Source of the DNA: Sphaerochaeta pleomorpha str. Grapes
GTDB lineage: Bacteria > Spirochaetota > Spirochaetia > Sphaerochaetales > Sphaerochaetaceae
Direction of reading: 5' to 3'
NCBI RefSeq assembly: GCF_000236685.1
Contig: NC_016633.1
Location: 620,001-684,000, forward strand
Length of the DNA stretch: 64,000 bases
Shown here one piece after another: positions 1-64,000 of this stretch (position 1 is the first letter of the stretch; each line of letters begins with the position of its first letter). The position numbers and the translations under genes are program-made. The notes beneath the pieces were generated by a model, which made no database searches, had not been told where the DNA came from, and worked only from the letters and a program-made list of their open reading frames with translations.

Positions 1-1
1 A

Positions 2-946
2 GCGAATGTAGCACCCATGACAGTATCACGTGTGGTAAATTCTCCCGAAAAAGTAAAACCAGAGACTAGGGAAAAAGTCTTTGCCGCTATGAAGAAATTA
101 CACTACAAGCCCAATACGGCTGCAAAAAACCTAGTCACAAAACGTACAGGGGTAATAGATATCTATATCCCCGCGGCAATCGACTTAAGCAACCCGTTTA
201 CCATGCATTTCATCGCCGGTATCAGCAAGACCCTCAGCGAACGAATGTATTCGTTTTTAATACTCCGTGATATGAAAGCCCAACATCCTTGTGATGGTTA
301 CATTGCTACCGGCTTGCTCCGTGATGAAACCTTAGAGTTTGCGCACTATGCCCTGAACGATGAAAAACCCTTGGTAATTTTTGGCCATGCACAGATCGAC
401 GATGTCGATTGTATCGACGTCGACAACGTCCAGGGCTCCTATATGGCCGTAAAACGCCTTATTGAAGCCGGACATAAACATATTGCAATGGTAAATGTCG
501 CAGAGGACAAGGATTACCCCATCGACCGTCTGAACGGCTACAAAAAGGCTTTGCTGGAAGCTGGGCTGCCCTTCAGGGAGGACTTGGTCAAATACAGCGT
601 CAATAGCCCCTCAGGGGGAGAATACGCAGCATTGGAACTCTTTTCAGGTGACAATTCGTTAAGTGCTGTCTTCTGTGCCACCGACACTATCGCCATAGGG
701 CTGATACGGCAATTGGAACGAATGGGTAAAAAAGTACCACTCAATATATCGGTTGTTGGTTTTGATGGACTGGGGCACCATCTGCTTTCCACTCCCAGGA
801 TCACTACGGTTCAACAACCCATCTATGAAATTGGGCGCATGTTGGCCACTGCGTTATTGGAACGCATTGAGGGCCGCACCCAACGTATCGAAAAACTTGT
901 ACCGCCGGTTCTCCTTGAAGAAGAATCAGTAGCGGAAAGGAAATAA
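2..946 (+). CDS. LacI-family transcriptional regulator (5' end cut by window edge)
   Basis: Cytoplasmic sugar-responsive repressor. The open frame runs into the window edge: codons before the first ATG at 17 read ANVAP, continuing into MTVSRVVNSP, which is the recognition helix and hinge entry of a LacI helix-turn-helix. The true start therefore lies upstream, and the ATG at 17 is internal. The hinge helix (KLHYKPNTAAKNL) is followed by a periplasmic-binding-protein-like effector domain with the usual late motifs VFCATDTIAIG, SVVGFDG and TTVQQP. It ends 14 nt before the solute-binding protein gene, so it is probably co-transcribed with, and controls, the downstream sugar operon. The effector is unknown; a beta-glucoside or its breakdown product is an inference from the GH30 genes. 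Confidence 0.93.
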   Translation, partial: ANVAPMTVSRVVNSPEKVKPETREKVFAAMKKLHYKPNTAAKNLVTKRTGVIDIYIPAAIDLSNPFTMHFIAGISKTLSERMYSFLILRDMKAQHPCDGYIATGLLRDETLEFAHYALNDEKPLVIFGHAQIDDVDCIDVDNVQGSYMAVKRLIEAGHKHIAMVNVAEDKDYPIDRLNGYKKALLEAGLPFREDLVKYSVNSPSGGEYAALELFSGDNSLSAVFCATDTIAIGLIRQLERMGKKVPLNISVVGFDGLGHHLLSTPRITTVQQPIYEIGRMLATALLERIEGRTQRIEKLVPPVLLEEESVAERK

Positions 947-960
947 ATTGGAGGTTTTTC

Positions 961-2232
961 ATGAGAAAAGGAATCATTTGTTTGCTTATCGCCTTTGCTG
1001 TAGCCTTCTCGCTAACGGCACAGGGAAACAGGGAAAGCGCCCCTATCACTCAAAACCCCGGAACAATGTCCGGAGTCTTGAATGTCTGGTCCTCAGGAGA
1101 GGAATTGGGCCGGTTTGTCGAAAACTTCAACAAGGACTATCCGAATATTGAAGTCAAGATTACGGTAGTACCCAACTCAGACTTTGTTGCCAAACTCACT
1201 CCCGCTTTGGCAGGGGGCCAGGGACCGGATATCTTTACCGGAGAATCCGATTACGTGAAATATTTCGTCAACGCAGGTGTCTGGGAAGATCTAAGGAAAG
1301 CCCCCTATAACGTCGACCAATATACCGATGATATGTGGCAATACGTACGCAGCGTAGGCACCGATGCCTCTGGCTCTGTAAGGGCCTTGAGCTGGCAGGC
1401 TTCACCCGGTTCATTAATTTACCGCAGGGATCTCGCACAAAAAGTCTTTGGTGTCAGCGAACCCGAGGATGTGGCAAAATTGTTGGACAGCAACCAGGCA
1501 ATGCTTAAAGCCGCTGCCGCTTTCAAAACCCAAGGCATCAAGATGTTTGCCTCCTGGGAAGACATAATGAACATGCAGTTTTCCAACCGTAAGGCTCCCT
1601 GGGTCCAGGATGGCAAACTCATCATCGACCCGTCTATGCTTGAATTCATGGATATGGCAAAAACCATCACCAATAATGGCTACGATCTTGGAGTCAGCCC
1701 TTGGGCTCCGGAATGGATGGCCGCGGTCGAAGGAAACGATTGCTTCTGCTATGTACTGCCGACCTGGGGATATCAGTTTGTTGTCAAACCCTCTGCATCA
1801 AATACCATCGGGAAATGGGGTCTTAGCCAAGGTGCCGTTCCGTATGTGAAAGGTGGTACCTGGTTGGGTATTAACAAAGACAGCAAGCAAAAAGACCTCG
1901 CGTGGGCTTTCCTCAGATATGTCACCTTGGATTCCGAGGCACAGATTGCCTATGCCAAACAGTATGGGGAATATGTGTCCCTTAAAAGTGCGGATACAGC
2001 CTTGGCCGCCGGTCTTGGCGAAGAAGTCTTAGCCGGACAGAATCTTTTTGCCTTCTACAATGACCAGATGGCAAAAATCCCCTCTGACTTGATGACTGCC
2101 TATGACGGCCAGTTGAATAATGCCTTTTTATCCACTGTACGTTCCTACGCTACGGGGATGTTAACCAAAGATGCCGCAGTGAACCAGTTCAAGGAAGACG
2201 CAAAGACCGCCTATCCTGAACTTTCCCTCTGA
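961..2232 (+). CDS. ABC sugar transporter, extracellular solute-binding protein
   Basis: Periplasmic binding component of a carbohydrate ABC importer (family 1 solute-binding protein, 423 aa, normal length). The N-terminus is a Sec signal peptide (MRKG, then a hydrophobic stretch to about residue 20, SLTAQG). There is no lipobox cysteine, so a soluble periplasmic protein rather than a lipoprotein is expected. The mature part has the typical LNVWSSGEE strand, GGQGPDIFTGE loop, and a late GGTWLGINKDSKQKDLAWAFLRY segment. The start is fixed by GGAGG at 949-955 just upstream. It lies between the LacI gene and the two permease genes. The ligand cannot be read from the sequence; the two GH30 genes downstream suggest a beta-linked oligosaccharide. 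Confidence 0.92.
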   Translation: MRKGIICLLIAFAVAFSLTAQGNRESAPITQNPGTMSGVLNVWSSGEELGRFVENFNKDYPNIEVKITVVPNSDFVAKLTPALAGGQGPDIFTGESDYVKYFVNAGVWEDLRKAPYNVDQYTDDMWQYVRSVGTDASGSVRALSWQASPGSLIYRRDLAQKVFGVSEPEDVAKLLDSNQAMLKAAAAFKTQGIKMFASWEDIMNMQFSNRKAPWVQDGKLIIDPSMLEFMDMAKTITNNGYDLGVSPWAPEWMAAVEGNDCFCYVLPTWGYQFVVKPSASNTIGKWGLSQGAVPYVKGGTWLGINKDSKQKDLAWAFLRYVTLDSEAQIAYAKQYGEYVSLKSADTALAAGLGEEVLAGQNLFAFYNDQMAKIPSDLMTAYDGQLNNAFLSTVRSYATGMLTKDAAVNQFKEDAKTAYPELSL

Positions 2233-2247
2233 CATATCGATGCTTTC

Positions 2248-2274
2248 ATGTCCCGGGAGGATATCCCGGGACAT
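2248..2274 (+). terminator. stem-loop between binding protein and permease genes
   Basis: Perfect 10-bp stem (ATGTCCCGGG at 2248-2257, CCCGGGACAT at 2265-2274) with a 7-nt loop and no following T-run. It sits in the short gap after the binding-protein stop. Placed like this, such hairpins commonly protect the upstream message or attenuate, giving more binding protein than permease. It also argues against the upstream in-frame start at 2240 for the permease. Confidence 0.7.
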
Positions 2275-2287
2275 CATCTGGGGACCA

Positions 2288-3184
2288 ATGAATACTCATA
2301 AGACAAAAACCTGGGCGGGATATGTGTTCATATCACCCTTTTTTATCATCTTTCTCATCTTTATCTTCTACCCTGCTTTGTACACCCTGTTTCTGAGTTT
2401 CAAAAAATGGGATGGACTGACTTCTCCTGCAGGTTTCGGAAGCTTTAATTTCAGGCGCTTAATCTTTGACAAGGTCTTTTATCTCAGCCTAGGGAACACG
2501 TTCCGCATCTGGGTATGCAATTTTATCCCACAGATGCTTTCAGCCCTGCTTCTTTCCTTTTTCTTTACCTTCAACAAGGTGAAGGGAATGAAATTCTTGC
2601 GTGCCGCCTATTACCTTCCCAACCTCATTACCGCGACCTCGGTAGGGCTGTTGTTCAATCTGCTCTTCAATGGTAAGAAATCAGCGGTAAACCAAATCCT
2701 CGCTTCCCTTGGTATTTCGGGTGCACCTTTCAGTTTTTTCAACAGTGAGCTATTCACCTCTTCCCTGGTTTCCTATATCCAATGGTGGATGTGGTTCGGT
2801 TATACCACGGTCATTATCATGGCGGGCATCACCTCCATCGATGCTGCAGTGTATGAGGCAGCCAGGGTAGACGGAGCTACCAAAATGCAAACCTACCTGC
2901 ATATCACTATGCCTCTGATCAGGCCTACATTGCTTTACATGACCATAACCTCAATAATCGGGGGAATGCAGCTGTTCGATGTACCCGTAACCCTGTCCAA
3001 CGGCATGGGAGACCCCCGCAAGGCAGTGCTTACCACTCCCATGTATCTCTATAACCAAGGCTTTGCCAGTCATAATTACGGGTATGCCTCGGCGCTTTCC
3101 ATAGGACTCTTTTTAATCATTGCACTGTTGAGTTTCTTGGCTTTCAGGGCGATGCGACATAAGGAGAATGTCTATGCGAACTAA
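2288..3184 (+). CDS. ABC sugar transporter permease (MalF/UgpA type)
   Basis: Inner-membrane permease subunit of the sugar importer. From the ATG at 2288 (MNTHKTKTW) it is about 298 aa with six predicted membrane segments. The cytoplasmic EAA loop that docks the ATPase is clear (EAARVDGATKMQTYLHITMPLIRPT). An alternative start at 2240 would read through the intergenic stem-loop and give an atypical N-terminus, so I prefer 2288, which has a weak GGGGA site upstream. It overlaps the next permease gene by 11 nt. No ATPase gene follows; in such operons a shared MsmK/MalK-type ATPase encoded elsewhere usually serves. Confidence 0.92.
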   Translation: MNTHKTKTWAGYVFISPFFIIFLIFIFYPALYTLFLSFKKWDGLTSPAGFGSFNFRRLIFDKVFYLSLGNTFRIWVCNFIPQMLSALLLSFFFTFNKVKGMKFLRAAYYLPNLITATSVGLLFNLLFNGKKSAVNQILASLGISGAPFSFFNSELFTSSLVSYIQWWMWFGYTTVIIMAGITSIDAAVYEAARVDGATKMQTYLHITMPLIRPTLLYMTITSIIGGMQLFDVPVTLSNGMGDPRKAVLTTPMYLYNQGFASHNYGYASALSIGLFLIIALLSFLAFRAMRHKENVYAN

Positions 3185-3995
3185 AACCTTGATCTCAGGT
3201 TTCTTCCAATATTTCTTTTTGTTGTTGTTGCTTTTCCTTTGTATCGTGCCGTTCTATTTGATGATTGTAAACTCCACCCATCTCAGTTTTGATATTTCCA
3301 CTAAGTTGAATATTTTGCCCGGAAAAGCCCTTGCAGCAAACTACATGACCATGCAATCGCTGGTGAATATCTGGAACGGGTTTTTCAATAGTCTGTTTAT
3401 TGCCATTCCCTTTACGTTTTGTACAGGGTATTTCGGTGCTCTTACCGCCTTTGGTTTCTCAAAATACCCAATGAAGCATAAAGAAGCATTGTTTGCCATC
3501 GTTTTGGCAAGCATGATGATTCCCGCACAGCTGGGAATTATCGGGTTTTACCACTTGAACCTGAAATTGCATCTGCTCAACTCCTACCTGCCGTTCATTC
3601 TGCCAGGCATCGCCAATGCCACCGCAGTTTTTTTCCTCAGGGGAATGGTTGACAGTGTCCCTGATTCCTTGATGGAATCGGCGCGGCTGGAGGGCTGTTC
3701 GGAATTCAGCATCTTCAACAGGGTTGTTTTGCCATGTGTGATGCCAGGTGTCGCAACAATGTGCATCTTCAGTTTTGTCACCAACTGGAACAACTATATG
3801 GGCCCGTTGATACTGATGACTAAAAGCGAACGCTATACTATGCCAGTAATGATTGCCATGATCAAAGGCTTGTATAAAACCAACTATGGGGCCATGTATC
3901 TGGCCATCGCCATTTCCGTTGTCCCCATTATTATTGTGTATTGTTTTATGTCAAAATATATTATCAGTGGATTAACCACTGGTTCAGACAAGTAG
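3174..3995 (+). CDS. ABC sugar transporter permease (MalG/UgpE type)
   Basis: Second membrane subunit of the importer, about 273 aa with six membrane segments and the EAA loop (ESARLEGCSEFSIFNRVVLPCVMPG). Two in-frame ATGs exist at 3168 and 3174. AAGGAG at 3161-3166 is only 1 nt from the first but 7 nt from the second, so 3174 is the likely start. The gene overlaps the end of the upstream permease, consistent with translational coupling, and ends 6 nt before the first GH30 gene. Confidence 0.92.
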   Translation: MRTKTLISGFFQYFFLLLLLFLCIVPFYLMIVNSTHLSFDISTKLNILPGKALAANYMTMQSLVNIWNGFFNSLFIAIPFTFCTGYFGALTAFGFSKYPMKHKEALFAIVLASMMIPAQLGIIGFYHLNLKLHLLNSYLPFILPGIANATAVFFLRGMVDSVPDSLMESARLEGCSEFSIFNRVVLPCVMPGVATMCIFSFVTNWNNYMGPLILMTKSERYTMPVMIAMIKGLYKTNYGAMYLAIAISVVPIIIVYCFMSKYIISGLTTGSDK

Positions 3996-4001
3996 GTATA
4001 T

Positions 4002-5327
4002 ATGAAAGAATATCAATTGAGAAGTTCTAATGTTGCATGCGTCTGGAAGGAAACCGCAGGCCAGGAAACAACCAGTTCATATGGGGTTGCCTTAAATGGG
4101 CAATCCTACCAAGGCATGCTGGGGTTCGGAGGGTGTTTCAATGAACTGGGCTATACTGCATTGGAAAAGCTCGATTCAGGACACCGAAAAAACCTGATGG
4201 AGGAGCTTTTCAAAGAAGCCTCTTTCAATGTCTGCCGTTTACCTATAGGGGCAAACGACTATGCAAAGAACTGGTATTCACTCGATGAATGCCCAGGAGA
4301 CTTCGACCTGAAGGAATTTTCCATCGAGCGGGATAAACAGATACTCATTCCTTATATCAAGGAAGCCTTGGCTGTGAACAAGGATATGGTATTATTCGCT
4401 TCTCCTTGGAGTCCACCAACTTGGTTGAAGAACCCTCCGGTATACAATTGGGGTAAATTAATCTGGGAAAAACAGTATTTGGAAACCTATGCCCAATATT
4501 TCGTACGTTTTGTCCAGGAATATGCAAAGGCAGGAGTCCAGGTTAATCAAATCCATGTACAGAATGAACCAGTGGCAAACCAAAAGTTCCCTTCCTGCAT
4601 GTGGACAGGAGAGGAGCTGAAAGTCTTTATCAGGGATTACCTTGGACCAGCCTTCAGAGAAGCTGGCATCGATTCCGAGATTTGGCTGGGTACGATCAAT
4701 GCCCCAGGGTGTGACTACAGGAAGTTGCTCTTTGACAAATGGGCAGAGGAAGATTATGACTATTTTGCCAATACGGTACTTTCAGACCCCAAGGCCTTGA
4801 GCTTCATCAGTGGCGTTTCGTATCAATGGGGCGGGAAGATTGCAATCCAGAGGACGTTCGAGAGCTGGTGGCCCCGTATCCGGCTGATGCAATCGGAAAA
4901 CGAGTGCGGTTTCGCTGATAACACCTGGGACTATGCCTTCTATACATGGACAATGCTCAAACACTACCTGACCAACGGGGCGGAAAGCTACTTGTACTGG
5001 AACATCGTACTTGAAGAGGGTGGATTCAGCACCTGGGGGGATCCCCAGAATTCCATGGTGACAGTACATCAAGACGGTACATACACCCTCAATCCTGATT
5101 ACTATATCATGAAACACTTTTCCTCCATTATCCAACGGGGGGCCGTACGCTTAGGTCTCACTGGTCCTTGGGCCGCCGATACCTTGATTTTTTGCAACCC
5201 CGATGGCTCCTATGCTGTTGAACTCTTCAATCCCTTTGAAACAGAGAAAGAAGTGGTGGTACAGTTGGACGGGAAATCAATCGCGTTTACCCTGCCAGGA
5301 CGATCAGTCAGTAGCGTGGTACTTTGA
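4002..5327 (+). CDS. GH30 family beta-glycosidase (glucosylceramidase-like), copy 1
   Basis: Retaining glycoside hydrolase of family GH30, 441 aa, a (beta/alpha)8 barrel with a C-terminal beta-sandwich. The acid/base glutamate is in VQNEP (Glu189) and the nucleophile in MQSENE (Glu299), at the expected spacing. The early motif GFGGCFNELG is the usual GH30 N-terminal signature. No signal peptide is present, so it acts in the cytoplasm on imported sugar. Family GH30 includes beta-glucosidases, beta-1,6-glucanases and xylanases; the exact linkage cannot be assigned here. It is the fifth gene of the operon and abuts a second, clearly diverged GH30 gene. Confidence 0.92.
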   Translation: MKEYQLRSSNVACVWKETAGQETTSSYGVALNGQSYQGMLGFGGCFNELGYTALEKLDSGHRKNLMEELFKEASFNVCRLPIGANDYAKNWYSLDECPGDFDLKEFSIERDKQILIPYIKEALAVNKDMVLFASPWSPPTWLKNPPVYNWGKLIWEKQYLETYAQYFVRFVQEYAKAGVQVNQIHVQNEPVANQKFPSCMWTGEELKVFIRDYLGPAFREAGIDSEIWLGTINAPGCDYRKLLFDKWAEEDYDYFANTVLSDPKALSFISGVSYQWGGKIAIQRTFESWWPRIRLMQSENECGFADNTWDYAFYTWTMLKHYLTNGAESYLYWNIVLEEGGFSTWGDPQNSMVTVHQDGTYTLNPDYYIMKHFSSIIQRGAVRLGLTGPWAADTLIFCNPDGSYAVELFNPFETEKEVVVQLDGKSIAFTLPGRSVSSVVL

Positions 5328-5329
5328 CA

Positions 5330-6667
5330 ATGCATACAAACCTTTATGTCACCTCAAGGGGAGAGGGAACTCCTCTTGAAAAAATGTCGATTATCCCCGG
5401 AATTATCGATGATGGAGGAATCGAACTGAACATCATCAATATATATCAGCAGGTAACCTTTCAAAAGCTTCAGGGTTTTGGGGGAGCAATTACCGAAGCA
5501 GTAGGTTCTGTCCTGGCTGCTTTACCCGAAGAACAAGCCTCAACCATCCTTCGCAGTTGTTTCAGCTCCGAAGGATTGGCGTACCGTTTTGTCAGGACCA
5601 GCATTGACAGTTGTGATTTTTCCCTCTCTGAATACTGTGCAGGAAAACAGGACGAAAGTTTTTCCCTGGAAAGAGACGAGATTTCCATTATTCCCTGGAT
5701 AAAAAAGGCTTATGAGATTGCAGAGGAGGCCTTTGCTGTCATGCTTAGTCCCTGGTCACCCCCTGCCTATATGAAAAGCAACGGCCAACGCTGCCAGGGC
5801 GGTTCCTTGAAAGACGAATATAAGACGCAATGGGCCGAGTATATATGTCGGTATATCAAGGCATACCGTGACCAAGGGATTCGAGTTGCATGCCTATCTA
5901 TACAGAATGAACCCAATGCAAACCAGAAATGGGAAAGTTGCCTTTACACAGGAGCTGAAGAAAAAGATTTTTTGCAAACCTACCTCTACCCTGCTCTACA
6001 GAAGTCACATTTGGAGGATATTGAAATTTTTGTGTGGGATCATAATAAAGAACGTCTTTTTGACCGTGCAGCAGCATGCATCGACGAAAAGACCGACCCG
6101 ATGGTGGCGGGTTTTGCCTTCCACTGGTATAGCGGTGACCATTTCGATGCCTTGCGTCTGGTCAAAAAGCGGTATCCCTCCAAGCGGTTGCTCTTCAGCG
6201 AAGGGTGCATCGAATATAGCCGTTATGACAAGGGCAACCAGTTGTACAATGCCCAGAAGTATGGGCATGAGATAATAGGGAACCTGAATGCAGGTATGGA
6301 TACGTTCATCGATTGGAATATCGTACTTGAAAGCAATGGAGGGCCAAATCACTGTAACAACTTCTGCGAGGCGCCTATTTTTGTCAATCGGGAAACCAAT
6401 GAGATTATCTATAATCTTTCTTACCGGTATATCTGGCATTTCAGCCATTTCATACAGCCTGGGGCTGTACATATAGCCTCCACAGGTTTTGACTCCACAG
6501 TTGAATCTGTGGCTTTCCGAAACCCTGAGGGTTCTTATGTCGTGGTAATAATGAATAGGAGTCAGAAAGAGCAGCCTATCAATTTGCGTATGGCAGGGTC
6601 TTTGTATTCCTTTGTCCTTGCCAAGGACAGTATTGCAACAGCGGTGCTTTCTGCAGGGGATCAGTGA
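5330..6667 (+). CDS. GH30 family beta-glycosidase (glucosylceramidase-like), copy 2
   Basis: Second GH30 enzyme, about 445 aa. It carries the family motif LQGFGGAITEA, the acid/base glutamate in IQNEPNANQ (Glu194 from the ATG at 5330) and the nucleophile in LLFSEGC (Glu291). It is a diverged paralogue of the preceding gene rather than a recent copy, as most residues differ outside the motifs. A TTG at 5324 overlapping the upstream stop is an alternative start; neither site has a strong ribosome-binding site. There is no signal peptide. Two cytoplasmic GH30 enzymes behind one transporter suggest complementary specificities on the same imported glycan. It is the last gene of the operon before the accessory island. 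Confidence 0.9.
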   Translation: MHTNLYVTSRGEGTPLEKMSIIPGIIDDGGIELNIINIYQQVTFQKLQGFGGAITEAVGSVLAALPEEQASTILRSCFSSEGLAYRFVRTSIDSCDFSLSEYCAGKQDESFSLERDEISIIPWIKKAYEIAEEAFAVMLSPWSPPAYMKSNGQRCQGGSLKDEYKTQWAEYICRYIKAYRDQGIRVACLSIQNEPNANQKWESCLYTGAEEKDFLQTYLYPALQKSHLEDIEIFVWDHNKERLFDRAAACIDEKTDPMVAGFAFHWYSGDHFDALRLVKKRYPSKRLLFSEGCIEYSRYDKGNQLYNAQKYGHEIIGNLNAGMDTFIDWNIVLESNGGPNHCNNFCEAPIFVNRETNEIIYNLSYRYIWHFSHFIQPGAVHIASTGFDSTVESVAFRNPEGSYVVVIMNRSQKEQPINLRMAGSLYSFVLAKDSIATAVLSAGDQ

Positions 6668-6670
6668 TTT

Positions 6671-6823
6671 TTAGATATCCTGGTAGCAATAATTGTTCAA
6701 GTTGCAGGTTCCAGGTAGTTGAAAATCGAGGATATTCTGAATTGTCTTAGGAGGCTGTAACGCCTCCAAGGCAATTTTTCGCTTGAACTCATCGGGAAAG
6801 GCCTTCTGCACTACACCATTTTG
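6671..6823 (-). pseudogene. remnant of IS3-family transposase OrfA (N-terminal part)
   Basis: On the minus strand an open stretch reads FPDEFKRKIALEALQPPKTI. This resembles the N-terminal helix-turn-helix of IS3-family OrfA proteins (typically S-x-E-F-K-x-K-x-A-L-E-A-L ... T-I). The frame opens after a stop at 6824-6826 and ends at 6671. No OrfB, no start with a ribosome-binding site and no terminal repeats are visible, so this is at most a fragment. The similarity is short and called from memory. Confidence 0.4.
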
Positions 6824-7026
6824 TCAGGCAATAGGAAAAACCAGCACAGTGAAGAGAAGAATGCCGCCTCTCGAAATTGAACCAAATAACAAAGCAAAGT
6901 ATAAAATATGGTGTTCGTTTTTCAATTGAGGAAATCGATTCAATAAAACTTTGTCTCAGACGGAAAATCAACAACATAGCTAAAAGTGTAATGCTATTTA
7001 TTGTGATACCCTTCAACGACTTCTTG

Positions 7027-7320
7027 AGGTTCAACTATCTCAGGCAGGTCGATATCCGTTGGCAGGGCCACCTGCTGGCCCTCGAGGACCTCAGGGATGC
7101 GGAAGGACTCCGTTCCTTTGCCCAGAAGAACCCGCTGGTCGAGTACAAGGTCGAGGGTTTCGAAATCTTCAGCCAGATGCTCGAGGATATAAAGGCTTTC
7201 ATGGCCAATACCCTGGTGCGGGTACAGATTACCCAGTCCGATGACAAATACAGCAGGAAGGCTGCCGCGCACAAGACCGTGGAGCCACACTCTGCCAAGG
7301 GTGCCTTCAACTGCTTTTGA
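7027..7320 (+). pseudogene. displaced 3' fragment of secA
   Basis: About 97 codons, in one frame with their own stop, match the C-terminal helical-scaffold part of SecA. RWQGHLLALEDLRD, LRSFAQKNPLVEYKVEGFEIF and MLEDIKAFMANTLVRVQI are close to the SecA consensus, followed by a short tail ending SAKGAF as SecA proteins often do. The remaining roughly 750 residues of SecA are absent upstream, where the sequence turns AT-rich and unrelated. It is therefore a copied or rearranged gene end, not a working gene. The block is visibly more GC-rich than its flanks, in keeping with a core-genome origin. Confidence 0.8.
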
Positions 7321-7383
7321 TATTCTAGAACTCCCGTTGATCATAGGGAAACTGAGTGTGCGCGGTATGATAATTTTACTGGA

Positions 7384-7539
7384 ATGAAAAACTTCCTTGA
7401 CATTCACAAACTGAGCGACTTGCATCTTCGGAACTCGCTTAAGAATTCGTTGACACCCGAGATGCTCGCATTCATTTCCCGAGCGATTTCCCGGCCGGAC
7501 ATATGGAGCACATACGATTTAAGAATGATACTTTTATAA
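7384..7539 (+). other. unrecognised short open frame downstream of the secA fragment
   Basis: A 51-codon frame beginning MKNFLDIHKL and ending at a TAA at 7537-7539, in the same frame as the secA fragment and open since its stop. It may be sequence that once flanked secA, or chance. There is no convincing ribosome-binding site and I recognise no family. The stretch 7540-7791 holds nothing I can support; an 84-codon minus-strand frame there has no family resemblance. Confidence 0.2.
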
Positions 7540-7791
7540 TCAAACATTCATTACCCCCAAAATTGAATATCTGCTGTTTTCCGAACAACGGATCAATTAT
7601 TGAGTGATAACCATTTGGCAGATAAGGGAAAACAATCAACTGAATGAGCGCACTGGAACCGTTGGCAGGTGCATCGTAGTTGTTTCCAAACGCATCACAA
7701 CCTTCTAGCTCCGCAAACCCTGCCATTCAGATTCGCCATATACACTAATTCTCTAGATACTGAAAATCATTTTATAAAATGTCCATAATAG

Positions 7792-8928
7792 TTATCTCAA
7801 TTTTAGTGTAATTCTATTTTCAGTATCATCGTCAAGAGGCTTAAGCATACCCTTTTCAAGATTTAAAAGTCCTTCTACCTCACGATAATCCATGGCCAAA
7901 CCACTATTCTCCAGTTCCTTCATAAATTCAGAGGAAGTATATCCACCTTGATTTAATAATAATGAAACGGCTTGTTCAAAAACTGATGGGGAAAGAACTG
8001 GAAGGACATTATCCAAAGGTTCTAAAGTTCTCCAATGCCGATATTGTATCTTCTTCATAAGATTCTGAAATTGTTCTTGCGTAAGAATCCCAGCAGAATT
8101 TGCCCTATAGAGCATAGCCTGAATTGATACCTGCCATTTCTTTTTTAAATAAACATAAAATTCAAGATTCAGTGGGTCCTTTTCAATCTCTTTGCAAAAA
8201 GTGTTCGGTGGTAAAAGTAGCGAAGAAGCAAATTCATTTGCTTCCTTTTCTCGCAATCTGAATTCTTCACGGCTTAAATCTTCTTCATCTTCACTCCATC
8301 CATGAAGCAAGATATGCCCAATTTCATGGGCGATATCGAATTGATATCTTACAGCAACATTCTTATTGCTAGAAAGAGAAATAATGTATATATCAACATT
8401 ATTTATACGAATCAATTGGCTGAACGCATCAATATCATCGGTATCAGTTTCAAATTTTGTAATAATCAAACCATTTAATTCTGCTATATGCATCAAATTA
8501 ACTAGAGGCCCATCTCCTAGTCCCCAAAACTCTCTTAATATTTTTGCTGCTTGCGAAGGTTCACATTCAGAGACTTTTGGTAAATGCAATTGGGGAAACT
8601 CTACAAATTCCTGAAGAATAGAATATATCGCTGCAACATGATTCATTTTTACAATTTGTTGATTACGATATTTTTTCTTAGTTGTCAACAATGAACGGAA
8701 ATATGTAGAACCTGTGCTTAAGGACAGATCAGGCTGATAGAAATATGCTACCGGAAATTTCAATTCTTTTGTGAATGAAAAAATTGTTTCTGTGGATGGA
8801 ACGGATTTACTGTTTTCATATAGAGAAATTGTCTGCTTGGACACATTTACAACATCAGCTAGCTGTTCAACAGTCAGCCCATTATAAATCCTAGCATCCT
8901 TAAGGCGATTCCCATTAAAAATTCTCAT
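7792..8928 (-). CDS. XRE-family regulator fused to ImmA/IrrE metallopeptidase
   Basis: Two-domain protein of 378 aa. Residues 4-58 form a Cro/C1-type helix-turn-helix (LKDARIYNGLTVEQLADVVN, then SKQTISLYEN). The C-terminal half is an ImmA/IrrE (M78) peptidase with the zinc motif HEIGH at about 201-205 and a downstream glutamate ligand in EKEANEFASSLLLPP. Relatives cleave or inactivate repressors, often in mobile elements, stress responses or toxin-antitoxin-like pairs; here the protein may regulate its own neighbourhood. The start is ATG 8928 preceded by GAGG; a TTG four codons upstream lies over that site. A perfect palindrome 15 nt upstream is a likely operator. Base composition is much more AT-rich than the core genes, suggesting transfer. 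Confidence 0.9.
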   Translation of the reverse strand: MRIFNGNRLKDARIYNGLTVEQLADVVNVSKQTISLYENSKSVPSTETIFSFTKELKFPVAYFYQPDLSLSTGSTYFRSLLTTKKKYRNQQIVKMNHVAAIYSILQEFVEFPQLHLPKVSECEPSQAAKILREFWGLGDGPLVNLMHIAELNGLIITKFETDTDDIDAFSQLIRINNVDIYIISLSSNKNVAVRYQFDIAHEIGHILLHGWSEDEEDLSREEFRLREKEANEFASSLLLPPNTFCKEIEKDPLNLEFYVYLKKKWQVSIQAMLYRANSAGILTQEQFQNLMKKIQYRHWRTLEPLDNVLPVLSPSVFEQAVSLLLNQGGYTSSEFMKELENSGLAMDYREVEGLLNLEKGMLKPLDDDTENRITLKLR

Positions 8929-8943
8929 ACTATACCTCAAACG

Positions 8944-8963
8944 ATGCCTAAAATATTAGGCAT
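8944..8963 (-). promoter_or_regulatory. palindromic operator candidate of the XRE-ImmA/IrrE gene
   Basis: ATGCCTAA (8944-8951) and TTAGGCAT (8956-8963) form a perfect 8-bp inverted repeat around AATA, 15 bp before the regulator start codon. This size and position suit autoregulation by a dimeric XRE helix-turn-helix. I did not see a second copy in the window. The rest of 8964-9204 is AT-rich and holds no gene I can support. Confidence 0.6.
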
Positions 8964-9204
8964 ATATATATTCAACCAACCAAAAAAAGTTGGATCATCA
9001 TAACAAGGAGACAAGCTTATCTGCAAAATGCTTAACTAAATGTCTTTGAACATCGAAATCTTGTCTCAAACACATATTCCTAATACACACCTCATTCCTT
9101 TTCTAGTTGTTATAGACCTTATATAAATTTTGACAACCTACATTAGAGACATCCCTATTTATGAATCGAAATCTATAACATTAAACATAAGAAGAAAAAA
9201 GATG

Positions 9205-9960
9205 CTACAGAGGGGTTTGCTTGTCAGCCTTTTCTCCAATAAATCTTACTCCTACTGATTGCTCCTTGGCTTTTTTATGCTTCTTTGCCTTATCTTTTAG
9301 TTTCAGTCCTACAGTTTTTACTTCTTCGAAAGTAGGAACTATTGCAGGCATTTGAACCTTGGTTTCAGCAAGCATATCTTTCATAAAAAGTGGCTCAAGA
9401 TTCATATCGGGAATAATTGCTTTCAAATATGATACGCGCTCGTCATTTATACCAAAAATGATAATTCCATATTGAGTAATAGACTGTTCGGGGAAGTGAA
9501 AAGTCAAATCACTAAATATTTGGCTAAATAATTCATTTTCTCCTTCTTTTTTTGTTTCAGAAAATATGAATAAATCTAATTCAGGCTGCACTAGGCTAGA
9601 AACCTGATTAGCATTTTTCAGCAAAGAGGCTTGTATATATCTTGGGATATCATCGTTTTTTGATGTACTTAATGATTCAAATCGTTGCTTTCTCATAAGC
9701 GTAAAGACAATTCCCGATTTTTGTTCAAGAATATATAGCAATCCCCAAGATCCGAACTTCAGCTTATAGTTCGATAATTCGGATGATGGGATTTTTCCAA
9801 TATTGGTATTTAGGAAATCCCAAAAACGACCACTTCTTCCATTCTGAGTGTTTGTAGGAAATTGAGACTCTTCCACCTTTAAGTCTTCTATTGCAGACTG
9901 AATGGCATCGAGCAAATATTGTGAAAGACTTCTACTAACAGTATCCAGTGGATTTCCCAA
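9205..9960 (-). CDS. uncharacterised protein, DUF5986-like, partner of ImmA/IrrE regulator
   Basis: A 251-aa soluble protein of unknown function; from memory its layout resembles DUF5986 proteins, which occur next to XRE-ImmA/IrrE genes. There is no signal peptide or membrane segment. The first 50 residues are helical, then SGRFWDFLNTNIGK, a YKLKFGSWGLLYILEQKSG beta-rich core, a TQYGIIIFGIND strand, and a lysine-rich C-terminus (KLKDKAKKHKKAKEQ) that could bind nucleic acid. The start is TTG 9960: AAGGAG lies 6 nt upstream of it and would be inside the protein if the TTG at 9978 were used. It is transcribed towards the regulator, 276 nt apart, from a good sigma-70 promoter. Base composition is AT-rich like its neighbour. 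Confidence 0.6.
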   Translation of the reverse strand: MGNPLDTVSRSLSQYLLDAIQSAIEDLKVEESQFPTNTQNGRSGRFWDFLNTNIGKIPSSELSNYKLKFGSWGLLYILEQKSGIVFTLMRKQRFESLSTSKNDDIPRYIQASLLKNANQVSSLVQPELDLFIFSETKKEGENELFSQIFSDLTFHFPEQSITQYGIIIFGINDERVSYLKAIIPDMNLEPLFMKDMLAETKVQMPAIVPTFEEVKTVGLKLKDKAKKHKKAKEQSVGVRFIGEKADKQTPL

Positions 9961-9991
9961 AGCAAACTCCTTAATCAATCAAGTTGTCACA

Positions 9992-10020
9992 ATATTAGTT
10001 TTTTTATTTAAATTTGTCAA
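9992..10020 (-). promoter_or_regulatory. sigma-70 promoter of the DUF5986-like gene
   Basis: On the minus strand TTGACA (10020-10015) is separated by exactly 17 nt from TAATAT (9997-9992), both near consensus, in a very AT-rich stretch about 32 nt before the TTG start codon. Confidence 0.65.
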
Positions 10021-10091
10021 TGTTTTATATATTTTTATAATATTTGTAAACTTGTCAAAACAAACAGCTATCTTTCCTAAAATCACAATTT

Positions 10092-10798
10092 TTGCATATG
10101 TTTAGAGGAAATATCCAGAGCCGCCTAATCCTGCTATCTCATGATTTTTGTACAGTAATTGACCTTGAGAAGGTCTGTAGGGACATAATAAAATCGCTTG
10201 GAAAAAACCCCAAACTAGGAAAACACTCAATAAATTATAGAGAGCTAGACCAATGGAAAATCCAAGAGTTTCGTATGAAAGTAATGAATATTCAAAACTT
10301 TTACAGATGGTATTTCTTTATGGCAGCAATCAACAAGATGATTATGAACCTTATATTGGCAATGTGATGCGAAGAATATTTGAAGCCTTTTCTACATTTG
10401 AATATCGAAGAGGTCCTAGTGAAATTTCTTGTGACCCAATAATCATAAAAGCTTTAAATAACGAAAAATATGAAACATATTTTGAGAATCTTATGTGCCG
10501 GCTCATATTAGATTCCGAAAGCCATACAAGAGATGGTATCATCTCTATGAATAATCTCATTTTTTTCAATGCCATATCATGTGATGACAAAAAAAGAACA
10601 GCACGTGATGTACTTTGCTTTATGCACTTATTAAACCCTGATCATGTGGCGGCACATCTAGAAAAAGACAAAACTATAATCCCTATTATAAAAAGCTGGG
10701 AACAAAACATACTTAGTGATTCAGATGCATCGAAAACTAATGGTATAACGCATACTTCTGGCTGCGAAAATCAGACTCCTCTCCTAGCCGCTAATTGA
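10092..10798 (+). pseudogene. frameshifted C-terminal remnant of a large AAA (AAA_13/RloC-like) ATPase
   Basis: Two overlapping frames together read as the end of one P-loop ATPase. Frame one (10092 to about 10280) has LSHDF, the histidine loop after Walker B in ABC-type ATPases, then REL.QWKIQEFR. Frame two (from about 10280 to 10798) continues NEYSKLLQMVFLYG, NVMRRIFEAF and ENLMCRLILDSESHTRDG. Such C-termini occur in AAA_13-type proteins, including anticodon nucleases and other phage-defence ATPases. A single-base indel near 10270-10290 separates the frames. The Walker A half is missing entirely, so the gene is both truncated and shifted. The family call is from memory of motif order. Confidence 0.55.
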
Positions 10799-11144
10799 TA
10801 AATCGATCCTAGTGAAGTAATCATTTTAGCAATCATTGATTATGACTAAGATTTCTTAATCGATTTTGCAAAGAAAGTGGGAAGTAACCCAAGAAATTAC
10901 CAAAATGTGCTTGAAGAAGAATTCGGATATCGTTAAATACCGACCTCGAACTGAATAGAACCTGATTACTAAGCTATTGGATCATCTTCGGTTCCCACAG
11001 TTACAATAGCTTTACCCAAGTCCTTGGCAAGGAAAGTAAAGAATACCCGACCTTTTAGCCGGGCAATTCAAACTAACCCAAGAAAACTGAATATTAGGAA
11101 GACCGAAATCCCGGGTACTTTTCTTGTATTTGCACTTCACTCTT
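10799..11144. other. gene-free stretch at the island edge
   Basis: 346 nt with no supportable gene, RNA or repeat. Short frames are interrupted repeatedly. Base composition changes here from the AT-rich island to the core genome, so an island boundary probably lies within or near it, but I see no attachment-site repeat. Confidence 0.4.
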
Positions 11145-13142
11145 CTATTTACCCTTCTCTTCCCTGAACAATTCCAGTACCCTTTCCACTTCACTCTCCC
11201 TATGATAGAAGAATACCGGTTTACCCAGCTCAGCCTTACAGGTGTGCCAGCCTTTTGCGTAGTCCTTGTTGTCCTGGAAGCCGGTGAAAGAATCATCGGG
11301 AAGATAGACTTTCACTGTTTTTCTACCTTTCTTCAACACGGGGGCTACCAATATGTCCCTGCCATAGAGGAACTGTGAGCGCATCGGCTTGAGCTCTGGA
11401 TAATGGATACCCATTTCCCTGATAAACGGCAAACCAGTGTTCTGGTATTCCTCTTCCATTGCCTGCAGATAGGGGTGTAAAACATCGTGCAGACATACAA
11501 GGTCCCCTATTGTCTTGACCAGAGCGGGGTCATCGTAGTACTGGGCATTGCGCTCTAGCTTGTTTCCCTCATGGCTTCGCATGAAGGGCGAGAAGACGGC
11601 AAGCTCTGCCCACCTGATGGCAAGGTCCCTGCTCCGTTTCACCCAGCCTAAGGTGGTGTAACCACCCATATCCGAATGCCAGTAGGGAAGAGCGCAGAGC
11701 CCCAGGCTCAAGGATGCAGGCACTACACTCTCCAAGCCATCATCCTTGTCATAGGAGACCATCTGGTCCCCTGCCCAGCACATGTCCATGGTTTTCCCAC
11801 TATCCAGATATCCGCTTCTGCTGAAAAAGAAACACTGCTCGCTTACCCCTGCTTCCTCAATCGCTTCCCTGTTCACCTCAGACCAGAGAACGGGAAAGAG
11901 GTTGTGAGTGGTCTCTGCATCACTCTTGTCAAAGAGCACGCTGTCAGTTGGCAGAAACTCCCCGAAGTCTGCCATCCACCCCGAAAGCCCTATAGCAATC
12001 ATATTCTTCTTGATAACCGTCTTTATCCAAGAGCGTGCCTCAGGGTTTGTCAAATCGATGATCGCGGCATCGAAAGACGTAACCTGGATGGCATAATCCT
12101 TTCCTTCTTTGTCCTGTACGCAGAACCCCAGGTTCGAAGCCTCTCTATACATCGGGCAGTCCATGGCAAGGTATGGGTTGATATACCCCAGTACCTTGAT
12201 TCCCTTTTCATGAATGGTTTCGATGAATCGGGGGAAATCAGGATACTGTTCCTTGTTGTACTCCCAGTTCCACAAAAGCTGGGACCCGAAGCTGGTTATA
12301 CGCTTTCCGACCCAGTCCTGCAGCCAGAGGGAGGTTATCGCCTTCGGTGCATACTGCTCGAACTTCCCTAGTTTCTCCAGTACGGCATTGGTTCCCCCCT
12401 GCAGGCCCAGACTCATGCCCTTGCCTACCCAAGGGGGAAGCCTGCGTTGCCTTTTCAGCCTTTGGCTGAGTCTTGCAATCGATTCTTTCAGGCTATCGGT
12501 TATCCATAGCTCGATTTTCTGGGGGATTTGCCAGAACGTAAGGCAATATTCCTCCTTTGCCTTGAAATCAAAAAGGGCATAGGAAGAGGTCTTTGCAACC
12601 ACAGCCCTTGTCTTGGTGACAAAGGCTGGCATGGAGAAATAGGTGCTGTAACGGGTTCCGCCTGCATGGGCGGCAAGGTCGCAGGCAAGCTTGACTGCAT
12701 TCGGTCCCCTACCCAGGCCCTGTTCCTGTACCCAGATGGGAATTTTCCGGTTTTTCAGGTCTACAAAGGAATACTGCTCCCCGCAACCATATATCGGTTC
12801 CTCTGCATTACAGCGGAAGCGGATAGAGAATCTGTTTATCTCATATTGTGTATCAGCTGTAAAAACTATGTTCACTGTACCCTTCTCGGCAGTGAGCACA
12901 AGCTTTCCATACCCTGCATACCGAAGGGTAATCTGCGTTTCTTCGATGTGTTCCACCACGGGGTCGCCCAAATCATACCAGAGCAATCCCTGTTCCCGTA
13001 TGGTATAAGAACCATGATGGCCTGTAAACTCGCCATTTGCTTTTCCAAGCCGGAGCAAAGGTTTCTTCTCTTGGTTGGCTATGATGCAGGTTCCCCTGAA
13101 ATATATCTCAAAGCCTTTTTTTGTATTCCTTAGTGCAAACAT
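11145..13142 (-). CDS. GH31 alpha-glycosidase, sulfoquinovosidase (YihQ)-like
   Basis: Retaining alpha-glycosidase of family GH31, 665 aa, cytoplasmic (no signal peptide). The nucleophile is Asp392 in GWMADFGE and the acid/base Asp459 in WAGDQ. The whole barrel tracks E. coli YihQ (recalled) with a constant offset of 13: Gln275, Trp291 and Tyr495 correspond to YihQ Gln288, Trp304 and Tyr508. The position of YihQ Arg301, which grips the sulfonate, is Gln288 here (SQLLW). A glucoside or another alpha-glycoside is therefore as likely a substrate as sulfoquinovosides. AAGGAG lies 11 nt before the ATG. It is divergent from a GPH symporter gene, the transporter family also used in the yih cluster, so uptake and hydrolysis are probably coupled. 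Confidence 0.88.
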   Translation of the reverse strand: MFALRNTKKGFEIYFRGTCIIANQEKKPLLRLGKANGEFTGHHGSYTIREQGLLWYDLGDPVVEHIEETQITLRYAGYGKLVLTAEKGTVNIVFTADTQYEINRFSIRFRCNAEEPIYGCGEQYSFVDLKNRKIPIWVQEQGLGRGPNAVKLACDLAAHAGGTRYSTYFSMPAFVTKTRAVVAKTSSYALFDFKAKEEYCLTFWQIPQKIELWITDSLKESIARLSQRLKRQRRLPPWVGKGMSLGLQGGTNAVLEKLGKFEQYAPKAITSLWLQDWVGKRITSFGSQLLWNWEYNKEQYPDFPRFIETIHEKGIKVLGYINPYLAMDCPMYREASNLGFCVQDKEGKDYAIQVTSFDAAIIDLTNPEARSWIKTVIKKNMIAIGLSGWMADFGEFLPTDSVLFDKSDAETTHNLFPVLWSEVNREAIEEAGVSEQCFFFSRSGYLDSGKTMDMCWAGDQMVSYDKDDGLESVVPASLSLGLCALPYWHSDMGGYTTLGWVKRSRDLAIRWAELAVFSPFMRSHEGNKLERNAQYYDDPALVKTIGDLVCLHDVLHPYLQAMEEEYQNTGLPFIREMGIHYPELKPMRSQFLYGRDILVAPVLKKGRKTVKVYLPDDSFTGFQDNKDYAKGWHTCKAELGKPVFFYHRESEVERVLELFREEKGK

Positions 13143-13167
13143 AGGATGCGATTTCTCCTTGTCCTAA

Positions 13168-13190
13168 TTTACTTTCCTCTTGAAAGTAAA
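13168..13190. promoter_or_regulatory. palindromic operator candidate in the GH31/symporter divergent region
   Basis: TTTACTTTC (13168-13176) and GAAAGTAAA (13182-13190) are perfect inverted 9-mers around CTCTT, 26 nt upstream of the GH31 start and 200 nt upstream of the symporter start. It is a likely binding site for a sugar-responsive repressor controlling GH31 and perhaps both genes. No regulator gene is adjacent. Confidence 0.6.
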
Positions 13191-13392
13191 CACTAAATAG
13201 TATCCCAAAGCAATACAATATACCTACTTTTCGGTTTCTCCCAATTGAACATGGACTTAGGATTTCCAAAAAAAAATATCGAAATGGGTATTCCCCAGTC
13301 CCAAAAGGTTTTCTTTACAACTGTATAGGGAAGGCGTATTATTTTCATTGAGAAAAAATACTACAGGTTATGTGAATAAGGAGAAAATCGGT

Positions 13393-14823
13393 ATGGAAGC
13401 AAGGAAAGTAACGACAAAGACGCTTCTGTCCTATGGGTGCGGGGATATCTACGGGGGTGGATCATTCTTGATTATCAGTACCCTTTTTATTTTCTTTCTC
13501 TCCAACGTAGTCGGGCTTTCCCCGGCAATTGCCGGTTTCATCGTGTTTGCAGGAAAATTCTGGGATGCGATAAGCGACCCGCTCTTCGGCTGTATCAGCG
13601 ACAGGACTAAAAGCCGGTTCGGGCGAAGAAGAGTATTCTTTCTCATCGGCATCGTTCCGGTTGCCGTGAGTTTCTTCCTACTCTGGTTGTCGGTCAGATT
13701 CGATAGCCAGATTCTGACAGCAGCCTATTATTTCTTTGCCTACCTGCTTTTCTGCACTGTATTTACCATGGTCATGGTGCCCTACAATGCCCTGGTAACA
13801 GAGATTACTACTGATTACAAGACGAGAACCAGGCTTTCAGGTGCAAAAATGCTCTTTTCCCAGTTCTCTGCCTTGCTTGCAGGGACAATCCCCGGGTTTA
13901 TCGTAAACAACCTGTATAAGGATAACCAAGCAAAAGGGTTCTTTTTGGTAGGCCTGTTCTTCGGTATTTTCTATGCCATTCCCTGGATTTTCGTATACAA
14001 GGGGACCTGGGAATCTACAGACCTTCCTTTGGCCCATTCAAAGTCACTGGGGGAATCATTCAAGGACCTCTCGTCCTTGATGAAGAACAAAACGTACAAA
14101 ATCCATATTGGCATGTACCTACTGGCTTATAGTGCCATGGATATCATGTCAGCCTGCTTCATCTATTTCGTCACGTATTATTTCGGACGACCCCAGATTT
14201 ACATCGTATGCCTGGGCTCCATGCTCCTTTCCCAGATACTTTCCCTGCCACTCTACCTTTTTACCGCAAATAAGATTGGTAAAGGAAGAACCTACACCAT
14301 AGGGGCAATCATTTTGAGCTTAGCGATGTGTTCATTCCTGTTCATCCCCTCAGATGTCTCCCTTGTCGGGCTAGTCGCGCTTTCCTGTATCATGGGAATA
14401 GGGTTCTCCGCAATCATCTCAATGCCCTGGGCAATGCTTCCCGAGTCGTCCGATGTCGATGAACTGCTCAACGGCAATGCGCGTTCTGGCGCAGTAGCGG
14501 GTATGTTCACCTTGATCCGCAAGTTGGTGCAGGCTTTCATACTCTGGCTGTTCGGGTCTTTGCTCTCGCTTATCGGCTTCAGTGCCGCCTTGAAGGCCCA
14601 GTCCCCCCAGACAATAGAGGGGATCAGGTTGATATTCTGCATCGTACCTTTGATCTGTATGTTCTTTGCAGTTTTGGTCTCCTTCAAATACCCGGTCAAT
14701 CCCCATACCTTCAAGGTAGTCAGAAAGGAATTGGATAGGTTGCACGATGGGGGCAAGAAAGAAGATGCCGATGAAAAGACCAAGGCAGTCTGCGAGAAGA
14801 TGACCGGGCATGCCTATAGATAG
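13393..14823 (+). CDS. GPH-family (glycoside-pentoside-hexuronide) cation symporter
   Basis: Twelve-segment membrane symporter of the major-facilitator-related GPH family, 476 aa, importing a sugar or glycoside with a cation. It shows the family's early DAISDPLFGCISDRTKSRFGRRR loop and a second cytoplasmic motif with MLPESSDVDELLNG. The start is ATG 13393 with AAGGAG at 13378-13383; the TTG at 13348 lies upstream of this site and is unlikely. It is divergent from the GH31 gene and shares its regulatory region. Members such as YihO/YihP, MelB and XylP move different glycosides, so the substrate is inferred only from the neighbour. A clear intrinsic terminator follows. Confidence 0.9.
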   Translation: MEARKVTTKTLLSYGCGDIYGGGSFLIISTLFIFFLSNVVGLSPAIAGFIVFAGKFWDAISDPLFGCISDRTKSRFGRRRVFFLIGIVPVAVSFFLLWLSVRFDSQILTAAYYFFAYLLFCTVFTMVMVPYNALVTEITTDYKTRTRLSGAKMLFSQFSALLAGTIPGFIVNNLYKDNQAKGFFLVGLFFGIFYAIPWIFVYKGTWESTDLPLAHSKSLGESFKDLSSLMKNKTYKIHIGMYLLAYSAMDIMSACFIYFVTYYFGRPQIYIVCLGSMLLSQILSLPLYLFTANKIGKGRTYTIGAIILSLAMCSFLFIPSDVSLVGLVALSCIMGIGFSAIISMPWAMLPESSDVDELLNGNARSGAVAGMFTLIRKLVQAFILWLFGSLLSLIGFSAALKAQSPQTIEGIRLIFCIVPLICMFFAVLVSFKYPVNPHTFKVVRKELDRLHDGGKKEDADEKTKAVCEKMTGHAYR

Positions 14824-14851
14824 ATTGATACTCTTTGCAACATATATAAAT

Positions 14852-14875
14852 AAACTCCCGTATGGGAGTTTTTTA
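14852..14875 (+). terminator. intrinsic terminator of the symporter gene
   Basis: AAACTCCC (14852-14859), loop GTAT, GGGAGTTT (14864-14871), followed by TTT, 29 nt after the symporter stop. Confidence 0.85.
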
Positions 14876-14949
14876 TAGGGGGCAACAATACTGTATTTTC
14901 ATCGTTGCCTTTGGAGCTTCCGCTTGATTTACCAGAATCTTAGGTATTC

Positions 14950-16068
14950 CTAAAAGAACTGCGAGGGGTCCAAAAAGATCCCCGATTGCTCGATGCTGAA
15001 GAACAACGTCGGCTTGTCGTAGTCGGTGCCACTGGTCCCGATACTGCCTATCGTCTCGCCTTTCGCTACCTTGGTGCCTATTTTAACCTCGACATTCTCC
15101 ATGTGCGTATAAGTGGTACGATAGCCCCCTTCATGGCTTATGACAACGAAACGCCCTTTTCCTTTTGCCTCATAGCCCGCATCGACGACGTTTCCCGCAG
15201 CCGCTGCCACTACCGCAGTCCCTGGCTTTCCGCTTATAAGGATTCCCAGGGAGGACTCCATATTACCGTTAGCAGGATTCTGATAAGGTTGGCCAAACAA
15301 AAGCGTCACCACCCCGTTGGCTGGGCTCTGGAACTGGATGGTTGCCACATCGGCCATCTGCGAAAGAGCGGGAGTAGACACATCGGGAATGAAAATCTTT
15401 TGCCCGACAATAATATTCTCGCTGGAAAGCCCATTGAGTTCCTGAAGGGTTTTCCACCCCAGACCTGGGTTGTATTTGCGTGCAATGGTAGAGAGCATAT
15501 CACCTTCGCGCACCGTATAGAGTTGGCCGTCGCGGTCAGGAACTCTCAATACCGTACCCTCTATGACTGCCTGGACGTTCCTAATCTGGTTTACGCTGAT
15601 GAGCGTCTGGGTCTTCAGACTGTACAGGTCGGCAATGGAATTCAGGTCTTCGCCGGCACCGACGACATGTTCTTCGTATTGTACCGTCTTTGTATTTGCA
15701 ATTTTCTTCTCAATGTCACCAAAGGCCTTCGCCTGGTTGTCGAGGACAATCGAATCAGGCGAACTTGGACCTACCGAGGTAGGGGTAATCACAGGTGCCA
15801 GGGACGTAGGCACATCTATGGCGGGAGCATCGGCGATTACCTCTACCTGGGTCTCCGTTGAAAACACATTCTCAGTTTGGACAGGGGGTGCAGATACCGT
15901 TACATCGTTTGGGAAAATCCTGTACCAAAGCACAATAACCACGACACAGATAGCTATACCCAAAGCTACGGTCCAAAGAATCCCTTTCGAGGGTTTACCG
16001 TCTGAATTTTCACTTCTCGACCTTTTTGAAGGTCGATCCGTCATATCATCATAGTTGTCTTTTACCAT
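14950..16068 (-). CDS. LysM protein with degenerate M23/LytM domain (NlpD-like)
   Basis: 372-aa envelope protein: a basic cytoplasmic tail, one membrane segment (about 30-48), a proline/threonine-rich linker, two LysM domains (about 130-178 and 183-230) that should bind peptidoglycan, and a C-terminal LytM fold (about 245-370). The fold keeps its glycine-rich strands (GTAVVAAAAGNVV, VKIGTKVAKGETIGSIGTSGT), but the zinc ligands are gone: the first H-x3-D motif reads ESSLGIL and the final HxH is TLF. It is therefore probably not a peptidase but an NlpD/EnvC-type activator of an amidase. It is divergent, 41 nt apart, from a class B penicillin-binding protein, which supports a role in septal wall splitting. 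Confidence 0.85.
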   Translation of the reverse strand: MVKDNYDDMTDRPSKRSRSENSDGKPSKGILWTVALGIAICVVVIVLWYRIFPNDVTVSAPPVQTENVFSTETQVEVIADAPAIDVPTSLAPVITPTSVGPSSPDSIVLDNQAKAFGDIEKKIANTKTVQYEEHVVGAGEDLNSIADLYSLKTQTLISVNQIRNVQAVIEGTVLRVPDRDGQLYTVREGDMLSTIARKYNPGLGWKTLQELNGLSSENIIVGQKIFIPDVSTPALSQMADVATIQFQSPANGVVTLLFGQPYQNPANGNMESSLGILISGKPGTAVVAAAAGNVVDAGYEAKGKGRFVVISHEGGYRTTYTHMENVEVKIGTKVAKGETIGSIGTSGTDYDKPTLFFSIEQSGIFLDPSQFF

Positions 16069-16109
16069 AACTCGACATTACCTTTCCTACATAGTATTAT
16101 AAAACAATC

Positions 16110-17792
16110 ATGCCTACCAGTCCAAATCGATCATACTACAAACTCTTCACAGGTGCCACTATTTTGGTCTTTGTACTTTTATTGGTACGCATCGCCTTTA
16201 TTATACTCGGCGATGGGGCTTCCCTAAAAGTATATAACAACCCGGAAGTGGCAAAAACTGTAGTCCGAGGGACAATTTATGACCGCAATGGGAAAATATT
16301 GGCAATTCAGACTCCTTACTACGGACTCTATTTTCATCTTACCCAGATCAAGGATATACAGAAAGCCGCCGAGGTTGTCGCTCCCTATGTAGGCATGAAT
16401 CCCGACCAGATCAGGCTGCAGGCTGCAAACTATACTACGTACGCCCAGATAAAGAAGCACATTGACGAAGACAAGGTGGAACCCCTTCGCAAAGCAATCG
16501 AGAAAGCAGGCATGTCTAGAGAGCTTTCCATTGAAAAAAGCCTGGGAAGGACCTATCCTGCACTATTTCATGCAGCGCAGACAATAGGGTTCACCAACAC
16601 GGAAAACAAAGGGCTGGAGGGACTGGAATATTCACTGGAACGCTATCTCTCCCCTTACCCTGAAGTCGGGGAAAAAGAGGTAACCTATGGACAGGATATT
16701 ACCCTTACCCTCGATATCGACATCCAATATCTTCTCGACTTGCAGATGCAAAGCATTGCAGACGTCCATAACCCCGACTATGCCATGGGAATCATTATGG
16801 ATGCAAAAAACGGTGATATTTTGGCAATGTCCAGTTATCCCTGGTATAACACAAATGCAGTAAACCGCTCGAACGAAGAGGAGCGGCTCAACCATGCTGT
16901 CAATTATCTCTATGAGCCGGGTTCCGTTTTCAAGATTTTCAGCCTGGCAGCTGTCATGCAGGCAGGCCAGGCCGACCTGCTCACACCCTTTGAGTGTGAT
17001 GGGTCGTACACTTTTGACAGCGGGAACGGAAATATGGTCACTATCAACTGCACGGAGAGCCATGGGACAGTCAATCCCAGGTCGATGATACAGAAATCCT
17101 GCAACGGTGCAATCTCAAGCTGGGCACGACAGACTAACAGCCTCGATTTCTTTACCCTACTCTGCAAATTCGGGTTCAACGGGAGTTATGATATCGACCT
17201 TCCCTCCAAATCGGAAGGAACCATCGCAGAACCTTCAAAATGGTCAGGGCGTTCCCAGGCTACCATTTCTTTCGGACAGGAACTCTCCACCACCGCACTG
17301 CACCTTGTCACTGCGGCAACTGCCTTTACCAACGGAGGTGACCTGCTTGTCCCCAACCTCATCCTTTCCAGAAGCGAGGGAAACCCCACAGGAGAGAAAG
17401 GAATGGTGCTCTACAAACGGGAACGGACTGTCCAGGATCATATCCTCGATGCATCCGTGGCCTCGGATATCCTCTCCTACATGCAAAGCGCTACAGAAAA
17501 AGGATCGACTGCTGTCAATGCCGCCCTGGAGGGTGTAGAGGTGGGAGCCAAGACTGGGACTGCACAGATTCTCAACAGCAAGACGAACAGCTATGCGGAT
17601 GGGACTGTGCTTGCATCCACAATGGCCATCGTGCCGGTAGATGATCCTAAATACATTATTTATATTGCTGCCGGCAACCCCAAGGGAAACACCATCTGGG
17701 GAAGTAACATTGCGGCCCCTGCAATCGGGCAGATAATAAAAGCCCTGGTAAGCCAGGGCAAATTACTGAGCACAAAATCCATTCAATGGTAA
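16110..17792 (+). CDS. ftsI: class B penicillin-binding protein (FtsI/PBP2-type transpeptidase)
   Basis: Inner-membrane peptidoglycan DD-transpeptidase, 560 aa. One membrane anchor (about 13-33) is followed by the dimerisation domain (RGTIYDRNGKILA) and a complete transpeptidase domain: SVFK with Ser272/Lys275, SCN at 330-332 and KTG at 481-483. All active-site motifs are intact, so it should bind beta-lactams. It lies outside the division cluster, on the opposite strand and convergent with the last gene of that unit (stop codons 2 nt apart), and divergent from the LysM/LytM gene. FtsI is favoured over the elongation PBP2 because the cluster lacks ftsI, but sequence alone does not settle it. 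Confidence 0.85.
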   Translation: MPTSPNRSYYKLFTGATILVFVLLLVRIAFIILGDGASLKVYNNPEVAKTVVRGTIYDRNGKILAIQTPYYGLYFHLTQIKDIQKAAEVVAPYVGMNPDQIRLQAANYTTYAQIKKHIDEDKVEPLRKAIEKAGMSRELSIEKSLGRTYPALFHAAQTIGFTNTENKGLEGLEYSLERYLSPYPEVGEKEVTYGQDITLTLDIDIQYLLDLQMQSIADVHNPDYAMGIIMDAKNGDILAMSSYPWYNTNAVNRSNEEERLNHAVNYLYEPGSVFKIFSLAAVMQAGQADLLTPFECDGSYTFDSGNGNMVTINCTESHGTVNPRSMIQKSCNGAISSWARQTNSLDFFTLLCKFGFNGSYDIDLPSKSEGTIAEPSKWSGRSQATISFGQELSTTALHLVTAATAFTNGGDLLVPNLILSRSEGNPTGEKGMVLYKRERTVQDHILDASVASDILSYMQSATEKGSTAVNAALEGVEVGAKTGTAQILNSKTNSYADGTVLASTMAIVPVDDPKYIIYIAAGNPKGNTIWGSNIAAPAIGQIIKALVSQGKLLSTKSIQW

Positions 17793-17794
17793 CA

Positions 17795-18916
17795 TCACTG
17801 CATTGAGGTACTCTGAGGGGTCCCCATTGTCCTGAAATCGAGGGAAAAACCATCGAGGAAACTCAAGATCAATTCGTTGGAGGCCTTATGTAAATCTTGG
17901 GGAACCTTCTGCCCGTCGGTCATGAACAGCAAGGGAAGATTGTGGCTTTTACTGAAACTCAGGATATTGCCTACATTCTCTGTCTCATCTGTCTTGGTCA
18001 CAACTATACTTGAGAGCGTATAGGATCCAAGGAGTTGAAAATAGCGGTCCATGTCACGCTGCTTGTGGGACGCACTCACCGCCAGGTAATAGGCAGTATC
18101 CTTTTTCGGCAACACAGAGAGCATTGTCTTGAGCTTGAGGGCGAGCTCCCCGTCTTTGGGGCTCTTACCCATGGTATCGACCAGAACAAGATCATAGGAA
18201 TCGAGTTGCCCCAGCAGAAGGGAAAGGTCCCCTTCCCCGGCACAACGGAACAAGTCGATATGCAAATCGTTGCAAAAGGTCTCAATCTGTGCGAAGGCCC
18301 CTGCCCTGAAGGAATCAAGGGAGAGCACGGCAACCTTCAACTGGCATTCGGCAGGTACAATCTGGCTATAGAGCATGGCTATCTTCACCAAGGTGGTGGT
18401 TTTTCCCACCCCGGTAGGCCCCAAAAGTACGAAATATTTCGGAGGATGGGCAAAGGAGGCGTGGTCGATACTGATTGAGTCGATTATATATTCGAGAATT
18501 TTCATCTCGAAATCATCTTTGGAAAACAACGTATCCGTACTGAGGACAGCGCTCGCAGCCTCCTCGATGTAGGCATCTCCAAAATCATTTCCCTTGAGCA
18601 GATCCTCCAGAAGTGCCTTGCTTTGTGAGGGGACCACCATCTGGGGTAAAAAACCTGTCATTTCATGCAGGACCTTGCCCTGTGACGAAGAAACAAGAAC
18701 AGGTTCCTCTTTCCCTTTGGGTTCCTCTACGCAAGGGTTTTCTTCGGTTTTCGGCTCTACCAGATAGAAAGAAATCTCACAGGCGCTCTTTTTCGTGAAG
18801 GAGGTACCCGTGAAAAAATCCTTTCTTGTCTGGATACGGACAGCAGGCCCGTATTCACTGCGGGCCTGCTTGAGAGCCGAATCATAATCACTTGCAACGA
18901 TAGTAATGAAATCCAC
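17795..18916 (-). CDS. flhF: FlhF-like SRP-family GTPase
   Basis: SRP/FtsY/FlhF-class GTPase, 373 aa. The N-terminal 35 residues (EYGPAVRIQTRKDFF) match the FlhF B-domain start. The NG domain follows, with P-loop GPTGVGKT (166-173), LSLDSFRAGAFAQI, DTMG (247-250) and TKTD (307-310). FlhF normally places polar flagella. Here it is the last gene of the division/protease unit with no flagellar gene in the window. The start is GTG 18916; AAAGGGA at the end of hslU is its ribosome-binding site, 10 nt after the hslU stop. Alternatives are a divergent FtsY-like function or a relic of lost motility. Confidence 0.8.
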   Translation of the reverse strand: MDFITIVASDYDSALKQARSEYGPAVRIQTRKDFFTGTSFTKKSACEISFYLVEPKTEENPCVEEPKGKEEPVLVSSSQGKVLHEMTGFLPQMVVPSQSKALLEDLLKGNDFGDAYIEEAASAVLSTDTLFSKDDFEMKILEYIIDSISIDHASFAHPPKYFVLLGPTGVGKTTTLVKIAMLYSQIVPAECQLKVAVLSLDSFRAGAFAQIETFCNDLHIDLFRCAGEGDLSLLLGQLDSYDLVLVDTMGKSPKDGELALKLKTMLSVLPKKDTAYYLAVSASHKQRDMDRYFQLLGSYTLSSIVVTKTDETENVGNILSFSKSHNLPLLFMTDGQKVPQDLHKASNELILSFLDGFSLDFRTMGTPQSTSMQ

Positions 18917-18926
18917 TGGTTTCCCT

Positions 18927-20309
18927 TTAGAGTATGAACTTGGAAAGATCCTGGTCCTGGATTACATCACTGAGCCGTTCATCGACATAATGGTCGGTAA
19001 TGGTAATCTGCTGCCCCGAAAGCTCATCGGCACTGAAGGAAAGTTCCTCGAGCAACTTTTCCATAACCGTAAAGAGCCGCCTTGCCCCAATGTTATCATT
19101 GGTATTGTTCACCTCGTAGGCAATCTCGCTTATGCGTTTGATCGCCTCATCGCTAAATACGATATCAACTCCTTCGGTCTTTAGCAACTCCCTGTACTGC
19201 ATCGTAATGGCATTTGCAGGCTCGGTGAGGATCCTGTAGAAGTCATCCGCTGTCAGTTCGTCAAGTTCTACACGGAGAGGGAAACGCCCCTGGAGCTCAG
19301 GGATCAGGTCGCTGGGCTTGGCAACATGGAAAGCCCCACTGGCAATAAAGAGGATATGGGTAGTATCGATGACACCCCATTTTGTATTCACGTTTGTTCC
19401 CTCGACAATAGGCAGGATATCCCTCTGGACCCCTTCGCGGGAAACATCGGGACCATTTCCCCCACCGCCTCCGGCACTTGCGACTTTGTCAATCTCATCA
19501 AGGAATACAATACCCATCTGTTCGACCCGTTCCTTTGCCTCATCGATGGCACGGTCGTTGTCTACAGCCTTCTCGGTCTCTTCCTCGGTGAAAATCTCAC
19601 GGGCCCGTTTTACCGTCAACTTACGGTTATGGCCTTTGCTGTTGCCAAAGATGGAACCTAGGCTCTGCATTGCATCCTGCAGGTCATCCATATTGGCCTG
19701 CCCGAGCACTTCGATCCCAACCTGCTTGCGGCTCTGTACGTTGACTTCCACTTCCCTATCGTCAAATTTACCGTCGCGCAACATCTGGCGGAATTTTTCC
19801 CTGGTTGCATTCTCACTGTCGGTAAACGAGGTACCGGCAGGAATCACCGTTGTCGATTCTTCCTTCCTGACAGAAGGAAGCAACAGATCAAGCAGACGTT
19901 CCTCCACCCGTGCAGAGACAGCCTCGGTCTGGTTTTCGGCAAGCTCTGCCTTGACCTGCTGGACTGCGATGCTCATCAAATCACGTATAATCGATTCTAC
20001 ATCACGCCCGACATACCCGACCTCGGTGTATTTGGTAGCCTCGACCTTGATGAACGGGGCATTGGAAAGCTTGGCGATACGCCTTGCAATCTCAGTCTTG
20101 CCAACCCCGGTTGGTCCGATCATGATGATATTCTTTGGCGATACCTCGTCACGGATATCATCAGGCAGGCGCTTGCGTCTGGTCCTGTTCCTGATTGCAA
20201 CGGCAATTGTCCGTTTGGCCTTGTTCTGGCCTATGATATACTTATCGAGTTCCTTCACAATCTGGGAGGGTTTCATCTCGTCAAGTTTTTTTGTGCTGAT
20301 ATATTCCAT
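18927..20309 (-). CDS. hslU: ATP-dependent protease ATPase subunit HslU
   Basis: AAA+ unfoldase of the HslUV protease, 460 aa. Walker A GPTGVGKTE, Walker B FLDEIDKV, the pore motif GYVGRDVESIIRDL and the C-terminal tail DLSKFIL, which docks into HslV, are all present. An I-domain insertion lies between the Walker motifs as in other HslU proteins. It begins 5 nt after the hslV stop, with GAGGA at the hslV end as the ribosome-binding site. It works in the cytoplasm with HslV; the order xerC-hslV-hslU matches codV-clpQ-clpY of Bacillus. Confidence 0.97.
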   Translation of the reverse strand: MEYISTKKLDEMKPSQIVKELDKYIIGQNKAKRTIAVAIRNRTRRKRLPDDIRDEVSPKNIIMIGPTGVGKTEIARRIAKLSNAPFIKVEATKYTEVGYVGRDVESIIRDLMSIAVQQVKAELAENQTEAVSARVEERLLDLLLPSVRKEESTTVIPAGTSFTDSENATREKFRQMLRDGKFDDREVEVNVQSRKQVGIEVLGQANMDDLQDAMQSLGSIFGNSKGHNRKLTVKRAREIFTEEETEKAVDNDRAIDEAKERVEQMGIVFLDEIDKVASAGGGGGNGPDVSREGVQRDILPIVEGTNVNTKWGVIDTTHILFIASGAFHVAKPSDLIPELQGRFPLRVELDELTADDFYRILTEPANAITMQYRELLKTEGVDIVFSDEAIKRISEIAYEVNNTNDNIGARRLFTVMEKLLEELSFSADELSGQQITITDHYVDERLSDVIQDQDLSKFIL

Positions 20310-20314
20310 TTTTC

Positions 20315-20851
20315 TTAGAGTTCCTCAACGATGATCGAGTCATCGGTATATATGCAGAGCGTAGAAGCAATTAAAACACTCTTGACAGCTATCTCCTTTG
20401 CACTGAGCTCCGGAGCCGAATCCAAATAGGCAAGGGCACCGGCCAAGGCAAAATTACCGCCGCTCCCGATGCCGATAGCATCCCGTTCGGGATCCACGAC
20501 ATCCCCGGCCCCGTTGATAAGGAAAATCTTCTTGCCATCGCTGACAAGCATCATTGCCTCAAGCTGCCTGAGCTGTTTGTCGGTTCTCCACTGCTTGGCA
20601 AGTTCGACAGCCGAACGGGTAAGGTCCCCACCGTACTGTTTCAGTTTTTGCTCAAATAATTCAAACAAGGTGAAGGCATCGGCAGTCGTACCTGCAAAAC
20701 CTGTTATGACCTTGCCATCGTACAGGGTTCTGACCTTGTGGGCATTACCCTTGAGGATCGTATCACCGGCGGTCACCTGACCATCTCCGGCTATGGCAAC
20801 ATGGCCATTCTTTCGGACTGCGACAATTGTCGTTCCCTTGAAACTACTCAT
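20315..20851 (-). CDS. hslV: ATP-dependent protease peptidase subunit HslV
   Basis: Proteasome-like threonine protease of HslUV, 178 aa from ATG 20851. The start is set by an 8-nt overlap with the xerC stop (ATGAGTAG) and a GGA-rich site upstream; a longer frame to 20884 lies inside xerC. The N-terminus is [12 protein letters not shown], so unlike E. coli HslV (which has only Met before Thr) there is a short leader that must be removed, or a non-threonine N-terminus as in Bacillus ClpQ. The core [19 protein letters not shown] and [12 protein letters not shown] motifs are normal. Confidence 0.95.
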
Positions 20852-21773
20852 TCTCTTTCCTTCCATGCGGATGGCAGGATACATAGACCCCAGCCAGCCT
20901 TTTTTGTGTTACATGTGCATAAATCTGAGTCGTGGAAATGCTCGAGTGACCAAGCAGTTCCTGGACCAGACGTATATCGGCACCGTTGTCCAGCATATGG
21001 GTGGCATAGCTATGCCGCAGGACATGCGGTGTAAAATCTTTCTGCCAACCAAGCTTTCGCTTATATGTATGAAAAATACTACCAACTGTGCTCATCGGCA
21101 ACTGTTTTCCTGCATCGGAGCAGAACAGAATAGCCCTTTGTCTTGCATCAGTGACCTGTTGCCTATCCTGGCGCTCATGTTTGAGCGAAAGATAATAGGA
21201 GAGCAAGCGGGCCGTACGAGGGGTAAAGAACACATACCTCACCTTGTTACCTTTCCCTACAATGGGGATGCGCTGCCTCTGATAGTCAATATCCGCTTCG
21301 TTGATGGATAGGGCTTCGCTGATTCGGCATCCCGTGTCATACAGCAGCGTAAACAGCAGCTGGTTCCTCGTAGAGGTAAAGTCATCATATTCGAGGGAAA
21401 GCAACTGGACTACCTCCCCTACGGTCAGAACGGAAGGAAGATGATTCTGTGCCTTTCTCAAGGAGATGAGCCCAAAGGGATTTACCATGCATATCCTTGA
21501 CTTCACTGCATGGGCGAAAAAGGAACGGGTTGCACTGATAATGCGATTGACCGTGGCTTCGCTGTAATCCTTGCCGATCAGAAAACGGACGAATTGCCTG
21601 GCATCGGGTTCTGCCATCTGAATGGGGGTAATACCAAGTCCCTTGCAGAAGGAACCCAACAAGGCCAAGTCCCCGCGATACGAGACCTGGGTATGGACAC
21701 TGGCCATCTGCACATTGGTCAAAAAGTCAAGAAATCGTAGGATTTCAGGGTCTTCGATTTCATTCTGTTTCAT
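20844..21773 (-). CDS. xerC: tyrosine recombinase XerC
   Basis: Site-specific tyrosine recombinase, 309 aa from ATG 21773 (MKQNEIED). The SAM-like N-terminal core-binding domain is followed by the catalytic domain with Arg in TGCRISEA, His-x-x-Arg in [12 protein letters not shown], His in [10 protein letters not shown] and the nucleophile Tyr in IYAHV. It resolves chromosome dimers at dif, normally with XerD, also encoded 1.7 kb upstream in the same unit. The start overlaps the dprA end by 14 nt; a longer frame upstream is dprA read in another frame. Called XerC because it sits directly before hslVU, as codV does in Bacillus. Confidence 0.92.
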
Positions 21774-22686
21774 GTTTGAGACTATAGCATGTGTTACCGT
21801 AGCGGTACAGCGCATTGCTTTCCTTGCAGGGAACCAGCGACCGATCTTGGCCAAATCCCATTTCCTTGGCAACGTCTGGATACCCCCCGATCGGGGGGCA
21901 ACCTTCATTGGCAAGGCGAAGCGTTCCCTCGTTTACCTCAACTTTCCTCAATCCTGTCTCATGGACAAAGACCTCCCGCCCGATATCCAGGGCAAGGGAG
22001 GAACAGGCAAGGGCCCCACTCTTAGCGGGAGCCTGGAAGACAACCAGCGCAGGCGAGAAAGCACAGGTGAGGTAATTGCGGCTCAGGCAGCGCCAGCGGG
22101 AGGCCGTATCATCCGGTTCAAAGGGTGAGATGAGGTTGCAGCCTGCAAGGAGCCTGTTTTCCGTTATCCTTCTCGTCGAGAGACCACAGTCACAGCAGAC
22201 ATAGGCTGGTAAGCCGGATTCCCGCGCCCCATAAAGCGCTGCCTTGTCGATTCCCCTGCTATGGCTGGTAACCACATGGGTCATGTTAAGGCCTGCCTCC
22301 AAAGAGAAGGCGTAACTTGCCTCGGTTCCCAGAGTATCGGGGTACCGCGTCCCGCAGACCGAAACCAGGTTCTCCCCCTCGTTTGGCAGAAATCCTTGGT
22401 AACAGAGCCTGAAAGGCGGGTTGTCTTCCCCGCCCGGAAGCGAAGGATAGCCATCCATCCCTAAAAAAACAACTTTGGTATCGGAATGCGCAAGGAAAAG
22501 GCGGAACCTATCCACCCTGGAACGGAGGTTGAGGTTGGGATATTTGCTCTGCAAATCATTGAAATCGGGCCCCTGATAGGCCAATGCCAGCATTTCCCTG
22601 CTTTGCAGGGGAAGCATCGAAAGGGCAAGCAATACGGAAAGTTTCATATACAAGAGAAAGGCAAAGGAAGTGATCGTTCGCTTCAA
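21760..22686 (-). CDS. dprA: DprA/Smf-like DNA-processing protein
   Basis: Rossmann-fold protein of the DprA/Smf family, 308 aa, which binds incoming single-stranded DNA and loads RecA in competent bacteria. Family strands are visible: LVSVCGTRYPDTLG, VVTSHSRGIDKAALYGA (family consensus SGLARGID) and APAKSGALACSSLALDIGREVF. The sequence is quite diverged and the C-terminal winged helix seems absent or altered. The likely start is TTG 22686, overlapping the TSUP stop (TTGA); ATG 22647 is an alternative that still keeps the conserved region. It belongs to the continuous division/recombination unit between TSUP and xerC. Confidence 0.85.
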   Translation of the reverse strand: MKRTITSFAFLLYMKLSVLLALSMLPLQSREMLALAYQGPDFNDLQSKYPNLNLRSRVDRFRLFLAHSDTKVVFLGMDGYPSLPGGEDNPPFRLCYQGFLPNEGENLVSVCGTRYPDTLGTEASYAFSLEAGLNMTHVVTSHSRGIDKAALYGARESGLPAYVCCDCGLSTRRITENRLLAGCNLISPFEPDDTASRWRCLSRNYLTCAFSPALVVFQAPAKSGALACSSLALDIGREVFVHETGLRKVEVNEGTLRLANEGCPPIGGYPDVAKEMGFGQDRSLVPCKESNALYRYGNTCYSLKHETE

Positions 22687-23435
22687 CCAATGCCGAGCAT
22701 GCCAAAAACAACCTTCAGGAGCAGGAGGAAGAGAACGAACAGCATCACCGGCTTAACGACTTTCGCACCGCCTTTCAAGGCGAGGCCACTGCCGATATAT
22801 CCTCCGATTATGGAACTGAGGGCACAAGGGATGGCAATTGCATAGTTGATATTCCCCCGTATGATAAAGGTAGCAAGGGCTGCGATATTGGAGGCAAGGT
22901 TCACTACCTTTGCCGTCCCACAGGACTTGAGCAGGTCAAGCCCAATGACCGAAGTGAAGATGAGTGTGAGGAACATCCCGGTCCCAGGCCCGAAAAACCC
23001 GTCATAGGTGCCGATGACCAGGCCACTGATCCCGCTGAGAATCAAGGCTACCTTGGCATTTCTCATCTTGGCCTGACCGAAATTGGGCTTTATCATCATG
23101 AATACCGCAATGGCAGGGACAAGGAAGACCAAAAGGTATTGCAGATATCTGTCTGCATAGAGGGCTGCAAGGTTTGATCCCAAAAATGAACCGGCCATGG
23201 ACATTACCACGGCAAGCGTCCCCACTTTCCAGTCCACTTGATTCCCGCGGATATAGCGTATGCAGGCTATGGTGGTCCCGCTGGTAGAAGCAAACTTGTT
23301 GTTTCCCAACGCAATCTGGGGAGGCAACCCCACCGCGACATAGGCAGTTAGGGTTATCAGGCCACCACCCCCGGCTATAGAATCAATAATGGCTCCGATT
23401 GCAATAATCGGGCAAAGGATCCAGAGCACACTCAT
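22683..23435 (-). CDS. TSUP (TauE/SafE) family membrane transporter
   Basis: Membrane protein of 250 aa with about eight hydrophobic segments. It carries the TSUP repeats GAIIDSIAGGGGLITL and IGTYDGFFGPGTGMF, as in YfcA. Family members export sulfite, sulfoacetate or other organic or sulfur anions; the substrate here is unknown. It starts with ATGA overlapping the xerD stop and ends overlapping the dprA start, so it is embedded in the division/recombination unit without an obvious functional link. It is not close to the sulfoquinovosidase-like gene (about 10 kb away). Confidence 0.9.
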   Translation of the reverse strand: MSVLWILCPIIAIGAIIDSIAGGGGLITLTAYVAVGLPPQIALGNNKFASTSGTTIACIRYIRGNQVDWKVGTLAVVMSMAGSFLGSNLAALYADRYLQYLLVFLVPAIAVFMMIKPNFGQAKMRNAKVALILSGISGLVIGTYDGFFGPGTGMFLTLIFTSVIGLDLLKSCGTAKVVNLASNIAALATFIIRGNINYAIAIPCALSSIIGGYIGSGLALKGGAKVVKPVMLFVLFLLLLKVVFGMLGIG

Positions 23436-24340
23436 TCGGTTTCCTCTTTTGGATTCCCATGGAAGGTATCATATGCCTTCTTGAGATCATCTGTGTGTAC
23501 ATGTGTATAGATTTGTGTTGTCTTGATATCACTATGGCCAAGCAACTCTTGGACCGAACGGAGATCAGCCCCACCTTCCAGCAGATGCGTGGCAAAACTA
23601 TGCCGTAACGTATGGACCTTGGCAACCAGGCCAATTGCGTCACAATACATCTCGAATCGTTTGAATACGGCCTGCCGGGTGAGTTTATGCCCATTTCTAC
23701 CGACAAACAAGGCCTTTTCGCTGAGGTTTCCCTTCACCAGGGCCGGTCGGATATCGGCAAGGTAACAGTTTACATAGTCCTGGGCTATCTCGCCTACCGG
23801 GACGAGGCGCATCTTGTTCCGCTTGCCCAGGACCCGTAGCGAACGGATTGCATAATCGCCTACCGACAGGTCGCAGGCCTCGCTGACCCGTAGCCCACAG
23901 GAATAGATAAGCTCGAACAGGGTACGGTCACGGTATCCGAGATTGTTCGAACTATCGATGCTGTCCAAAAGACGGTCAACCTCAGAGACGGTTGCTACAG
24001 CAGGAAAACGGGTTCCGATTTTAGGGCTTCCCAGATGCAGGACCGGATTGTCTTTCCTGATTTTCCCTATCTGCAGGAATATGAAAAAAGAACGAAGGGA
24101 AGAAAGGTTTCTTGCCAGCGTCCTTGCTGACAGGTCCCTGTCTTGCCTGGAATGGGACAGGTACTTCTCGATTTCCAGTACAGGGACCGTTTCGACATCC
24201 AGTGAGGAGGCACGCAGATAGGCCAGAAAAAAGCCTATCTCCTGTGAGTAGACTGCAACGGTTGCCCGAGAGAGCCTCCGCTGCAACATAAGGTAATCAC
24301 AGTAATCCTCTACCAGTTGGCTGTCAGCCTCGATAGACAT
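23432..24340 (-). CDS. xerD: tyrosine recombinase XerD
   Basis: Second Xer recombinase, 302 aa, with Arg in SCGLRVSEAC, HTLRHSFATHLL, LGHSDIKTTQ and the nucleophile Tyr in IYTHV. It partners XerC in dimer resolution at dif. It starts 2 nt after the ftsZ stop. Having both Xer genes in one transcript with ftsZ would link dimer resolution to division. Assignment of C versus D rests on neighbourhood (the other copy is next to hslVU). Confidence 0.9.
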   Translation of the reverse strand: MSIEADSQLVEDYCDYLMLQRRLSRATVAVYSQEIGFFLAYLRASSLDVETVPVLEIEKYLSHSRQDRDLSARTLARNLSSLRSFFIFLQIGKIRKDNPVLHLGSPKIGTRFPAVATVSEVDRLLDSIDSSNNLGYRDRTLFELIYSCGLRVSEACDLSVGDYAIRSLRVLGKRNKMRLVPVGEIAQDYVNCYLADIRPALVKGNLSEKALFVGRNGHKLTRQAVFKRFEMYCDAIGLVAKVHTLRHSFATHLLEGGADLRSVQELLGHSDIKTTQIYTHVHTDDLKKAYDTFHGNPKEETE

Positions 24341-24342
24341 GG

Positions 24343-25578
24343 CTATTTTTCTTCCGGGTTCCGCGAATATCGGAGAACGGCAGGAATGGTATAGTCGCTA
24401 GGTGTTCCCACAGGGGCTTTGCCGATCTGCTTTTGCAAATCCTGCCACCTGTTCACCTGGATTGAACCTACGTCGCTTTCACCCTCGCTCTTTCTCGATT
24501 TCTCACTCTCGTTAGCCTCGGGTCTCTCACTTGCGGAATTCGCATACCGTCTTCTTGCAGTACTGCTATCGGCCAGCTCGGCCCCGATGACCTCTTCCTT
24601 CCGGTCAAAACCCGTCGCCACGACCGTTACCTTTATCCTGTCCCCCAGCTCGGGGTTGAAAGCCTGCCCTGCAATGATAAGGGCATCCTCGGCACAGTTC
24701 TCGGTGATGATCTCGACTACATCCTGGTATTCCTGCAAGGTAAGGTTGTCGCTTCCAGAAAGGTTTACCAGTACGCTCTTGGCACCCTCGATGGTAGCAT
24801 TCTCCAGAAGCGGGTTGCTGATGGCCTGGCGGGCTGCATCGACCGCCCTGTTGGCTCCCTCACCAAAGCCGATGCCCATCAAGGCATCGCCCTTGCCCTT
24901 CATGACAGTGCGTACGTCTGCAAAGTCGATATTTATCTCGCCGGGTTCGGTAATAAGCTCACTGACTCCCTGCACTCCCATGTACAGCACTTCGTCGGCC
25001 ATGAGGAAAGCCTGCTTGATCGGGGTATTGTTCTCCACGACCTTCAACAGGTACTGGTTGGGAATGATGATGAGCGTATCGACCTGTTTGCGGAGTTTCT
25101 CGATACCTGCCTGGGCAAGCATCAGTTTCTTTTTCCCCTCAAAGGCGAACGGGGTGGTAACCACTGCCACGGTAAGCGCGTTGCAACTCTTTGCAATCTC
25201 GGCCACGACCGGGGCTGCCCCGGTACCGGTACCGCCGCCCATTCCTGCGGTGATGAATACCATATCGGCGTTTTCCAGCTCCCTGCGGATGTCGTCCTTG
25301 CTCTCCTGGGCGGCCTTCTCACCGACCTCGGGTACACCCCCTGCACCAAGACCACTGGTTAGTTCCTTGCCGATAGGAATCCTGATCTGGGCGTTGGAGC
25401 GTTGCAAAGCCTGCATATCCGTGTTCATTGCCACGAACTGGACTTTTTTCAGACCGCTTGCAATCATCCGGTTTACTGCATTTCCCCCGGCACCGCCCAC
25501 GCCGAGGACTTTGATGACAGTTGCAGTCGCCTGCTCGTCCTGAACCATATCTTCTACTTCAAACATTCCGAAATCCAT
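24343..25578 (-). CDS. ftsZ: cell division protein FtsZ
   Basis: Tubulin-like GTPase forming the division ring, 411 aa. It shows GVGGAGGNAVNRM, the tubulin signature GGGTGTGAAP, the T7-loop region NIDFADVRTVM, a variable charged linker (about 320-385) and the C-terminal partner-binding peptide YTIPAVLRY followed by a short tail. The start is ATG 25578 because AAAGGA lies 7 nt before it; a GTG at 25596 covers that site. It follows ftsA by 28 nt. Confidence 0.97.
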   Translation of the reverse strand: MDFGMFEVEDMVQDEQATATVIKVLGVGGAGGNAVNRMIASGLKKVQFVAMNTDMQALQRSNAQIRIPIGKELTSGLGAGGVPEVGEKAAQESKDDIRRELENADMVFITAGMGGGTGTGAAPVVAEIAKSCNALTVAVVTTPFAFEGKKKLMLAQAGIEKLRKQVDTLIIIPNQYLLKVVENNTPIKQAFLMADEVLYMGVQGVSELITEPGEINIDFADVRTVMKGKGDALMGIGFGEGANRAVDAARQAISNPLLENATIEGAKSVLVNLSGSDNLTLQEYQDVVEIITENCAEDALIIAGQAFNPELGDRIKVTVVATGFDRKEEVIGAELADSSTARRRYANSASERPEANESEKSRKSEGESDVGSIQVNRWQDLQKQIGKAPVGTPSDYTIPAVLRYSRNPEEK

Positions 25579-25606
25579 ATCAAAATCCTTTGCCACCAGG
25601 CTTCAA

Positions 25607-26854
25607 TTAAAACAAAGTCCTAAAAAATCGCTTTACCTTGGAAACCGGTCCATTTTCTTGCCTCCGGGGATTATCCCGGTGGGTTTTGCTGGAGGTTCCC
25701 CCTTCTTTCACTTTCCTCGCCTCACTTTTAAGCAAGCCAAGGACTGTCGTATAACAAGGGCTGATATAATTCCTGTCAAGTCCGCCGATAGCCTCGGGAA
25801 AACCCAATCGGGCCGGAAGACGGAAAATCTCGCTTGCCAATTCAGTCACCCCGCTAAGCAGAGCCCCTCCACCGACAAGGACGACCCCTCCCCCATACGA
25901 TCCCTGCACATTGGCTTTTTCCAGATCATTCTGCAAACGGGAAAATATCTCAGCCATCCGCGGCTCGATAACCTTGCTCAGTTCCTTCTTGGGCATTCTG
26001 ATCGAGGGCAACCCCCCGACCTGAGGAATGGTTACCATATCATCGCTTGATACAGAAGGTACATAACTGTGGCCTGATTCACATTTAATCTGTTCTGCCA
26101 CTGCCCTGGTCTTGTTGAGAATATAGGCAATATCGGCAGTAACTGCCTCTCCCCCGAAATTGACACCGCTGGTAAATACCGGCGCTCCATGGGAATAGGC
26201 AATCATATTGGAAACGCCACTGCCGATATTGATCAGGATAGTTCCCATTTCCTTTTCCTCTGGACTGAGAACAACCTCGGAATCTGCAAGGCTCTGGAGT
26301 ACCATACGCTGTACGGTAAGCCCTGAACGCTGGATACATTTGCGCTCGTTCTGGCAGATGGAGGAGCTTGCCGTAACAATGAGGACTCGGCTCTCGAGCC
26401 GGTGCCCAAGCATATCGATCGGGTCTTTTATCCCGACCTGTCCGTCAATCTGGAAATCCTGGACAAGCGTATGCAAAATCTCACGATCCTGGGGCAATTC
26501 GAAGGCCCTGGCTACCTCAAGGGAACGAAAAATATCCTCGCGCTTGATTTCCTGGTCCTTGCTGTTGATCCCAACCACACCCGTGCTGGGAATCCCTACG
26601 ATGTTCTCACCCCCGATCCCGATAATAACTTCCGAGATTTCGGCCCCTGCCTGCAACTCCGCTTCATTTATCACCGATTGGATGGTTTTCAAAGTTTGCT
26701 CAATATTGACGATTGAACCGGCTCTGACACCTTCACTCGGACGTTCACAAATGCTATCGACCATCAACAGGCCTTCCCGGCTCACTGAACCGATCACGCA
26801 TCGGGTCCGGCTTGTGCCAATATCAAGCCCCATCAACATTTTATCACCAGCCAT
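25607..26854 (-). CDS. ftsA: cell division protein FtsA
   Basis: Actin-like membrane tether of FtsZ, 415 aa. Phosphate-1 motif GLDIGTSRTRCVIG, GIGGENIVG and GGGALLSG are visible. The C-terminus KVKRFFRTLF is the amphipathic membrane-targeting helix. The start is ATG 26854 with GAGGAG upstream; the frame is open to 26884 but those codons overlap the end of ftsQ. It lies between ftsQ and ftsZ as in most bacteria. Confidence 0.96.
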   Translation of the reverse strand: MAGDKMLMGLDIGTSRTRCVIGSVSREGLLMVDSICERPSEGVRAGSIVNIEQTLKTIQSVINEAELQAGAEISEVIIGIGGENIVGIPSTGVVGINSKDQEIKREDIFRSLEVARAFELPQDREILHTLVQDFQIDGQVGIKDPIDMLGHRLESRVLIVTASSSICQNERKCIQRSGLTVQRMVLQSLADSEVVLSPEEKEMGTILINIGSGVSNMIAYSHGAPVFTSGVNFGGEAVTADIAYILNKTRAVAEQIKCESGHSYVPSVSSDDMVTIPQVGGLPSIRMPKKELSKVIEPRMAEIFSRLQNDLEKANVQGSYGGGVVLVGGGALLSGVTELASEIFRLPARLGFPEAIGGLDRNYISPCYTTVLGLLKSEARKVKEGGTSSKTHRDNPRRQENGPVSKVKRFFRTLF

Positions 26855-26880
26855 TACAGCAACCTCCTCGCTGTTCGGTC

Positions 26881-27651
26881 TCAAAATCTACGCACCATTG
26901 CCCTCTCATACAGGTCATAGCGTAGAGGGCCTGTGCTGAGGAAGGAAAGAGAATTCGCCTGTTCTCCGATTACCAGGGAAACCGCTGAAGCGACACGCTC
27001 CGTGCTTACAGGTTCCCTTACCCAAATCTGGGCATTCAGGGATGAGAATTCCAACACCATCTTTCCAAAGCTGTTACTGCTATTATTATCGTATTTTATA
27101 CGAGTTATCAAGGAGGAATCTGCATCGATGGAGGAAGCAAGTTCCATCACCTTCAAAAATGTCTCATCGGTTCCGTATTCCTGCAACATACTAGCATATC
27201 CTGAGGGAACTTCAACACATACCGGCCCATTTTTATACAAGGACCAGTCTTCCCGGTCCAAAGGAAGCAGAACGCCGTTTTTCACAAGGAACAAACCATC
27301 CTGGACTCCATTTTCATCAGTGGAACTGACAAGGGCCGTTGGCTGAGCCACCGAAAGATGTACGACAAGACTGGAGGGCAACACCCTTTTTATCGATATC
27401 TTTTTTACTACGGCAAGGGAGGCAAGTCTCTTTTCAAGCGAATACAGGTTAACGGCAAAGATACTCAGGCCACGAAGGGAAACCAGCTCCTTTTCCACTG
27501 CATGAGGAATTTTCTCCCCACCTTCCCCCACGGTTACCTTTACCGAGGAGATTTCAAAAGCAGGGATAGCCCTGAGGGAAAAGTAAAAGATTGCAGACAG
27601 GGAGCAAAGCAACAGGATACTAAGCTTAGCCCTCAAGGAAATCCTTTTCAT
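26881..27651 (-). CDS. ftsQ: cell division protein FtsQ/DivIB
   Basis: Bitopic division protein, 256 aa: basic N-terminus (MKRISLRAK), one membrane segment (about 9-27), a POTRA domain (FEISSVKVTVGEGG onward) and a beta-rich tail. The start is ATG 27651, which overlaps the ftsW stop as ATGA and has GGAAGGA upstream; longer frames are ftsW in another phase. It recruits or regulates the FtsL/FtsW/FtsI complex. Sequence identity is low, as usual for FtsQ; the call rests on topology and on its place between ftsW and ftsA. Confidence 0.85.
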   Translation of the reverse strand: MKRISLRAKLSILLLCSLSAIFYFSLRAIPAFEISSVKVTVGEGGEKIPHAVEKELVSLRGLSIFAVNLYSLEKRLASLAVVKKISIKRVLPSSLVVHLSVAQPTALVSSTDENGVQDGLFLVKNGVLLPLDREDWSLYKNGPVCVEVPSGYASMLQEYGTDETFLKVMELASSIDADSSLITRIKYDNNSSNSFGKMVLEFSSLNAQIWVREPVSTERVASAVSLVIGEQANSLSFLSTGPLRYDLYERAMVRRF

Positions 27652-28895
27652 GACAATTCCTTCCCCTGTGGAAAAACGAACTGCTGTTTTTGTTTCCTGC
27701 TTGACTTGCTTTTCTCTATCGGTTGCCTTCCACTGCTTATCAGAAGCACCCGGTAGAGCAAGGCACAGCTGCAAAGTATTACAAACAGGTTTGTCCCCCC
27801 CTGGCTGAAGAACGGAAGCGGGATACCGGTCGGGGGAAGGACCCCTGTCACGACAGAAATATTGACAATGGCCTGCAATACGACAAGAGTCGTGGTGCCA
27901 AAGGCAAGATAACTGAGAAAAAGATTTCGGGAACGCATCCTTGCATAGGCCTTGAAACCCAGGATGGCAAACATGATAAAAAGTATCACGATCAGGCAGG
28001 CTCCCAGAAACCCTGTCTCCTCACAGATAGAGGCAAAGATAAAATCACTCTGGACCTCGGGAATCAAGCCGAGCTTATATTGCCCGTTGCCAAGCCCCAC
28101 CCCGAAAAGCCCCCCCTGCTGTATCGCCTTGAGCGAATTGGTAACCTGGTAGTTTATACCGTTCGGGTCGATATTCGAAAAGAGAAAGGAAGCTACCCGT
28201 TTCACCCGGTAGGGCTCCAGCAGCATGACACAGGTTCCCCCTGTCCCTAAAAAGGCAAGAAGCAGTAGCAGATGCGATACTTTCATCCCAGAGGCAATGA
28301 ACATGGCAATACAAACCCCCAAAAAGAGGATGGTGGTCGAATAGTCCTTCTGGGCCAAGATCAAAAAAGCAAACAGGAACGTAATGAAAAGGGGAATGAC
28401 CATTCTCAAAAATAGATTTTTCTTTGTCTTCTCACTGGCAAAATAGGCTGAAAGAAACAGGATCATGCACACTTTCACCAACTCCGAAGGCTGCAAAGAA
28501 GGCAATGGACCGATTTCAAGCCACCTACGGGACCCGAGCCTTTCCTGTCCAAAGGGGGAGAACAGCGTCATAAGCATGAGGACCAGGGAAATGGCAAGCA
28601 GAGGGTAGGATACGGTGCGGATCCACGAAACGGGAATAAACCGGATAATCAGGGAACAGACAAACGCCAACACCACGAACAGCAGCTGGCGCTTGAAATA
28701 ATAGTCATTGGGAAGGTTATGTATGAGTGCCTCATTGTAGGAAGCACTATAGAGCATGGTCAGTCCCAGGGTAGTGAGAAAAACCAGGATGCACAGAAAC
28801 GTAAAGGAACTGCCAGAGCCCCCCTCATCGAGAAGATTCTCAGCGTTCGGTTTCAGATTTTCACCCCAATCGTCGAATTGACTTCGTGTATCCAT
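27648..28895 (-). CDS. ftsW: septal peptidoglycan glycosyltransferase FtsW
   Basis: SEDS-family membrane glycosyltransferase, 415 aa, about ten membrane segments. The late SEDS signature is PPTGIPLPFFSQGGTN, and SRRWLEIGPLPSLQPSELVKV is the conserved loop region. It polymerises lipid II together with a class B PBP; the only such PBP in the window is at 16110-17792. It lies 9 nt after mraY and overlaps ftsQ. Confidence 0.95.
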   Translation of the reverse strand: MDTRSQFDDWGENLKPNAENLLDEGGSGSSFTFLCILVFLTTLGLTMLYSASYNEALIHNLPNDYYFKRQLLFVVLAFVCSLIIRFIPVSWIRTVSYPLLAISLVLMLMTLFSPFGQERLGSRRWLEIGPLPSLQPSELVKVCMILFLSAYFASEKTKKNLFLRMVIPLFITFLFAFLILAQKDYSTTILFLGVCIAMFIASGMKVSHLLLLLAFLGTGGTCVMLLEPYRVKRVASFLFSNIDPNGINYQVTNSLKAIQQGGLFGVGLGNGQYKLGLIPEVQSDFIFASICEETGFLGACLIVILFIMFAILGFKAYARMRSRNLFLSYLAFGTTTLVVLQAIVNISVVTGVLPPTGIPLPFFSQGGTNLFVILCSCALLYRVLLISSGRQPIEKSKSSRKQKQQFVFPQGKELS

Positions 28896-28904
28896 TTTCC
28901 CTAC

Positions 28905-29873
28905 CTACCGCAGAGTAAACTGAAACAACAGGAAAGCCATTAAAGTACAAAGCCAGGAAGCTATGCAGTAACGGCCAACTATTGTTTTCTCAGCCATTCC
29001 TTTCAATTCAAATACATGATGCAAAGGTGCTATCAGAAACACCTTTTTTCCCCTACCCCGAATAGAAACAATCTGTATGAGGCTCGTGGCAAATTCCACC
29101 AGGAAAATCCCACTCGATACCAAGACGAACAACTCCACCTTGGAAAGCAATGCAGATACGGCAATAACCGATCCGATTGCCTGGCTTCCGCAGTCTCCCA
29201 TGAAATATTTTGCAGGTTTGACATTGTACCATAAAAAAGCAAGCAAAGATCCGAGGAAGGCTGCCAGAAACAATGAAATCCCCCTGGCCAGACCACCTAG
29301 GAAAACAATTGACAGGACCAGAACCACCAAGGGAAGCGAAGAGCCGGCGGCAAGGCCATCCAAGCCATCGGAAATATTTACTGCATTGGAAAAAAACATA
29401 ATATAGACAAATGCACAGACCGGATAGAAAATTCCCCAGTCAGTGGTTATCCCCACAACAGGAAGGAACACTTCCCCAGAGAGAAGCCCAAAAAAGTGCA
29501 TGCACAGAAGCACAAGGGCCGAACATACCATCTGCAGGACAACCTTTAGCCTCGAACTAATCCCATCTCCGACAGGGCTTCGGGTTTTTGTGATATCGTC
29601 AAAAAACCCAATCAGGGCAAACAGAAACAGTGTCACCATCAGAACGATGGAATAGGAGTCGCCACCTTTCCACTGCAGACAGGCAATTGCCACGACTGTA
29701 CCAAAGCAAAAGGCAAGGCCTCCCACAGTGGGTGTTCCCGTTTTACCGGCTTGGGTTTTTTCCAGTTCCGGTTTTATCGCGACATGCATTACCTGTTTTC
29801 CAAAAATCAGAAAACGTGAGAATACAAAAGTCACGACAAACCCGATTGAACCGGCCAATATTGGGATAACCAT
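28905..29873 (-). CDS. mraY: phospho-N-acetylmuramoyl-pentapeptide transferase MraY
   Basis: Membrane enzyme making lipid I from UDP-MurNAc-pentapeptide and undecaprenyl phosphate, 322 aa, about ten segments. It has KTGTPTVGGLAF, the aspartate pair in GFFDDITK, NISDGLDGLA, FMGDCGSQAIG (Cys where Thr is usual) and HHVFELKG. It follows murF by 12 nt. Confidence 0.95.
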   Translation of the reverse strand: MVIPILAGSIGFVVTFVFSRFLIFGKQVMHVAIKPELEKTQAGKTGTPTVGGLAFCFGTVVAIACLQWKGGDSYSIVLMVTLFLFALIGFFDDITKTRSPVGDGISSRLKVVLQMVCSALVLLCMHFFGLLSGEVFLPVVGITTDWGIFYPVCAFVYIMFFSNAVNISDGLDGLAAGSSLPLVVLVLSIVFLGGLARGISLFLAAFLGSLLAFLWYNVKPAKYFMGDCGSQAIGSVIAVSALLSKVELFVLVSSGIFLVEFATSLIQIVSIRGRGKKVFLIAPLHHVFELKGMAEKTIVGRYCIASWLCTLMAFLLFQFTLR

Positions 29874-29885
29874 GCAGTACTGCCC

Positions 29886-31268
29886 CTACCGACCATCTCG
29901 GATAGATGGAATAATCCGTTCCATCGCAACGCTCCGGGAGGCTTTGACAAGATAGAGGTCACCGCTACGGGTATCTTTGGCAACCCTGTTTTCCAGTTCC
30001 GAAAAATCATCGGTGAAAAACACACCCCTGCCATAGCCTGATTTTTTCAGTAGGTCATAGGCGCCTTTCATCTCAGACCCATATAAAAAAGTACTGTCCA
30101 GGTGCGTTTTCATAAGATGCCTGGCAATGAGGCTGTGGGCCTGGACGCTTTTCGTACCAAGTTCTTTCATTGGGCCAAGCACTGCTTTCTTATACCCCTT
30201 CCACTGCAAGGACTGCAGATAATCGAGGATGGAGTTGGTTGAGTCAAGGCTGGCATTGTAATAATCCTCTATGATGGTGACATCACCGTTGATAATGGAA
30301 CTTCTTCCTTTCATGGAGACGAACCCTTCAAGCCCTTGCGCTATCTGGGAAGGGTTTGCCCCGAGGGACTTCGCCACCTTGATCGCCCCGATTATGTCCA
30401 GCAGCAAATGTTTGCCAACACATTTTACGAAAAAAGTCTGCCCCTCATAATGGATTGCCCAGCCATCCAGCCCGAGATCAGTAAACGACAGGTCCTCATA
30501 GCCGAAATAGCGCATCTTACGCGGGGCCTTTTTTTCAAGGAAAGAACAATACCTGCAGGATTTGTTAAGAAAGCCTTCTTTGAGATCGGGGTGGAAGATT
30601 TTTCCTTTTTCGTCTGCGATTGTTTCCTGGGTACCGAATTTCTCAAGATGGGAGATACCGATATTGGTCAACAGGGCAAAGTCCGGTTTGACCATATCCA
30701 CCATCCTGTCCATCTCCCCGACATGGTCGATCCCCATTTCGAAAATTCCATACTCGGTATCCTTGTTCACCTGTAAAAGGCTTAAGGGCAGACCGATCTC
30801 ACTATTAAAGTTTCCAGGTGTCTTTACCGTTGGGCCCATTATCGTAGTGATGGCAGCCAGAGCTTCCTTTGTAGTGGTTTTCCCGCAGCTGCCGGTGATT
30901 CCCACATAGGAAACCCTCGGAAACTGGGAAATATAGTTTTTTGCAAGGAGCTGCAAAGAGCGCAGGGGATTTGCAACGGCGATAACGGCACACGGGGAAG
31001 AAGAGAGTCTCTGTTTAGCCTCATTTGCATTCGCAAGGGAAACGATAACGGCACTGCACCCTTTTGAGGCAGCGTCGCCGATGAAGGAAAAACCATCTTC
31101 CTTTTCTCCTGGGAGTGCAAAAAAAACCGTTCCCCTGGAACAGAGGCGGGAGTCAAATTGGACATCTTCGGCATCGAGGGCACCGTTTTTTACCAAGGTC
31201 CCCCCACAGAGGGAAGCTACCTGCCCAACCCTGTAATGCTGGGTGGAGAAACCATTACGTTGTTCCAT
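29886..31268 (-). CDS. murF: UDP-MurNAc-tripeptide D-alanyl-D-alanine ligase MurF
   Basis: Cytoplasmic ATP-dependent Mur ligase adding D-Ala-D-Ala, 460 aa. P-loop GITGSCGKTTTKEAL, the ligase segment GNFNSEIGLPLSLL and IIEDYYNASLDSTNS support MurF rather than MurC/D/E. The start ATG shares its A with the ftsL stop (TGATG). It is the only Mur ligase in the cluster. Confidence 0.95.
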   Translation of the reverse strand: MEQRNGFSTQHYRVGQVASLCGGTLVKNGALDAEDVQFDSRLCSRGTVFFALPGEKEDGFSFIGDAASKGCSAVIVSLANANEAKQRLSSSPCAVIAVANPLRSLQLLAKNYISQFPRVSYVGITGSCGKTTTKEALAAITTIMGPTVKTPGNFNSEIGLPLSLLQVNKDTEYGIFEMGIDHVGEMDRMVDMVKPDFALLTNIGISHLEKFGTQETIADEKGKIFHPDLKEGFLNKSCRYCSFLEKKAPRKMRYFGYEDLSFTDLGLDGWAIHYEGQTFFVKCVGKHLLLDIIGAIKVAKSLGANPSQIAQGLEGFVSMKGRSSIINGDVTIIEDYYNASLDSTNSILDYLQSLQWKGYKKAVLGPMKELGTKSVQAHSLIARHLMKTHLDSTFLYGSEMKGAYDLLKKSGYGRGVFFTDDFSELENRVAKDTRSGDLYLVKASRSVAMERIIPSIRDGR

Positions 31269-31609
31269 CAGTTCCCCCTTGCGACCATCACCAGATGATC
31301 TGCTTCGATCTGTTTGAATGAGACATTCTTTTTCCAGGCTTCATCGACAAGCGATTCTGGCATGGAGAGAGATGCTATCTGGGAACGCAGGGTCCTGTGC
31401 TGTTCTTCCATTGCCTGCAATTGGGCACTTTCTGCTTCCAATTCAACGGCCAGAGACCTGTTTACAGCACTTTGCCAGACCGGGACAAACAGACTTGCCA
31501 TCACGGCAAGAAGCATTGCCAGCACCCCGGCGTGTCTCAGCAATACAAGTTTTTGATTCTTTGGATTTGGAACTTGTTGAAGATCAGAGGTATACCAGTC
31601 ACTTCCCAT
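31268..31609 (-). CDS. ftsL: FtsL-like division protein
   Basis: 113-aa bitopic protein: cytoplasmic N-terminus (about 25 aa), one membrane segment (about 27-46), then a heptad-rich periplasmic helix (LAVELEAESAQLQAMEEQHRTLRSQIASL). This fits the FtsL/DivIC class of coiled-coil partners of FtsQ. Sequence alone is weak, but its place between rsmH and murF, where ftsL normally lies, supports the call. Confidence 0.75.
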   Translation of the reverse strand: MGSDWYTSDLQQVPNPKNQKLVLLRHAGVLAMLLAVMASLFVPVWQSAVNRSLAVELEAESAQLQAMEEQHRTLRSQIASLSMPESLVDEAWKKNVSFKQIEADHLVMVARGN

Positions 31610-31620
31610 TTTCTTTCTCC

Positions 31621-32511
31621 TTAGAGCTTCTCTACAACCCTCAGCTTTGCACTACGGCTTGGAGGATTTTCGCTGCTTTCATTCTCTGTAGGGATAAGGG
31701 GTTTCTTTGTAAGTATCTTGATACTTGGGTTATCCCCTTCCCCGAGGCTCTTGAACAGCCATTTCACTTGCCTGTCTTCAAGTGAATGGAAACTTATGAC
31801 AGCTACGCGACCGCCGGGGCGCAAAGCAGCAAGTGCACCCTTGATAGCTGGTTCGATTCTATCCAGTTCCCTGTTTACTTCGATCCTGATTGCCTGGAAG
31901 GAACGGGTTGCCGGATGGATACGCCCGTACCGATAGGCAGAGGGAACCGATTTGTAGATTATTGAAGCCAGTTCATCACTCTGGGTAATTCTGCCAAGCT
32001 TCCGCTTCTCGACAATCGCACGGGCAATCCTGCGCGAATAGCGTTCCTCGCCATATTTGTATATGACATCGGCCAGTCGTTCCTCTTGGTACCCGTTCAC
32101 TACATCCTGGGCACTGATGGGAGCCGATTTGTCCAGCCTCATATCAAGTTCTTCACCCTTTTTGAAGGAAAAACCCCGTTCCGACTCCTCAAAGTGATAG
32201 GAGGAAATCCCAAGGTCAAACAGCACTAGGTCCAAGGCCGGCCCTTCATAGTCCTTAAAATATTCATCAAACCAAGTAAGGACCGGAGTGAACCGGTCTT
32301 TGAATTCAGCCATCCTGTTGATGGCTTTCTGTTGGATGCCGCTGTCCCGGTCCAAACCAGTCACATGGAGATTGGGGTATTTGGAGAGGAACATATAGGT
32401 ATGCCCCCCTTCCCCACAGGTGCAGTCGACCATATACGCCGGCCTATCAGTCGGTGGCACCAGATACTGGAGCACCTCTTCTTTCATTACCGAATAGTGG
32501 ACATATTCCAT
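31621..32511 (-). CDS. rsmH: 16S rRNA m4C1402 methyltransferase RsmH
   Basis: SAM-dependent methyltransferase (MraW), 296 aa. It has HYSVMKEEVL, the SAM loop DCTCGEGGHT, DLGISSYHFEESERGFSF and HPATRSFQAIRIEVN. The ATG at 32511 overlaps the mraZ stop by one base (TGATG). It is the second gene of the division unit, as in most bacteria. Confidence 0.96.
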   Translation of the reverse strand: MEYVHYSVMKEEVLQYLVPPTDRPAYMVDCTCGEGGHTYMFLSKYPNLHVTGLDRDSGIQQKAINRMAEFKDRFTPVLTWFDEYFKDYEGPALDLVLFDLGISSYHFEESERGFSFKKGEELDMRLDKSAPISAQDVVNGYQEERLADVIYKYGEERYSRRIARAIVEKRKLGRITQSDELASIIYKSVPSAYRYGRIHPATRSFQAIRIEVNRELDRIEPAIKGALAALRPGGRVAVISFHSLEDRQVKWLFKSLGEGDNPSIKILTKKPLIPTENESSENPPSRSAKLRVVEKL

Positions 32512-32966
32512 CAATGGTCCTCTCTTATCAAATCGCTCAATGACTGGGCCGCATCCTGGAATTCGCCCATTATTGCCTGCATGTAAGCTTCGTAGTCAGT
32601 TTTATTCCACAGTTCCAGATAATTTCCGGTACCTAGCAAGACTGATTCACCTTTCATGTCAAGATGAATGCTCTCTCGAAGGGACTGGGGTATGTGTATT
32701 CTCCCAACTTTATCAATCTCGCAAAGCTGGGCTGGTGCAAGCATACCCCGCTGGAGAATTCGCATTTTTCTGTCAAACATAGCACCGGGTCCGTTTACGA
32801 TGGTATTCTTGAGTTTCTCAAAGTCGGTTGGGAGCATAAGCCACAGACACGTTTCCAATCCCTTGGTAACATACAGGGCTTCACCGTCAAGTGCGCTCCG
32901 GATGCGAGAAGGAATCAGAATTCGGCCTTTGTCGTCAATGGTGTTAAAGAACTCACCTGTCAACAT
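32511..32966 (-). CDS. mraZ: division-cluster regulator MraZ
   Basis: AbrB-fold DNA-binding protein of 151 aa with two SpoVT/AbrB-like halves: DDKGRILIPSRIR and its repeat DKVGRIHIPQSLR. It regulates the dcw promoter in other bacteria by binding TGGG-type repeats. The start is ATG 32966 with AAGGAG 7 nt upstream; a longer frame to 33071 has no such site. It is the first gene of the 16-gene unit. Confidence 0.95.
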   Translation of the reverse strand: MLTGEFFNTIDDKGRILIPSRIRSALDGEALYVTKGLETCLWLMLPTDFEKLKNTIVNGPGAMFDRKMRILQRGMLAPAQLCEIDKVGRIHIPQSLRESIHLDMKGESVLLGTGNYLELWNKTDYEAYMQAIMGEFQDAAQSLSDLIREDH

Positions 32967-32998
32967 GCCCAATCTCCTTTGGAAAATTGCAGACAAAC

Positions 32999-33044
32999 TG
33001 GGAATTTTTCCCACTTTGCTCCATAAATGTACACTTCCTCCCAC
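32999..33044 (-). promoter_or_regulatory. mraZ: candidate MraZ-binding repeats in the mraZ leader
   Basis: Read on the minus strand, AAAGTGGGA (33017-33009) and GTGGGAGG (33044-33037) lie 30 nt apart upstream of mraZ. The nearer one also forms an inverted repeat TGGGAA/TTCCCA around TTT (32999-33013). MraZ proteins recognise repeated (A)GTGGG-like sites, so autoregulation is plausible, though the spacing is not the usual 10 nt. Confidence 0.45.
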
Positions 33045-33141
33045 GAGAACACAAGGAAGATTAGCCATCAAAAAGTACCCCAGCTACAATAAAAGCCAAG
33101 CTACTACTTAACAGGCGTAGGTAAAAACCTGAAATAAGCAC

Positions 33142-33173
33142 AAAAAAACCCCCTCGCACAAATCAGGAGGGGG
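33142..33173 (-). terminator. intrinsic terminator of the GH57/DUF4912 operon
   Basis: CCCCCTC (33149-33155) pairs with GAGGGGG (33167-33173); in minus-strand sense the hairpin is followed by seven Ts. It lies 23 nt after the branching-enzyme stop codon. Confidence 0.9.
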
Positions 33174-33195
33174 TGAAAATCAGAGGAAAAGGAAC

Positions 33196-34788
33196 TTATC
33201 GCTCTGGATTGAAAATATTATAGTCTATATCGGAAAAAATGATGTCACGCTTCTCGGCTTTCACCAGCCATTCGGTATTGACGGCGTTTTTGCACATATT
33301 GCCATAGACTACATTGAAATTCCGCAGATGGTCGCGCAAACGCTTCTCGGCATACTCGGTACTACTCTTGTTAAACAGGATGAAAGGCCAGTCGCTCGCC
33401 ATGGAAAGCAACACTTCCCTTGCAGCCTGGTTGAGGAATCGTTGCTTCAAGCTGATCTGGTCCGGAAACCGGAGGGAAAGCTCTTCCATCCGTTCAATGG
33501 CTTTCTGTATATGACGATACGTCCAGGCATTTGACCCATCGAGCCATACGGAGCTGTATCCGCCTTGGCCCCAGGAAGAGAATGCCGGTCGTACTGTCTG
33601 CAAATTCTTCTCCTTGGCCAGGTAAGACGAAGGGGTGACCAGCTTTACCTCACTGGCGTCCCTAGAAGAAAGCCTGATAACCTGCTCTAGCCAGTCGATA
33701 CCTTCAAACCACCAGTGCCCGAACAGCTCAGCATCGAAACCGAGGGTATAGAGAGGTTCCTTACCCATGGCATCAGAGAGGCTGGCTCCCTTCTTCTTGA
33801 TGTTATACAGGAAATTGGCAGCATGTTCTGAGATTTTCTTCTTTGCCAGGGATGGGTTGTAAGGTACTTTCTGGTCGGTATTACCGGTGATAGCCCAATA
33901 TTTGTACCCGGTGAATACCCTAACCTCAGGTTCATGTATATATTCCCTGATATAATCCAAAGGAAGGTCAAATCCGATATCCCGATAGAATTCACGGTAC
34001 AGCTTATCACAGGGATAACCGGTACTGTTGGACCAGACCAAGCTTGTCGCCTCATAATCGCGGGGAAAGGCAGCCACGCCATTAGGGCAATCGACAGGTC
34101 GATAATCGCCACATTCAACCTTATCGGGTGAGAGCAGCATACTTTGGCTGGCTACCTGGAACCATGAAATACCATGGTACCGCAACGTATCCTCAAGACC
34201 TGGGTAATACCCACATTCAGGAAGCCAGAACCCCTTGGGCATATGGCCGAAATTCGAAAGGAATGACTGGACCCCCAACTCAACCTGTGCATTGATGGCA
34301 GTCGGATAGTCTTTATACAAGGGAAGATAGGCATGGGTAGCGGCAGTGGTGATCAGTTCAAGGTGGCCGCTTGCCTCAAGGTTGCGAAAACCTTCAAGGA
34401 TGTTCCCATGGTAGACATCGTTAAAATCAAGAAGGTTCCGGTTGGCTTGGTCCAGGTAATGCCGGGCCATCTCCAAAAATTCCGGTTGTTCCAGCTGACA
34501 GCGTATCACCTCTTTCTCGCCAAGGCTTTTATTCAGCTCAAGGTAGTTGTTGTAACGGTTCTGAAGACTTGCATCGGTAAGCATGCAACAGAGCGTAGGG
34601 GAAAGGCTGATCGTAAATTTGAACGGGACCTTTTCGCTTTTGAGTTTGCTGAACATTCTCAGCAGGGGCAGATAGCTTTCTGAAATTGATTCGAAAAGCC
34701 AGTCCTCTTCAAGGAAGCGGGGATATTCCAGGTGCCGAACATACGGGAGATGCGCATTGAGGATAAATGCTATGGAATTCTGGGACAT
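33196..34788 (-). CDS. GH57 1,4-alpha-glucan branching enzyme
   Basis: Family GH57 glycosyltransferase/hydrolase, 530 aa, forming alpha-1,6 branches in glycogen-like polymers. The nucleophile Glu191 (GFWLPECGYYPG) and the acid/base Asp352 (TLGFDAELFGHWW) are at the spacing of known GH57 branching enzymes. The N-terminal strand FILNAHLPYVRH and the C-terminal helical domain are typical, and the length agrees. Cytoplasmic. Its start overlaps the DUF4912 gene by one base, so the two are coupled. The nearby DUF3536/GH57 gene suggests a storage-glucan locus. Confidence 0.88.
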   Translation of the reverse strand: MSQNSIAFILNAHLPYVRHLEYPRFLEEDWLFESISESYLPLLRMFSKLKSEKVPFKFTISLSPTLCCMLTDASLQNRYNNYLELNKSLGEKEVIRCQLEQPEFLEMARHYLDQANRNLLDFNDVYHGNILEGFRNLEASGHLELITTAATHAYLPLYKDYPTAINAQVELGVQSFLSNFGHMPKGFWLPECGYYPGLEDTLRYHGISWFQVASQSMLLSPDKVECGDYRPVDCPNGVAAFPRDYEATSLVWSNSTGYPCDKLYREFYRDIGFDLPLDYIREYIHEPEVRVFTGYKYWAITGNTDQKVPYNPSLAKKKISEHAANFLYNIKKKGASLSDAMGKEPLYTLGFDAELFGHWWFEGIDWLEQVIRLSSRDASEVKLVTPSSYLAKEKNLQTVRPAFSSWGQGGYSSVWLDGSNAWTYRHIQKAIERMEELSLRFPDQISLKQRFLNQAAREVLLSMASDWPFILFNKSSTEYAEKRLRDHLRNFNVVYGNMCKNAVNTEWLVKAEKRDIIFSDIDYNIFNPER

Positions 34789-35522
34789 TAAAGCACCCCC
34801 TTGCTTAAGGTCTGTGCAATCTCATGCAGGATAGCATTATCCGCTACCTCGCCTTCCTTTGTTACGACCGAGGAAAAATGAATATTGAAGAGCCGCCTGT
34901 CCATGGCTATCTCGTCATAATGGTCAGCCCAGTAGGGGAAGAAAGTCTCTACGCTTTTGCTTTCGGCAAGGGAAGTGATTACACCCTTGCGGTCTTTGAA
35001 ACAAAGCGCTACAGAATAGCTACAGCCCATGTCAGAAAGATTTATGTTCCATTGGCAATCGTCGATACTGATCCCGATATCAAAGGTTTTGGTTTCATTG
35101 CAGTTACAACGCGTTTTGGAAACCCTGAGAAAAAGCTCACCCTTCTGCGACTCATCCTCTCCAAAGAGAAGGGCCCTGTTGACAGGGGAGATCGACCAAT
35201 AGGCATACGCCCATTCCGGGTCACGCAACAATAAATGGATGGAAGTCTCTGCATAGTTGTCAGGGAGGTCCTCCACACCGGGGAGACCACTCACATTCTG
35301 CTGGTTACCTCGATAATCAGTCAGGGCATTGCAGAAACGTTTGCGTACAACAGAGGCTTTGACCCCCGAGGCAAGGTGGTCATCTACTTGTTCGTCATAG
35401 GCATCTTCCAGTTCCTCGATAAGTTCAGAGCGGTCGAGGGACTGCCAGTTTTCAAACCCTTCTTGCTTGGCAATGTACTGCAGTTCGGTAGTAGACAAGG
35501 AATCAATATTGATGAGAATCAT
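34788..35522 (-). CDS. DUF4912 domain protein
   Basis: 244-aa soluble protein. The N-terminus (1-45; LSTTELQYIAKQEGFENWQSLDRSELIEELE) looks like a small SAP/Rho-N-type helical module. The rest matches DUF4912 (LPDNYAETSIHLLLRDPEWAYAYWSI), an immunoglobulin-like fold often found beside GH57 branching enzymes. The function is unknown; carbohydrate or enzyme binding is an inference from the one-base overlap with the branching-enzyme gene. Confidence 0.85.
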   Translation of the reverse strand: MILINIDSLSTTELQYIAKQEGFENWQSLDRSELIEELEDAYDEQVDDHLASGVKASVVRKRFCNALTDYRGNQQNVSGLPGVEDLPDNYAETSIHLLLRDPEWAYAYWSISPVNRALLFGEDESQKGELFLRVSKTRCNCNETKTFDIGISIDDCQWNINLSDMGCSYSVALCFKDRKGVITSLAESKSVETFFPYWADHYDEIAMDRRLFNIHFSSVVTKEGEVADNAILHEIAQTLSKGVL

Positions 35523-35565
35523 GCTTGCTCCCAGAAACGCATTCTACGCGATTTACTTCCCAATC

Positions 35566-35594
35566 ATGGTAAAAGAAACACAAAAGTTAGTCAA
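35566..35594 (-). promoter_or_regulatory. promoter of the DUF4912/branching-enzyme operon
   Basis: Minus-strand TTGACT (35594-35589), 17 nt, TACCAT (35571-35566), about 44 nt before the DUF4912 start. The -35 is good and the -10 moderate. Confidence 0.45.
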
Positions 35595-35596
35595 CA

Positions 35597-35632
35597 GCGT
35601 GCTAGCCGGTACAAAAAGTACTGGCATCACGC
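35597..35632 (-). terminator. stem-loop after deoD
   Basis: Outer arms GCGTG/CACGC and inner arms with GTAC close on a five-base loop, in the gap between deoD and the next promoter. There is no T-run beyond it, so it may be a weak or Rho-assisted terminator. Confidence 0.4.
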
Positions 35633-35657
35633 TTTGGGTAGGAAATTTGTATGTTCA

Positions 35658-36365
35658 TTAGTCGAAAAAGGTCTCCAAGGCAAGGGTGACCATTTCATCG
35701 AAGGCAACCTGTCTTTCAAGCGGCGGAACCTGCTCCAGGGTCAGCAGAGAATCGCTTACGGTCAACAGGGACAGGGCCTTGACCTTCTTCAACGCGGCTA
35801 AGGTATAGAGCTCACAGGTTTCCATTTCAACGGCCAAGGCTCCCAGCGACTTCGCGATGGCGACTTTTTCCTCGATTTTCCCATCATAGAATTGGTCCGA
35901 GGTAAAGACATTCCCCACCACTGCGTCAAGTTTTTTTTCCATGGCAAGGTCCCAGGCCCTTTGCAACAGGGAGAAGGAGGCACAGGGGGCAAAACTATAG
36001 GAATCGAAGCGGGAACGATTCATCCCGCTGTCAGTATCGGCTGCCTGCGCGATGACAATCGACCTGAGCTTTGCACGTTCGCAAATAGTGCCGCAGGTAC
36101 CTACCCTTATGAGTTTCTTGACCCCATAGCCTTCTATCAACTCATGGGCATAGATGGAGAAAGAGGGCATCCCCATCCCAGTCCCTTGGACGGAAACCCT
36201 ATGGCCATTCCAGTACCCAGTATACCCATACATTCCCCTTATTTCGTTATAGCAGAAAGAATCGGAAAAGTATGTCTGTGCGATATGCTTGGCTCTCAGG
36301 GGATCACCGCTGAGCAGTACACATTCGGCGATGCTGCCATCTTTCGCTTCTATATGAATACCCAT
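35658..36365 (-). CDS. deoD: purine nucleoside phosphorylase DeoD
   Basis: Hexameric bacterial-type purine nucleoside phosphorylase, 235 aa, releasing purine base and (deoxy)ribose-1-phosphate. It shows VLLSGDPLRAKHIA (phosphate loop), the GTGMGMPS strand, RVGTCG, AVEMETCELY (ribose binding) and TVSDS with the catalytic Asp. It stands alone, divergent from the DUF3536/GH57 gene. Confidence 0.95.
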   Translation of the reverse strand: MGIHIEAKDGSIAECVLLSGDPLRAKHIAQTYFSDSFCYNEIRGMYGYTGYWNGHRVSVQGTGMGMPSFSIYAHELIEGYGVKKLIRVGTCGTICERAKLRSIVIAQAADTDSGMNRSRFDSYSFAPCASFSLLQRAWDLAMEKKLDAVVGNVFTSDQFYDGKIEEKVAIAKSLGALAVEMETCELYTLAALKKVKALSLLTVSDSLLTLEQVPPLERQVAFDEMVTLALETFFD

Positions 36366-36482
36366 TATCCACCTCCTACCCTATCTTCATTCAGGTTACC
36401 TATTCTTGCAAGGATAAAAGCTGGTGATTAGCCAAAACTCTATCTACAGAAGCTTCGAATATGCTATACTTTCTTCCATATT

Positions 36483-38831
36483 ATGAATACAGCGACAATT
36501 AAAAAAACAGATATCATTTTGCACGGACATTTTTACCAGCCACCGAGGGAGAATCCCCGAACCGGCATTATCGGCAAACAGCTTACCGCAAAACCCTACG
36601 AGAACTGGAATGAACGTGTATATGCGGATTGTTATAGTGCAAATGTGAATTCACGGTACCTCTCCGGTGTCAGAAGGATACTCTCAGTCACCAACAATTT
36701 CGAATATATCAGTTTCAACTTCGGAGCGACCCTTTTAAGTTGGATCCAAGAAAAACATCCTGACATGCTCGAACGTATTATCGACGCCGATAAAAAGAGT
36801 ATGCTTCGCCTGGGCCATGGAAATGCCATTGCCCAGGGATTCAACCACTCGATCCTTCCCCTCTGTACCAGAGAGGATGCAAAGATCCAGATTGCCTGGG
36901 GCCTGGAGGACTTCAAACTGCGCTTCGGCCGTGATTCCGAGGGGCTTTGGCTCCCCGAGGCAGCAATCAACCCGATGGTAATCGACCTTCTCAGTGAGTT
37001 TGGCATCAAATTCGTAATTCTCTCCCCCTGGCAGTGCAAAGGCATTGAAAACCCCAACGGGAAAATACTCGACCTGAATGGCACTGCACCCCCTTACGGG
37101 AAACCCTTCATCCTCACCGGGGAAAAGGGAGGGACGGTCAGTGCATTCTTTTACAATCCTTCATTGGCCGAAGGGATAAGTTTCGGACACCTGCTCAGGG
37201 ATGCAGACAACCTTTACCAGCAATTGCTCGGTATCAAGAAAAACGAACAGCAATCGCTTATACAAACGGCAACCGACGGGGAAATCTACGGTCATCACGA
37301 ACCCTTCGGCGACATGGCCCTTGCGGCCCTCATCAGGAAGGTGAACGAACGGGATGATTTCTCCTTTACCAATTATGCATCATTTCTGGAGGCAAACCCT
37401 GCGATATTGCATGCGGAACTCCATGAGGGAGAAGGGAAAAAAGGCACAAGCTGGTCCTGTTCCCATGGGGTATCGAGGTGGTACCGCGACTGTGGCTGCC
37501 ACACTGGCGGGGAAGAGGGATGGAACCAGAAATGGAGAACCCCGCTCAAAGATGGTCTCGACCATTTGGCACAAAACATTGACAGTATTTTCGCCCATGA
37601 GGTCGATAGGATTTTTGCAGGTTCCCTCTCAGCTGAGACATTGCTGATCAAATACGGGAAAGTGGTTTCCGAACCATCGAAGACTGGCGCTTTCCTTGAC
37701 GAGCTGAAAATTGAGTATCCCTTTGCCCAGGAAGAACGTGAAAACCTTGCAAAACTCCTTGCCGGTATGAAAAACAAACACTTTTCATTCACGAGCTGCG
37801 GGTGGTTTTTCAATGATATCGGGGGGCTTGAACCCAGACAGAACATCACATACGCCTTGCGCGCTATCGATCTGTTCCAGGGATTCACCCAAACCGATCT
37901 CAGCACTCCGTTTCTATCAGAACTGGATAAGGCCAAGAGCAATAGGAAACAGGATGGCACAGGGAAAACAATTGCCCTTTCTGAATCCAGGGAACTCCCC
38001 GGAGAAGTCGAGGCTTCCCTGTTTTTCTTCCTCAACAGGAAAGTTGCCCTCAAACAGGACTATTGTAATACGTACGGATGGTACTTACTGGACAATGTCA
38101 TCCAAGCCGACTATATGGCTTCATCGATGGAGATCTCAAATTCAGCATCCCTTTGCTCCTATCAGTGTTCGGTTGTAGAGGTGCCGCAGGATTCTGTCAA
38201 GATACCCCATGACTTCACGGTTACAATCTTGGAGACAAATACAGGAATACATAACGTATATTCGGTCAGTACTTCCAATATACCTGCCAAAATGCTCGAC
38301 GAACTCTTCATGGAGATAGATAGGAGTATCTGTATCCTTTCCGAGCAGCAGATTGAAAAAATTATCCTGAATATCAAAAACTATTCGATCCTTGCCAAGA
38401 CGAGTCCATATTTGCCCATGGGTACACTCTATCTGGAAACCATGGGTTCCTGTCTGAGTGTCATCAAATACCTTTTTAACTATGGAACCATGGAAATATG
38501 GGACAAATACAAACAGTCCTTTGCCCAGATGCTCGACTTCATGGTTAAACATGGGAAAACCCCGGAAATGGATCTGATCAGGTCTATCACCGAAAAGAAA
38601 ATTGATATTGTCGCTGAAAAGATCAACAAAGAAGGACTGAGTGAAGAAGCCGTGCGATTTATCACGGAATTCTTGGAAATGATCCGAAATTTCAAATTCC
38701 AGCCAAATCTGACCAAAATCCAGAATGCATTATATCCGTACCTTGCCCACCACAAGCAACCCAAGGAAAAGACTGATATTACTATGGTAAATGCTTTGTC
38801 AAAGGTTTTGAATTTCGATCTCTCTCTCTAG
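36483..38831 (+). CDS. GH57-like protein with DUF3536
   Basis: Large cytoplasmic protein, 782 aa. The N-terminal GH57-type deacetylase/hydrolase barrel (LHGHFYQPPRENPRTG; GLWLPEAAIN with the likely nucleophile Glu; TDGEIYGHHEPFGDMAL with the likely acid Asp) is followed by a long helical DUF3536 region. Relatives are annotated as alpha-amylase/alpha-mannosidase-type GH57; no activity is established to my knowledge. With the branching enzyme and DUF4912 gene close by, a role in alpha-glucan metabolism is likely. It is convergent with recN (3-nt gap). Confidence 0.88.
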   Translation: MNTATIKKTDIILHGHFYQPPRENPRTGIIGKQLTAKPYENWNERVYADCYSANVNSRYLSGVRRILSVTNNFEYISFNFGATLLSWIQEKHPDMLERIIDADKKSMLRLGHGNAIAQGFNHSILPLCTREDAKIQIAWGLEDFKLRFGRDSEGLWLPEAAINPMVIDLLSEFGIKFVILSPWQCKGIENPNGKILDLNGTAPPYGKPFILTGEKGGTVSAFFYNPSLAEGISFGHLLRDADNLYQQLLGIKKNEQQSLIQTATDGEIYGHHEPFGDMALAALIRKVNERDDFSFTNYASFLEANPAILHAELHEGEGKKGTSWSCSHGVSRWYRDCGCHTGGEEGWNQKWRTPLKDGLDHLAQNIDSIFAHEVDRIFAGSLSAETLLIKYGKVVSEPSKTGAFLDELKIEYPFAQEERENLAKLLAGMKNKHFSFTSCGWFFNDIGGLEPRQNITYALRAIDLFQGFTQTDLSTPFLSELDKAKSNRKQDGTGKTIALSESRELPGEVEASLFFFLNRKVALKQDYCNTYGWYLLDNVIQADYMASSMEISNSASLCSYQCSVVEVPQDSVKIPHDFTVTILETNTGIHNVYSVSTSNIPAKMLDELFMEIDRSICILSEQQIEKIILNIKNYSILAKTSPYLPMGTLYLETMGSCLSVIKYLFNYGTMEIWDKYKQSFAQMLDFMVKHGKTPEMDLIRSITEKKIDIVAEKINKEGLSEEAVRFITEFLEMIRNFKFQPNLTKIQNALYPYLAHHKQPKEKTDITMVNALSKVLNFDLSL

Positions 38832-38834
38832 GCT

Positions 38835-40505
38835 TCAATGTCCCCCCAAGAGCTCTTTGGCATGTACGAGGCTTACCTGGCTTTCGGCATCGCCACTGAG
38901 CATCCTGGCAATTTCGCCAACCCTTTCCTCATTTTCTACTGACACAATGTTGGTAAAACTCATCCCGCTCTCCACACGCTTGGAAACTACGAGCTGGGTA
39001 TCGGCCTGCGAGGCAATCGAAGCAAGGTGGGTAATGGCAATCACCTGGTGGCTTTCACTGAGTTTCTTCAGCTGTTTTGCAACCGACACGGCTACACTCC
39101 CCCCGATTCCTGCATCGACTTCATCAAAGATCAAGGTTCCCACACTATCGTGCAACGAAAGTACAGTCTTGAGTGCCAGCATCACACGGGAGAGCTCCCC
39201 TCCGCTCGCAACCTCGCGTATACTTCTGCTATCGAGACCGGGGTTCGCACAGATCATGAAGGAAATGTCATCGGATCCGCTGGGATTAGGGGAAACTGGC
39301 CTGACTTCAATCAAGAAGGTTGCCTGGGGCATCCCAAGGGAACGAAGGGTCTGTTCAATCTCTTTTTGGAGTCGCAAGGCTCCTTTCTTTCGGTTCTGGG
39401 ACAACAAAGAGGCTTTTTGCAGAAGCAACTGTTTTTCCCTGGCAAGCTTTTTCTCAAGGTCATTTAGCAATTCTTCGCCATTCTCACTCTGCATGAGTTT
39501 CGATTGGCATTCCTCCTTGAAAGCAAGCATATTTTCTATGGAATGGCCATATTTCTTCTTCAGCCGCTGCAGAAGGGCCTGACGTGCCTGCAACTCATCA
39601 AGTTGCTGCTCAGAGTAGGACATCCCGGCAAGGTAATCACGGATACTTTCAAAAATATCCTCGCATTCTATGCTAGCAGTCTCCATCCTGATACGAAACG
39701 GGTCAATCGAGACATCTCCCCGGGCGGCAAGGGCAAGCTGAGCTGCCGCCTGGTGTAGCGACCCAAGCACACTTGGACCATTCTCAGTGCCATGGAGCAA
39801 CTCACCTGCAAGGGCAAGGGCATCGTGGATTTGCTCAAAAGCCCCTATGGTCTTTACTTGTTCGGAGATCCGTTCGTCTTCCCCTGGTTTCGGGTCAGCC
39901 TTCGTTATCTCGTCAACGGCAAATTTAAGGAACTCCGATTCCCGTGAGGAATTTTGGATAGCCAATGAAAGCTTTTCAATTTCGTTCTGCAGGTCCCCGC
40001 ATATTGCAAATTGTTTCTGATATTCAATTTTATCTAGGAGACAGGAACCGAAGGCGTCAAGAACATCCCTCTGATGCGAAGGGGACAAAAGGCTCTGGTG
40101 GTCTCTCTGGGCGCTGATATCTATCAACTCTTCACTGATCGAGGCCAAGTCGGAACGGGTCATGACCCGCCCTTGGATGGAAATAGTCGAACGGCCATTG
40201 CTCTTGATGGTCCGGCTCAATACCAGCGTCCCTTCGTCAAGGTCCAAGTCTCTTTCAGCGAGCAGGGTGGAAAGCGAAGGGGAAACAGCAGCACCCAGAA
40301 AGAAACTGGCGCTTACTGTGGCACTCTCACATCCACTTCTGATCGATTGCACGTCTGTCTTCTCCCCCAGCAAGAGGGAGAGGGCCCCGAGGATAATCGA
40401 TTTTCCGGCACCGGTTTCACCGGTAATGACAGTAAATCCTTCACAGAGATTGATGGTTACATCCTCTATCAAGGCATAATGGTGAATCTCAAGCCGTTCA
40501 AGCAT
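38835..40505 (-). CDS. recN: DNA repair protein RecN
   Basis: SMC-like ATPase acting at double-strand breaks, 556 aa. It has Walker A ITGETGAGKSIILGAL, a long coiled-coil middle, the ABC signature VASGGELSRVMLAL, Walker B LIFDEVDAGIGG and the histidine loop AITHLASIAS. The start is ATG 40505 with GGAGGAG 7 nt upstream; it overlaps the nadK stop by 8 nt. The nadK-recN pairing is widespread. Confidence 0.96.
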   Translation of the reverse strand: MLERLEIHHYALIEDVTINLCEGFTVITGETGAGKSIILGALSLLLGEKTDVQSIRSGCESATVSASFFLGAAVSPSLSTLLAERDLDLDEGTLVLSRTIKSNGRSTISIQGRVMTRSDLASISEELIDISAQRDHQSLLSPSHQRDVLDAFGSCLLDKIEYQKQFAICGDLQNEIEKLSLAIQNSSRESEFLKFAVDEITKADPKPGEDERISEQVKTIGAFEQIHDALALAGELLHGTENGPSVLGSLHQAAAQLALAARGDVSIDPFRIRMETASIECEDIFESIRDYLAGMSYSEQQLDELQARQALLQRLKKKYGHSIENMLAFKEECQSKLMQSENGEELLNDLEKKLAREKQLLLQKASLLSQNRKKGALRLQKEIEQTLRSLGMPQATFLIEVRPVSPNPSGSDDISFMICANPGLDSRSIREVASGGELSRVMLALKTVLSLHDSVGTLIFDEVDAGIGGSVAVSVAKQLKKLSESHQVIAITHLASIASQADTQLVVSKRVESGMSFTNIVSVENEERVGEIARMLSGDAESQVSLVHAKELLGGH

Positions 40506-41361
40506 GGAAGCCTCCTCCAGACCAGTTGAGTTTATCACGGATTACTTCTATATAGTTACGTCTTTCGCTTGTAACAAGAAGAGCTTTGCTCCTTGATTTC
40601 TCTACGATTACGCTATCTTCCTCACAAAGCTCGAAATTCTGTTGGCCATCGACAGACAGCATCAGTCCGGTTCGTTGCTTTTTCAGTACATGAACCGTTA
40701 CCTTAGTCTCCCCGCTGATGACCAGAGGCCTGTTCGATAGGGTAAACGGACAGATGGGGGTTACGATCAGGCTCGAGAGGTCGACATCCAAAATGGGTCC
40801 CCCGGCAGCAAGACTATATCCGGTCGAACCGGTCGGAGTTGCGATAATCATGCCATCGGCACGAAAAAACCCTGCATCGGTCTGTCCTATGGAAAGCCCC
40901 AGGTTGACTACTTTACTGATTCCTGAGGAAGAGACTACCATTTCATTCAGGCCATGGCCGGTAAACACCTTTTCTCCGTCACGAAGCACTACGACCCTAA
41001 TCATTAGGCGACGGCTTATACTATTAAGCCCTGCCAGGTAATGGTCGATCGATTCCTGCCATTCGTTTACCGATATCTCAGTGATATAGCCAAAGGTACC
41101 GAGGTTTATCGCAAGTATCGGGATTCCCAGATCCTGCAGGTATCTTGCACAGTACAAAACAGTGCCATCACCACCGAGACAGATTACCAAATCAATGCCT
41201 TTTTCGACAGATAATTCAGTGTTTTCAGCATTGGTCTTGAACACAGTGGAATCGATTCCCCGGTGACTCAGGTATTGCTGGATTTCACCAGACAACGTAT
41301 GGGCGACTTCTTTTCTCCAGTTGGCAATTATCAGAACCTTTCGGACTATTCTTTTTTCCAT
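40498..41361 (-). CDS. nadK: NAD kinase
   Basis: ATP/polyphosphate NAD kinase making NADP, 287 aa. GGDGTVLYCAR is the catalytic GGDG motif, FGYITE follows, and ATPTGSTGYSLAAGGPI is the second conserved loop. AAGGAG precedes the ATG. It lies 9 nt after the DegT-like gene and overlaps recN. Confidence 0.96.
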   Translation of the reverse strand: MEKRIVRKVLIIANWRKEVAHTLSGEIQQYLSHRGIDSTVFKTNAENTELSVEKGIDLVICLGGDGTVLYCARYLQDLGIPILAINLGTFGYITEISVNEWQESIDHYLAGLNSISRRLMIRVVVLRDGEKVFTGHGLNEMVVSSSGISKVVNLGLSIGQTDAGFFRADGMIIATPTGSTGYSLAAGGPILDVDLSSLIVTPICPFTLSNRPLVISGETKVTVHVLKKQRTGLMLSVDGQQNFELCEEDSVIVEKSRSKALLVTSERRNYIEVIRDKLNWSGGGFHA

Positions 41362-41370
41362 GGATTCTCC

Positions 41371-42399
41371 TTACGGAAGGTGGGAAACAACTTTCATCAG
41401 CATTTCAATATCGCCCTGCTTCAAGAAAGGATACGTAGGGAACGACAGAGCGCGGAGCAAGGGTGCTATTGCATTGGGATAGAGGTCATACCTGTCTGAA
41501 AGCTTGCCTCCGACGCATTCCGAAAAGGTTTTTTCAGCAGGCACCTGATATTTGTTGGCAAATTTTATTGCATCTTCGGCTTTCGAGTCCAGTACAACAC
41601 AAAACCCATACCCGTTCGGCTCAAAATCGATATTTCCAATTCCAAACGGTTTATGCGGTGTCTTGAGAAGGGACTTTCTCAAAAGAGCATAGATTTCCCT
41701 TCGTTTGGCGAGGTGATCATTGACTGTAGCTATCTGCATGGTTCCCAAAGCTGCGTTCATATCCGGCATCTCTTCAAACGGGCGGACCTGTCTGTATAGA
41801 TTTTTTAGCGGTGTCAGGTATTGCTCCGAAAAAAAGGCAATTGCAGCCCCGCCCCCGGTAGAGACGATACCATCTTCTTCAAAGGAGCAGACAACGATAT
41901 CGCCATACTGCCCTGCCATTTCTTCACCATACTGACTTCCAAGGCTTTGGCTTATGTCTTCGATTACCCGCATTCCCAGGCCTTTAAAGTCGCAGAGGTA
42001 GGGAATCTGACACATTGGCTCATGCAGCAACAGGACCTCGACACCCTCTTGCGCCATTCTTTTTGCTTCATCAAGGGAAAGGCAACCGGTATTTGCATCA
42101 ATATCCCCAAGGATAAATCGGGAACCAAGGCTTTCCAGAGCGTAGGCATATATCGATGGGGAAAGGACACTCAGACCGACGACACTTCCTTCTTTTACCG
42201 AACAGAGTTTCAAGGCCGAAGTCAGGGCATCGACATAGCTTCTGAGGACTATGCCATGTTTTACGCCGATGAGATTACAGAATTGTTTGAGAAATTCGTT
42301 TTTCCGTTCGCCTGGCCCGATTTTTTCATCAACCATAGTCTGCAAAACAGCATCCATGTCTTTTCGGCGTAGCGTTGGTTTATAGAATCGGATCAGTGC
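41371..42399 (-). CDS. DegT/DnrJ/StrS aminotransferase-like protein lacking the PLP lysine
   Basis: About 342 aa with the fold of sugar-nucleotide aminotransferases: FYKPTLRRKDMDAV start, GIVLRSYVDALTSAL, the VIEDISQSLG segment that holds the PLP-contacting Asp (Ser where His is common), and SFEEDGIVSTGGG. In active members the last motif is SF-x3-K-x4-GEGG; here the lysine position is Gly. It cannot form the usual internal aldimine and is either a PLP enzyme of altered chemistry or a non-enzymatic relative. The start is probably GTG 42399 (GGGGG upstream); TTG 42420 is an alternative. It is the first gene of the nadK-recN unit. Confidence 0.82.
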   Translation of the reverse strand, partial: ALIRFYKPTLRRKDMDAVLQTMVDEKIGPGERKNEFLKQFCNLIGVKHGIVLRSYVDALTSALKLCSVKEGSVVGLSVLSPSIYAYALESLGSRFILGDIDANTGCLSLDEAKRMAQEGVEVLLLHEPMCQIPYLCDFKGLGMRVIEDISQSLGSQYGEEMAGQYGDIVVCSFEEDGIVSTGGGAAIAFFSEQYLTPLKNLYRQVRPFEEMPDMNAALGTMQIATVNDHLAKRREIYALLRKSLLKTPHKPFGIGNIDFEPNGYGFCVVLDSKAEDAIKFANKYQVPAEKTFSECVGGKLSDRYDLYPNAIAPLLRALSFPTYPFLKQGDIEMLMKVVSHLP

Positions 42400-42493
42400 C
42401 ACATCATCCCCCTGAAGCAAGTATACTCGTAATCAAGATGCGTTTCCACAGATTTTAGGGAAATGGAATAAAGAAGGCATTGCCCAGAAACGA

Positions 42494-42515
42494 CAAAAGC
42501 GCACCGAAGTGCGCT
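42494..42515 (-). terminator. intrinsic terminator of the rRNA operon
   Basis: Minus strand: AGCGCAC, TTCG loop, GTGCGCT, then TTTTGTC; 50 nt after the second 5S gene. Confidence 0.85.
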
Positions 42516-42564
42516 CCTGCAATATATGGACCTCACCCCACAGGGGGGAAAAGGGCAAAAAAAA

Positions 42565-42681
42565 GGCCCGGCGGCTACCTACTCTCCCACGGGCGAACCG
42601 CAGTACCATCGGCGTGAGAGTGCTTGACTTCCGTGTTCGGGATGGGAACGGGTATATCCACTCTGCTATGGCCACCGGGCC
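42565..42681 (-). rRNA. rrf: 5S rRNA, distal copy
   Basis: 117-nt 5S gene ending the operon, recognised by terminal complementarity (GGCCCGG/CCGGGCC) and the loop-C/loop-E sequences. It differs from the proximal copy at two positions by eye (42597 and 42604 region). The repeat unit, including the spacer, is 231 nt. Confidence 0.93.
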
Positions 42682-42795
42682 GGCCAACGCCTGGTAGCCT
42701 GAGCGGGGGGCTCGGGCGACCGGCCTTGGCGGTCCGAAAGGGACAAGGGACATATGCCGGGGGCGCAAACGCGCCCGGCAAAAGGGCAAAGAAAA

Positions 42796-42912
42796 GGCCC
42801 GGCGGCTACCTACTCTCCCACGGACGAACCGTAGTACCATCGGCGTGAGAGTGCTTGACTTCCGTGTTCGGGATGGGAACGGGTATATCCACTCTGCTAT
42901 GGCCACCGGGCC
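42796..42912 (-). rRNA. rrf: 5S rRNA, proximal copy
   Basis: First of two tandem 5S genes after the 23S gene. Relative to the distal copy, one difference turns a G-U wobble in helix IV into an A-U pair and the other lies in its loop (hand folding), so both copies look functional. The start of the following spacer is shared between copies, showing a tandem duplication. Confidence 0.94.
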
Positions 42913-42990
42913 GGCCAACGCCTGGTAGCCTGAGCATGGAGCTCGGGCGACCGGCCTTGGCGGTCCCGCGGGGGACTGGAACGATGATAT

Positions 42991-45930
<2,940 letters not shown>

Positions 45931-45985
45931 ATATCATTCTTCCAATCCCTACGCTCAAACTGTCAATAATCGCTGTAAAACTCTC

Positions 45986-46059
45986 TGGAGGCAAGGGGAT
46001 TCGAACCCCTGACCCTCGGCTTGCAAAGCCGATGCTCTAGCCAGCTGAGCTATGCCCCC
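45986..46059 (-). tRNA. tRNA-Ala(TGC)
   Basis: 74 nt in the 16S-23S spacer. Anticodon TGC, acceptor stem GGGGGCA/TGCCTCC with the alanine identity pair G3-U70, discriminator A. CCA is not encoded. No tRNA-Ile is present in the spacer. Confidence 0.97.
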
Positions 46060-46210
46060 GACGCACTTGGACAAAAGAGGGAGGGAAGGATTCGAAGATT
46101 TCGGCATGCGCACCCAAATGGGCGTCTTGTTCGCAGGATTTTCGCCTGCTGGCCAACGGCCTTGGATTGCGGTCCGCGGCTGTGAGGGCCTCGGACCTGC
46201 CTTTCTTTGC

Positions 46211-47752
<1,542 letters not shown>

Positions 47753-48080
47753 TAGGAATACGGGGCCGAAGCCCCGCAGCTATTACTTCGATAGTCTGCC
47801 CTGTCTTTCCTCGCAAACGAACGTAGCTTCTTTCATCTACTGTTCATCATTTCGAATTGACTGGGAAGCCCACTTGTGGTGCTTCCGCTTCTATCTTCGT
47901 TTCCTTCCCTTCGCTCGTTGTTTCATAAATCGTTAGCATGCCCGGCTTTACCGGTGCCTCTTGCTGTGCCCCATCGCTGAGGCGCTCGGTTAACATACCA
48001 GATTTCCCACTTCCCAGTCAAGCCTTCCCAGGCTTTTTCTTTTCCGTGTTCCAACCGTTCCGTCTACCGCACAAGAAGGC

Positions 48081-48109
48081 ACTATATACGGCATGGCACA
48101 TCCTGTCCA
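48081..48109 (-). promoter_or_regulatory. rRNA operon promoter
   Basis: Minus strand TGGACA (48109-48104), 17 nt, TATAGT (48086-48081), about 330 nt before the 16S 5' end. The leader between (47753-48080) holds the UUCG hairpin and processing sequences but no gene. Confidence 0.55.
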
Positions 48110-48132
48110 GTGGGTTTGGTAATATTTTGAAA

Positions 48133-48159
48133 CAAAATGAAAATTATCATTTCATATTG
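48133..48159 (+). promoter_or_regulatory. palindromic operator candidate upstream of the MATE gene
   Basis: CAAAATGAAA (48133-48142) and TTTCATATTG (48150-48159) are inverted copies with one mismatch around ATTATCA, 46 nt before the MATE start. Its size suits a MarR- or TetR-type dimer. It partly resembles a Fur box, but the centre does not fit well. Confidence 0.55.
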
Positions 48160-48205
48160 TTAAAACAGAGGGCCTTCGCTAGGATATGCCCCGGGGAGAT
48201 CATCC

Positions 48206-49606
48206 ATGGAACACGACATGAGCAGGGGAAACCCTGCCAAACTTATATTCTTTTTTATGCTTCCGATCCTTGCAGGAAACCTATTCCAGCAATTCTATAG
48301 TATGGTAGACACCTTTGTCGTAGGTAGGTTTGACGGAGTCCAGTCCTTGGCCGCAGTCGGGGCTACCGGGGGAATGGTTTTTCTCATACTCGGATTCGTC
48401 GGTGGGCTTACCGCAGGCTTCAGCGTAATAGTCAGCCAGAAATTCGGTGCAAAGGATATCTCCGGTATGAAAAAGGCAGTTGCAATGAGCTGCCTAGCTG
48501 CAGGAGTGCTTGCAATACTGGTTTCCTTCATAGCCATCCTCACAAGCAAACCCCTCTTGATACTGCTCAAAACCCCACAAAACATCATCGAGGCAGCCAA
48601 TGCCTATATTACCATTATATATATAGGCATATTCGCAACCATTTACTATAACCTGCTCGCCTCTGTGTTGAGGGCCCTCGGGGACAGTAAGTCCCCCCTC
48701 TATTTTCTCATCATTGCCTCGGTTCTCAACGTAATCGGCGATTTCATCACCGTTGTGTACCTGCACCTGTCCGTACGGGGCGTTGCCTATGCAACGGTTG
48801 CCAGCCAGAGCATCTCTGCCTTGTGTTGCCTACTCTATATAATAAAGAAGTACCCCTCCCTCCATCTTAGCAAAAAAGACTGGAAGATCGACCTCCCGCT
48901 GATCACAAGACTGTTACGGATCGGGCTACCCAGTGCCCTGCAGTTTTCCGTCTGTGCCATAGGGGTGCTCATCGTACAGGCCAGCATCAACCAGATGGGG
49001 AGCAATACCGTAGCCGCCTATTCCGTAGGTGTGAAAATCGAACAGCTGGTAACCCAACCCTTGGTTACCCTTGGCATGGCAATGGCCACCTTTGCCGGAC
49101 AAAACCTAGGGGCAGGACGATTGGACAGGGTTCAAAAAGGGGTAAAAAACGGAGTCTTGCTGACCATTGCCTTCAGCCTCATATCCTATGGCCTCCTGCT
49201 CGTCTTCGGAAAATTCCTTGCCAGACTGTTCATCGAAGGAGACCAAACCCAGGTAATCGAACAAGTGGTACTCTACCTGCAAGTCGTGGCAATCTTTTTT
49301 ATTCCCCTTGGGTTGATCTTCATCTACCGTAATACCTGCCAAGGCCTCGGGTCCGGCTTGATACCGATGCTTTCGAGTATACAGGAACTCGTATTTCGCA
49401 TATTAGTCGTACTCACCCTGCCTCGGTACTTCGGCTATCTAGGCATATGCCTTTCCAGCCCCATCGCCTGGCTTGCAGCAGCAATCCTGTTAGTCATTGC
49501 CTACCATAGAAAACTCAGGAATCTGGAGAAAGGTTTTCTATTGCACGCAATACGCAATAAGGAAAGCATAGCCATACCCATCGGGACAGATCCTTCAAGA
49601 GCGTGA
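48206..49606 (+). CDS. MATE-family multidrug/cation exporter
   Basis: Twelve-segment inner-membrane exporter of 466 aa, driven by Na+ or H+. It has the N-terminal MATE pattern (LPILAGNLFQQFYSMVDTFVVGRFDG...AAVGATGG) and its repeat in the second half (GLPSALQFSVCAIG...NTVAAYSVGVKIEQ). It resembles NorM/DinF-type proteins common in Firmicutes and spirochaetes. GGGGAGA precedes the ATG. It is divergent from the rRNA operon with a strong palindrome in its leader, suggesting inducible expression. The substrate is unknown. Confidence 0.92.
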   Translation: MEHDMSRGNPAKLIFFFMLPILAGNLFQQFYSMVDTFVVGRFDGVQSLAAVGATGGMVFLILGFVGGLTAGFSVIVSQKFGAKDISGMKKAVAMSCLAAGVLAILVSFIAILTSKPLLILLKTPQNIIEAANAYITIIYIGIFATIYYNLLASVLRALGDSKSPLYFLIIASVLNVIGDFITVVYLHLSVRGVAYATVASQSISALCCLLYIIKKYPSLHLSKKDWKIDLPLITRLLRIGLPSALQFSVCAIGVLIVQASINQMGSNTVAAYSVGVKIEQLVTQPLVTLGMAMATFAGQNLGAGRLDRVQKGVKNGVLLTIAFSLISYGLLLVFGKFLARLFIEGDQTQVIEQVVLYLQVVAIFFIPLGLIFIYRNTCQGLGSGLIPMLSSIQELVFRILVVLTLPRYFGYLGICLSSPIAWLAAAILLVIAYHRKLRNLEKGFLLHAIRNKESIAIPIGTDPSRA

Positions 49607-49646
49607 CAATCCCCCAACAGATTACCGGCAAAGTCCTTGGCCTAAG

Positions 49647-50231
49647 CTATAGGGTCCATCCATATTTCCCTTTGAGTTCCACGAAAACCACATCCCCGAT
49701 TGACTCGCTATGCACCAAACCCTCTGCATCCCGGGTAATCAGTGTCAATTGCTGCCAGCCACTTGGGCCGATAGGCACAAGCATAACACCCCCAACCTTC
49801 AATTGGTCTACCAGATCAAGGGGAACCCTGCCTGCAGCCGCTGTTACAAGAATCCTGTCAAATGGTGCATATTCCTTCCATCCAAGGCTACCGTCACCGA
49901 TTCGATAGAAAATATTAGAATAGCCTAATTCCCCAAGCCTTTCTCGGGCCTTTTTGGCAAGTTCAGGAATCCTCTCGATGGTGTATACCTCTTTGGAAAA
50001 CTCCGCAAGAAATGCAGTCTGATACCCTGAGCCGGTACCGATTTCCAACACGCGGCAAGTCTTATCAAGTTCGAGACGCTCAGTCATCATATACACCAGA
50101 CTGGGTTGCGAGATTGTCTGGCCATAACCTATAGGGAAGGCTGCATCAAGTGAGGCATAATCCCTACATGCATTGTCCATGAAGAAAGAACGGTCCAATG
50201 AGTTGAAAAAGTCTGCCAACTTCTGTTCCAT
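49647..50231 (-). CDS. pcm: protein-L-isoaspartate O-methyltransferase
   Basis: SAM-dependent repair methyltransferase, 194 aa, converting isoaspartyl residues in damaged proteins. It has IGYGQTISQPSLVYMM, the SAM loop VLEIGTGSGYQTAFL and ILVTAAAGRVP. The start is ATG 50231 with GGAGG 6 nt before it; the frame extends to 50384 without a site. It is convergent with the MATE gene. Confidence 0.95.
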   Translation of the reverse strand: MEQKLADFFNSLDRSFFMDNACRDYASLDAAFPIGYGQTISQPSLVYMMTERLELDKTCRVLEIGTGSGYQTAFLAEFSKEVYTIERIPELAKKARERLGELGYSNIFYRIGDGSLGWKEYAPFDRILVTAAAGRVPLDLVDQLKVGGVMLVPIGPSGWQQLTLITRDAEGLVHSESIGDVVFVELKGKYGWTL

Positions 50232-50411
50232 ACTGCTCCTCCAAAACCTGGCTGATACTTGCATCTTGCCAGTAGGATGAAACACAATCTGCCTATATAT
50301 ATGGTACAGGGGTATGCTTCTCCTGTACATAACACACACCTGTAAAAGGGAACCCAACCTGTCCCCTAACAAAATCTCAAGCAATGGGTCCTACTATGCT
50401 CCTTAAGGGTT

Positions 50412-51803
50412 ATGAACATATTCGGCTATTACCAGAATGGTTTCCAAGGGGAAGCCATCCGCATACTCGTATCCCCTTGCCACACTTCCTTTGATATCCT
50501 TGGTCAAGGATCCTTGCAAACCAGGCAATTCAAGGAGAAGCTTGGCATCCTCTTGAAACAAATGGACCAAGGAAAACCTTCAGGGATCATACAATTGGAA
50601 AAGAAAGTCCCCCCGCAGGAAATTGAACTTGCAATTATCCTTTCCCTTCTCTTACAAAGAAACCACCTTCTCTCAAACTACGAAACCGACCTGCTTGTTA
50701 TGGGAAAGGTTAATCTGGATGGAACGCTCACAGGGGAAGGGAGTCTGCTCGATGCCCCAGGCGTTGCAAAAACGAAAGGTTGTTCCCTGTTGATCGCCGC
50801 CGGGGCTCGCCATAGCAACATTCCTTCTTTGGCAATCGAGGCTCCCACAACCCTCGCCGAAGCATTCGCCCTGGCCTGCAGGTTTCTGCTACGGCATCAG
50901 GGGATGGGACCTACCCTACCACAGGAAAACCGTTCTTTGATGAGATCACCCTATGAAGTCGACCCATTCTGGGGGATAGTCGGAATGGAGGCGACAAGAA
51001 AAGCAATGGTTCTTTCTGCTGCCGGGCACCTCAATATCCTGCTCTTCGGTCCTCCAGGAGGTGGCAAAAGCATGATGCTCCACCGCCTTCCCTACTTGGT
51101 CCCCCCGCTCTGTGAAAGCGAACTACGGGAGACTGAGCGAATCGCCAGAACAGCGATACGCAAAATCCCTTCAATCGAGATTACTCCTGATATGGGAGAG
51201 AAAGACCTTATCCAAGGCGAACCTCCACTGGTAAGCCTTGCCCACAACGGAATACTGACCTTAGATGAAATAGCCTATCAGAAGCCCAATACCCTTGTAT
51301 CCCTAAGGACTCTCATAGACCGCAGACAATGCAAAGGATTCCCCTGCAATTTTCTCGTTGCAGCAGCAATGAATGCCTGCCCCTGTGGAAATCTGGGACT
51401 GAGCGACGGTATATGCAGGTGTAACGAAAGGCAAATTGCAGCTTTCTGGAATAAAGTCGGTTCCCCCCTTCTCGACCGGTTCGACCTGATAGTTCCCGTG
51501 AAAAACGAAAACCTCATGGTCAGTAATCTTACGTCCAAAACAGAGGGCTTACAGCACACTATTGCAGAAGTCCGCAAACAGCATCTTGGTAGGGACGAGG
51601 AGGATTACCGAAAGTTACTTCCCCTATTAAATCGGTGCCGCCACTCAGAAAATTTAAGCCTCCGCTCTGCAATTTCTGTCTGTAGGACCGCTTACCTCAT
51701 TGCAAATCTAAGAGGTAAAGATATTGTAATGAAAGAAGATATGTATGAATCCCTGCTCTACAAGACCTACAGTTTGGATAATCCGTACTGGTATCCACGG
51801 TGA
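50412..51803 (+). CDS. comM: ComM/YifB-like magnesium-chelatase-family AAA+ ATPase
   Basis: AAA+ protein of the Mg-chelatase-like ComM/YifB family, 463 aa, slightly short for the family (about 500). It has an N-terminal Lon-protease-like S5 fold (KVNLDGTLTGEGSLL), Walker A FGPPGGGKSMM, Walker B ILTLDEIA (a more usual form is FLDE) and the cysteine segment MNACPCGNLG...CRC. In Vibrio, ComM is a branch-migration helicase for integrating transformed DNA. A dprA-like gene is also in the window, so a DNA-uptake link is possible. Confidence 0.88.
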   Translation: MNIFGYYQNGFQGEAIRILVSPCHTSFDILGQGSLQTRQFKEKLGILLKQMDQGKPSGIIQLEKKVPPQEIELAIILSLLLQRNHLLSNYETDLLVMGKVNLDGTLTGEGSLLDAPGVAKTKGCSLLIAAGARHSNIPSLAIEAPTTLAEAFALACRFLLRHQGMGPTLPQENRSLMRSPYEVDPFWGIVGMEATRKAMVLSAAGHLNILLFGPPGGGKSMMLHRLPYLVPPLCESELRETERIARTAIRKIPSIEITPDMGEKDLIQGEPPLVSLAHNGILTLDEIAYQKPNTLVSLRTLIDRRQCKGFPCNFLVAAAMNACPCGNLGLSDGICRCNERQIAAFWNKVGSPLLDRFDLIVPVKNENLMVSNLTSKTEGLQHTIAEVRKQHLGRDEEDYRKLLPLLNRCRHSENLSLRSAISVCRTAYLIANLRGKDIVMKEDMYESLLYKTYSLDNPYWYPR

Positions 51804-51829
51804 AGGACCAACTTTTTTTACGCAAGTAG

Positions 51830-51859
51830 TTGACAGTCCTTATTCCTTCCTGTTATAGT
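51830..51859 (+). promoter_or_regulatory. promoter of the tRNA-Lys/tRNA-Glu genes
   Basis: TTGACA (51830-51835), 18 nt, TATAGT (51854-51859), 14 nt before tRNA-Lys. Confidence 0.75.
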
Positions 51860-51873
51860 CCATTACGTTGCAC

Positions 51874-51946
51874 GGGCCGCTAGCTCAGTTGGTAGAGCAA
51901 CGCCCTTTTAAGGCGTGGGTCACAGGTCCGAATCCTGTGCGGCTCA
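51874..51946 (+). tRNA. tRNA-Lys(TTT)
   Basis: 73 nt, anticodon TTT in loop CTTTTAA, acceptor stem GGGCCGC/GCGGCTC, discriminator A, no encoded CCA. Confidence 0.97.
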
Positions 51947-51978
51947 AAGTGTATATCAGGTTCTGATATGCGTGTAAT

Positions 51979-52050
51979 GTCTCCTTCGTCTAGTGGTTAG
52001 GACAACGGGTTTTCATCCCGTCAACAGGGGTTCAATTCCCCTAGGAGATG
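51979..52050 (+). tRNA. tRNA-Glu(TTC)
   Basis: 72 nt, anticodon TTC in loop TTTTCAT, acceptor stem GTCTCCT/AGGAGAT with a G1-U72 wobble, discriminator G, no encoded CCA. It lies 32 nt after tRNA-Lys. Confidence 0.96.
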
Positions 52051-52058
52051 TTTCTTTT

Positions 52059-52092
52059 AGAAAGGCTGTTACAGCAATGTGACAGCCTTTCT
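52059..52092 (+). terminator. terminator of the tRNA pair
   Basis: AGAAAGGCTGT (52059-52069) and ACAGCCTTTCT (52082-52092) form a perfect 11-bp stem, 8 nt after tRNA-Glu; the T-run is weak. Confidence 0.75.
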
Positions 52093-52648
52093 TCTATATC
52101 TGCCTTATTTTAATTGCTTTGTGTCTTCTTTTCGCTTCCAGGGGGCCATAACATGGACGCAAACCTTGCCGGTTTCCAGGACAAACCCGTTCTTGAAAAT
52201 ATTCGATATCGGCATCTTGACTTCTTGTAATTTCCATTATACAAATAAGATACAAGATGGTTTTCTGATAGCGTCATATCTCCCAATAGCTACCTACCAT
52301 CTTGGTGATTTACCCTTCTTCCGGGCTGCAATCCGTTTGCCTTGTACCCACACCCGCAAGCCTTTGGATTGCAGCTCCTAGTATGCAAAGGTCCCTCTTT
52401 GCTTTTCTGTACTGTCAAACCAAAGGATCATGAAATCAAACTTTTCGCTCAAGGATCATGTAAGGAATTCTACAGAAAGACCCTATAAGCTTGCCTTGCA
52501 AAGAAAATAGGCCATATTTTCGTTATCTACCTCTTTCTATATAAAAATATCCCCAACTATTCTGTTTACCAGCGAAATTACCTGAAAATTAGGGTAAACC
52601 TATCAGAGACTAAGGCGTAGGGAATGGTAAATACTCTTTTAGTTTCTT
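52093..52648. other. 556-nt gene-free stretch with inverted repeats
   Basis: No supportable gene; a 100-codon frame across 52079-52381 has no family resemblance. It holds an inverted repeat CTGCAATCC/GGATTGCAG (52326-52374, with inner TTGC/GCAA), a weaker one GTTTACC/GGTAAAC (52564-52599), and a direct repeat AAGGATCATG near 52424 and 52451. Purpose unknown; an unannotated small RNA is possible. Confidence 0.4.
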
Positions 52649-52688
52649 TTGACAAAACTGTTTTAGAAATGCAATACTTGAGGTATTG
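52649..52688 (+). promoter_or_regulatory. promoter and overlapping inverted repeat of the aldehyde dehydrogenase gene
   Basis: TTGACA (52649-52654), 18 nt, AATACT (52673-52678). The perfect inverted repeat CAATAC/GTATTG (52672-52688) covers the -10, as an operator would. The long spacer and the CTTGAGG element are reminiscent of MerR-type control, which is a guess. Confidence 0.45.
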
Positions 52689-52709
52689 TTTTTTGGGGGG
52701 AGTGGAACT

Positions 52710-54080
52710 ATGAACGAAATCCAATTATGCTTGGCTGAACAGCGAGCTTTTTTCTTGTCAGGTGCGACTCAGGATATATCCTGGAGAAAGCAACAGCTGC
52801 ATACACTCAGAAAAGCATTAGATGAAAATAGGGACAAGTTGCTTAACGCACTTTTTCTCGATCTCGGTAAAACCGAATTCGAAGGGTTTGCCACTGAGCT
52901 GGGAGGAATCTATTCCGAGATCAACCATCTGCTCAAAAACCTGGATTCCTGGAGCAAACCGCACCGGGTCAAAACCTCATTTCTGAATTTCCCTTCTCGC
53001 TCCTTCACCTTTTCGCAGCCTTTGGGCGTAGTATTGGTCATGAGCCCCTGGAATTATCCACTGCTACTTACCCTTTCTCCACTTGCTGGTGCAATGGCAG
53101 CAGGCAACTGCGTCATGGTAAAACCCTCACGTTACAGCGAGAACACTTCACGCCTGCTAGAATCCATCCTTGGAAAATACTTCCCTTCAAATTATATCGC
53201 CACCTTTCAGGGTGGCTCAGAAACCAACCAGGAATTATTGGCAAACCGGTTCGATCATATCTTTTTTACCGGAAGCACCACAGTGGGCAGGATAGTCATG
53301 CAGGCGGCATCACGCAATCTCACCCCGATTACCCTGGAGATGGGAGGGAAAAGCCCCGCGATAGTCGATGAGACAGCAAATATTAAACTTGCCGCAAAGC
53401 GAATCGCCTGGGGTAAATGTATCAATGCAGGACAAACCTGTGTTGCCCCCGACTATGTACTGGTAAAAAGGGAATTCCAATGTGAATTCATTGAAGCTTT
53501 GAAATCGGCAATGCAGGAAATGTATGGGACGGAACCGCTCTTCAACAAAGACCTGCCAAAAATCATAAACCAGAGGCACTTCACCAGACTTCTCGAGCTT
53601 TTGAGCCAAGGCACCCTGGCCTATGGCGGCCAGATTGACCCTGAATCGCAGAAGATTGCCCCAAGCATCCTCATAGACCCAAAAATGGACTCTACTTTGA
53701 TGCAGGAGGAAATCTTTGGCCCAATCCTCCCGGTTATCGGCTTCGATTCCTTCGAGCAAGCCACAGCCTTTGTACAACAGAGGGAACACCCCCTTGCCCT
53801 CTACCTGTTCAGCAACGATAAGGCCAGGCAGAAGTGGGTGGTGCGCAACCTCATCTATGGGGGCGGCTGTATAAACGATACCGTGGCTCACCTTGCAAAT
53901 CCGGATATGCCTTTCGGAGGTGTTGGATCGAGCGGGATGGGAAGCTACCATGCAAAGGAAAGCTTTACGACTTTCAGCCACACAAAGAGCATACTTAACA
54001 AGAGTACTTGGATCGATACCAGTATCAGGTATGCCCCCTACAAAGGAAAACTGTCACTTGCCCAACGATTGATGCGCTAA
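52710..54080 (+). CDS. aldehyde dehydrogenase (class 3-type)
   Basis: NAD(P)-dependent aldehyde dehydrogenase, 456 aa. It shows SPWNYPLLLTLSPL, FTGSTTVGRIV, LEMGGKSP and the catalytic Cys244 in NAGQTCVAPDY. The length, and the short N-terminus beginning directly with a helical region, fit the ALDH3-like group that oxidises medium/long or aromatic aldehydes; there is no C-terminal membrane anchor. The start is ATG 52710 with a GGGGGAG site; an in-frame ATG at 52686 lies in the operator. It probably stands alone or is co-transcribed with the next gene (20-nt gap). Confidence 0.93.
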   Translation: MNEIQLCLAEQRAFFLSGATQDISWRKQQLHTLRKALDENRDKLLNALFLDLGKTEFEGFATELGGIYSEINHLLKNLDSWSKPHRVKTSFLNFPSRSFTFSQPLGVVLVMSPWNYPLLLTLSPLAGAMAAGNCVMVKPSRYSENTSRLLESILGKYFPSNYIATFQGGSETNQELLANRFDHIFFTGSTTVGRIVMQAASRNLTPITLEMGGKSPAIVDETANIKLAAKRIAWGKCINAGQTCVAPDYVLVKREFQCEFIEALKSAMQEMYGTEPLFNKDLPKIINQRHFTRLLELLSQGTLAYGGQIDPESQKIAPSILIDPKMDSTLMQEEIFGPILPVIGFDSFEQATAFVQQREHPLALYLFSNDKARQKWVVRNLIYGGGCINDTVAHLANPDMPFGGVGSSGMGSYHAKESFTTFSHTKSILNKSTWIDTSIRYAPYKGKLSLAQRLMR

Positions 54081-54100
54081 ACCAAAACCAAGGAGCCCGT

Positions 54101-55006
54101 ATGAAAGCCAAGTCAAGAATTACTTTTCTGCTCATTCTAGCAGGTATCGTTACCTCGGTGTTCGCTTCCGGTGACATCGCCCTTGCTGACTCTCTCTATG
54201 ATTCCGAACAATTCGAGCAATGCAAGTCAGAACTGGTTTCCCAGCTGCAGGGGGAAACGGAGAGCTTACAGCAGGCGCAGATTCTCTGGAGACTTTCCCG
54301 CGTACAGGTTGCCTTGGGTGACGACCTAGACAAAGAGGATAAGGCAAAACGTTTCGAAGCCTATGAGCTGGGTGAGGAATATGCCAACCAATCCATCGAG
54401 AAACAGCCTTTGCCGCTGGCATTCCTTTGGCGATCCTCAAACCTCGGGCGCTGGGGACAGACCAAGGGCCCGCTCAATTCACTCTCGAAGGCAAAAGGCA
54501 TGCTCGCCGACCTTACCCAAGTGGTGAACACTTTCAATACCCTCGATTCCTCCGAGACCTGGTATGTATTGTCAAGCCTCTACGACGAACTGCCAGGAGG
54601 ACCGATATCGTTCGGTAATGGTATCTGGGCCGTTAGTTATATGCGCAAGGCCTTGGATACTATCCCTTCGAACCTCCTCTACCCTGGTCATTACAAGAAA
54701 CTGGCAGAGGAACTGTACAGCCGAAACTGGGACAGCTCAAAAAGAAAGAAAGAAATTATAAAAATGCAGGCAAATTGGGAAAAGGATGCCACCAACCTTG
54801 AGAAATTCCGTTACTACGAAGGAAAAGACGGGAAAGCGGGCAAACCTTTCTACTCTTCCGTCACCCTTGAAAAAATGAGCGACCGGCAAGAAGCCGTTAT
54901 GATCCTCAGGTATGCCCTTGCCAAATACAAGGTATTCTCCACACCAAAAACGAGTGACGAGAAAGACATCCGGGAAATTACCGCTCTGCTGGGAGAATGG
55001 ACCTAG
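54101..55006 (+). CDS. secreted helical-repeat (TPR-like) protein
   Basis: 301-aa protein with a signal peptide (MKAKSRITFLLILAGIVTSVFA). The mature chain is made of alpha-helical pairs resembling TPR units (ADSLYDSEQFEQCKSEL, AQILWRLSRVQVALGD, the LYDELPGGPISFGNG loop, AVSYMRKALDTIP). Similar proteins are found in spirochaetes; the function is unknown, probably a periplasmic scaffold. AAGGAG lies 5 nt before ATG 54101; the frame upstream to 54008 is inside the aldehyde dehydrogenase gene. An intrinsic terminator follows. Confidence 0.75.
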   Translation: MKAKSRITFLLILAGIVTSVFASGDIALADSLYDSEQFEQCKSELVSQLQGETESLQQAQILWRLSRVQVALGDDLDKEDKAKRFEAYELGEEYANQSIEKQPLPLAFLWRSSNLGRWGQTKGPLNSLSKAKGMLADLTQVVNTFNTLDSSETWYVLSSLYDELPGGPISFGNGIWAVSYMRKALDTIPSNLLYPGHYKKLAEELYSRNWDSSKRKKEIIKMQANWEKDATNLEKFRYYEGKDGKAGKPFYSSVTLEKMSDRQEAVMILRYALAKYKVFSTPKTSDEKDIREITALLGEWT

Positions 55007-55035
55007 GGACTTTCACGTTTCCCTTGCAAACAAAG

Positions 55036-55076
55036 AAAAACATGCAGTTGCTTGTAAAAGGCAGCCGCATGTTTTT
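55036..55076 (+). terminator. intrinsic terminator, possibly bidirectional
   Basis: AAACATGC (55038-55045) and GCATGTTT (55067-55074) with further inner pairing, A-run before and T-run after; between the TPR-like gene and the convergent isomerase gene. Confidence 0.8.
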
Positions 55077-55139
55077 TATCCAGCATCCAAAGACACACCC
55101 TACAGTATATATCTCTTGTCTCTTTTTGCAGGTGCTTGC

Positions 55140-56612
55140 TTAGTCCTGGAAGGGATTCTCCCCCACATATGGCAGGTTTTTTCCCTGGTTATAGGAGATA
55201 TCTTCAATCCCGAGATATCGGAAAAAGGAAAACAGATCCTTCCCGCAATGGCAAAAAGCGATAGCCGCATGATGCGGATACTGCTTCTCGATAAGTACAT
55301 GCCGGTAGAACCTGCCCATCTCGGTAATAGCAAAAACCCCAATGCTCCCGAAACTCTCGGTAGGGACATCGAGCACTTCGCCCTGGGCAATATAGGCAAC
55401 CAGTTTTCCTTTGGCAGTTGACTGAAGGCGGTATACGGTGACCGCCCCTGCCTTGATATCACCTTCCATCGTACCACGGGTAATATCGGGCTCGGGTAAA
55501 TCAGGTTCAAGTCCCCGTTTCATAATCAGCTGGTATCCCATATGGGGATTGCTGAGCAAAGAACAAGCTGTATTGCCACAATGGAAACCCATGAAGGTAT
55601 CACTCAGCAGATAGTCAGTCTTATCCTGTACATGCTTTTCAAACATCGAACGGGGAACCGTGTTGTTGATATCGAGCAAGGTAACTGGTTTTTCACTGAT
55701 ACAAAGCCCAATATATTCGCTCAAGGCACCATAGATATCCACTTCACAGGAAACGGGAATACCCCTTGCAGTCAGGCGGCTGTTCACATAACAGGGGACA
55801 AATTTGAACTCTTTCTCGAAGGCTGGCCAGCATTTGTTTGCAAACGCAACATACTTTCGCCCTCCCCTATGGCTCTCGGCCCAATCGAGCAAAGTTACTT
55901 CATACTGGGCAAGCCTTGGGAGAATTCCCTCATAGGGACTCGACCCTATCTCATTTGCCATATCGGCAACGACAGCATCAATGCGGGCATCCCCTGCATG
56001 TGCATTGAAAGAAGAAAGCAGGTCCAATTCACTGTTCTCCTCAATTTCAACGCCCAAATCGAACAAACCCTGGATGGGGGCATTGCAGGCAAGGAAATCT
56101 GACGGTCTCGGACCAAAGGAAATGATTTTCAATTCCCTGAGAGACAGATAGGCGCGGGCGACAGGAAGGAACGAACGAATCTGGGAGGCAACCTCCCCAG
56201 CCGTACCGATCGGATAGTCACTGATATAGGCTTTGACCGAACGAAGCCTTAGGTTATAGGAACAGTTGAGCATGCCGCAGAAGGCATCCCCCCTGCCATC
56301 GTACAGATCACCATCCCCCTCAGCGGCTGCAACGTACATCACAGGACCGGGAAAATACTTACCCAATAACGTCTCTGGCGTCTCGGGTCCGAAATTCCCC
56401 AGAAACACCACCAGGGCATTGACCCCATGGACCTGCAAGTCAGACAGGGCCATTGCAACATCGCTTTCCGACTCTACTGTTACCGGACATGCGTAGAGAC
56501 CCTGGCCATAGGCCTCAACCACAGCTTCCCGCCGCCTTTTTGAAAGCCCGATGGGAAAACAATCCCTACTTACGGCAACAATACCAACATTCACTTGTGC
56601 AATATTTTCCAT
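55140..56612 (-). CDS. L-fucose/L-arabinose isomerase-family protein
   Basis: 490-aa member of the FucI/AraA isomerase superfamily, which interconverts aldoses and ketoses with a divalent metal. The N-terminal Rossmann-like domain (VGIVAVSRDCFPIGLSKRRREAV) and the C-terminal half (VSCEVDIYGALSEYIG, LDINNT, FMGFHCGNT) fit the less-characterised branch rather than classical FucI or AraA. The start is ATG 56612 with GGAGA 6 nt upstream. It is 29 nt downstream of araD, and the pair is probably an operon making and splitting a sugar phosphate, with the kinase encoded elsewhere. Confidence 0.85.
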   Translation of the reverse strand: MENIAQVNVGIVAVSRDCFPIGLSKRRREAVVEAYGQGLYACPVTVESESDVAMALSDLQVHGVNALVVFLGNFGPETPETLLGKYFPGPVMYVAAAEGDGDLYDGRGDAFCGMLNCSYNLRLRSVKAYISDYPIGTAGEVASQIRSFLPVARAYLSLRELKIISFGPRPSDFLACNAPIQGLFDLGVEIEENSELDLLSSFNAHAGDARIDAVVADMANEIGSSPYEGILPRLAQYEVTLLDWAESHRGGRKYVAFANKCWPAFEKEFKFVPCYVNSRLTARGIPVSCEVDIYGALSEYIGLCISEKPVTLLDINNTVPRSMFEKHVQDKTDYLLSDTFMGFHCGNTACSLLSNPHMGYQLIMKRGLEPDLPEPDITRGTMEGDIKAGAVTVYRLQSTAKGKLVAYIAQGEVLDVPTESFGSIGVFAITEMGRFYRHVLIEKQYPHHAAIAFCHCGKDLFSFFRYLGIEDISYNQGKNLPYVGENPFQD

Positions 56613-56641
56613 ATAAATTCTCCAGTGAGTTTTTCGCAATA

Positions 56642-57340
56642 CTAAGATTTTTGTCCGTAATAGGCATTCTTTCCATGCTTGCGCAGATAATGCTTATCCA
56701 GCAAAGCAGGTTGCATCGGATCGATACCCTCCTTGCAGAGTACCATGCCATGCCAGGCCATCATGGCAACTTCTTCAAGGACCACAGCGTTGTGCACCGC
56801 ATCCAAAGGATCCTTCCCCCAGGCAAAGGGGCCATGGCTATGTACCAATACCGCGGGAACCTGTTGAGGATCACGAGAATGGAAGGTTTCAACGATAACC
56901 GTCCCTGTTTCCTTCTCATAGTCGCCGCCGATCTCTTCGTCGGTCATCATACGGGTGCAGGGGATGGTCCCATAGAAATAGTCGCCATGGGTAGTCCCCA
57001 AGGCAGGGATAGATTTACCCGTCTGGGCAAATATGGTCGCCCAGCGGCTATGCGTGTGCACGATGCCGCCAATGGAAGGGAAATTACGGTAAAGTTCCAA
57101 GTGTGTAGGGGTATCCGAGGAACTCTTAAGCGTTCCCTCGACGGTACGCCCTGAAACAAGATCTACAACTACCATATCCTCATAGCTCATCTGCTCATAG
57201 GAAACCCCGGAGGGTTTAATAACCACAAGGTTTTGCTCCCTGTCGATTCCTGATACATTTCCCCAGGTAAAAGTCACAAGGTTATACTTTGGCAATGCAA
57301 GGTTTGCCTCAAATACGGTTTTTTTCAAGGATTCCAACAT
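56642..57340 (-). CDS. araD: L-ribulose-5-phosphate 4-epimerase
   Basis: Class II aldolase-fold epimerase, 232 aa, converting L-ribulose-5-phosphate to D-xylulose-5-phosphate. It has [22 protein letters not shown], zinc ligands in HTHSRWAT and a later His-x-His in [16 protein letters not shown] lies 9 nt before ATG 57340. First gene of the pair; a CGTTAACG-centred palindrome lies 25 nt upstream. Related UlaF/SgbE enzymes act in ascorbate pathways and cannot be excluded. Confidence 0.93.
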
Positions 57341-57364
57341 AGGTTCCAACTCCTTATGAGTAGG

Positions 57365-57378
57365 GTGCGTTAACGTAC
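57365..57378 (-). promoter_or_regulatory. operator candidate upstream of araD
   Basis: GTGCGTTAACGTAC, a palindrome apart from one pair and centred on CGTTAACG, 25 nt upstream of the araD start; typical of LacI/GntR-type sugar repressors. Confidence 0.5.
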
Positions 57379-57484
57379 ACTCATATTTTACAACCTATTC
57401 TTTCATTGTAGAGTGGAGTTGTCAAGCAAAAGAACGAAGATTATATATCTGCCAAGGGAAAAACCCTGTATGAGCCTTCCTTTA

Positions 57485-57532
57485 AAAACATCCTCCCCAT
57501 TGATGGATTGCCATCTTTGGGGAGGATGTTTT
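57485..57532 (-). terminator. strong terminator of the CLC transporter gene
   Basis: AAAACATCCTCCCC (57485-57498) pairs perfectly with GGGGAGGATGTTTT (57519-57532), 21 nt after the stop; in minus sense it ends in TTTTT. Confidence 0.85.
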
Positions 57533-57553
57533 ACTATCACCTGGTCCAATTTT

Positions 57554-59329
57554 CTAGGAGAGTCTCGATTTCTCCATGGTAAATCTGACGATACGCTTGA
57601 TTGTAATGATGCCCAGGTTCTTATTTCCATCCTGGACAACAAGGATATCAGACTTACCCTTCTCCATTACCTCAAGGGCATCGGAGAGATTCGATTTACT
57701 CGGAATCGTGATCGGATGCCTAAAGACATAAGGACCGATAGTATCCGTGTCGGCCGCCTTCGCCTTGTAGAGTTCCTTATAGCTTATCGTGCCAAGAACG
57801 TTTTGTTCTGCGTCGATAACAGGGAGAACCCCGAGTTCATGTGTGTACATAACGGACAGGGTATCTTTGACAGTATCGCTTGGCTGGCAGGAAACAATAC
57901 CCTTTTTCAAAATATCTGCAACACTGAGACCCTTGAACGTAGAGATTCTCTTGTCAAGCTGGATCTGTACACCCCGTCTGGTCAATTTCTTGGTATACAT
58001 GGTATCGGAATACAAGAGCTTGGCAATAAAATGTGCAATAACCGCGGCAAGCATCACCGGAAGCATGATCTCATAGTTCCTGGTCATCTCGAAAAGCATG
58101 ATAATCGAGGTAAGCACACCCCCTGTAACACCGGAGACCACAGCGGCCATCCCTACCATCGCATACGCGGCTACCGACCCGGTCGAACCGGGAAACGCTG
58201 CATTCACTACAATCCCGACAGCCCCACCAAGGGCTGCCCCCAAGAACAGCGAGGGGGCAAAGATACCCCCAGATCCACCGGAACCAAGGGTCAAAGTATT
58301 GGCCAAAACCTTCAACCCTATCAGCAGGAGCAACATGAAAAAGGAAGTGGCTTGGTTGGCAAGGACAAAATCCATGAACTCATACCCTACCCCAAAGATG
58401 TAGTACGCACCAAAAAAGGTAAGTGACAGATATCCTATGACTCCGATCAAAGTACCCCCTACCAAAGATTTCACCAAAGAGGGGACTTTGATTTTATCGA
58501 TAGCGTCTTCGACCCTATACACTGCCTTGATAAATCCTACAGAAAGCAATCCAGCCAACAATCCAAGGAAAATATGGAAAATGAGCTCATAAGGGGAAAC
58601 CATCGAGTACTGGGGAATTATGAAAGCAGGACTTGTCCCCAGAAAAATTGCCGCAAGATAGGTTGCTACAGTCGAAGAGACTACCAATGGCATAATGGTC
58701 ATAATGCTGTATTCAGGAAGAATAAGCTCGAGGGCAAACATAACACCCCCGATCGGGGCATTGAAGGTCGCACTGATACCACCGGCTGCCCCTGCACCCA
58801 CCAAAATGATGGTTTCACGCGAAGACAACTTGAACATCTGCCCCAGCGTTGAGCCGAAGCTGGAACCAATCTGGACGATAGGACCTTCACGGCCTACCGA
58901 ACCTCCTGAACCTATAGTGATAGCTGAGGCAAAAGTCTTTACCAGGGCAACCACCGGCCTGATCTTTCCCTGATTCAAGGCAACGGCTGCCATAACCTCG
59001 GGAACCCCGTGCCCTTTCGCTTCCGGCGCCCATTTCTCCGTGATGAAATTAGCCAATGCAATACCGAACGCAGGTACCAAAATTACATATTTCCCCCACC
59101 TTGAAATGGCAGCGGTTGCATCCTTCCCTTCAAAGGAAAGGATGCCATGGAAGAACAAGTTGTAGAAAAAATCTATTAGATAGCGAAACCCAACGGCTCC
59201 GAATCCTGCTATGATCCCAACAAAGACACAAAGCAGGCTGATAAACATTGTTCTTTTGATTTGATTGTCTTGCGTTAAACGCACCTGTTCATACGAACTG
59301 GAACCGTGGTTATCTACGGTTTTTGGCAT
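57554..59329 (-). CDS. CLC-family chloride channel/antiporter with CBS domains
   Basis: 591-aa membrane protein: CLC core (about 30-440) with GSGGSVGREGPIVQIG including the gating glutamate, GSGGSGGIFAPSLFLGA, and a C-terminal pair of CBS domains (about 455-515 and 530-590) that sense nucleotides. It exchanges chloride for protons or conducts it. AAGGAG precedes the ATG. It is divergent from a second, unlike CLC gene. Confidence 0.93.
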   Translation of the reverse strand: MPKTVDNHGSSSYEQVRLTQDNQIKRTMFISLLCVFVGIIAGFGAVGFRYLIDFFYNLFFHGILSFEGKDATAAISRWGKYVILVPAFGIALANFITEKWAPEAKGHGVPEVMAAVALNQGKIRPVVALVKTFASAITIGSGGSVGREGPIVQIGSSFGSTLGQMFKLSSRETIILVGAGAAGGISATFNAPIGGVMFALELILPEYSIMTIMPLVVSSTVATYLAAIFLGTSPAFIIPQYSMVSPYELIFHIFLGLLAGLLSVGFIKAVYRVEDAIDKIKVPSLVKSLVGGTLIGVIGYLSLTFFGAYYIFGVGYEFMDFVLANQATSFFMLLLLIGLKVLANTLTLGSGGSGGIFAPSLFLGAALGGAVGIVVNAAFPGSTGSVAAYAMVGMAAVVSGVTGGVLTSIIMLFEMTRNYEIMLPVMLAAVIAHFIAKLLYSDTMYTKKLTRRGVQIQLDKRISTFKGLSVADILKKGIVSCQPSDTVKDTLSVMYTHELGVLPVIDAEQNVLGTISYKELYKAKAADTDTIGPYVFRHPITIPSKSNLSDALEVMEKGKSDILVVQDGNKNLGIITIKRIVRFTMEKSRLS

Positions 59330-59612
59330 TGCTCATTTCTCCTTTTAAACCCTCACATCAGTACAGCACCAGAGTCAGAAGACAATGACACAAAACAATA
59401 ACTATACAAGGGATACTCAATTGATTAATTCGGGTTTTGTCAGTGTAAATCAAATCATAGGCAATGTCCATGCGAGAAAAACCTTTCAACGCAAGGCATA
59501 ATGCAATTACCCAGGGATAAAAATTCCTTCCCGAATTAATTTTTTTTATCAATGTGCTGCAAACGGGCTATACCCGATATACGAGGCTTTGAAAATTACC
59601 TATCATATCCCC

Positions 59613-60935
59613 ATGAAAATTCCTGTTCCTGTAAAATCCGGAAGCATATTCCCTTGGATTATCCGTTCCCTGCTTTTGGGTTGTACCGTGGGGCCTGTCA
59701 TCGCCCTCCTCACAAAAACGGTGGAGGCTGCTACGTTTTTGCGTATGGCCAACCCAAAGCTCCTTTTTGCCATACCCCTTGGAGCAATCACAACGGCTTT
59801 TCTGTATCAGAAGGTTGGCCCCTACCTCAAAGATGGCAGCAACCAGGTCATGTCGATGATCAACCAAGGGATTGTCGATATTGCCCACCCTACAAGCATC
59901 GCTTACCAGGGAGACTATGAGAACCATTCGAATAAAATCTCGACGAAGATGGCACCGCTGCTCCTGCTCAATACATTCATTACCCACCTTGTCGGCGCTT
60001 CCGGGGGAAAAGAAGGGGTGGGGGTACAACTGGGTGCCTCCCTCGGCAGTTACCTGGATTCGTTGGAAAACCTGCTGTTTCCCCAGAATAACACACAGCT
60101 GAAAACCAACAAGAAAGGGGTCTGGCTTATCAGTGGTGCCGGTTCTGCATTCGCAGCCTTGTTCAATGCACCGATCGCAGGAACCCTGTTCGGCCTCCAA
60201 TTCTCCTCACCAAGGGTAAACCGTACCGATGCAATCTTACCTTGTTTCCTGTCATCCTGTACCGCTTGCTTCGTAAGCCAGGCATTGCATATCCATACTC
60301 TGACGCCCATCCAGGCAGAAAGTTTCCCTACCACCGTGAGGTCACTTGCCTGCCTTACCGTTTTATCCATAGCTGTGGGGCTTACCAGCAGGCTATTCTG
60401 TTTTTTGGTACACTTGGTCAAACAAGCCTTGAAAGCAATTTCGCCGAACCCAATCCTGCAGGCATTGATCTGTGGCACTCTTTTACTGTGCGCTTCGATA
60501 GGTATCTACCTGGCTACAGGCTCGGTTGCCTATAACGGTTTATCCTCCTCCCTGCTAACCGAGGCCTCCCTTGGGACCAGCAGCAAGGCAGCGCCATTAC
60601 TCAAATTGCTTCTCACAACTCTAACGATCGGCAGCGGCTTTGTCGGCGGAGAAGTAATCCCCATCATGGTCATAGGTTCGACCACCGGTTCTCTCTTCGC
60701 CCATTACCTTTCCCTTCCCTTCTCTGCAATGGCTATGTTCGGGGCGATGGGGATGCTCAGCGGCGCAACGAAACTTCCCTTCGCCTGTTTCGTCCTTGGG
60801 CTCGAGTTGTTTGGATACGGTGATCCCTTGACCCTGTTTTTTGTGTGCTGTGTTGCGTACATAGCTTCAGGCAAACCTGGAATCTACGAAAACCAGATAG
60901 CGCCGGTATCTATCGATGAGTCGTGGGAAGTGTAG
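59613..60935 (+). CDS. CLC-F-like (fluoride-type) CLC transporter
   Basis: About 440-aa CLC protein without CBS domains. Its anion-path motifs differ from the neighbour: GASGGKEGVGVQLGAS in place of GSGGSVGREGP, and GFVGGEVIPIMVIGST, close to the GF-x-GGEV-x-P motif of fluoride/proton antiporters (CLC-F). Fluoride export is therefore likely but not proven. The start is uncertain (ATG 59613, or TTG 59589); neither has a good ribosome-binding site. I looked for a fluoride (crcB) riboswitch in 59330-59612 and did not recognise one. Confidence 0.8.
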   Translation: MKIPVPVKSGSIFPWIIRSLLLGCTVGPVIALLTKTVEAATFLRMANPKLLFAIPLGAITTAFLYQKVGPYLKDGSNQVMSMINQGIVDIAHPTSIAYQGDYENHSNKISTKMAPLLLLNTFITHLVGASGGKEGVGVQLGASLGSYLDSLENLLFPQNNTQLKTNKKGVWLISGAGSAFAALFNAPIAGTLFGLQFSSPRVNRTDAILPCFLSSCTACFVSQALHIHTLTPIQAESFPTTVRSLACLTVLSIAVGLTSRLFCFLVHLVKQALKAISPNPILQALICGTLLLCASIGIYLATGSVAYNGLSSSLLTEASLGTSSKAAPLLKLLLTTLTIGSGFVGGEVIPIMVIGSTTGSLFAHYLSLPFSAMAMFGAMGMLSGATKLPFACFVLGLELFGYGDPLTLFFVCCVAYIASGKPGIYENQIAPVSIDESWEV

Positions 60936-60942
60936 GGATTCC

Positions 60943-60990
60943 TTGACATAAATGACTGTTTTCTTTATATATGAATATATGCTCATATAT
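60943..60990 (+). promoter_or_regulatory. metal-responsive promoter/operator of the P1B ATPase
   Basis: TTGACA (60943-60948), 17 nt, TATATA (60966-60971). An inverted repeat ATATATGA/TCATATAT (60967-60990) covers the -10; as two 12-mers it matches at 10 of 12 positions, the 12-2-12-like style of ArsR/SmtB/CadC sites. No regulator gene is next to it. Confidence 0.7.
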
Positions 60991-61015
60991 TGATTAATAT
61001 ACAGGAGAGATTTCC

Positions 61016-63385
61016 ATGCCCATCACGAAAACCTGGACCATCGATAATTTAGATTGCGCAGCCTGTGGTGCTAAAGTAGAAGACAGAATCGCAAAAGAAA
61101 CAGGGGTGCAGGAAGCCCATCTCAATTTTATGGCGAAAAAACTCACAGTAACCTCAAAGACGGAGCAGGACGACCTGTTCTGGCAAGGTATAGAACAAAC
61201 GGCGCGTTCTCAGCAACAGGATATTATCCTTCGCCCAGTACAGATTGCATCCACTTGCCAGAATCGGAAGTGGAAGCTCAAAGGCCTCGATTGTGCCGAC
61301 TGTGCAGCAAACATTGAAAAAGCTGTCTCGCGCTTGGATTCCGTACAGAGTGCAAATCTCGACTTCATGCAGATGAAGCTTTCCGTTGAGACGCAAACCA
61401 CCGTTGATGAACAGTTCTGGGACGAGGTCGAGCAGGTGGCCAAAAACATTGAAACCGGGCTTGAGATGAAAGTGATCCAGACAAATGCAGCCTGCCCCTA
61501 CTGTGGCAAAGAACGCTGCGAATGCGACTCCATCAAGGGGAAAACAAACCTCTGGTTCAATATAAGCCTAATACAGATCATTATTTCGTTATCCCTATTC
61601 CTTGGAGGTTCGCTATTCCTCGATGGCATCCCCTCCTATCTGCTCATCCTATCAAGTTATCTAGTCTCGGGTTATAAGGTTCTCTTCAAGGCTGCACGGA
61701 ATATCCTCAAAGGAAAAGTCTTTGATGAAAATTTCCTTATGGCTATAGCTTCCCTCGGGGCAATGGCAATCGGGCAATTCTCTGAAAGCGCGGCAGTCAT
61801 GCTCTTTTACCAGGTAGGGGAATATTTCCAGGATGCAGCGGTAAACAGCAGCCGTCGTTCCATTGCCCGCGCCATGGATCTGAAAAGCGAATTCGCTCAT
61901 GTCGTCAAGGGTAATGAAACCATTGACGTCGCCGTAGAAGAGGTACCGGCAGGTTCGATAATCCGAGTTAAGAACGGAGAAAAAATACCCTTGGATGGCA
62001 TAGTGGTATCAGGCTCCTCTGCACTCGACACCAAGGCTCTCACCGGGGAATCCACACCTACGTTTGTACATCCCAATTCCCTGGTAAACAGCGGTTCATT
62101 CAATGAATCCTCAGTTTTGGACATCCAGGTAACAAAAGTCTATGCAGACAGTACAGTGAAGAAAATCATGACCCTGGTAGAGGGGGCCTCTGCGAACAAG
62201 GCTCCGAGCGAACAGTTTATAACCCGTTTTGCACGGTTGTATACCCCATTTGTTGTCATCGTCGCCCTCTTGCTTACCGTCATTCCTTCCCTGGTTTTTG
62301 GCAACTTCTCAACCTGGCTTTACCGGTCGCTTGTCTTTTTGGTAATCAGTTGCCCCTGTGCCTTGGTCATCTCGGTTCCCCTCTCCTTTTTTGCCGGCAT
62401 AGGAAGAAGCGCCCGGATGGGAATCCTGGTTAAAGGGGGCAACTATCTGCAGACCCTCAGTGAAATCGATACCATGGTGTTTGATAAGACAGGGACCCTG
62501 ACCAAGGGTACGTTTGCCCTGAGGTCGGTCAAAGTGGCTGAAGGCACGTCCTGGACTGAAAAGCAGATACGAGGCTTTGCCTCTGCCCTTGAGTCAAACA
62601 GCTCCCATCCGATTGCCAGAGCCTTTGATCTCTTTGCCGAAGGGCAACACAAGGTATCCTCGGTAACGGAAACCCCGGGGCAAGGCATGAGCGGTTTTGT
62701 AGACGGACACCAAGTTTTGGCCGGAAGCAGTTCGTTTTTATATCAGAAAGGTATTCTCGCGCCCTTAGGTGAAAGCGAAGACCTTACCCATGTGCAGATA
62801 GCTATAGACGGCAGGTATGCAGGAACTGCAGAAATTGAAGACGAGACGAAAGACCTGGCCAAAGGAAATCTCGACAGGCTCAGGAAACTCGGGATCAAGC
62901 ATATCGTTATGCTCAGCGGTGACAATGAGGCTGTCGCCTTGCGTGTCGGGTCCAACCTCGGTATAGACGAAATCCATGGGGGTCTGCTTCCCCAGCAGAA
63001 AGTGGAAATCTTCCAATCACTGAAAAAAAAGGGTGGTAAAGTAGCCTTCGTAGGGGACGGGATCAACGATGCACCTGTGCTGGCTCTCTCCGATGTAGGG
63101 CTTGCCATGGGAGGTCTGGGAAGTGATGCCGCTATTGCGGCAGCCGATATTGTCATCCTCGATGACGACCTTGCAAAGATTGGGACAGTCGTTGCAATTG
63201 CAAGGAAAACAAGCAGGATTGTAAAGCAAAACATCACCTTTGCCCTTGTAATCAAAGCAGTTACGCTTTTACTAGGAGCAGTCGGTATCGCTACCATGTG
63301 GTGGGCTGTATTCGCTGATGTTGGGGTTGCTATGCTCGTTATCCTCAATTCCTTGAGACTATTAGCCTATAAAGCTTATCGTTGA
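61016..63385 (+). CDS. P1B-type heavy-metal ATPase (Zn/Cd/Pb exporter)
   Basis: 789-aa metal-exporting ATPase. It has two N-terminal heavy-metal-associated domains (metal sites LDCAAC and LDCADC), a cysteine cluster CPYCGKERCEC before the first membrane segment, CPC in the membrane (446-448), phosphorylation site DKTGT (Asp490), SSHPIA and GDGINDAPVLA. The CPC site with this layout fits ZntA/CadA rather than copper pumps, but specificity is an inference. AGGAG precedes the ATG. Transcription is probably metal-induced through the operator over its promoter. Confidence 0.93.
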   Translation: MPITKTWTIDNLDCAACGAKVEDRIAKETGVQEAHLNFMAKKLTVTSKTEQDDLFWQGIEQTARSQQQDIILRPVQIASTCQNRKWKLKGLDCADCAANIEKAVSRLDSVQSANLDFMQMKLSVETQTTVDEQFWDEVEQVAKNIETGLEMKVIQTNAACPYCGKERCECDSIKGKTNLWFNISLIQIIISLSLFLGGSLFLDGIPSYLLILSSYLVSGYKVLFKAARNILKGKVFDENFLMAIASLGAMAIGQFSESAAVMLFYQVGEYFQDAAVNSSRRSIARAMDLKSEFAHVVKGNETIDVAVEEVPAGSIIRVKNGEKIPLDGIVVSGSSALDTKALTGESTPTFVHPNSLVNSGSFNESSVLDIQVTKVYADSTVKKIMTLVEGASANKAPSEQFITRFARLYTPFVVIVALLLTVIPSLVFGNFSTWLYRSLVFLVISCPCALVISVPLSFFAGIGRSARMGILVKGGNYLQTLSEIDTMVFDKTGTLTKGTFALRSVKVAEGTSWTEKQIRGFASALESNSSHPIARAFDLFAEGQHKVSSVTETPGQGMSGFVDGHQVLAGSSSFLYQKGILAPLGESEDLTHVQIAIDGRYAGTAEIEDETKDLAKGNLDRLRKLGIKHIVMLSGDNEAVALRVGSNLGIDEIHGGLLPQQKVEIFQSLKKKGGKVAFVGDGINDAPVLALSDVGLAMGGLGSDAAIAAADIVILDDDLAKIGTVVAIARKTSRIVKQNITFALVIKAVTLLLGAVGIATMWWAVFADVGVAMLVILNSLRLLAYKAYR

Positions 63386-63435
63386 TTAATCGCTTGGTTG
63401 TGTGATACATTTACGCAGAAAGTAAGGAATTGAAA

Positions 63436-64000
63436 ATGAATGAGAAACTGACACGAAATATCGGGATAATGGCACACATCGATGCGGGAAAGACTACTAC
63501 TACTGAACGCATTTTGTTTTATACTGGGGAGAATCATCGTATCGGGGAAGTCGACAACGGTGAAGCAACCATGGATTTCATGGAACAGGAGCAGAACAGG
63601 GGCATAACCATTGCCAGCGCAGCAACTACCTGTTCCTGGAAAGGCCACCAGATCAATATAATCGATACCCCGGGACATGTTGATTTCACCGCTGAGGTTG
63701 AACGATCTTTGCGGGTTCTTGACGGGGCTGTGGTAGTGGTGTGCGCCGTAGGCGGCGTTGAGCCCCAGACTGAAACGGTGTGGAGACAGGCCGATACCTA
63801 TAAAGTTCCCCGCATAGCCTTTGTCAATAAAATGGACCGGCTCGGTGCAAACTTCGAGGAAGCCATCGAGGAGATCCGCCTTAAACTGAATACAAACCCG
63901 ATTCCCATCTTCATCCCTGTCGGAAGGGAGAATGACTTTAGTGGCATTATCAACCTTTTGACCATGAAATATTATACCTATGACAGTTCAGACCAGGGGA
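63436..64000 (+). CDS. fusA: elongation factor G (3' end beyond window)
   Basis: First 188 codons of a translational GTPase: [11 protein letters not shown]1 [11 protein letters not shown]2 [12 protein letters not shown]3 DTPGHVDF, G4 [14 protein letters not shown] precedes ATG 63436. It has no stop inside the window. EF-G itself or a second EF-G paralogue, both common in spirochaetes, cannot be told apart from this part. Confidence 0.93.

What the first reader, a model, noticed from the sequence alone, without database searches (positions are those of the whole stretch)
7792..10020. XRE-ImmA/IrrE regulator with an uncharacterised partner: possible new two-gene module
An AT-rich, promoter-equipped pair sits in an otherwise decayed island: a fused repressor/metallopeptidase and a 251-aa protein with a lysine-rich tail and no recognised activity (DUF5986-like from memory). 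Both look intact while neighbours have decayed, which suggests selection for the pair, as with toxin-antitoxin or defence-sensing modules. Established: ImmA/IrrE proteins act on repressors. Inference: the partner is the target or effector.
Basis: partly seen in the sequence, partly recalled or inferred. Interest (0 to 1): 0.75.

Follow-up and report, generated by a model that had tools for sequence, protein, structure and literature searches.

The report
RosmerTA defence pair, possible clamp blocker
The two genes are an intact copy of a known phage-defence toxin-antitoxin pair (RosmerTA), new for this genus; what may be new is that toxins across the whole family carry the short peptide that DNA polymerases use to grip the replication clamp, which suggests they stop growth by blocking that clamp.

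Summary
At 7792-8928(-) lies an intact XRE + M78 (HEIGH) protein; at 9205-9960(-) an intact 251-aa DUF5986 protein. They form an AT-rich island between a secA fragment and a frameshifted AAA_13 remnant. The "new module" reading fails: PADLOC names the genes RmrA (E 3e-144) and RmrT (E 5e-30), i.e. the RosmerTA toxin-antitoxin/defence system. Linkage is near-absolute: 66 of 67 RmrA clusters with readable upstream DNA carry a DUF5986 gene directly upstream; the other has a fragment. Open is the toxin's mechanism. One RosmerTA toxin (pneumococcal RipA) was recently shown to act on the sliding clamp DnaN, at the pocket that binds QL[S/D]LF peptides. I find that 69 DUF5986 toxins have the consensus QLSLF in a low-confidence loop, and that the glutamine is kept in 94 of 104 RmrTs from three separate alignments, two of them of other RmrT types. 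The host's own DnaE carries QISLF. The RipA paper mentions no motif. So the family probably poisons the clamp through a polymerase-like peptide. In the window protein the motif is ELDLF (Q to E), as Q is also lost in several spirochaete relatives, so for this copy the mechanism is less certain.

The parts
9205..9960 (-). rmrT, DUF5986-type RosmerTA toxin, 251 aa (TTG start with GGAG upstream; a longer TTG start at 9978 is possible)
   Evidence: Pfam PF19448 E 3.8e-28; PADLOC RmrT PDLC03930 E 4.5e-30; AlphaFold model pLDDT 83
9568..9582 (-). clamp-binding-motif-like segment ELDLF (residues 127-131) of RmrT; family consensus QLSLF
   Evidence: alignment columns; low-confidence loop in the model
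7792..8928 (-). rmrA, XRE helix-turn-helix + M78/ImmA-IrrE protease-domain antitoxin/repressor, 378 aa
   Evidence: PADLOC RmrA PDLC03944 E 2.9e-144; Pfam HTH_3 and Peptidase_M78; NCBIfam spr1629 antitoxin E 3.9e-61, below its equivalog cut-off
8314..8328 (-). HEIGH zinc-ligand/catalytic motif of RmrA
   Evidence: HExxH present in all 166 RmrA homologues checked (HELGH or HEIGH)
8944..8963 (.). ATGCCTAA-AATA-TTAGGCAT inverted repeat just upstream of the rmrA start: candidate operator for autoregulation (inference)
   Evidence: sequence; found as a stem by the terminator scan
9992..10020 (-). candidate rmrT promoter TTGACA-17-TAATAT (a second TTGACA box at 10058-10053)
   Evidence: TTGACA or TTGATA boxes at the equivalent place upstream of rmrT in relatives
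10092..10798 (+). frameshifted 3' remnant of an AAA_13 (PrrC/PDC-S06-like) ATPase gene, a probable decayed defence gene
   Evidence: two overlapping frames; 39-47% identity to longer open frames
7005..7310 (+). stray secA 3' fragment flanking the island
   Evidence: SecA_SW E 2.8e-20; 80% DNA identity to the intact secA at G000 609570-612362

Best explanation
A horizontally acquired RosmerTA toxin-antitoxin system. RmrT is the toxin; RmrA is antitoxin and autorepressor, with an ImmA-type zinc-protease domain that probably acts as the sensor or switch. [quoted passage not shown] This displaces polymerases and stops replication of the cell and of a phage that relies on the host clamp (abortive infection). 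RmrA keeps RmrT silent until infection or replication stress inactivates it. Shown here: family membership, linkage, intactness, and motif conservation across the family. Shown by others for a relative (RipA/RipB): toxicity, neutralisation, and DnaN as target. Inferred: that this copy is active, that the loop motif is the contact, and what the trigger is. My odds: RosmerTA member 0.95; toxin-antitoxin pair 0.9; clamp as target for the RmrT family 0.7; for this very protein 0.5.
For: PADLOC RmrA 2.9e-144 and RmrT 4.5e-30. Linkage: of 70 RmrA clusters (90% identity) scoring at least 335 bits, 66 have the DUF5986 gene directly upstream on the same strand, 1 has a fragment and 3 end at a contig edge. 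RmrA is about 45% identical among 9 relatives while RmrT is only 18-30%. 61 of 63 more distant RmrA homologues also have an upstream partner of about 180-320 aa, and 9 of 10 such partners tested match PADLOC RmrT models. Motif: the consensus of columns 127-131 is Q-L-S-L-F; Q occurs in 63/69 and its column ranks 6th of 250 in information content, inside a region with pLDDT 53-56. In two separately built alignments of other RmrT types the motif Q is kept in 22/24 and 9/11. Q[LMI]x[LMIF][FL] occurs in 52% of DUF5986 RmrTs and 26% of other RmrTs, against 6% in shuffles and 4% in control ORFs. Profile-profile alignment, blind to the motif, places the Q motifs of the two largest partner clusters opposite that of DUF5986. 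The host DnaE has QISLF and the second DnaE QGDLF. Known consensus QL(S/D)LF (PMC9690074). RipA, a RosmerTA toxin, is suppressed by DnaN pocket mutations that also abolish the two-hybrid contact (PMC12795458). Relatives lie in type I R-M operons or beside an Eco57I/TaqI-type R-M gene.
Against: The window protein has E at the most conserved motif position (ELDLF); three Treponema relatives also lack Q. A different RosmerTA toxin (Gordonia phage Kita D5) depolarises membranes (PMC10440598), so RosmerTA toxins need not share one target. One C. difficile-type prophage lineage (L020-L031) keeps RmrA without RmrT, so RmrA can also serve as a plain repressor. No activity data exist for this locus.
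Confidence: 0.62

Rival explanations
1. RosmerTA system whose toxin is an enzyme, for example a degenerate PD-(D/E)XK-like nuclease, with the QxxLF peptide serving only to bring it to replication forks.
For: The predicted order of elements is loosely like restriction-endonuclease folds; weak Foldseek matches recur to Hjc (probability 0.60), McrBC and EcoRV and to viral PD-(D/E)XK proteins. Polar residues N40 and D48 are nearly invariant or invariant.
Against: No match reaches E 0.001; I saw no D...(D/E)xK signature in the conserved columns; RipA toxicity is suppressed by clamp-pocket mutations (PMC12795458).
Confidence: 0.15
2. RosmerTA system whose toxin acts on another target such as the membrane, as reported for the Gordonia phage Kita toxin; the QxxLF-like loop is a structural or antitoxin-binding element.
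For: PMC10440598 shows depolarisation by Kita RmrT-D5. The Q is replaced in the window protein.
Against: The Kita toxin is described as lacking similarity to other families; no membrane-spanning segment is evident in this RmrT sequence or its model; the motif matches the clamp consensus position by position in very divergent subfamilies.
Confidence: 0.13
3. A prophage- or ICE-type repressor/derepression module (ImmR-ImmA-like): RmrA controls a mobile element and RmrT is an accessory, not a toxin.
For: RmrA is annotated as a cI-like repressor or transcriptional regulator in phiCD418 and phiCD27; solo RmrA occurs in a prophage lineage; the HTH resembles the ICEBs1 regulator.
Against: No phage or ICE genes were recognised beside the pair in the window; most relatives keep RmrT; RosmerTA pairs are tested toxin-antitoxin systems (PMC10440598, PMC12795458).
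Confidence: 0.07
4. A decaying island in which the pair merely has not yet broken.
For: Neighbours are gene remnants; the pair is absent from the other genomes of the genus that were searched; unusually long gap between the genes; degenerate motif in RmrT.
Against: Both frames, both start regions, HEIGH and the invariant residues are intact although an adjacent gene carries a frameshift.
Confidence: 0.1

Closest known systems
RosmerTA (RmrT/RmrA) antiphage toxin-antitoxin family (PADLOC; PMC10440598; PMC12322248)
   Same: Both genes match the family models; toxin-first order; HTH + M78 antitoxin; defence-island neighbours
   Different: Intergenic gap of 276 nt with a palindrome in front of rmrA, where 86 other pairs have -8 to 122 nt; RmrT is of the DUF5986 subtype
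Streptococcus pneumoniae RipA/RipB (Spr1630/Spr1629), a RosmerTA system acting on DnaN (PMC12795458)
   Same: RmrA matches the spr1629 antitoxin model over most of its length (E 3.9e-61); toxin plus HTH-M78 antitoxin
   Different: Score 207 bits is below the equivalog cut-off of 335; direct RipA-RmrT comparison not made; RipB action depends on ClpX
SocB (SocAB, Caulobacter), a toxin that blocks DnaN through a clamp-binding motif (PMC9690074)
   Same: Proposed mode of action: a clamp-binding peptide occupies the DnaN cleft
   Different: SocA is a ClpXP adaptor (own knowledge), not an HTH-protease; homology was not tested
ImmR/ImmA of ICEBs1 and CapH/CapP of CBASS
   Same: HTH repressor plus M78 metalloprotease logic; CapP model hit E 3.6e-21
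   Different: Here both domains are in one protein and the partner is a DUF5986 effector

Membership tests
RosmerTA | Antitoxin RmrA: N-terminal XRE HTH plus M78/ImmA domain with intact HExxH | tested here: met
RosmerTA | Adjacent RmrT-family gene on the same strand | tested here: met
   PADLOC RmrT E 4.5e-30; adjacency in relatives
RosmerTA | RmrT toxic, RmrA neutralises | not testable with these tools
   needs expression experiments
RosmerTA | Protects against phage | not testable with these tools
   needs infection assays
spr1629/RipB antitoxin (NF052239 equivalog) | Score above the curated cut-off of 335 bits | tested here: not met
   207 bits: a relative, not an equivalog
DUF5986 (PF19448) | Score above the gathering cut-off over the full length | tested here: met
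   99 bits against 25, residues 12-241
Clamp-binding proteins (QL[S/D]LF motif) | Motif with Q at position 1 and a hydrophobic pair at 4-5, in an accessible segment | tested here: inconclusive
   Family: met in most members. Window protein: ELDLF, Q replaced by E
Clamp-binding proteins (QL[S/D]LF motif) | Physical binding to DnaN | not testable with these tools
   no multimer prediction or binding assay available
ImmR-ImmA mobile-element switch | Linked integrase, excision or conjugation genes | tested here: not met
   none recognised by eye among the ORFs of window 1-20000; not scanned gene by gene with profiles

The most novel reading that the evidence does not exclude
The RmrT toxins of RosmerTA, DUF5986 included, are not an assortment of unrelated toxins: most belong to one very divergent superfamily whose best-kept feature is a polymerase-type clamp-binding peptide in a flexible loop. 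RosmerTA would then be a widespread class of sliding-clamp poisons, kept in check by an HTH-protease antitoxin.
Probability: 0.6. Interest if true: 0.72.

Novelty: new member of a known kind. Interest (0 to 1): 0.5.

Why it matters
The locus itself is one more RosmerTA system, here in a spirochaete where DUF5986 is rare (8 of 393 genomes of the phylum). The by-product matters more. RmrT toxins look unrelated to each other and their mode of action is mostly unknown; a shared clamp-binding peptide would give one testable mechanism for a large defence family. It would also explain why clamp-pocket mutations suppress RipA, and it points to natural proteins aimed at the bacterial replication clamp, a recognised drug-target site.

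Tried and rejected
Close relatives by tblastn: none in plasmids, three weak phage hits. A single-protein scan of viral contigs gave nothing, and the first RmrT alignment was too divergent to scan with, so RmrA was used as the anchor instead. An apparent RmrT-RmrA fusion (L011, 744 aa) is an artefact of a run of N. Structure searches of the RmrT models against PDB and BFVD gave no significant fold match, and a sequence-profile search of PDB gave none. Unrelated families from the same loci gave at most 1.7% HHalign probability against RmrT, so the 61-97% values for three partner clusters are not background; cluster pc2 stayed unlinked. An attempt to reach RipA itself via spr1629 homologues failed. 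Lactobacillales relatives found instead carry EISLF and QYNLF at the equivalent place; the Zymomonas plasmid partner has QLSLF; Gordonia Howe, Acinetobacter ABMM1 and coliphage Tritos partners show no clear QxxLF.

Full report
OBSERVATION. The downstream gene, rmrA (8928-7792, minus strand), has an XRE HTH and an M78 zinc-peptidase domain. HEIGH is in place, and its H, E, G and H, with the downstream E227, belong to the columns that are invariant among nine relatives; an HExxH was found in all 166 homologues checked. The upstream gene, rmrT (9960-9205), is a DUF5986 protein (PF19448, E 3.8e-28). The stretch is 33-34% G+C in a 44-50% neighbourhood. On one side lies a stray secA 3' piece, 80% identical to the intact gene about 15 kb away. 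On the other lies a frameshifted remnant of an AAA_13 ATPase whose longer homologues match PADLOC PDC-S06 and PrrC models.

IDENTITY. PADLOC calls the pair RmrA (E 2.9e-144) and RmrT (E 4.5e-30), i.e. RosmerTA. RosmerTA systems are described as toxin-antitoxin pairs with narrow anti-phage activity (PMC10440598; PMC12322248). NCBIfam places RmrA near the pneumococcal Spr1629 antitoxin, below the equivalog cut-off.

LINKAGE. DUF5986 was found in 8 of 393 genomes of the phylum. In seven of them, and in two C. difficile phages, an RmrA homologue lies directly downstream; the eighth (L011) has both genes with a run of N between them. Anchoring on RmrA gave 80 viral and 80 genomic loci. After clustering RmrA at 90% identity, 70 clusters score at least 335 bits: 66 have a DUF5986 gene directly upstream, one has a fragment, three end at a contig edge. 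Those clusters hide one prophage lineage (L020-L031), up to 92% identical to T-bearing relatives, that lacks the partner. Below 335 bits, 61 of 63 homologues still have an upstream gene in the same place. The other genomes of the genus lack the pair while the flanking GH31-MFS block is conserved in several, so the pair is a local acquisition. In Treponema relatives RmrTA sits inside a type I R-M operon; in other spirochaetes (L009, L010) it follows an Eco57I/TaqI-type R-M gene.

ORGANISATION. Relatives have gaps of -8 to 122 nt between the genes; here the gap is 276 nt and carries a 20-bp inverted repeat just upstream of the rmrA start (8944-8963), a candidate autoregulatory operator. This is inference.

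ONE FAMILY OF PARTNERS. The partners of the distant RmrAs look unrelated to DUF5986 by simple search. Profile-profile comparison links cluster pc3 (96-97%), pc1 (61-82%) and pc0 (66-76%) to DUF5986 over about 200 columns, and pc4 and pc6 to pc1 and pc0; unrelated control families reach at most 1.7%. Nine of ten tested partners hit PADLOC RmrT models. AlphaFold models of RmrT from the window (pLDDT 83) and of a pc0 member (pLDDT 88) share the order helix-helix-three strands-helix-loop-three strands-helix; the window model has an extra helix before the second set of strands. Neither matches a solved fold.

THE LOOP MOTIF. [quoted passage not shown] The word 'motif' does not occur in that paper, and no other paper listed by my search joins Rosmer with the clamp. 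That pocket binds QL(S/D)LF peptides, which can be internal (UmuC). In 69 DUF5986 RmrTs, residues 127-131 have the consensus Q-L-S-L-F (Q 63/69; L/I/M 49; S/T 44; L/F 59; F 48 of 67). Only five columns of 250 carry more information than the Q column, yet it lies in the part of the model with pLDDT 53-56. In separately built alignments of other RmrTs the motif Q is kept in 22/24 and 9/11, with forms such as QISLF, QADLF and QPDLF. The host's replicative polymerase has QISLF and its second DnaE QGDLF; its clamp is an ordinary DnaN. Strict pentapeptide matches are about nine times commoner in DUF5986 RmrTs than in shuffles. Two cautions: I turned to this motif after noting the conserved Q column and reading about RipA, so it is not a fully blind prediction; and related sequences are not independent, although identity to the window protein is only about 14-26%.

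THE WINDOW COPY. Here the segment reads V-Q-P-E-L-D-L-F: the hydrophobic LDLF is kept, the Q is E in register (a Q lies two residues earlier). Four of the six DUF5986 RmrTs without Q are spirochaetal. A Lacticaseibacillus phage partner has EISLF, so E may be tolerated, but this is unproven.

MECHANISM. Most likely RmrA represses and neutralises RmrT; when RmrA is inactivated or switched by infection or replication stress, RmrT plugs the DnaN pocket and stops replication. ImmA-family proteases act on repressors, which makes self-processing of RmrA or of its HTH plausible, but nothing here tests it. Rivals are listed separately.

VERDICT. Known kind, new member; the clamp-peptide finding is the part worth a bench test.

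Noticed in passing
window 7005-7310: Stray 3' fragment of secA, 80% identical to the intact secA at G000 609570-612362 about 15 kb upstream; possibly a scar of recombination or of an imported segment.
   Followed up: partly
window 10092-10798: Frameshifted C-terminal remnant of an AAA_13 ATPase (PrrC/PDC-S06-like); longer homologues in L203 and L204 carry a CPYC motif, and the one in L204 is followed by an OLD-like ATPase gene.
   Followed up: partly
L020-L031: C. difficile-type prophages in which an RmrA up to 92% identical to T-bearing relatives stands without RmrT: an antitoxin apparently reused as a repressor.
   Followed up: partly
L110 and L119: RmrTA lies between hsdS and hsdM of type I R-M operons in Treponema: an R-M system with a built-in toxin-antitoxin pair.
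   Followed up: no
window 4002-6667: Two adjacent glycosidase genes (about 31% identical to each other, GH30-like from memory) beside a LacI/ABC sugar locus; the second has almost no homologue in the genus.
   Followed up: no
L209 (own DnaN): At the place of E. coli clamp His175 (TDGHRL) this host has Arg (TDGRRL); this residue lies in the peptide-binding region and might relate to the loss of Q in spirochaete RmrTs.
   Followed up: no
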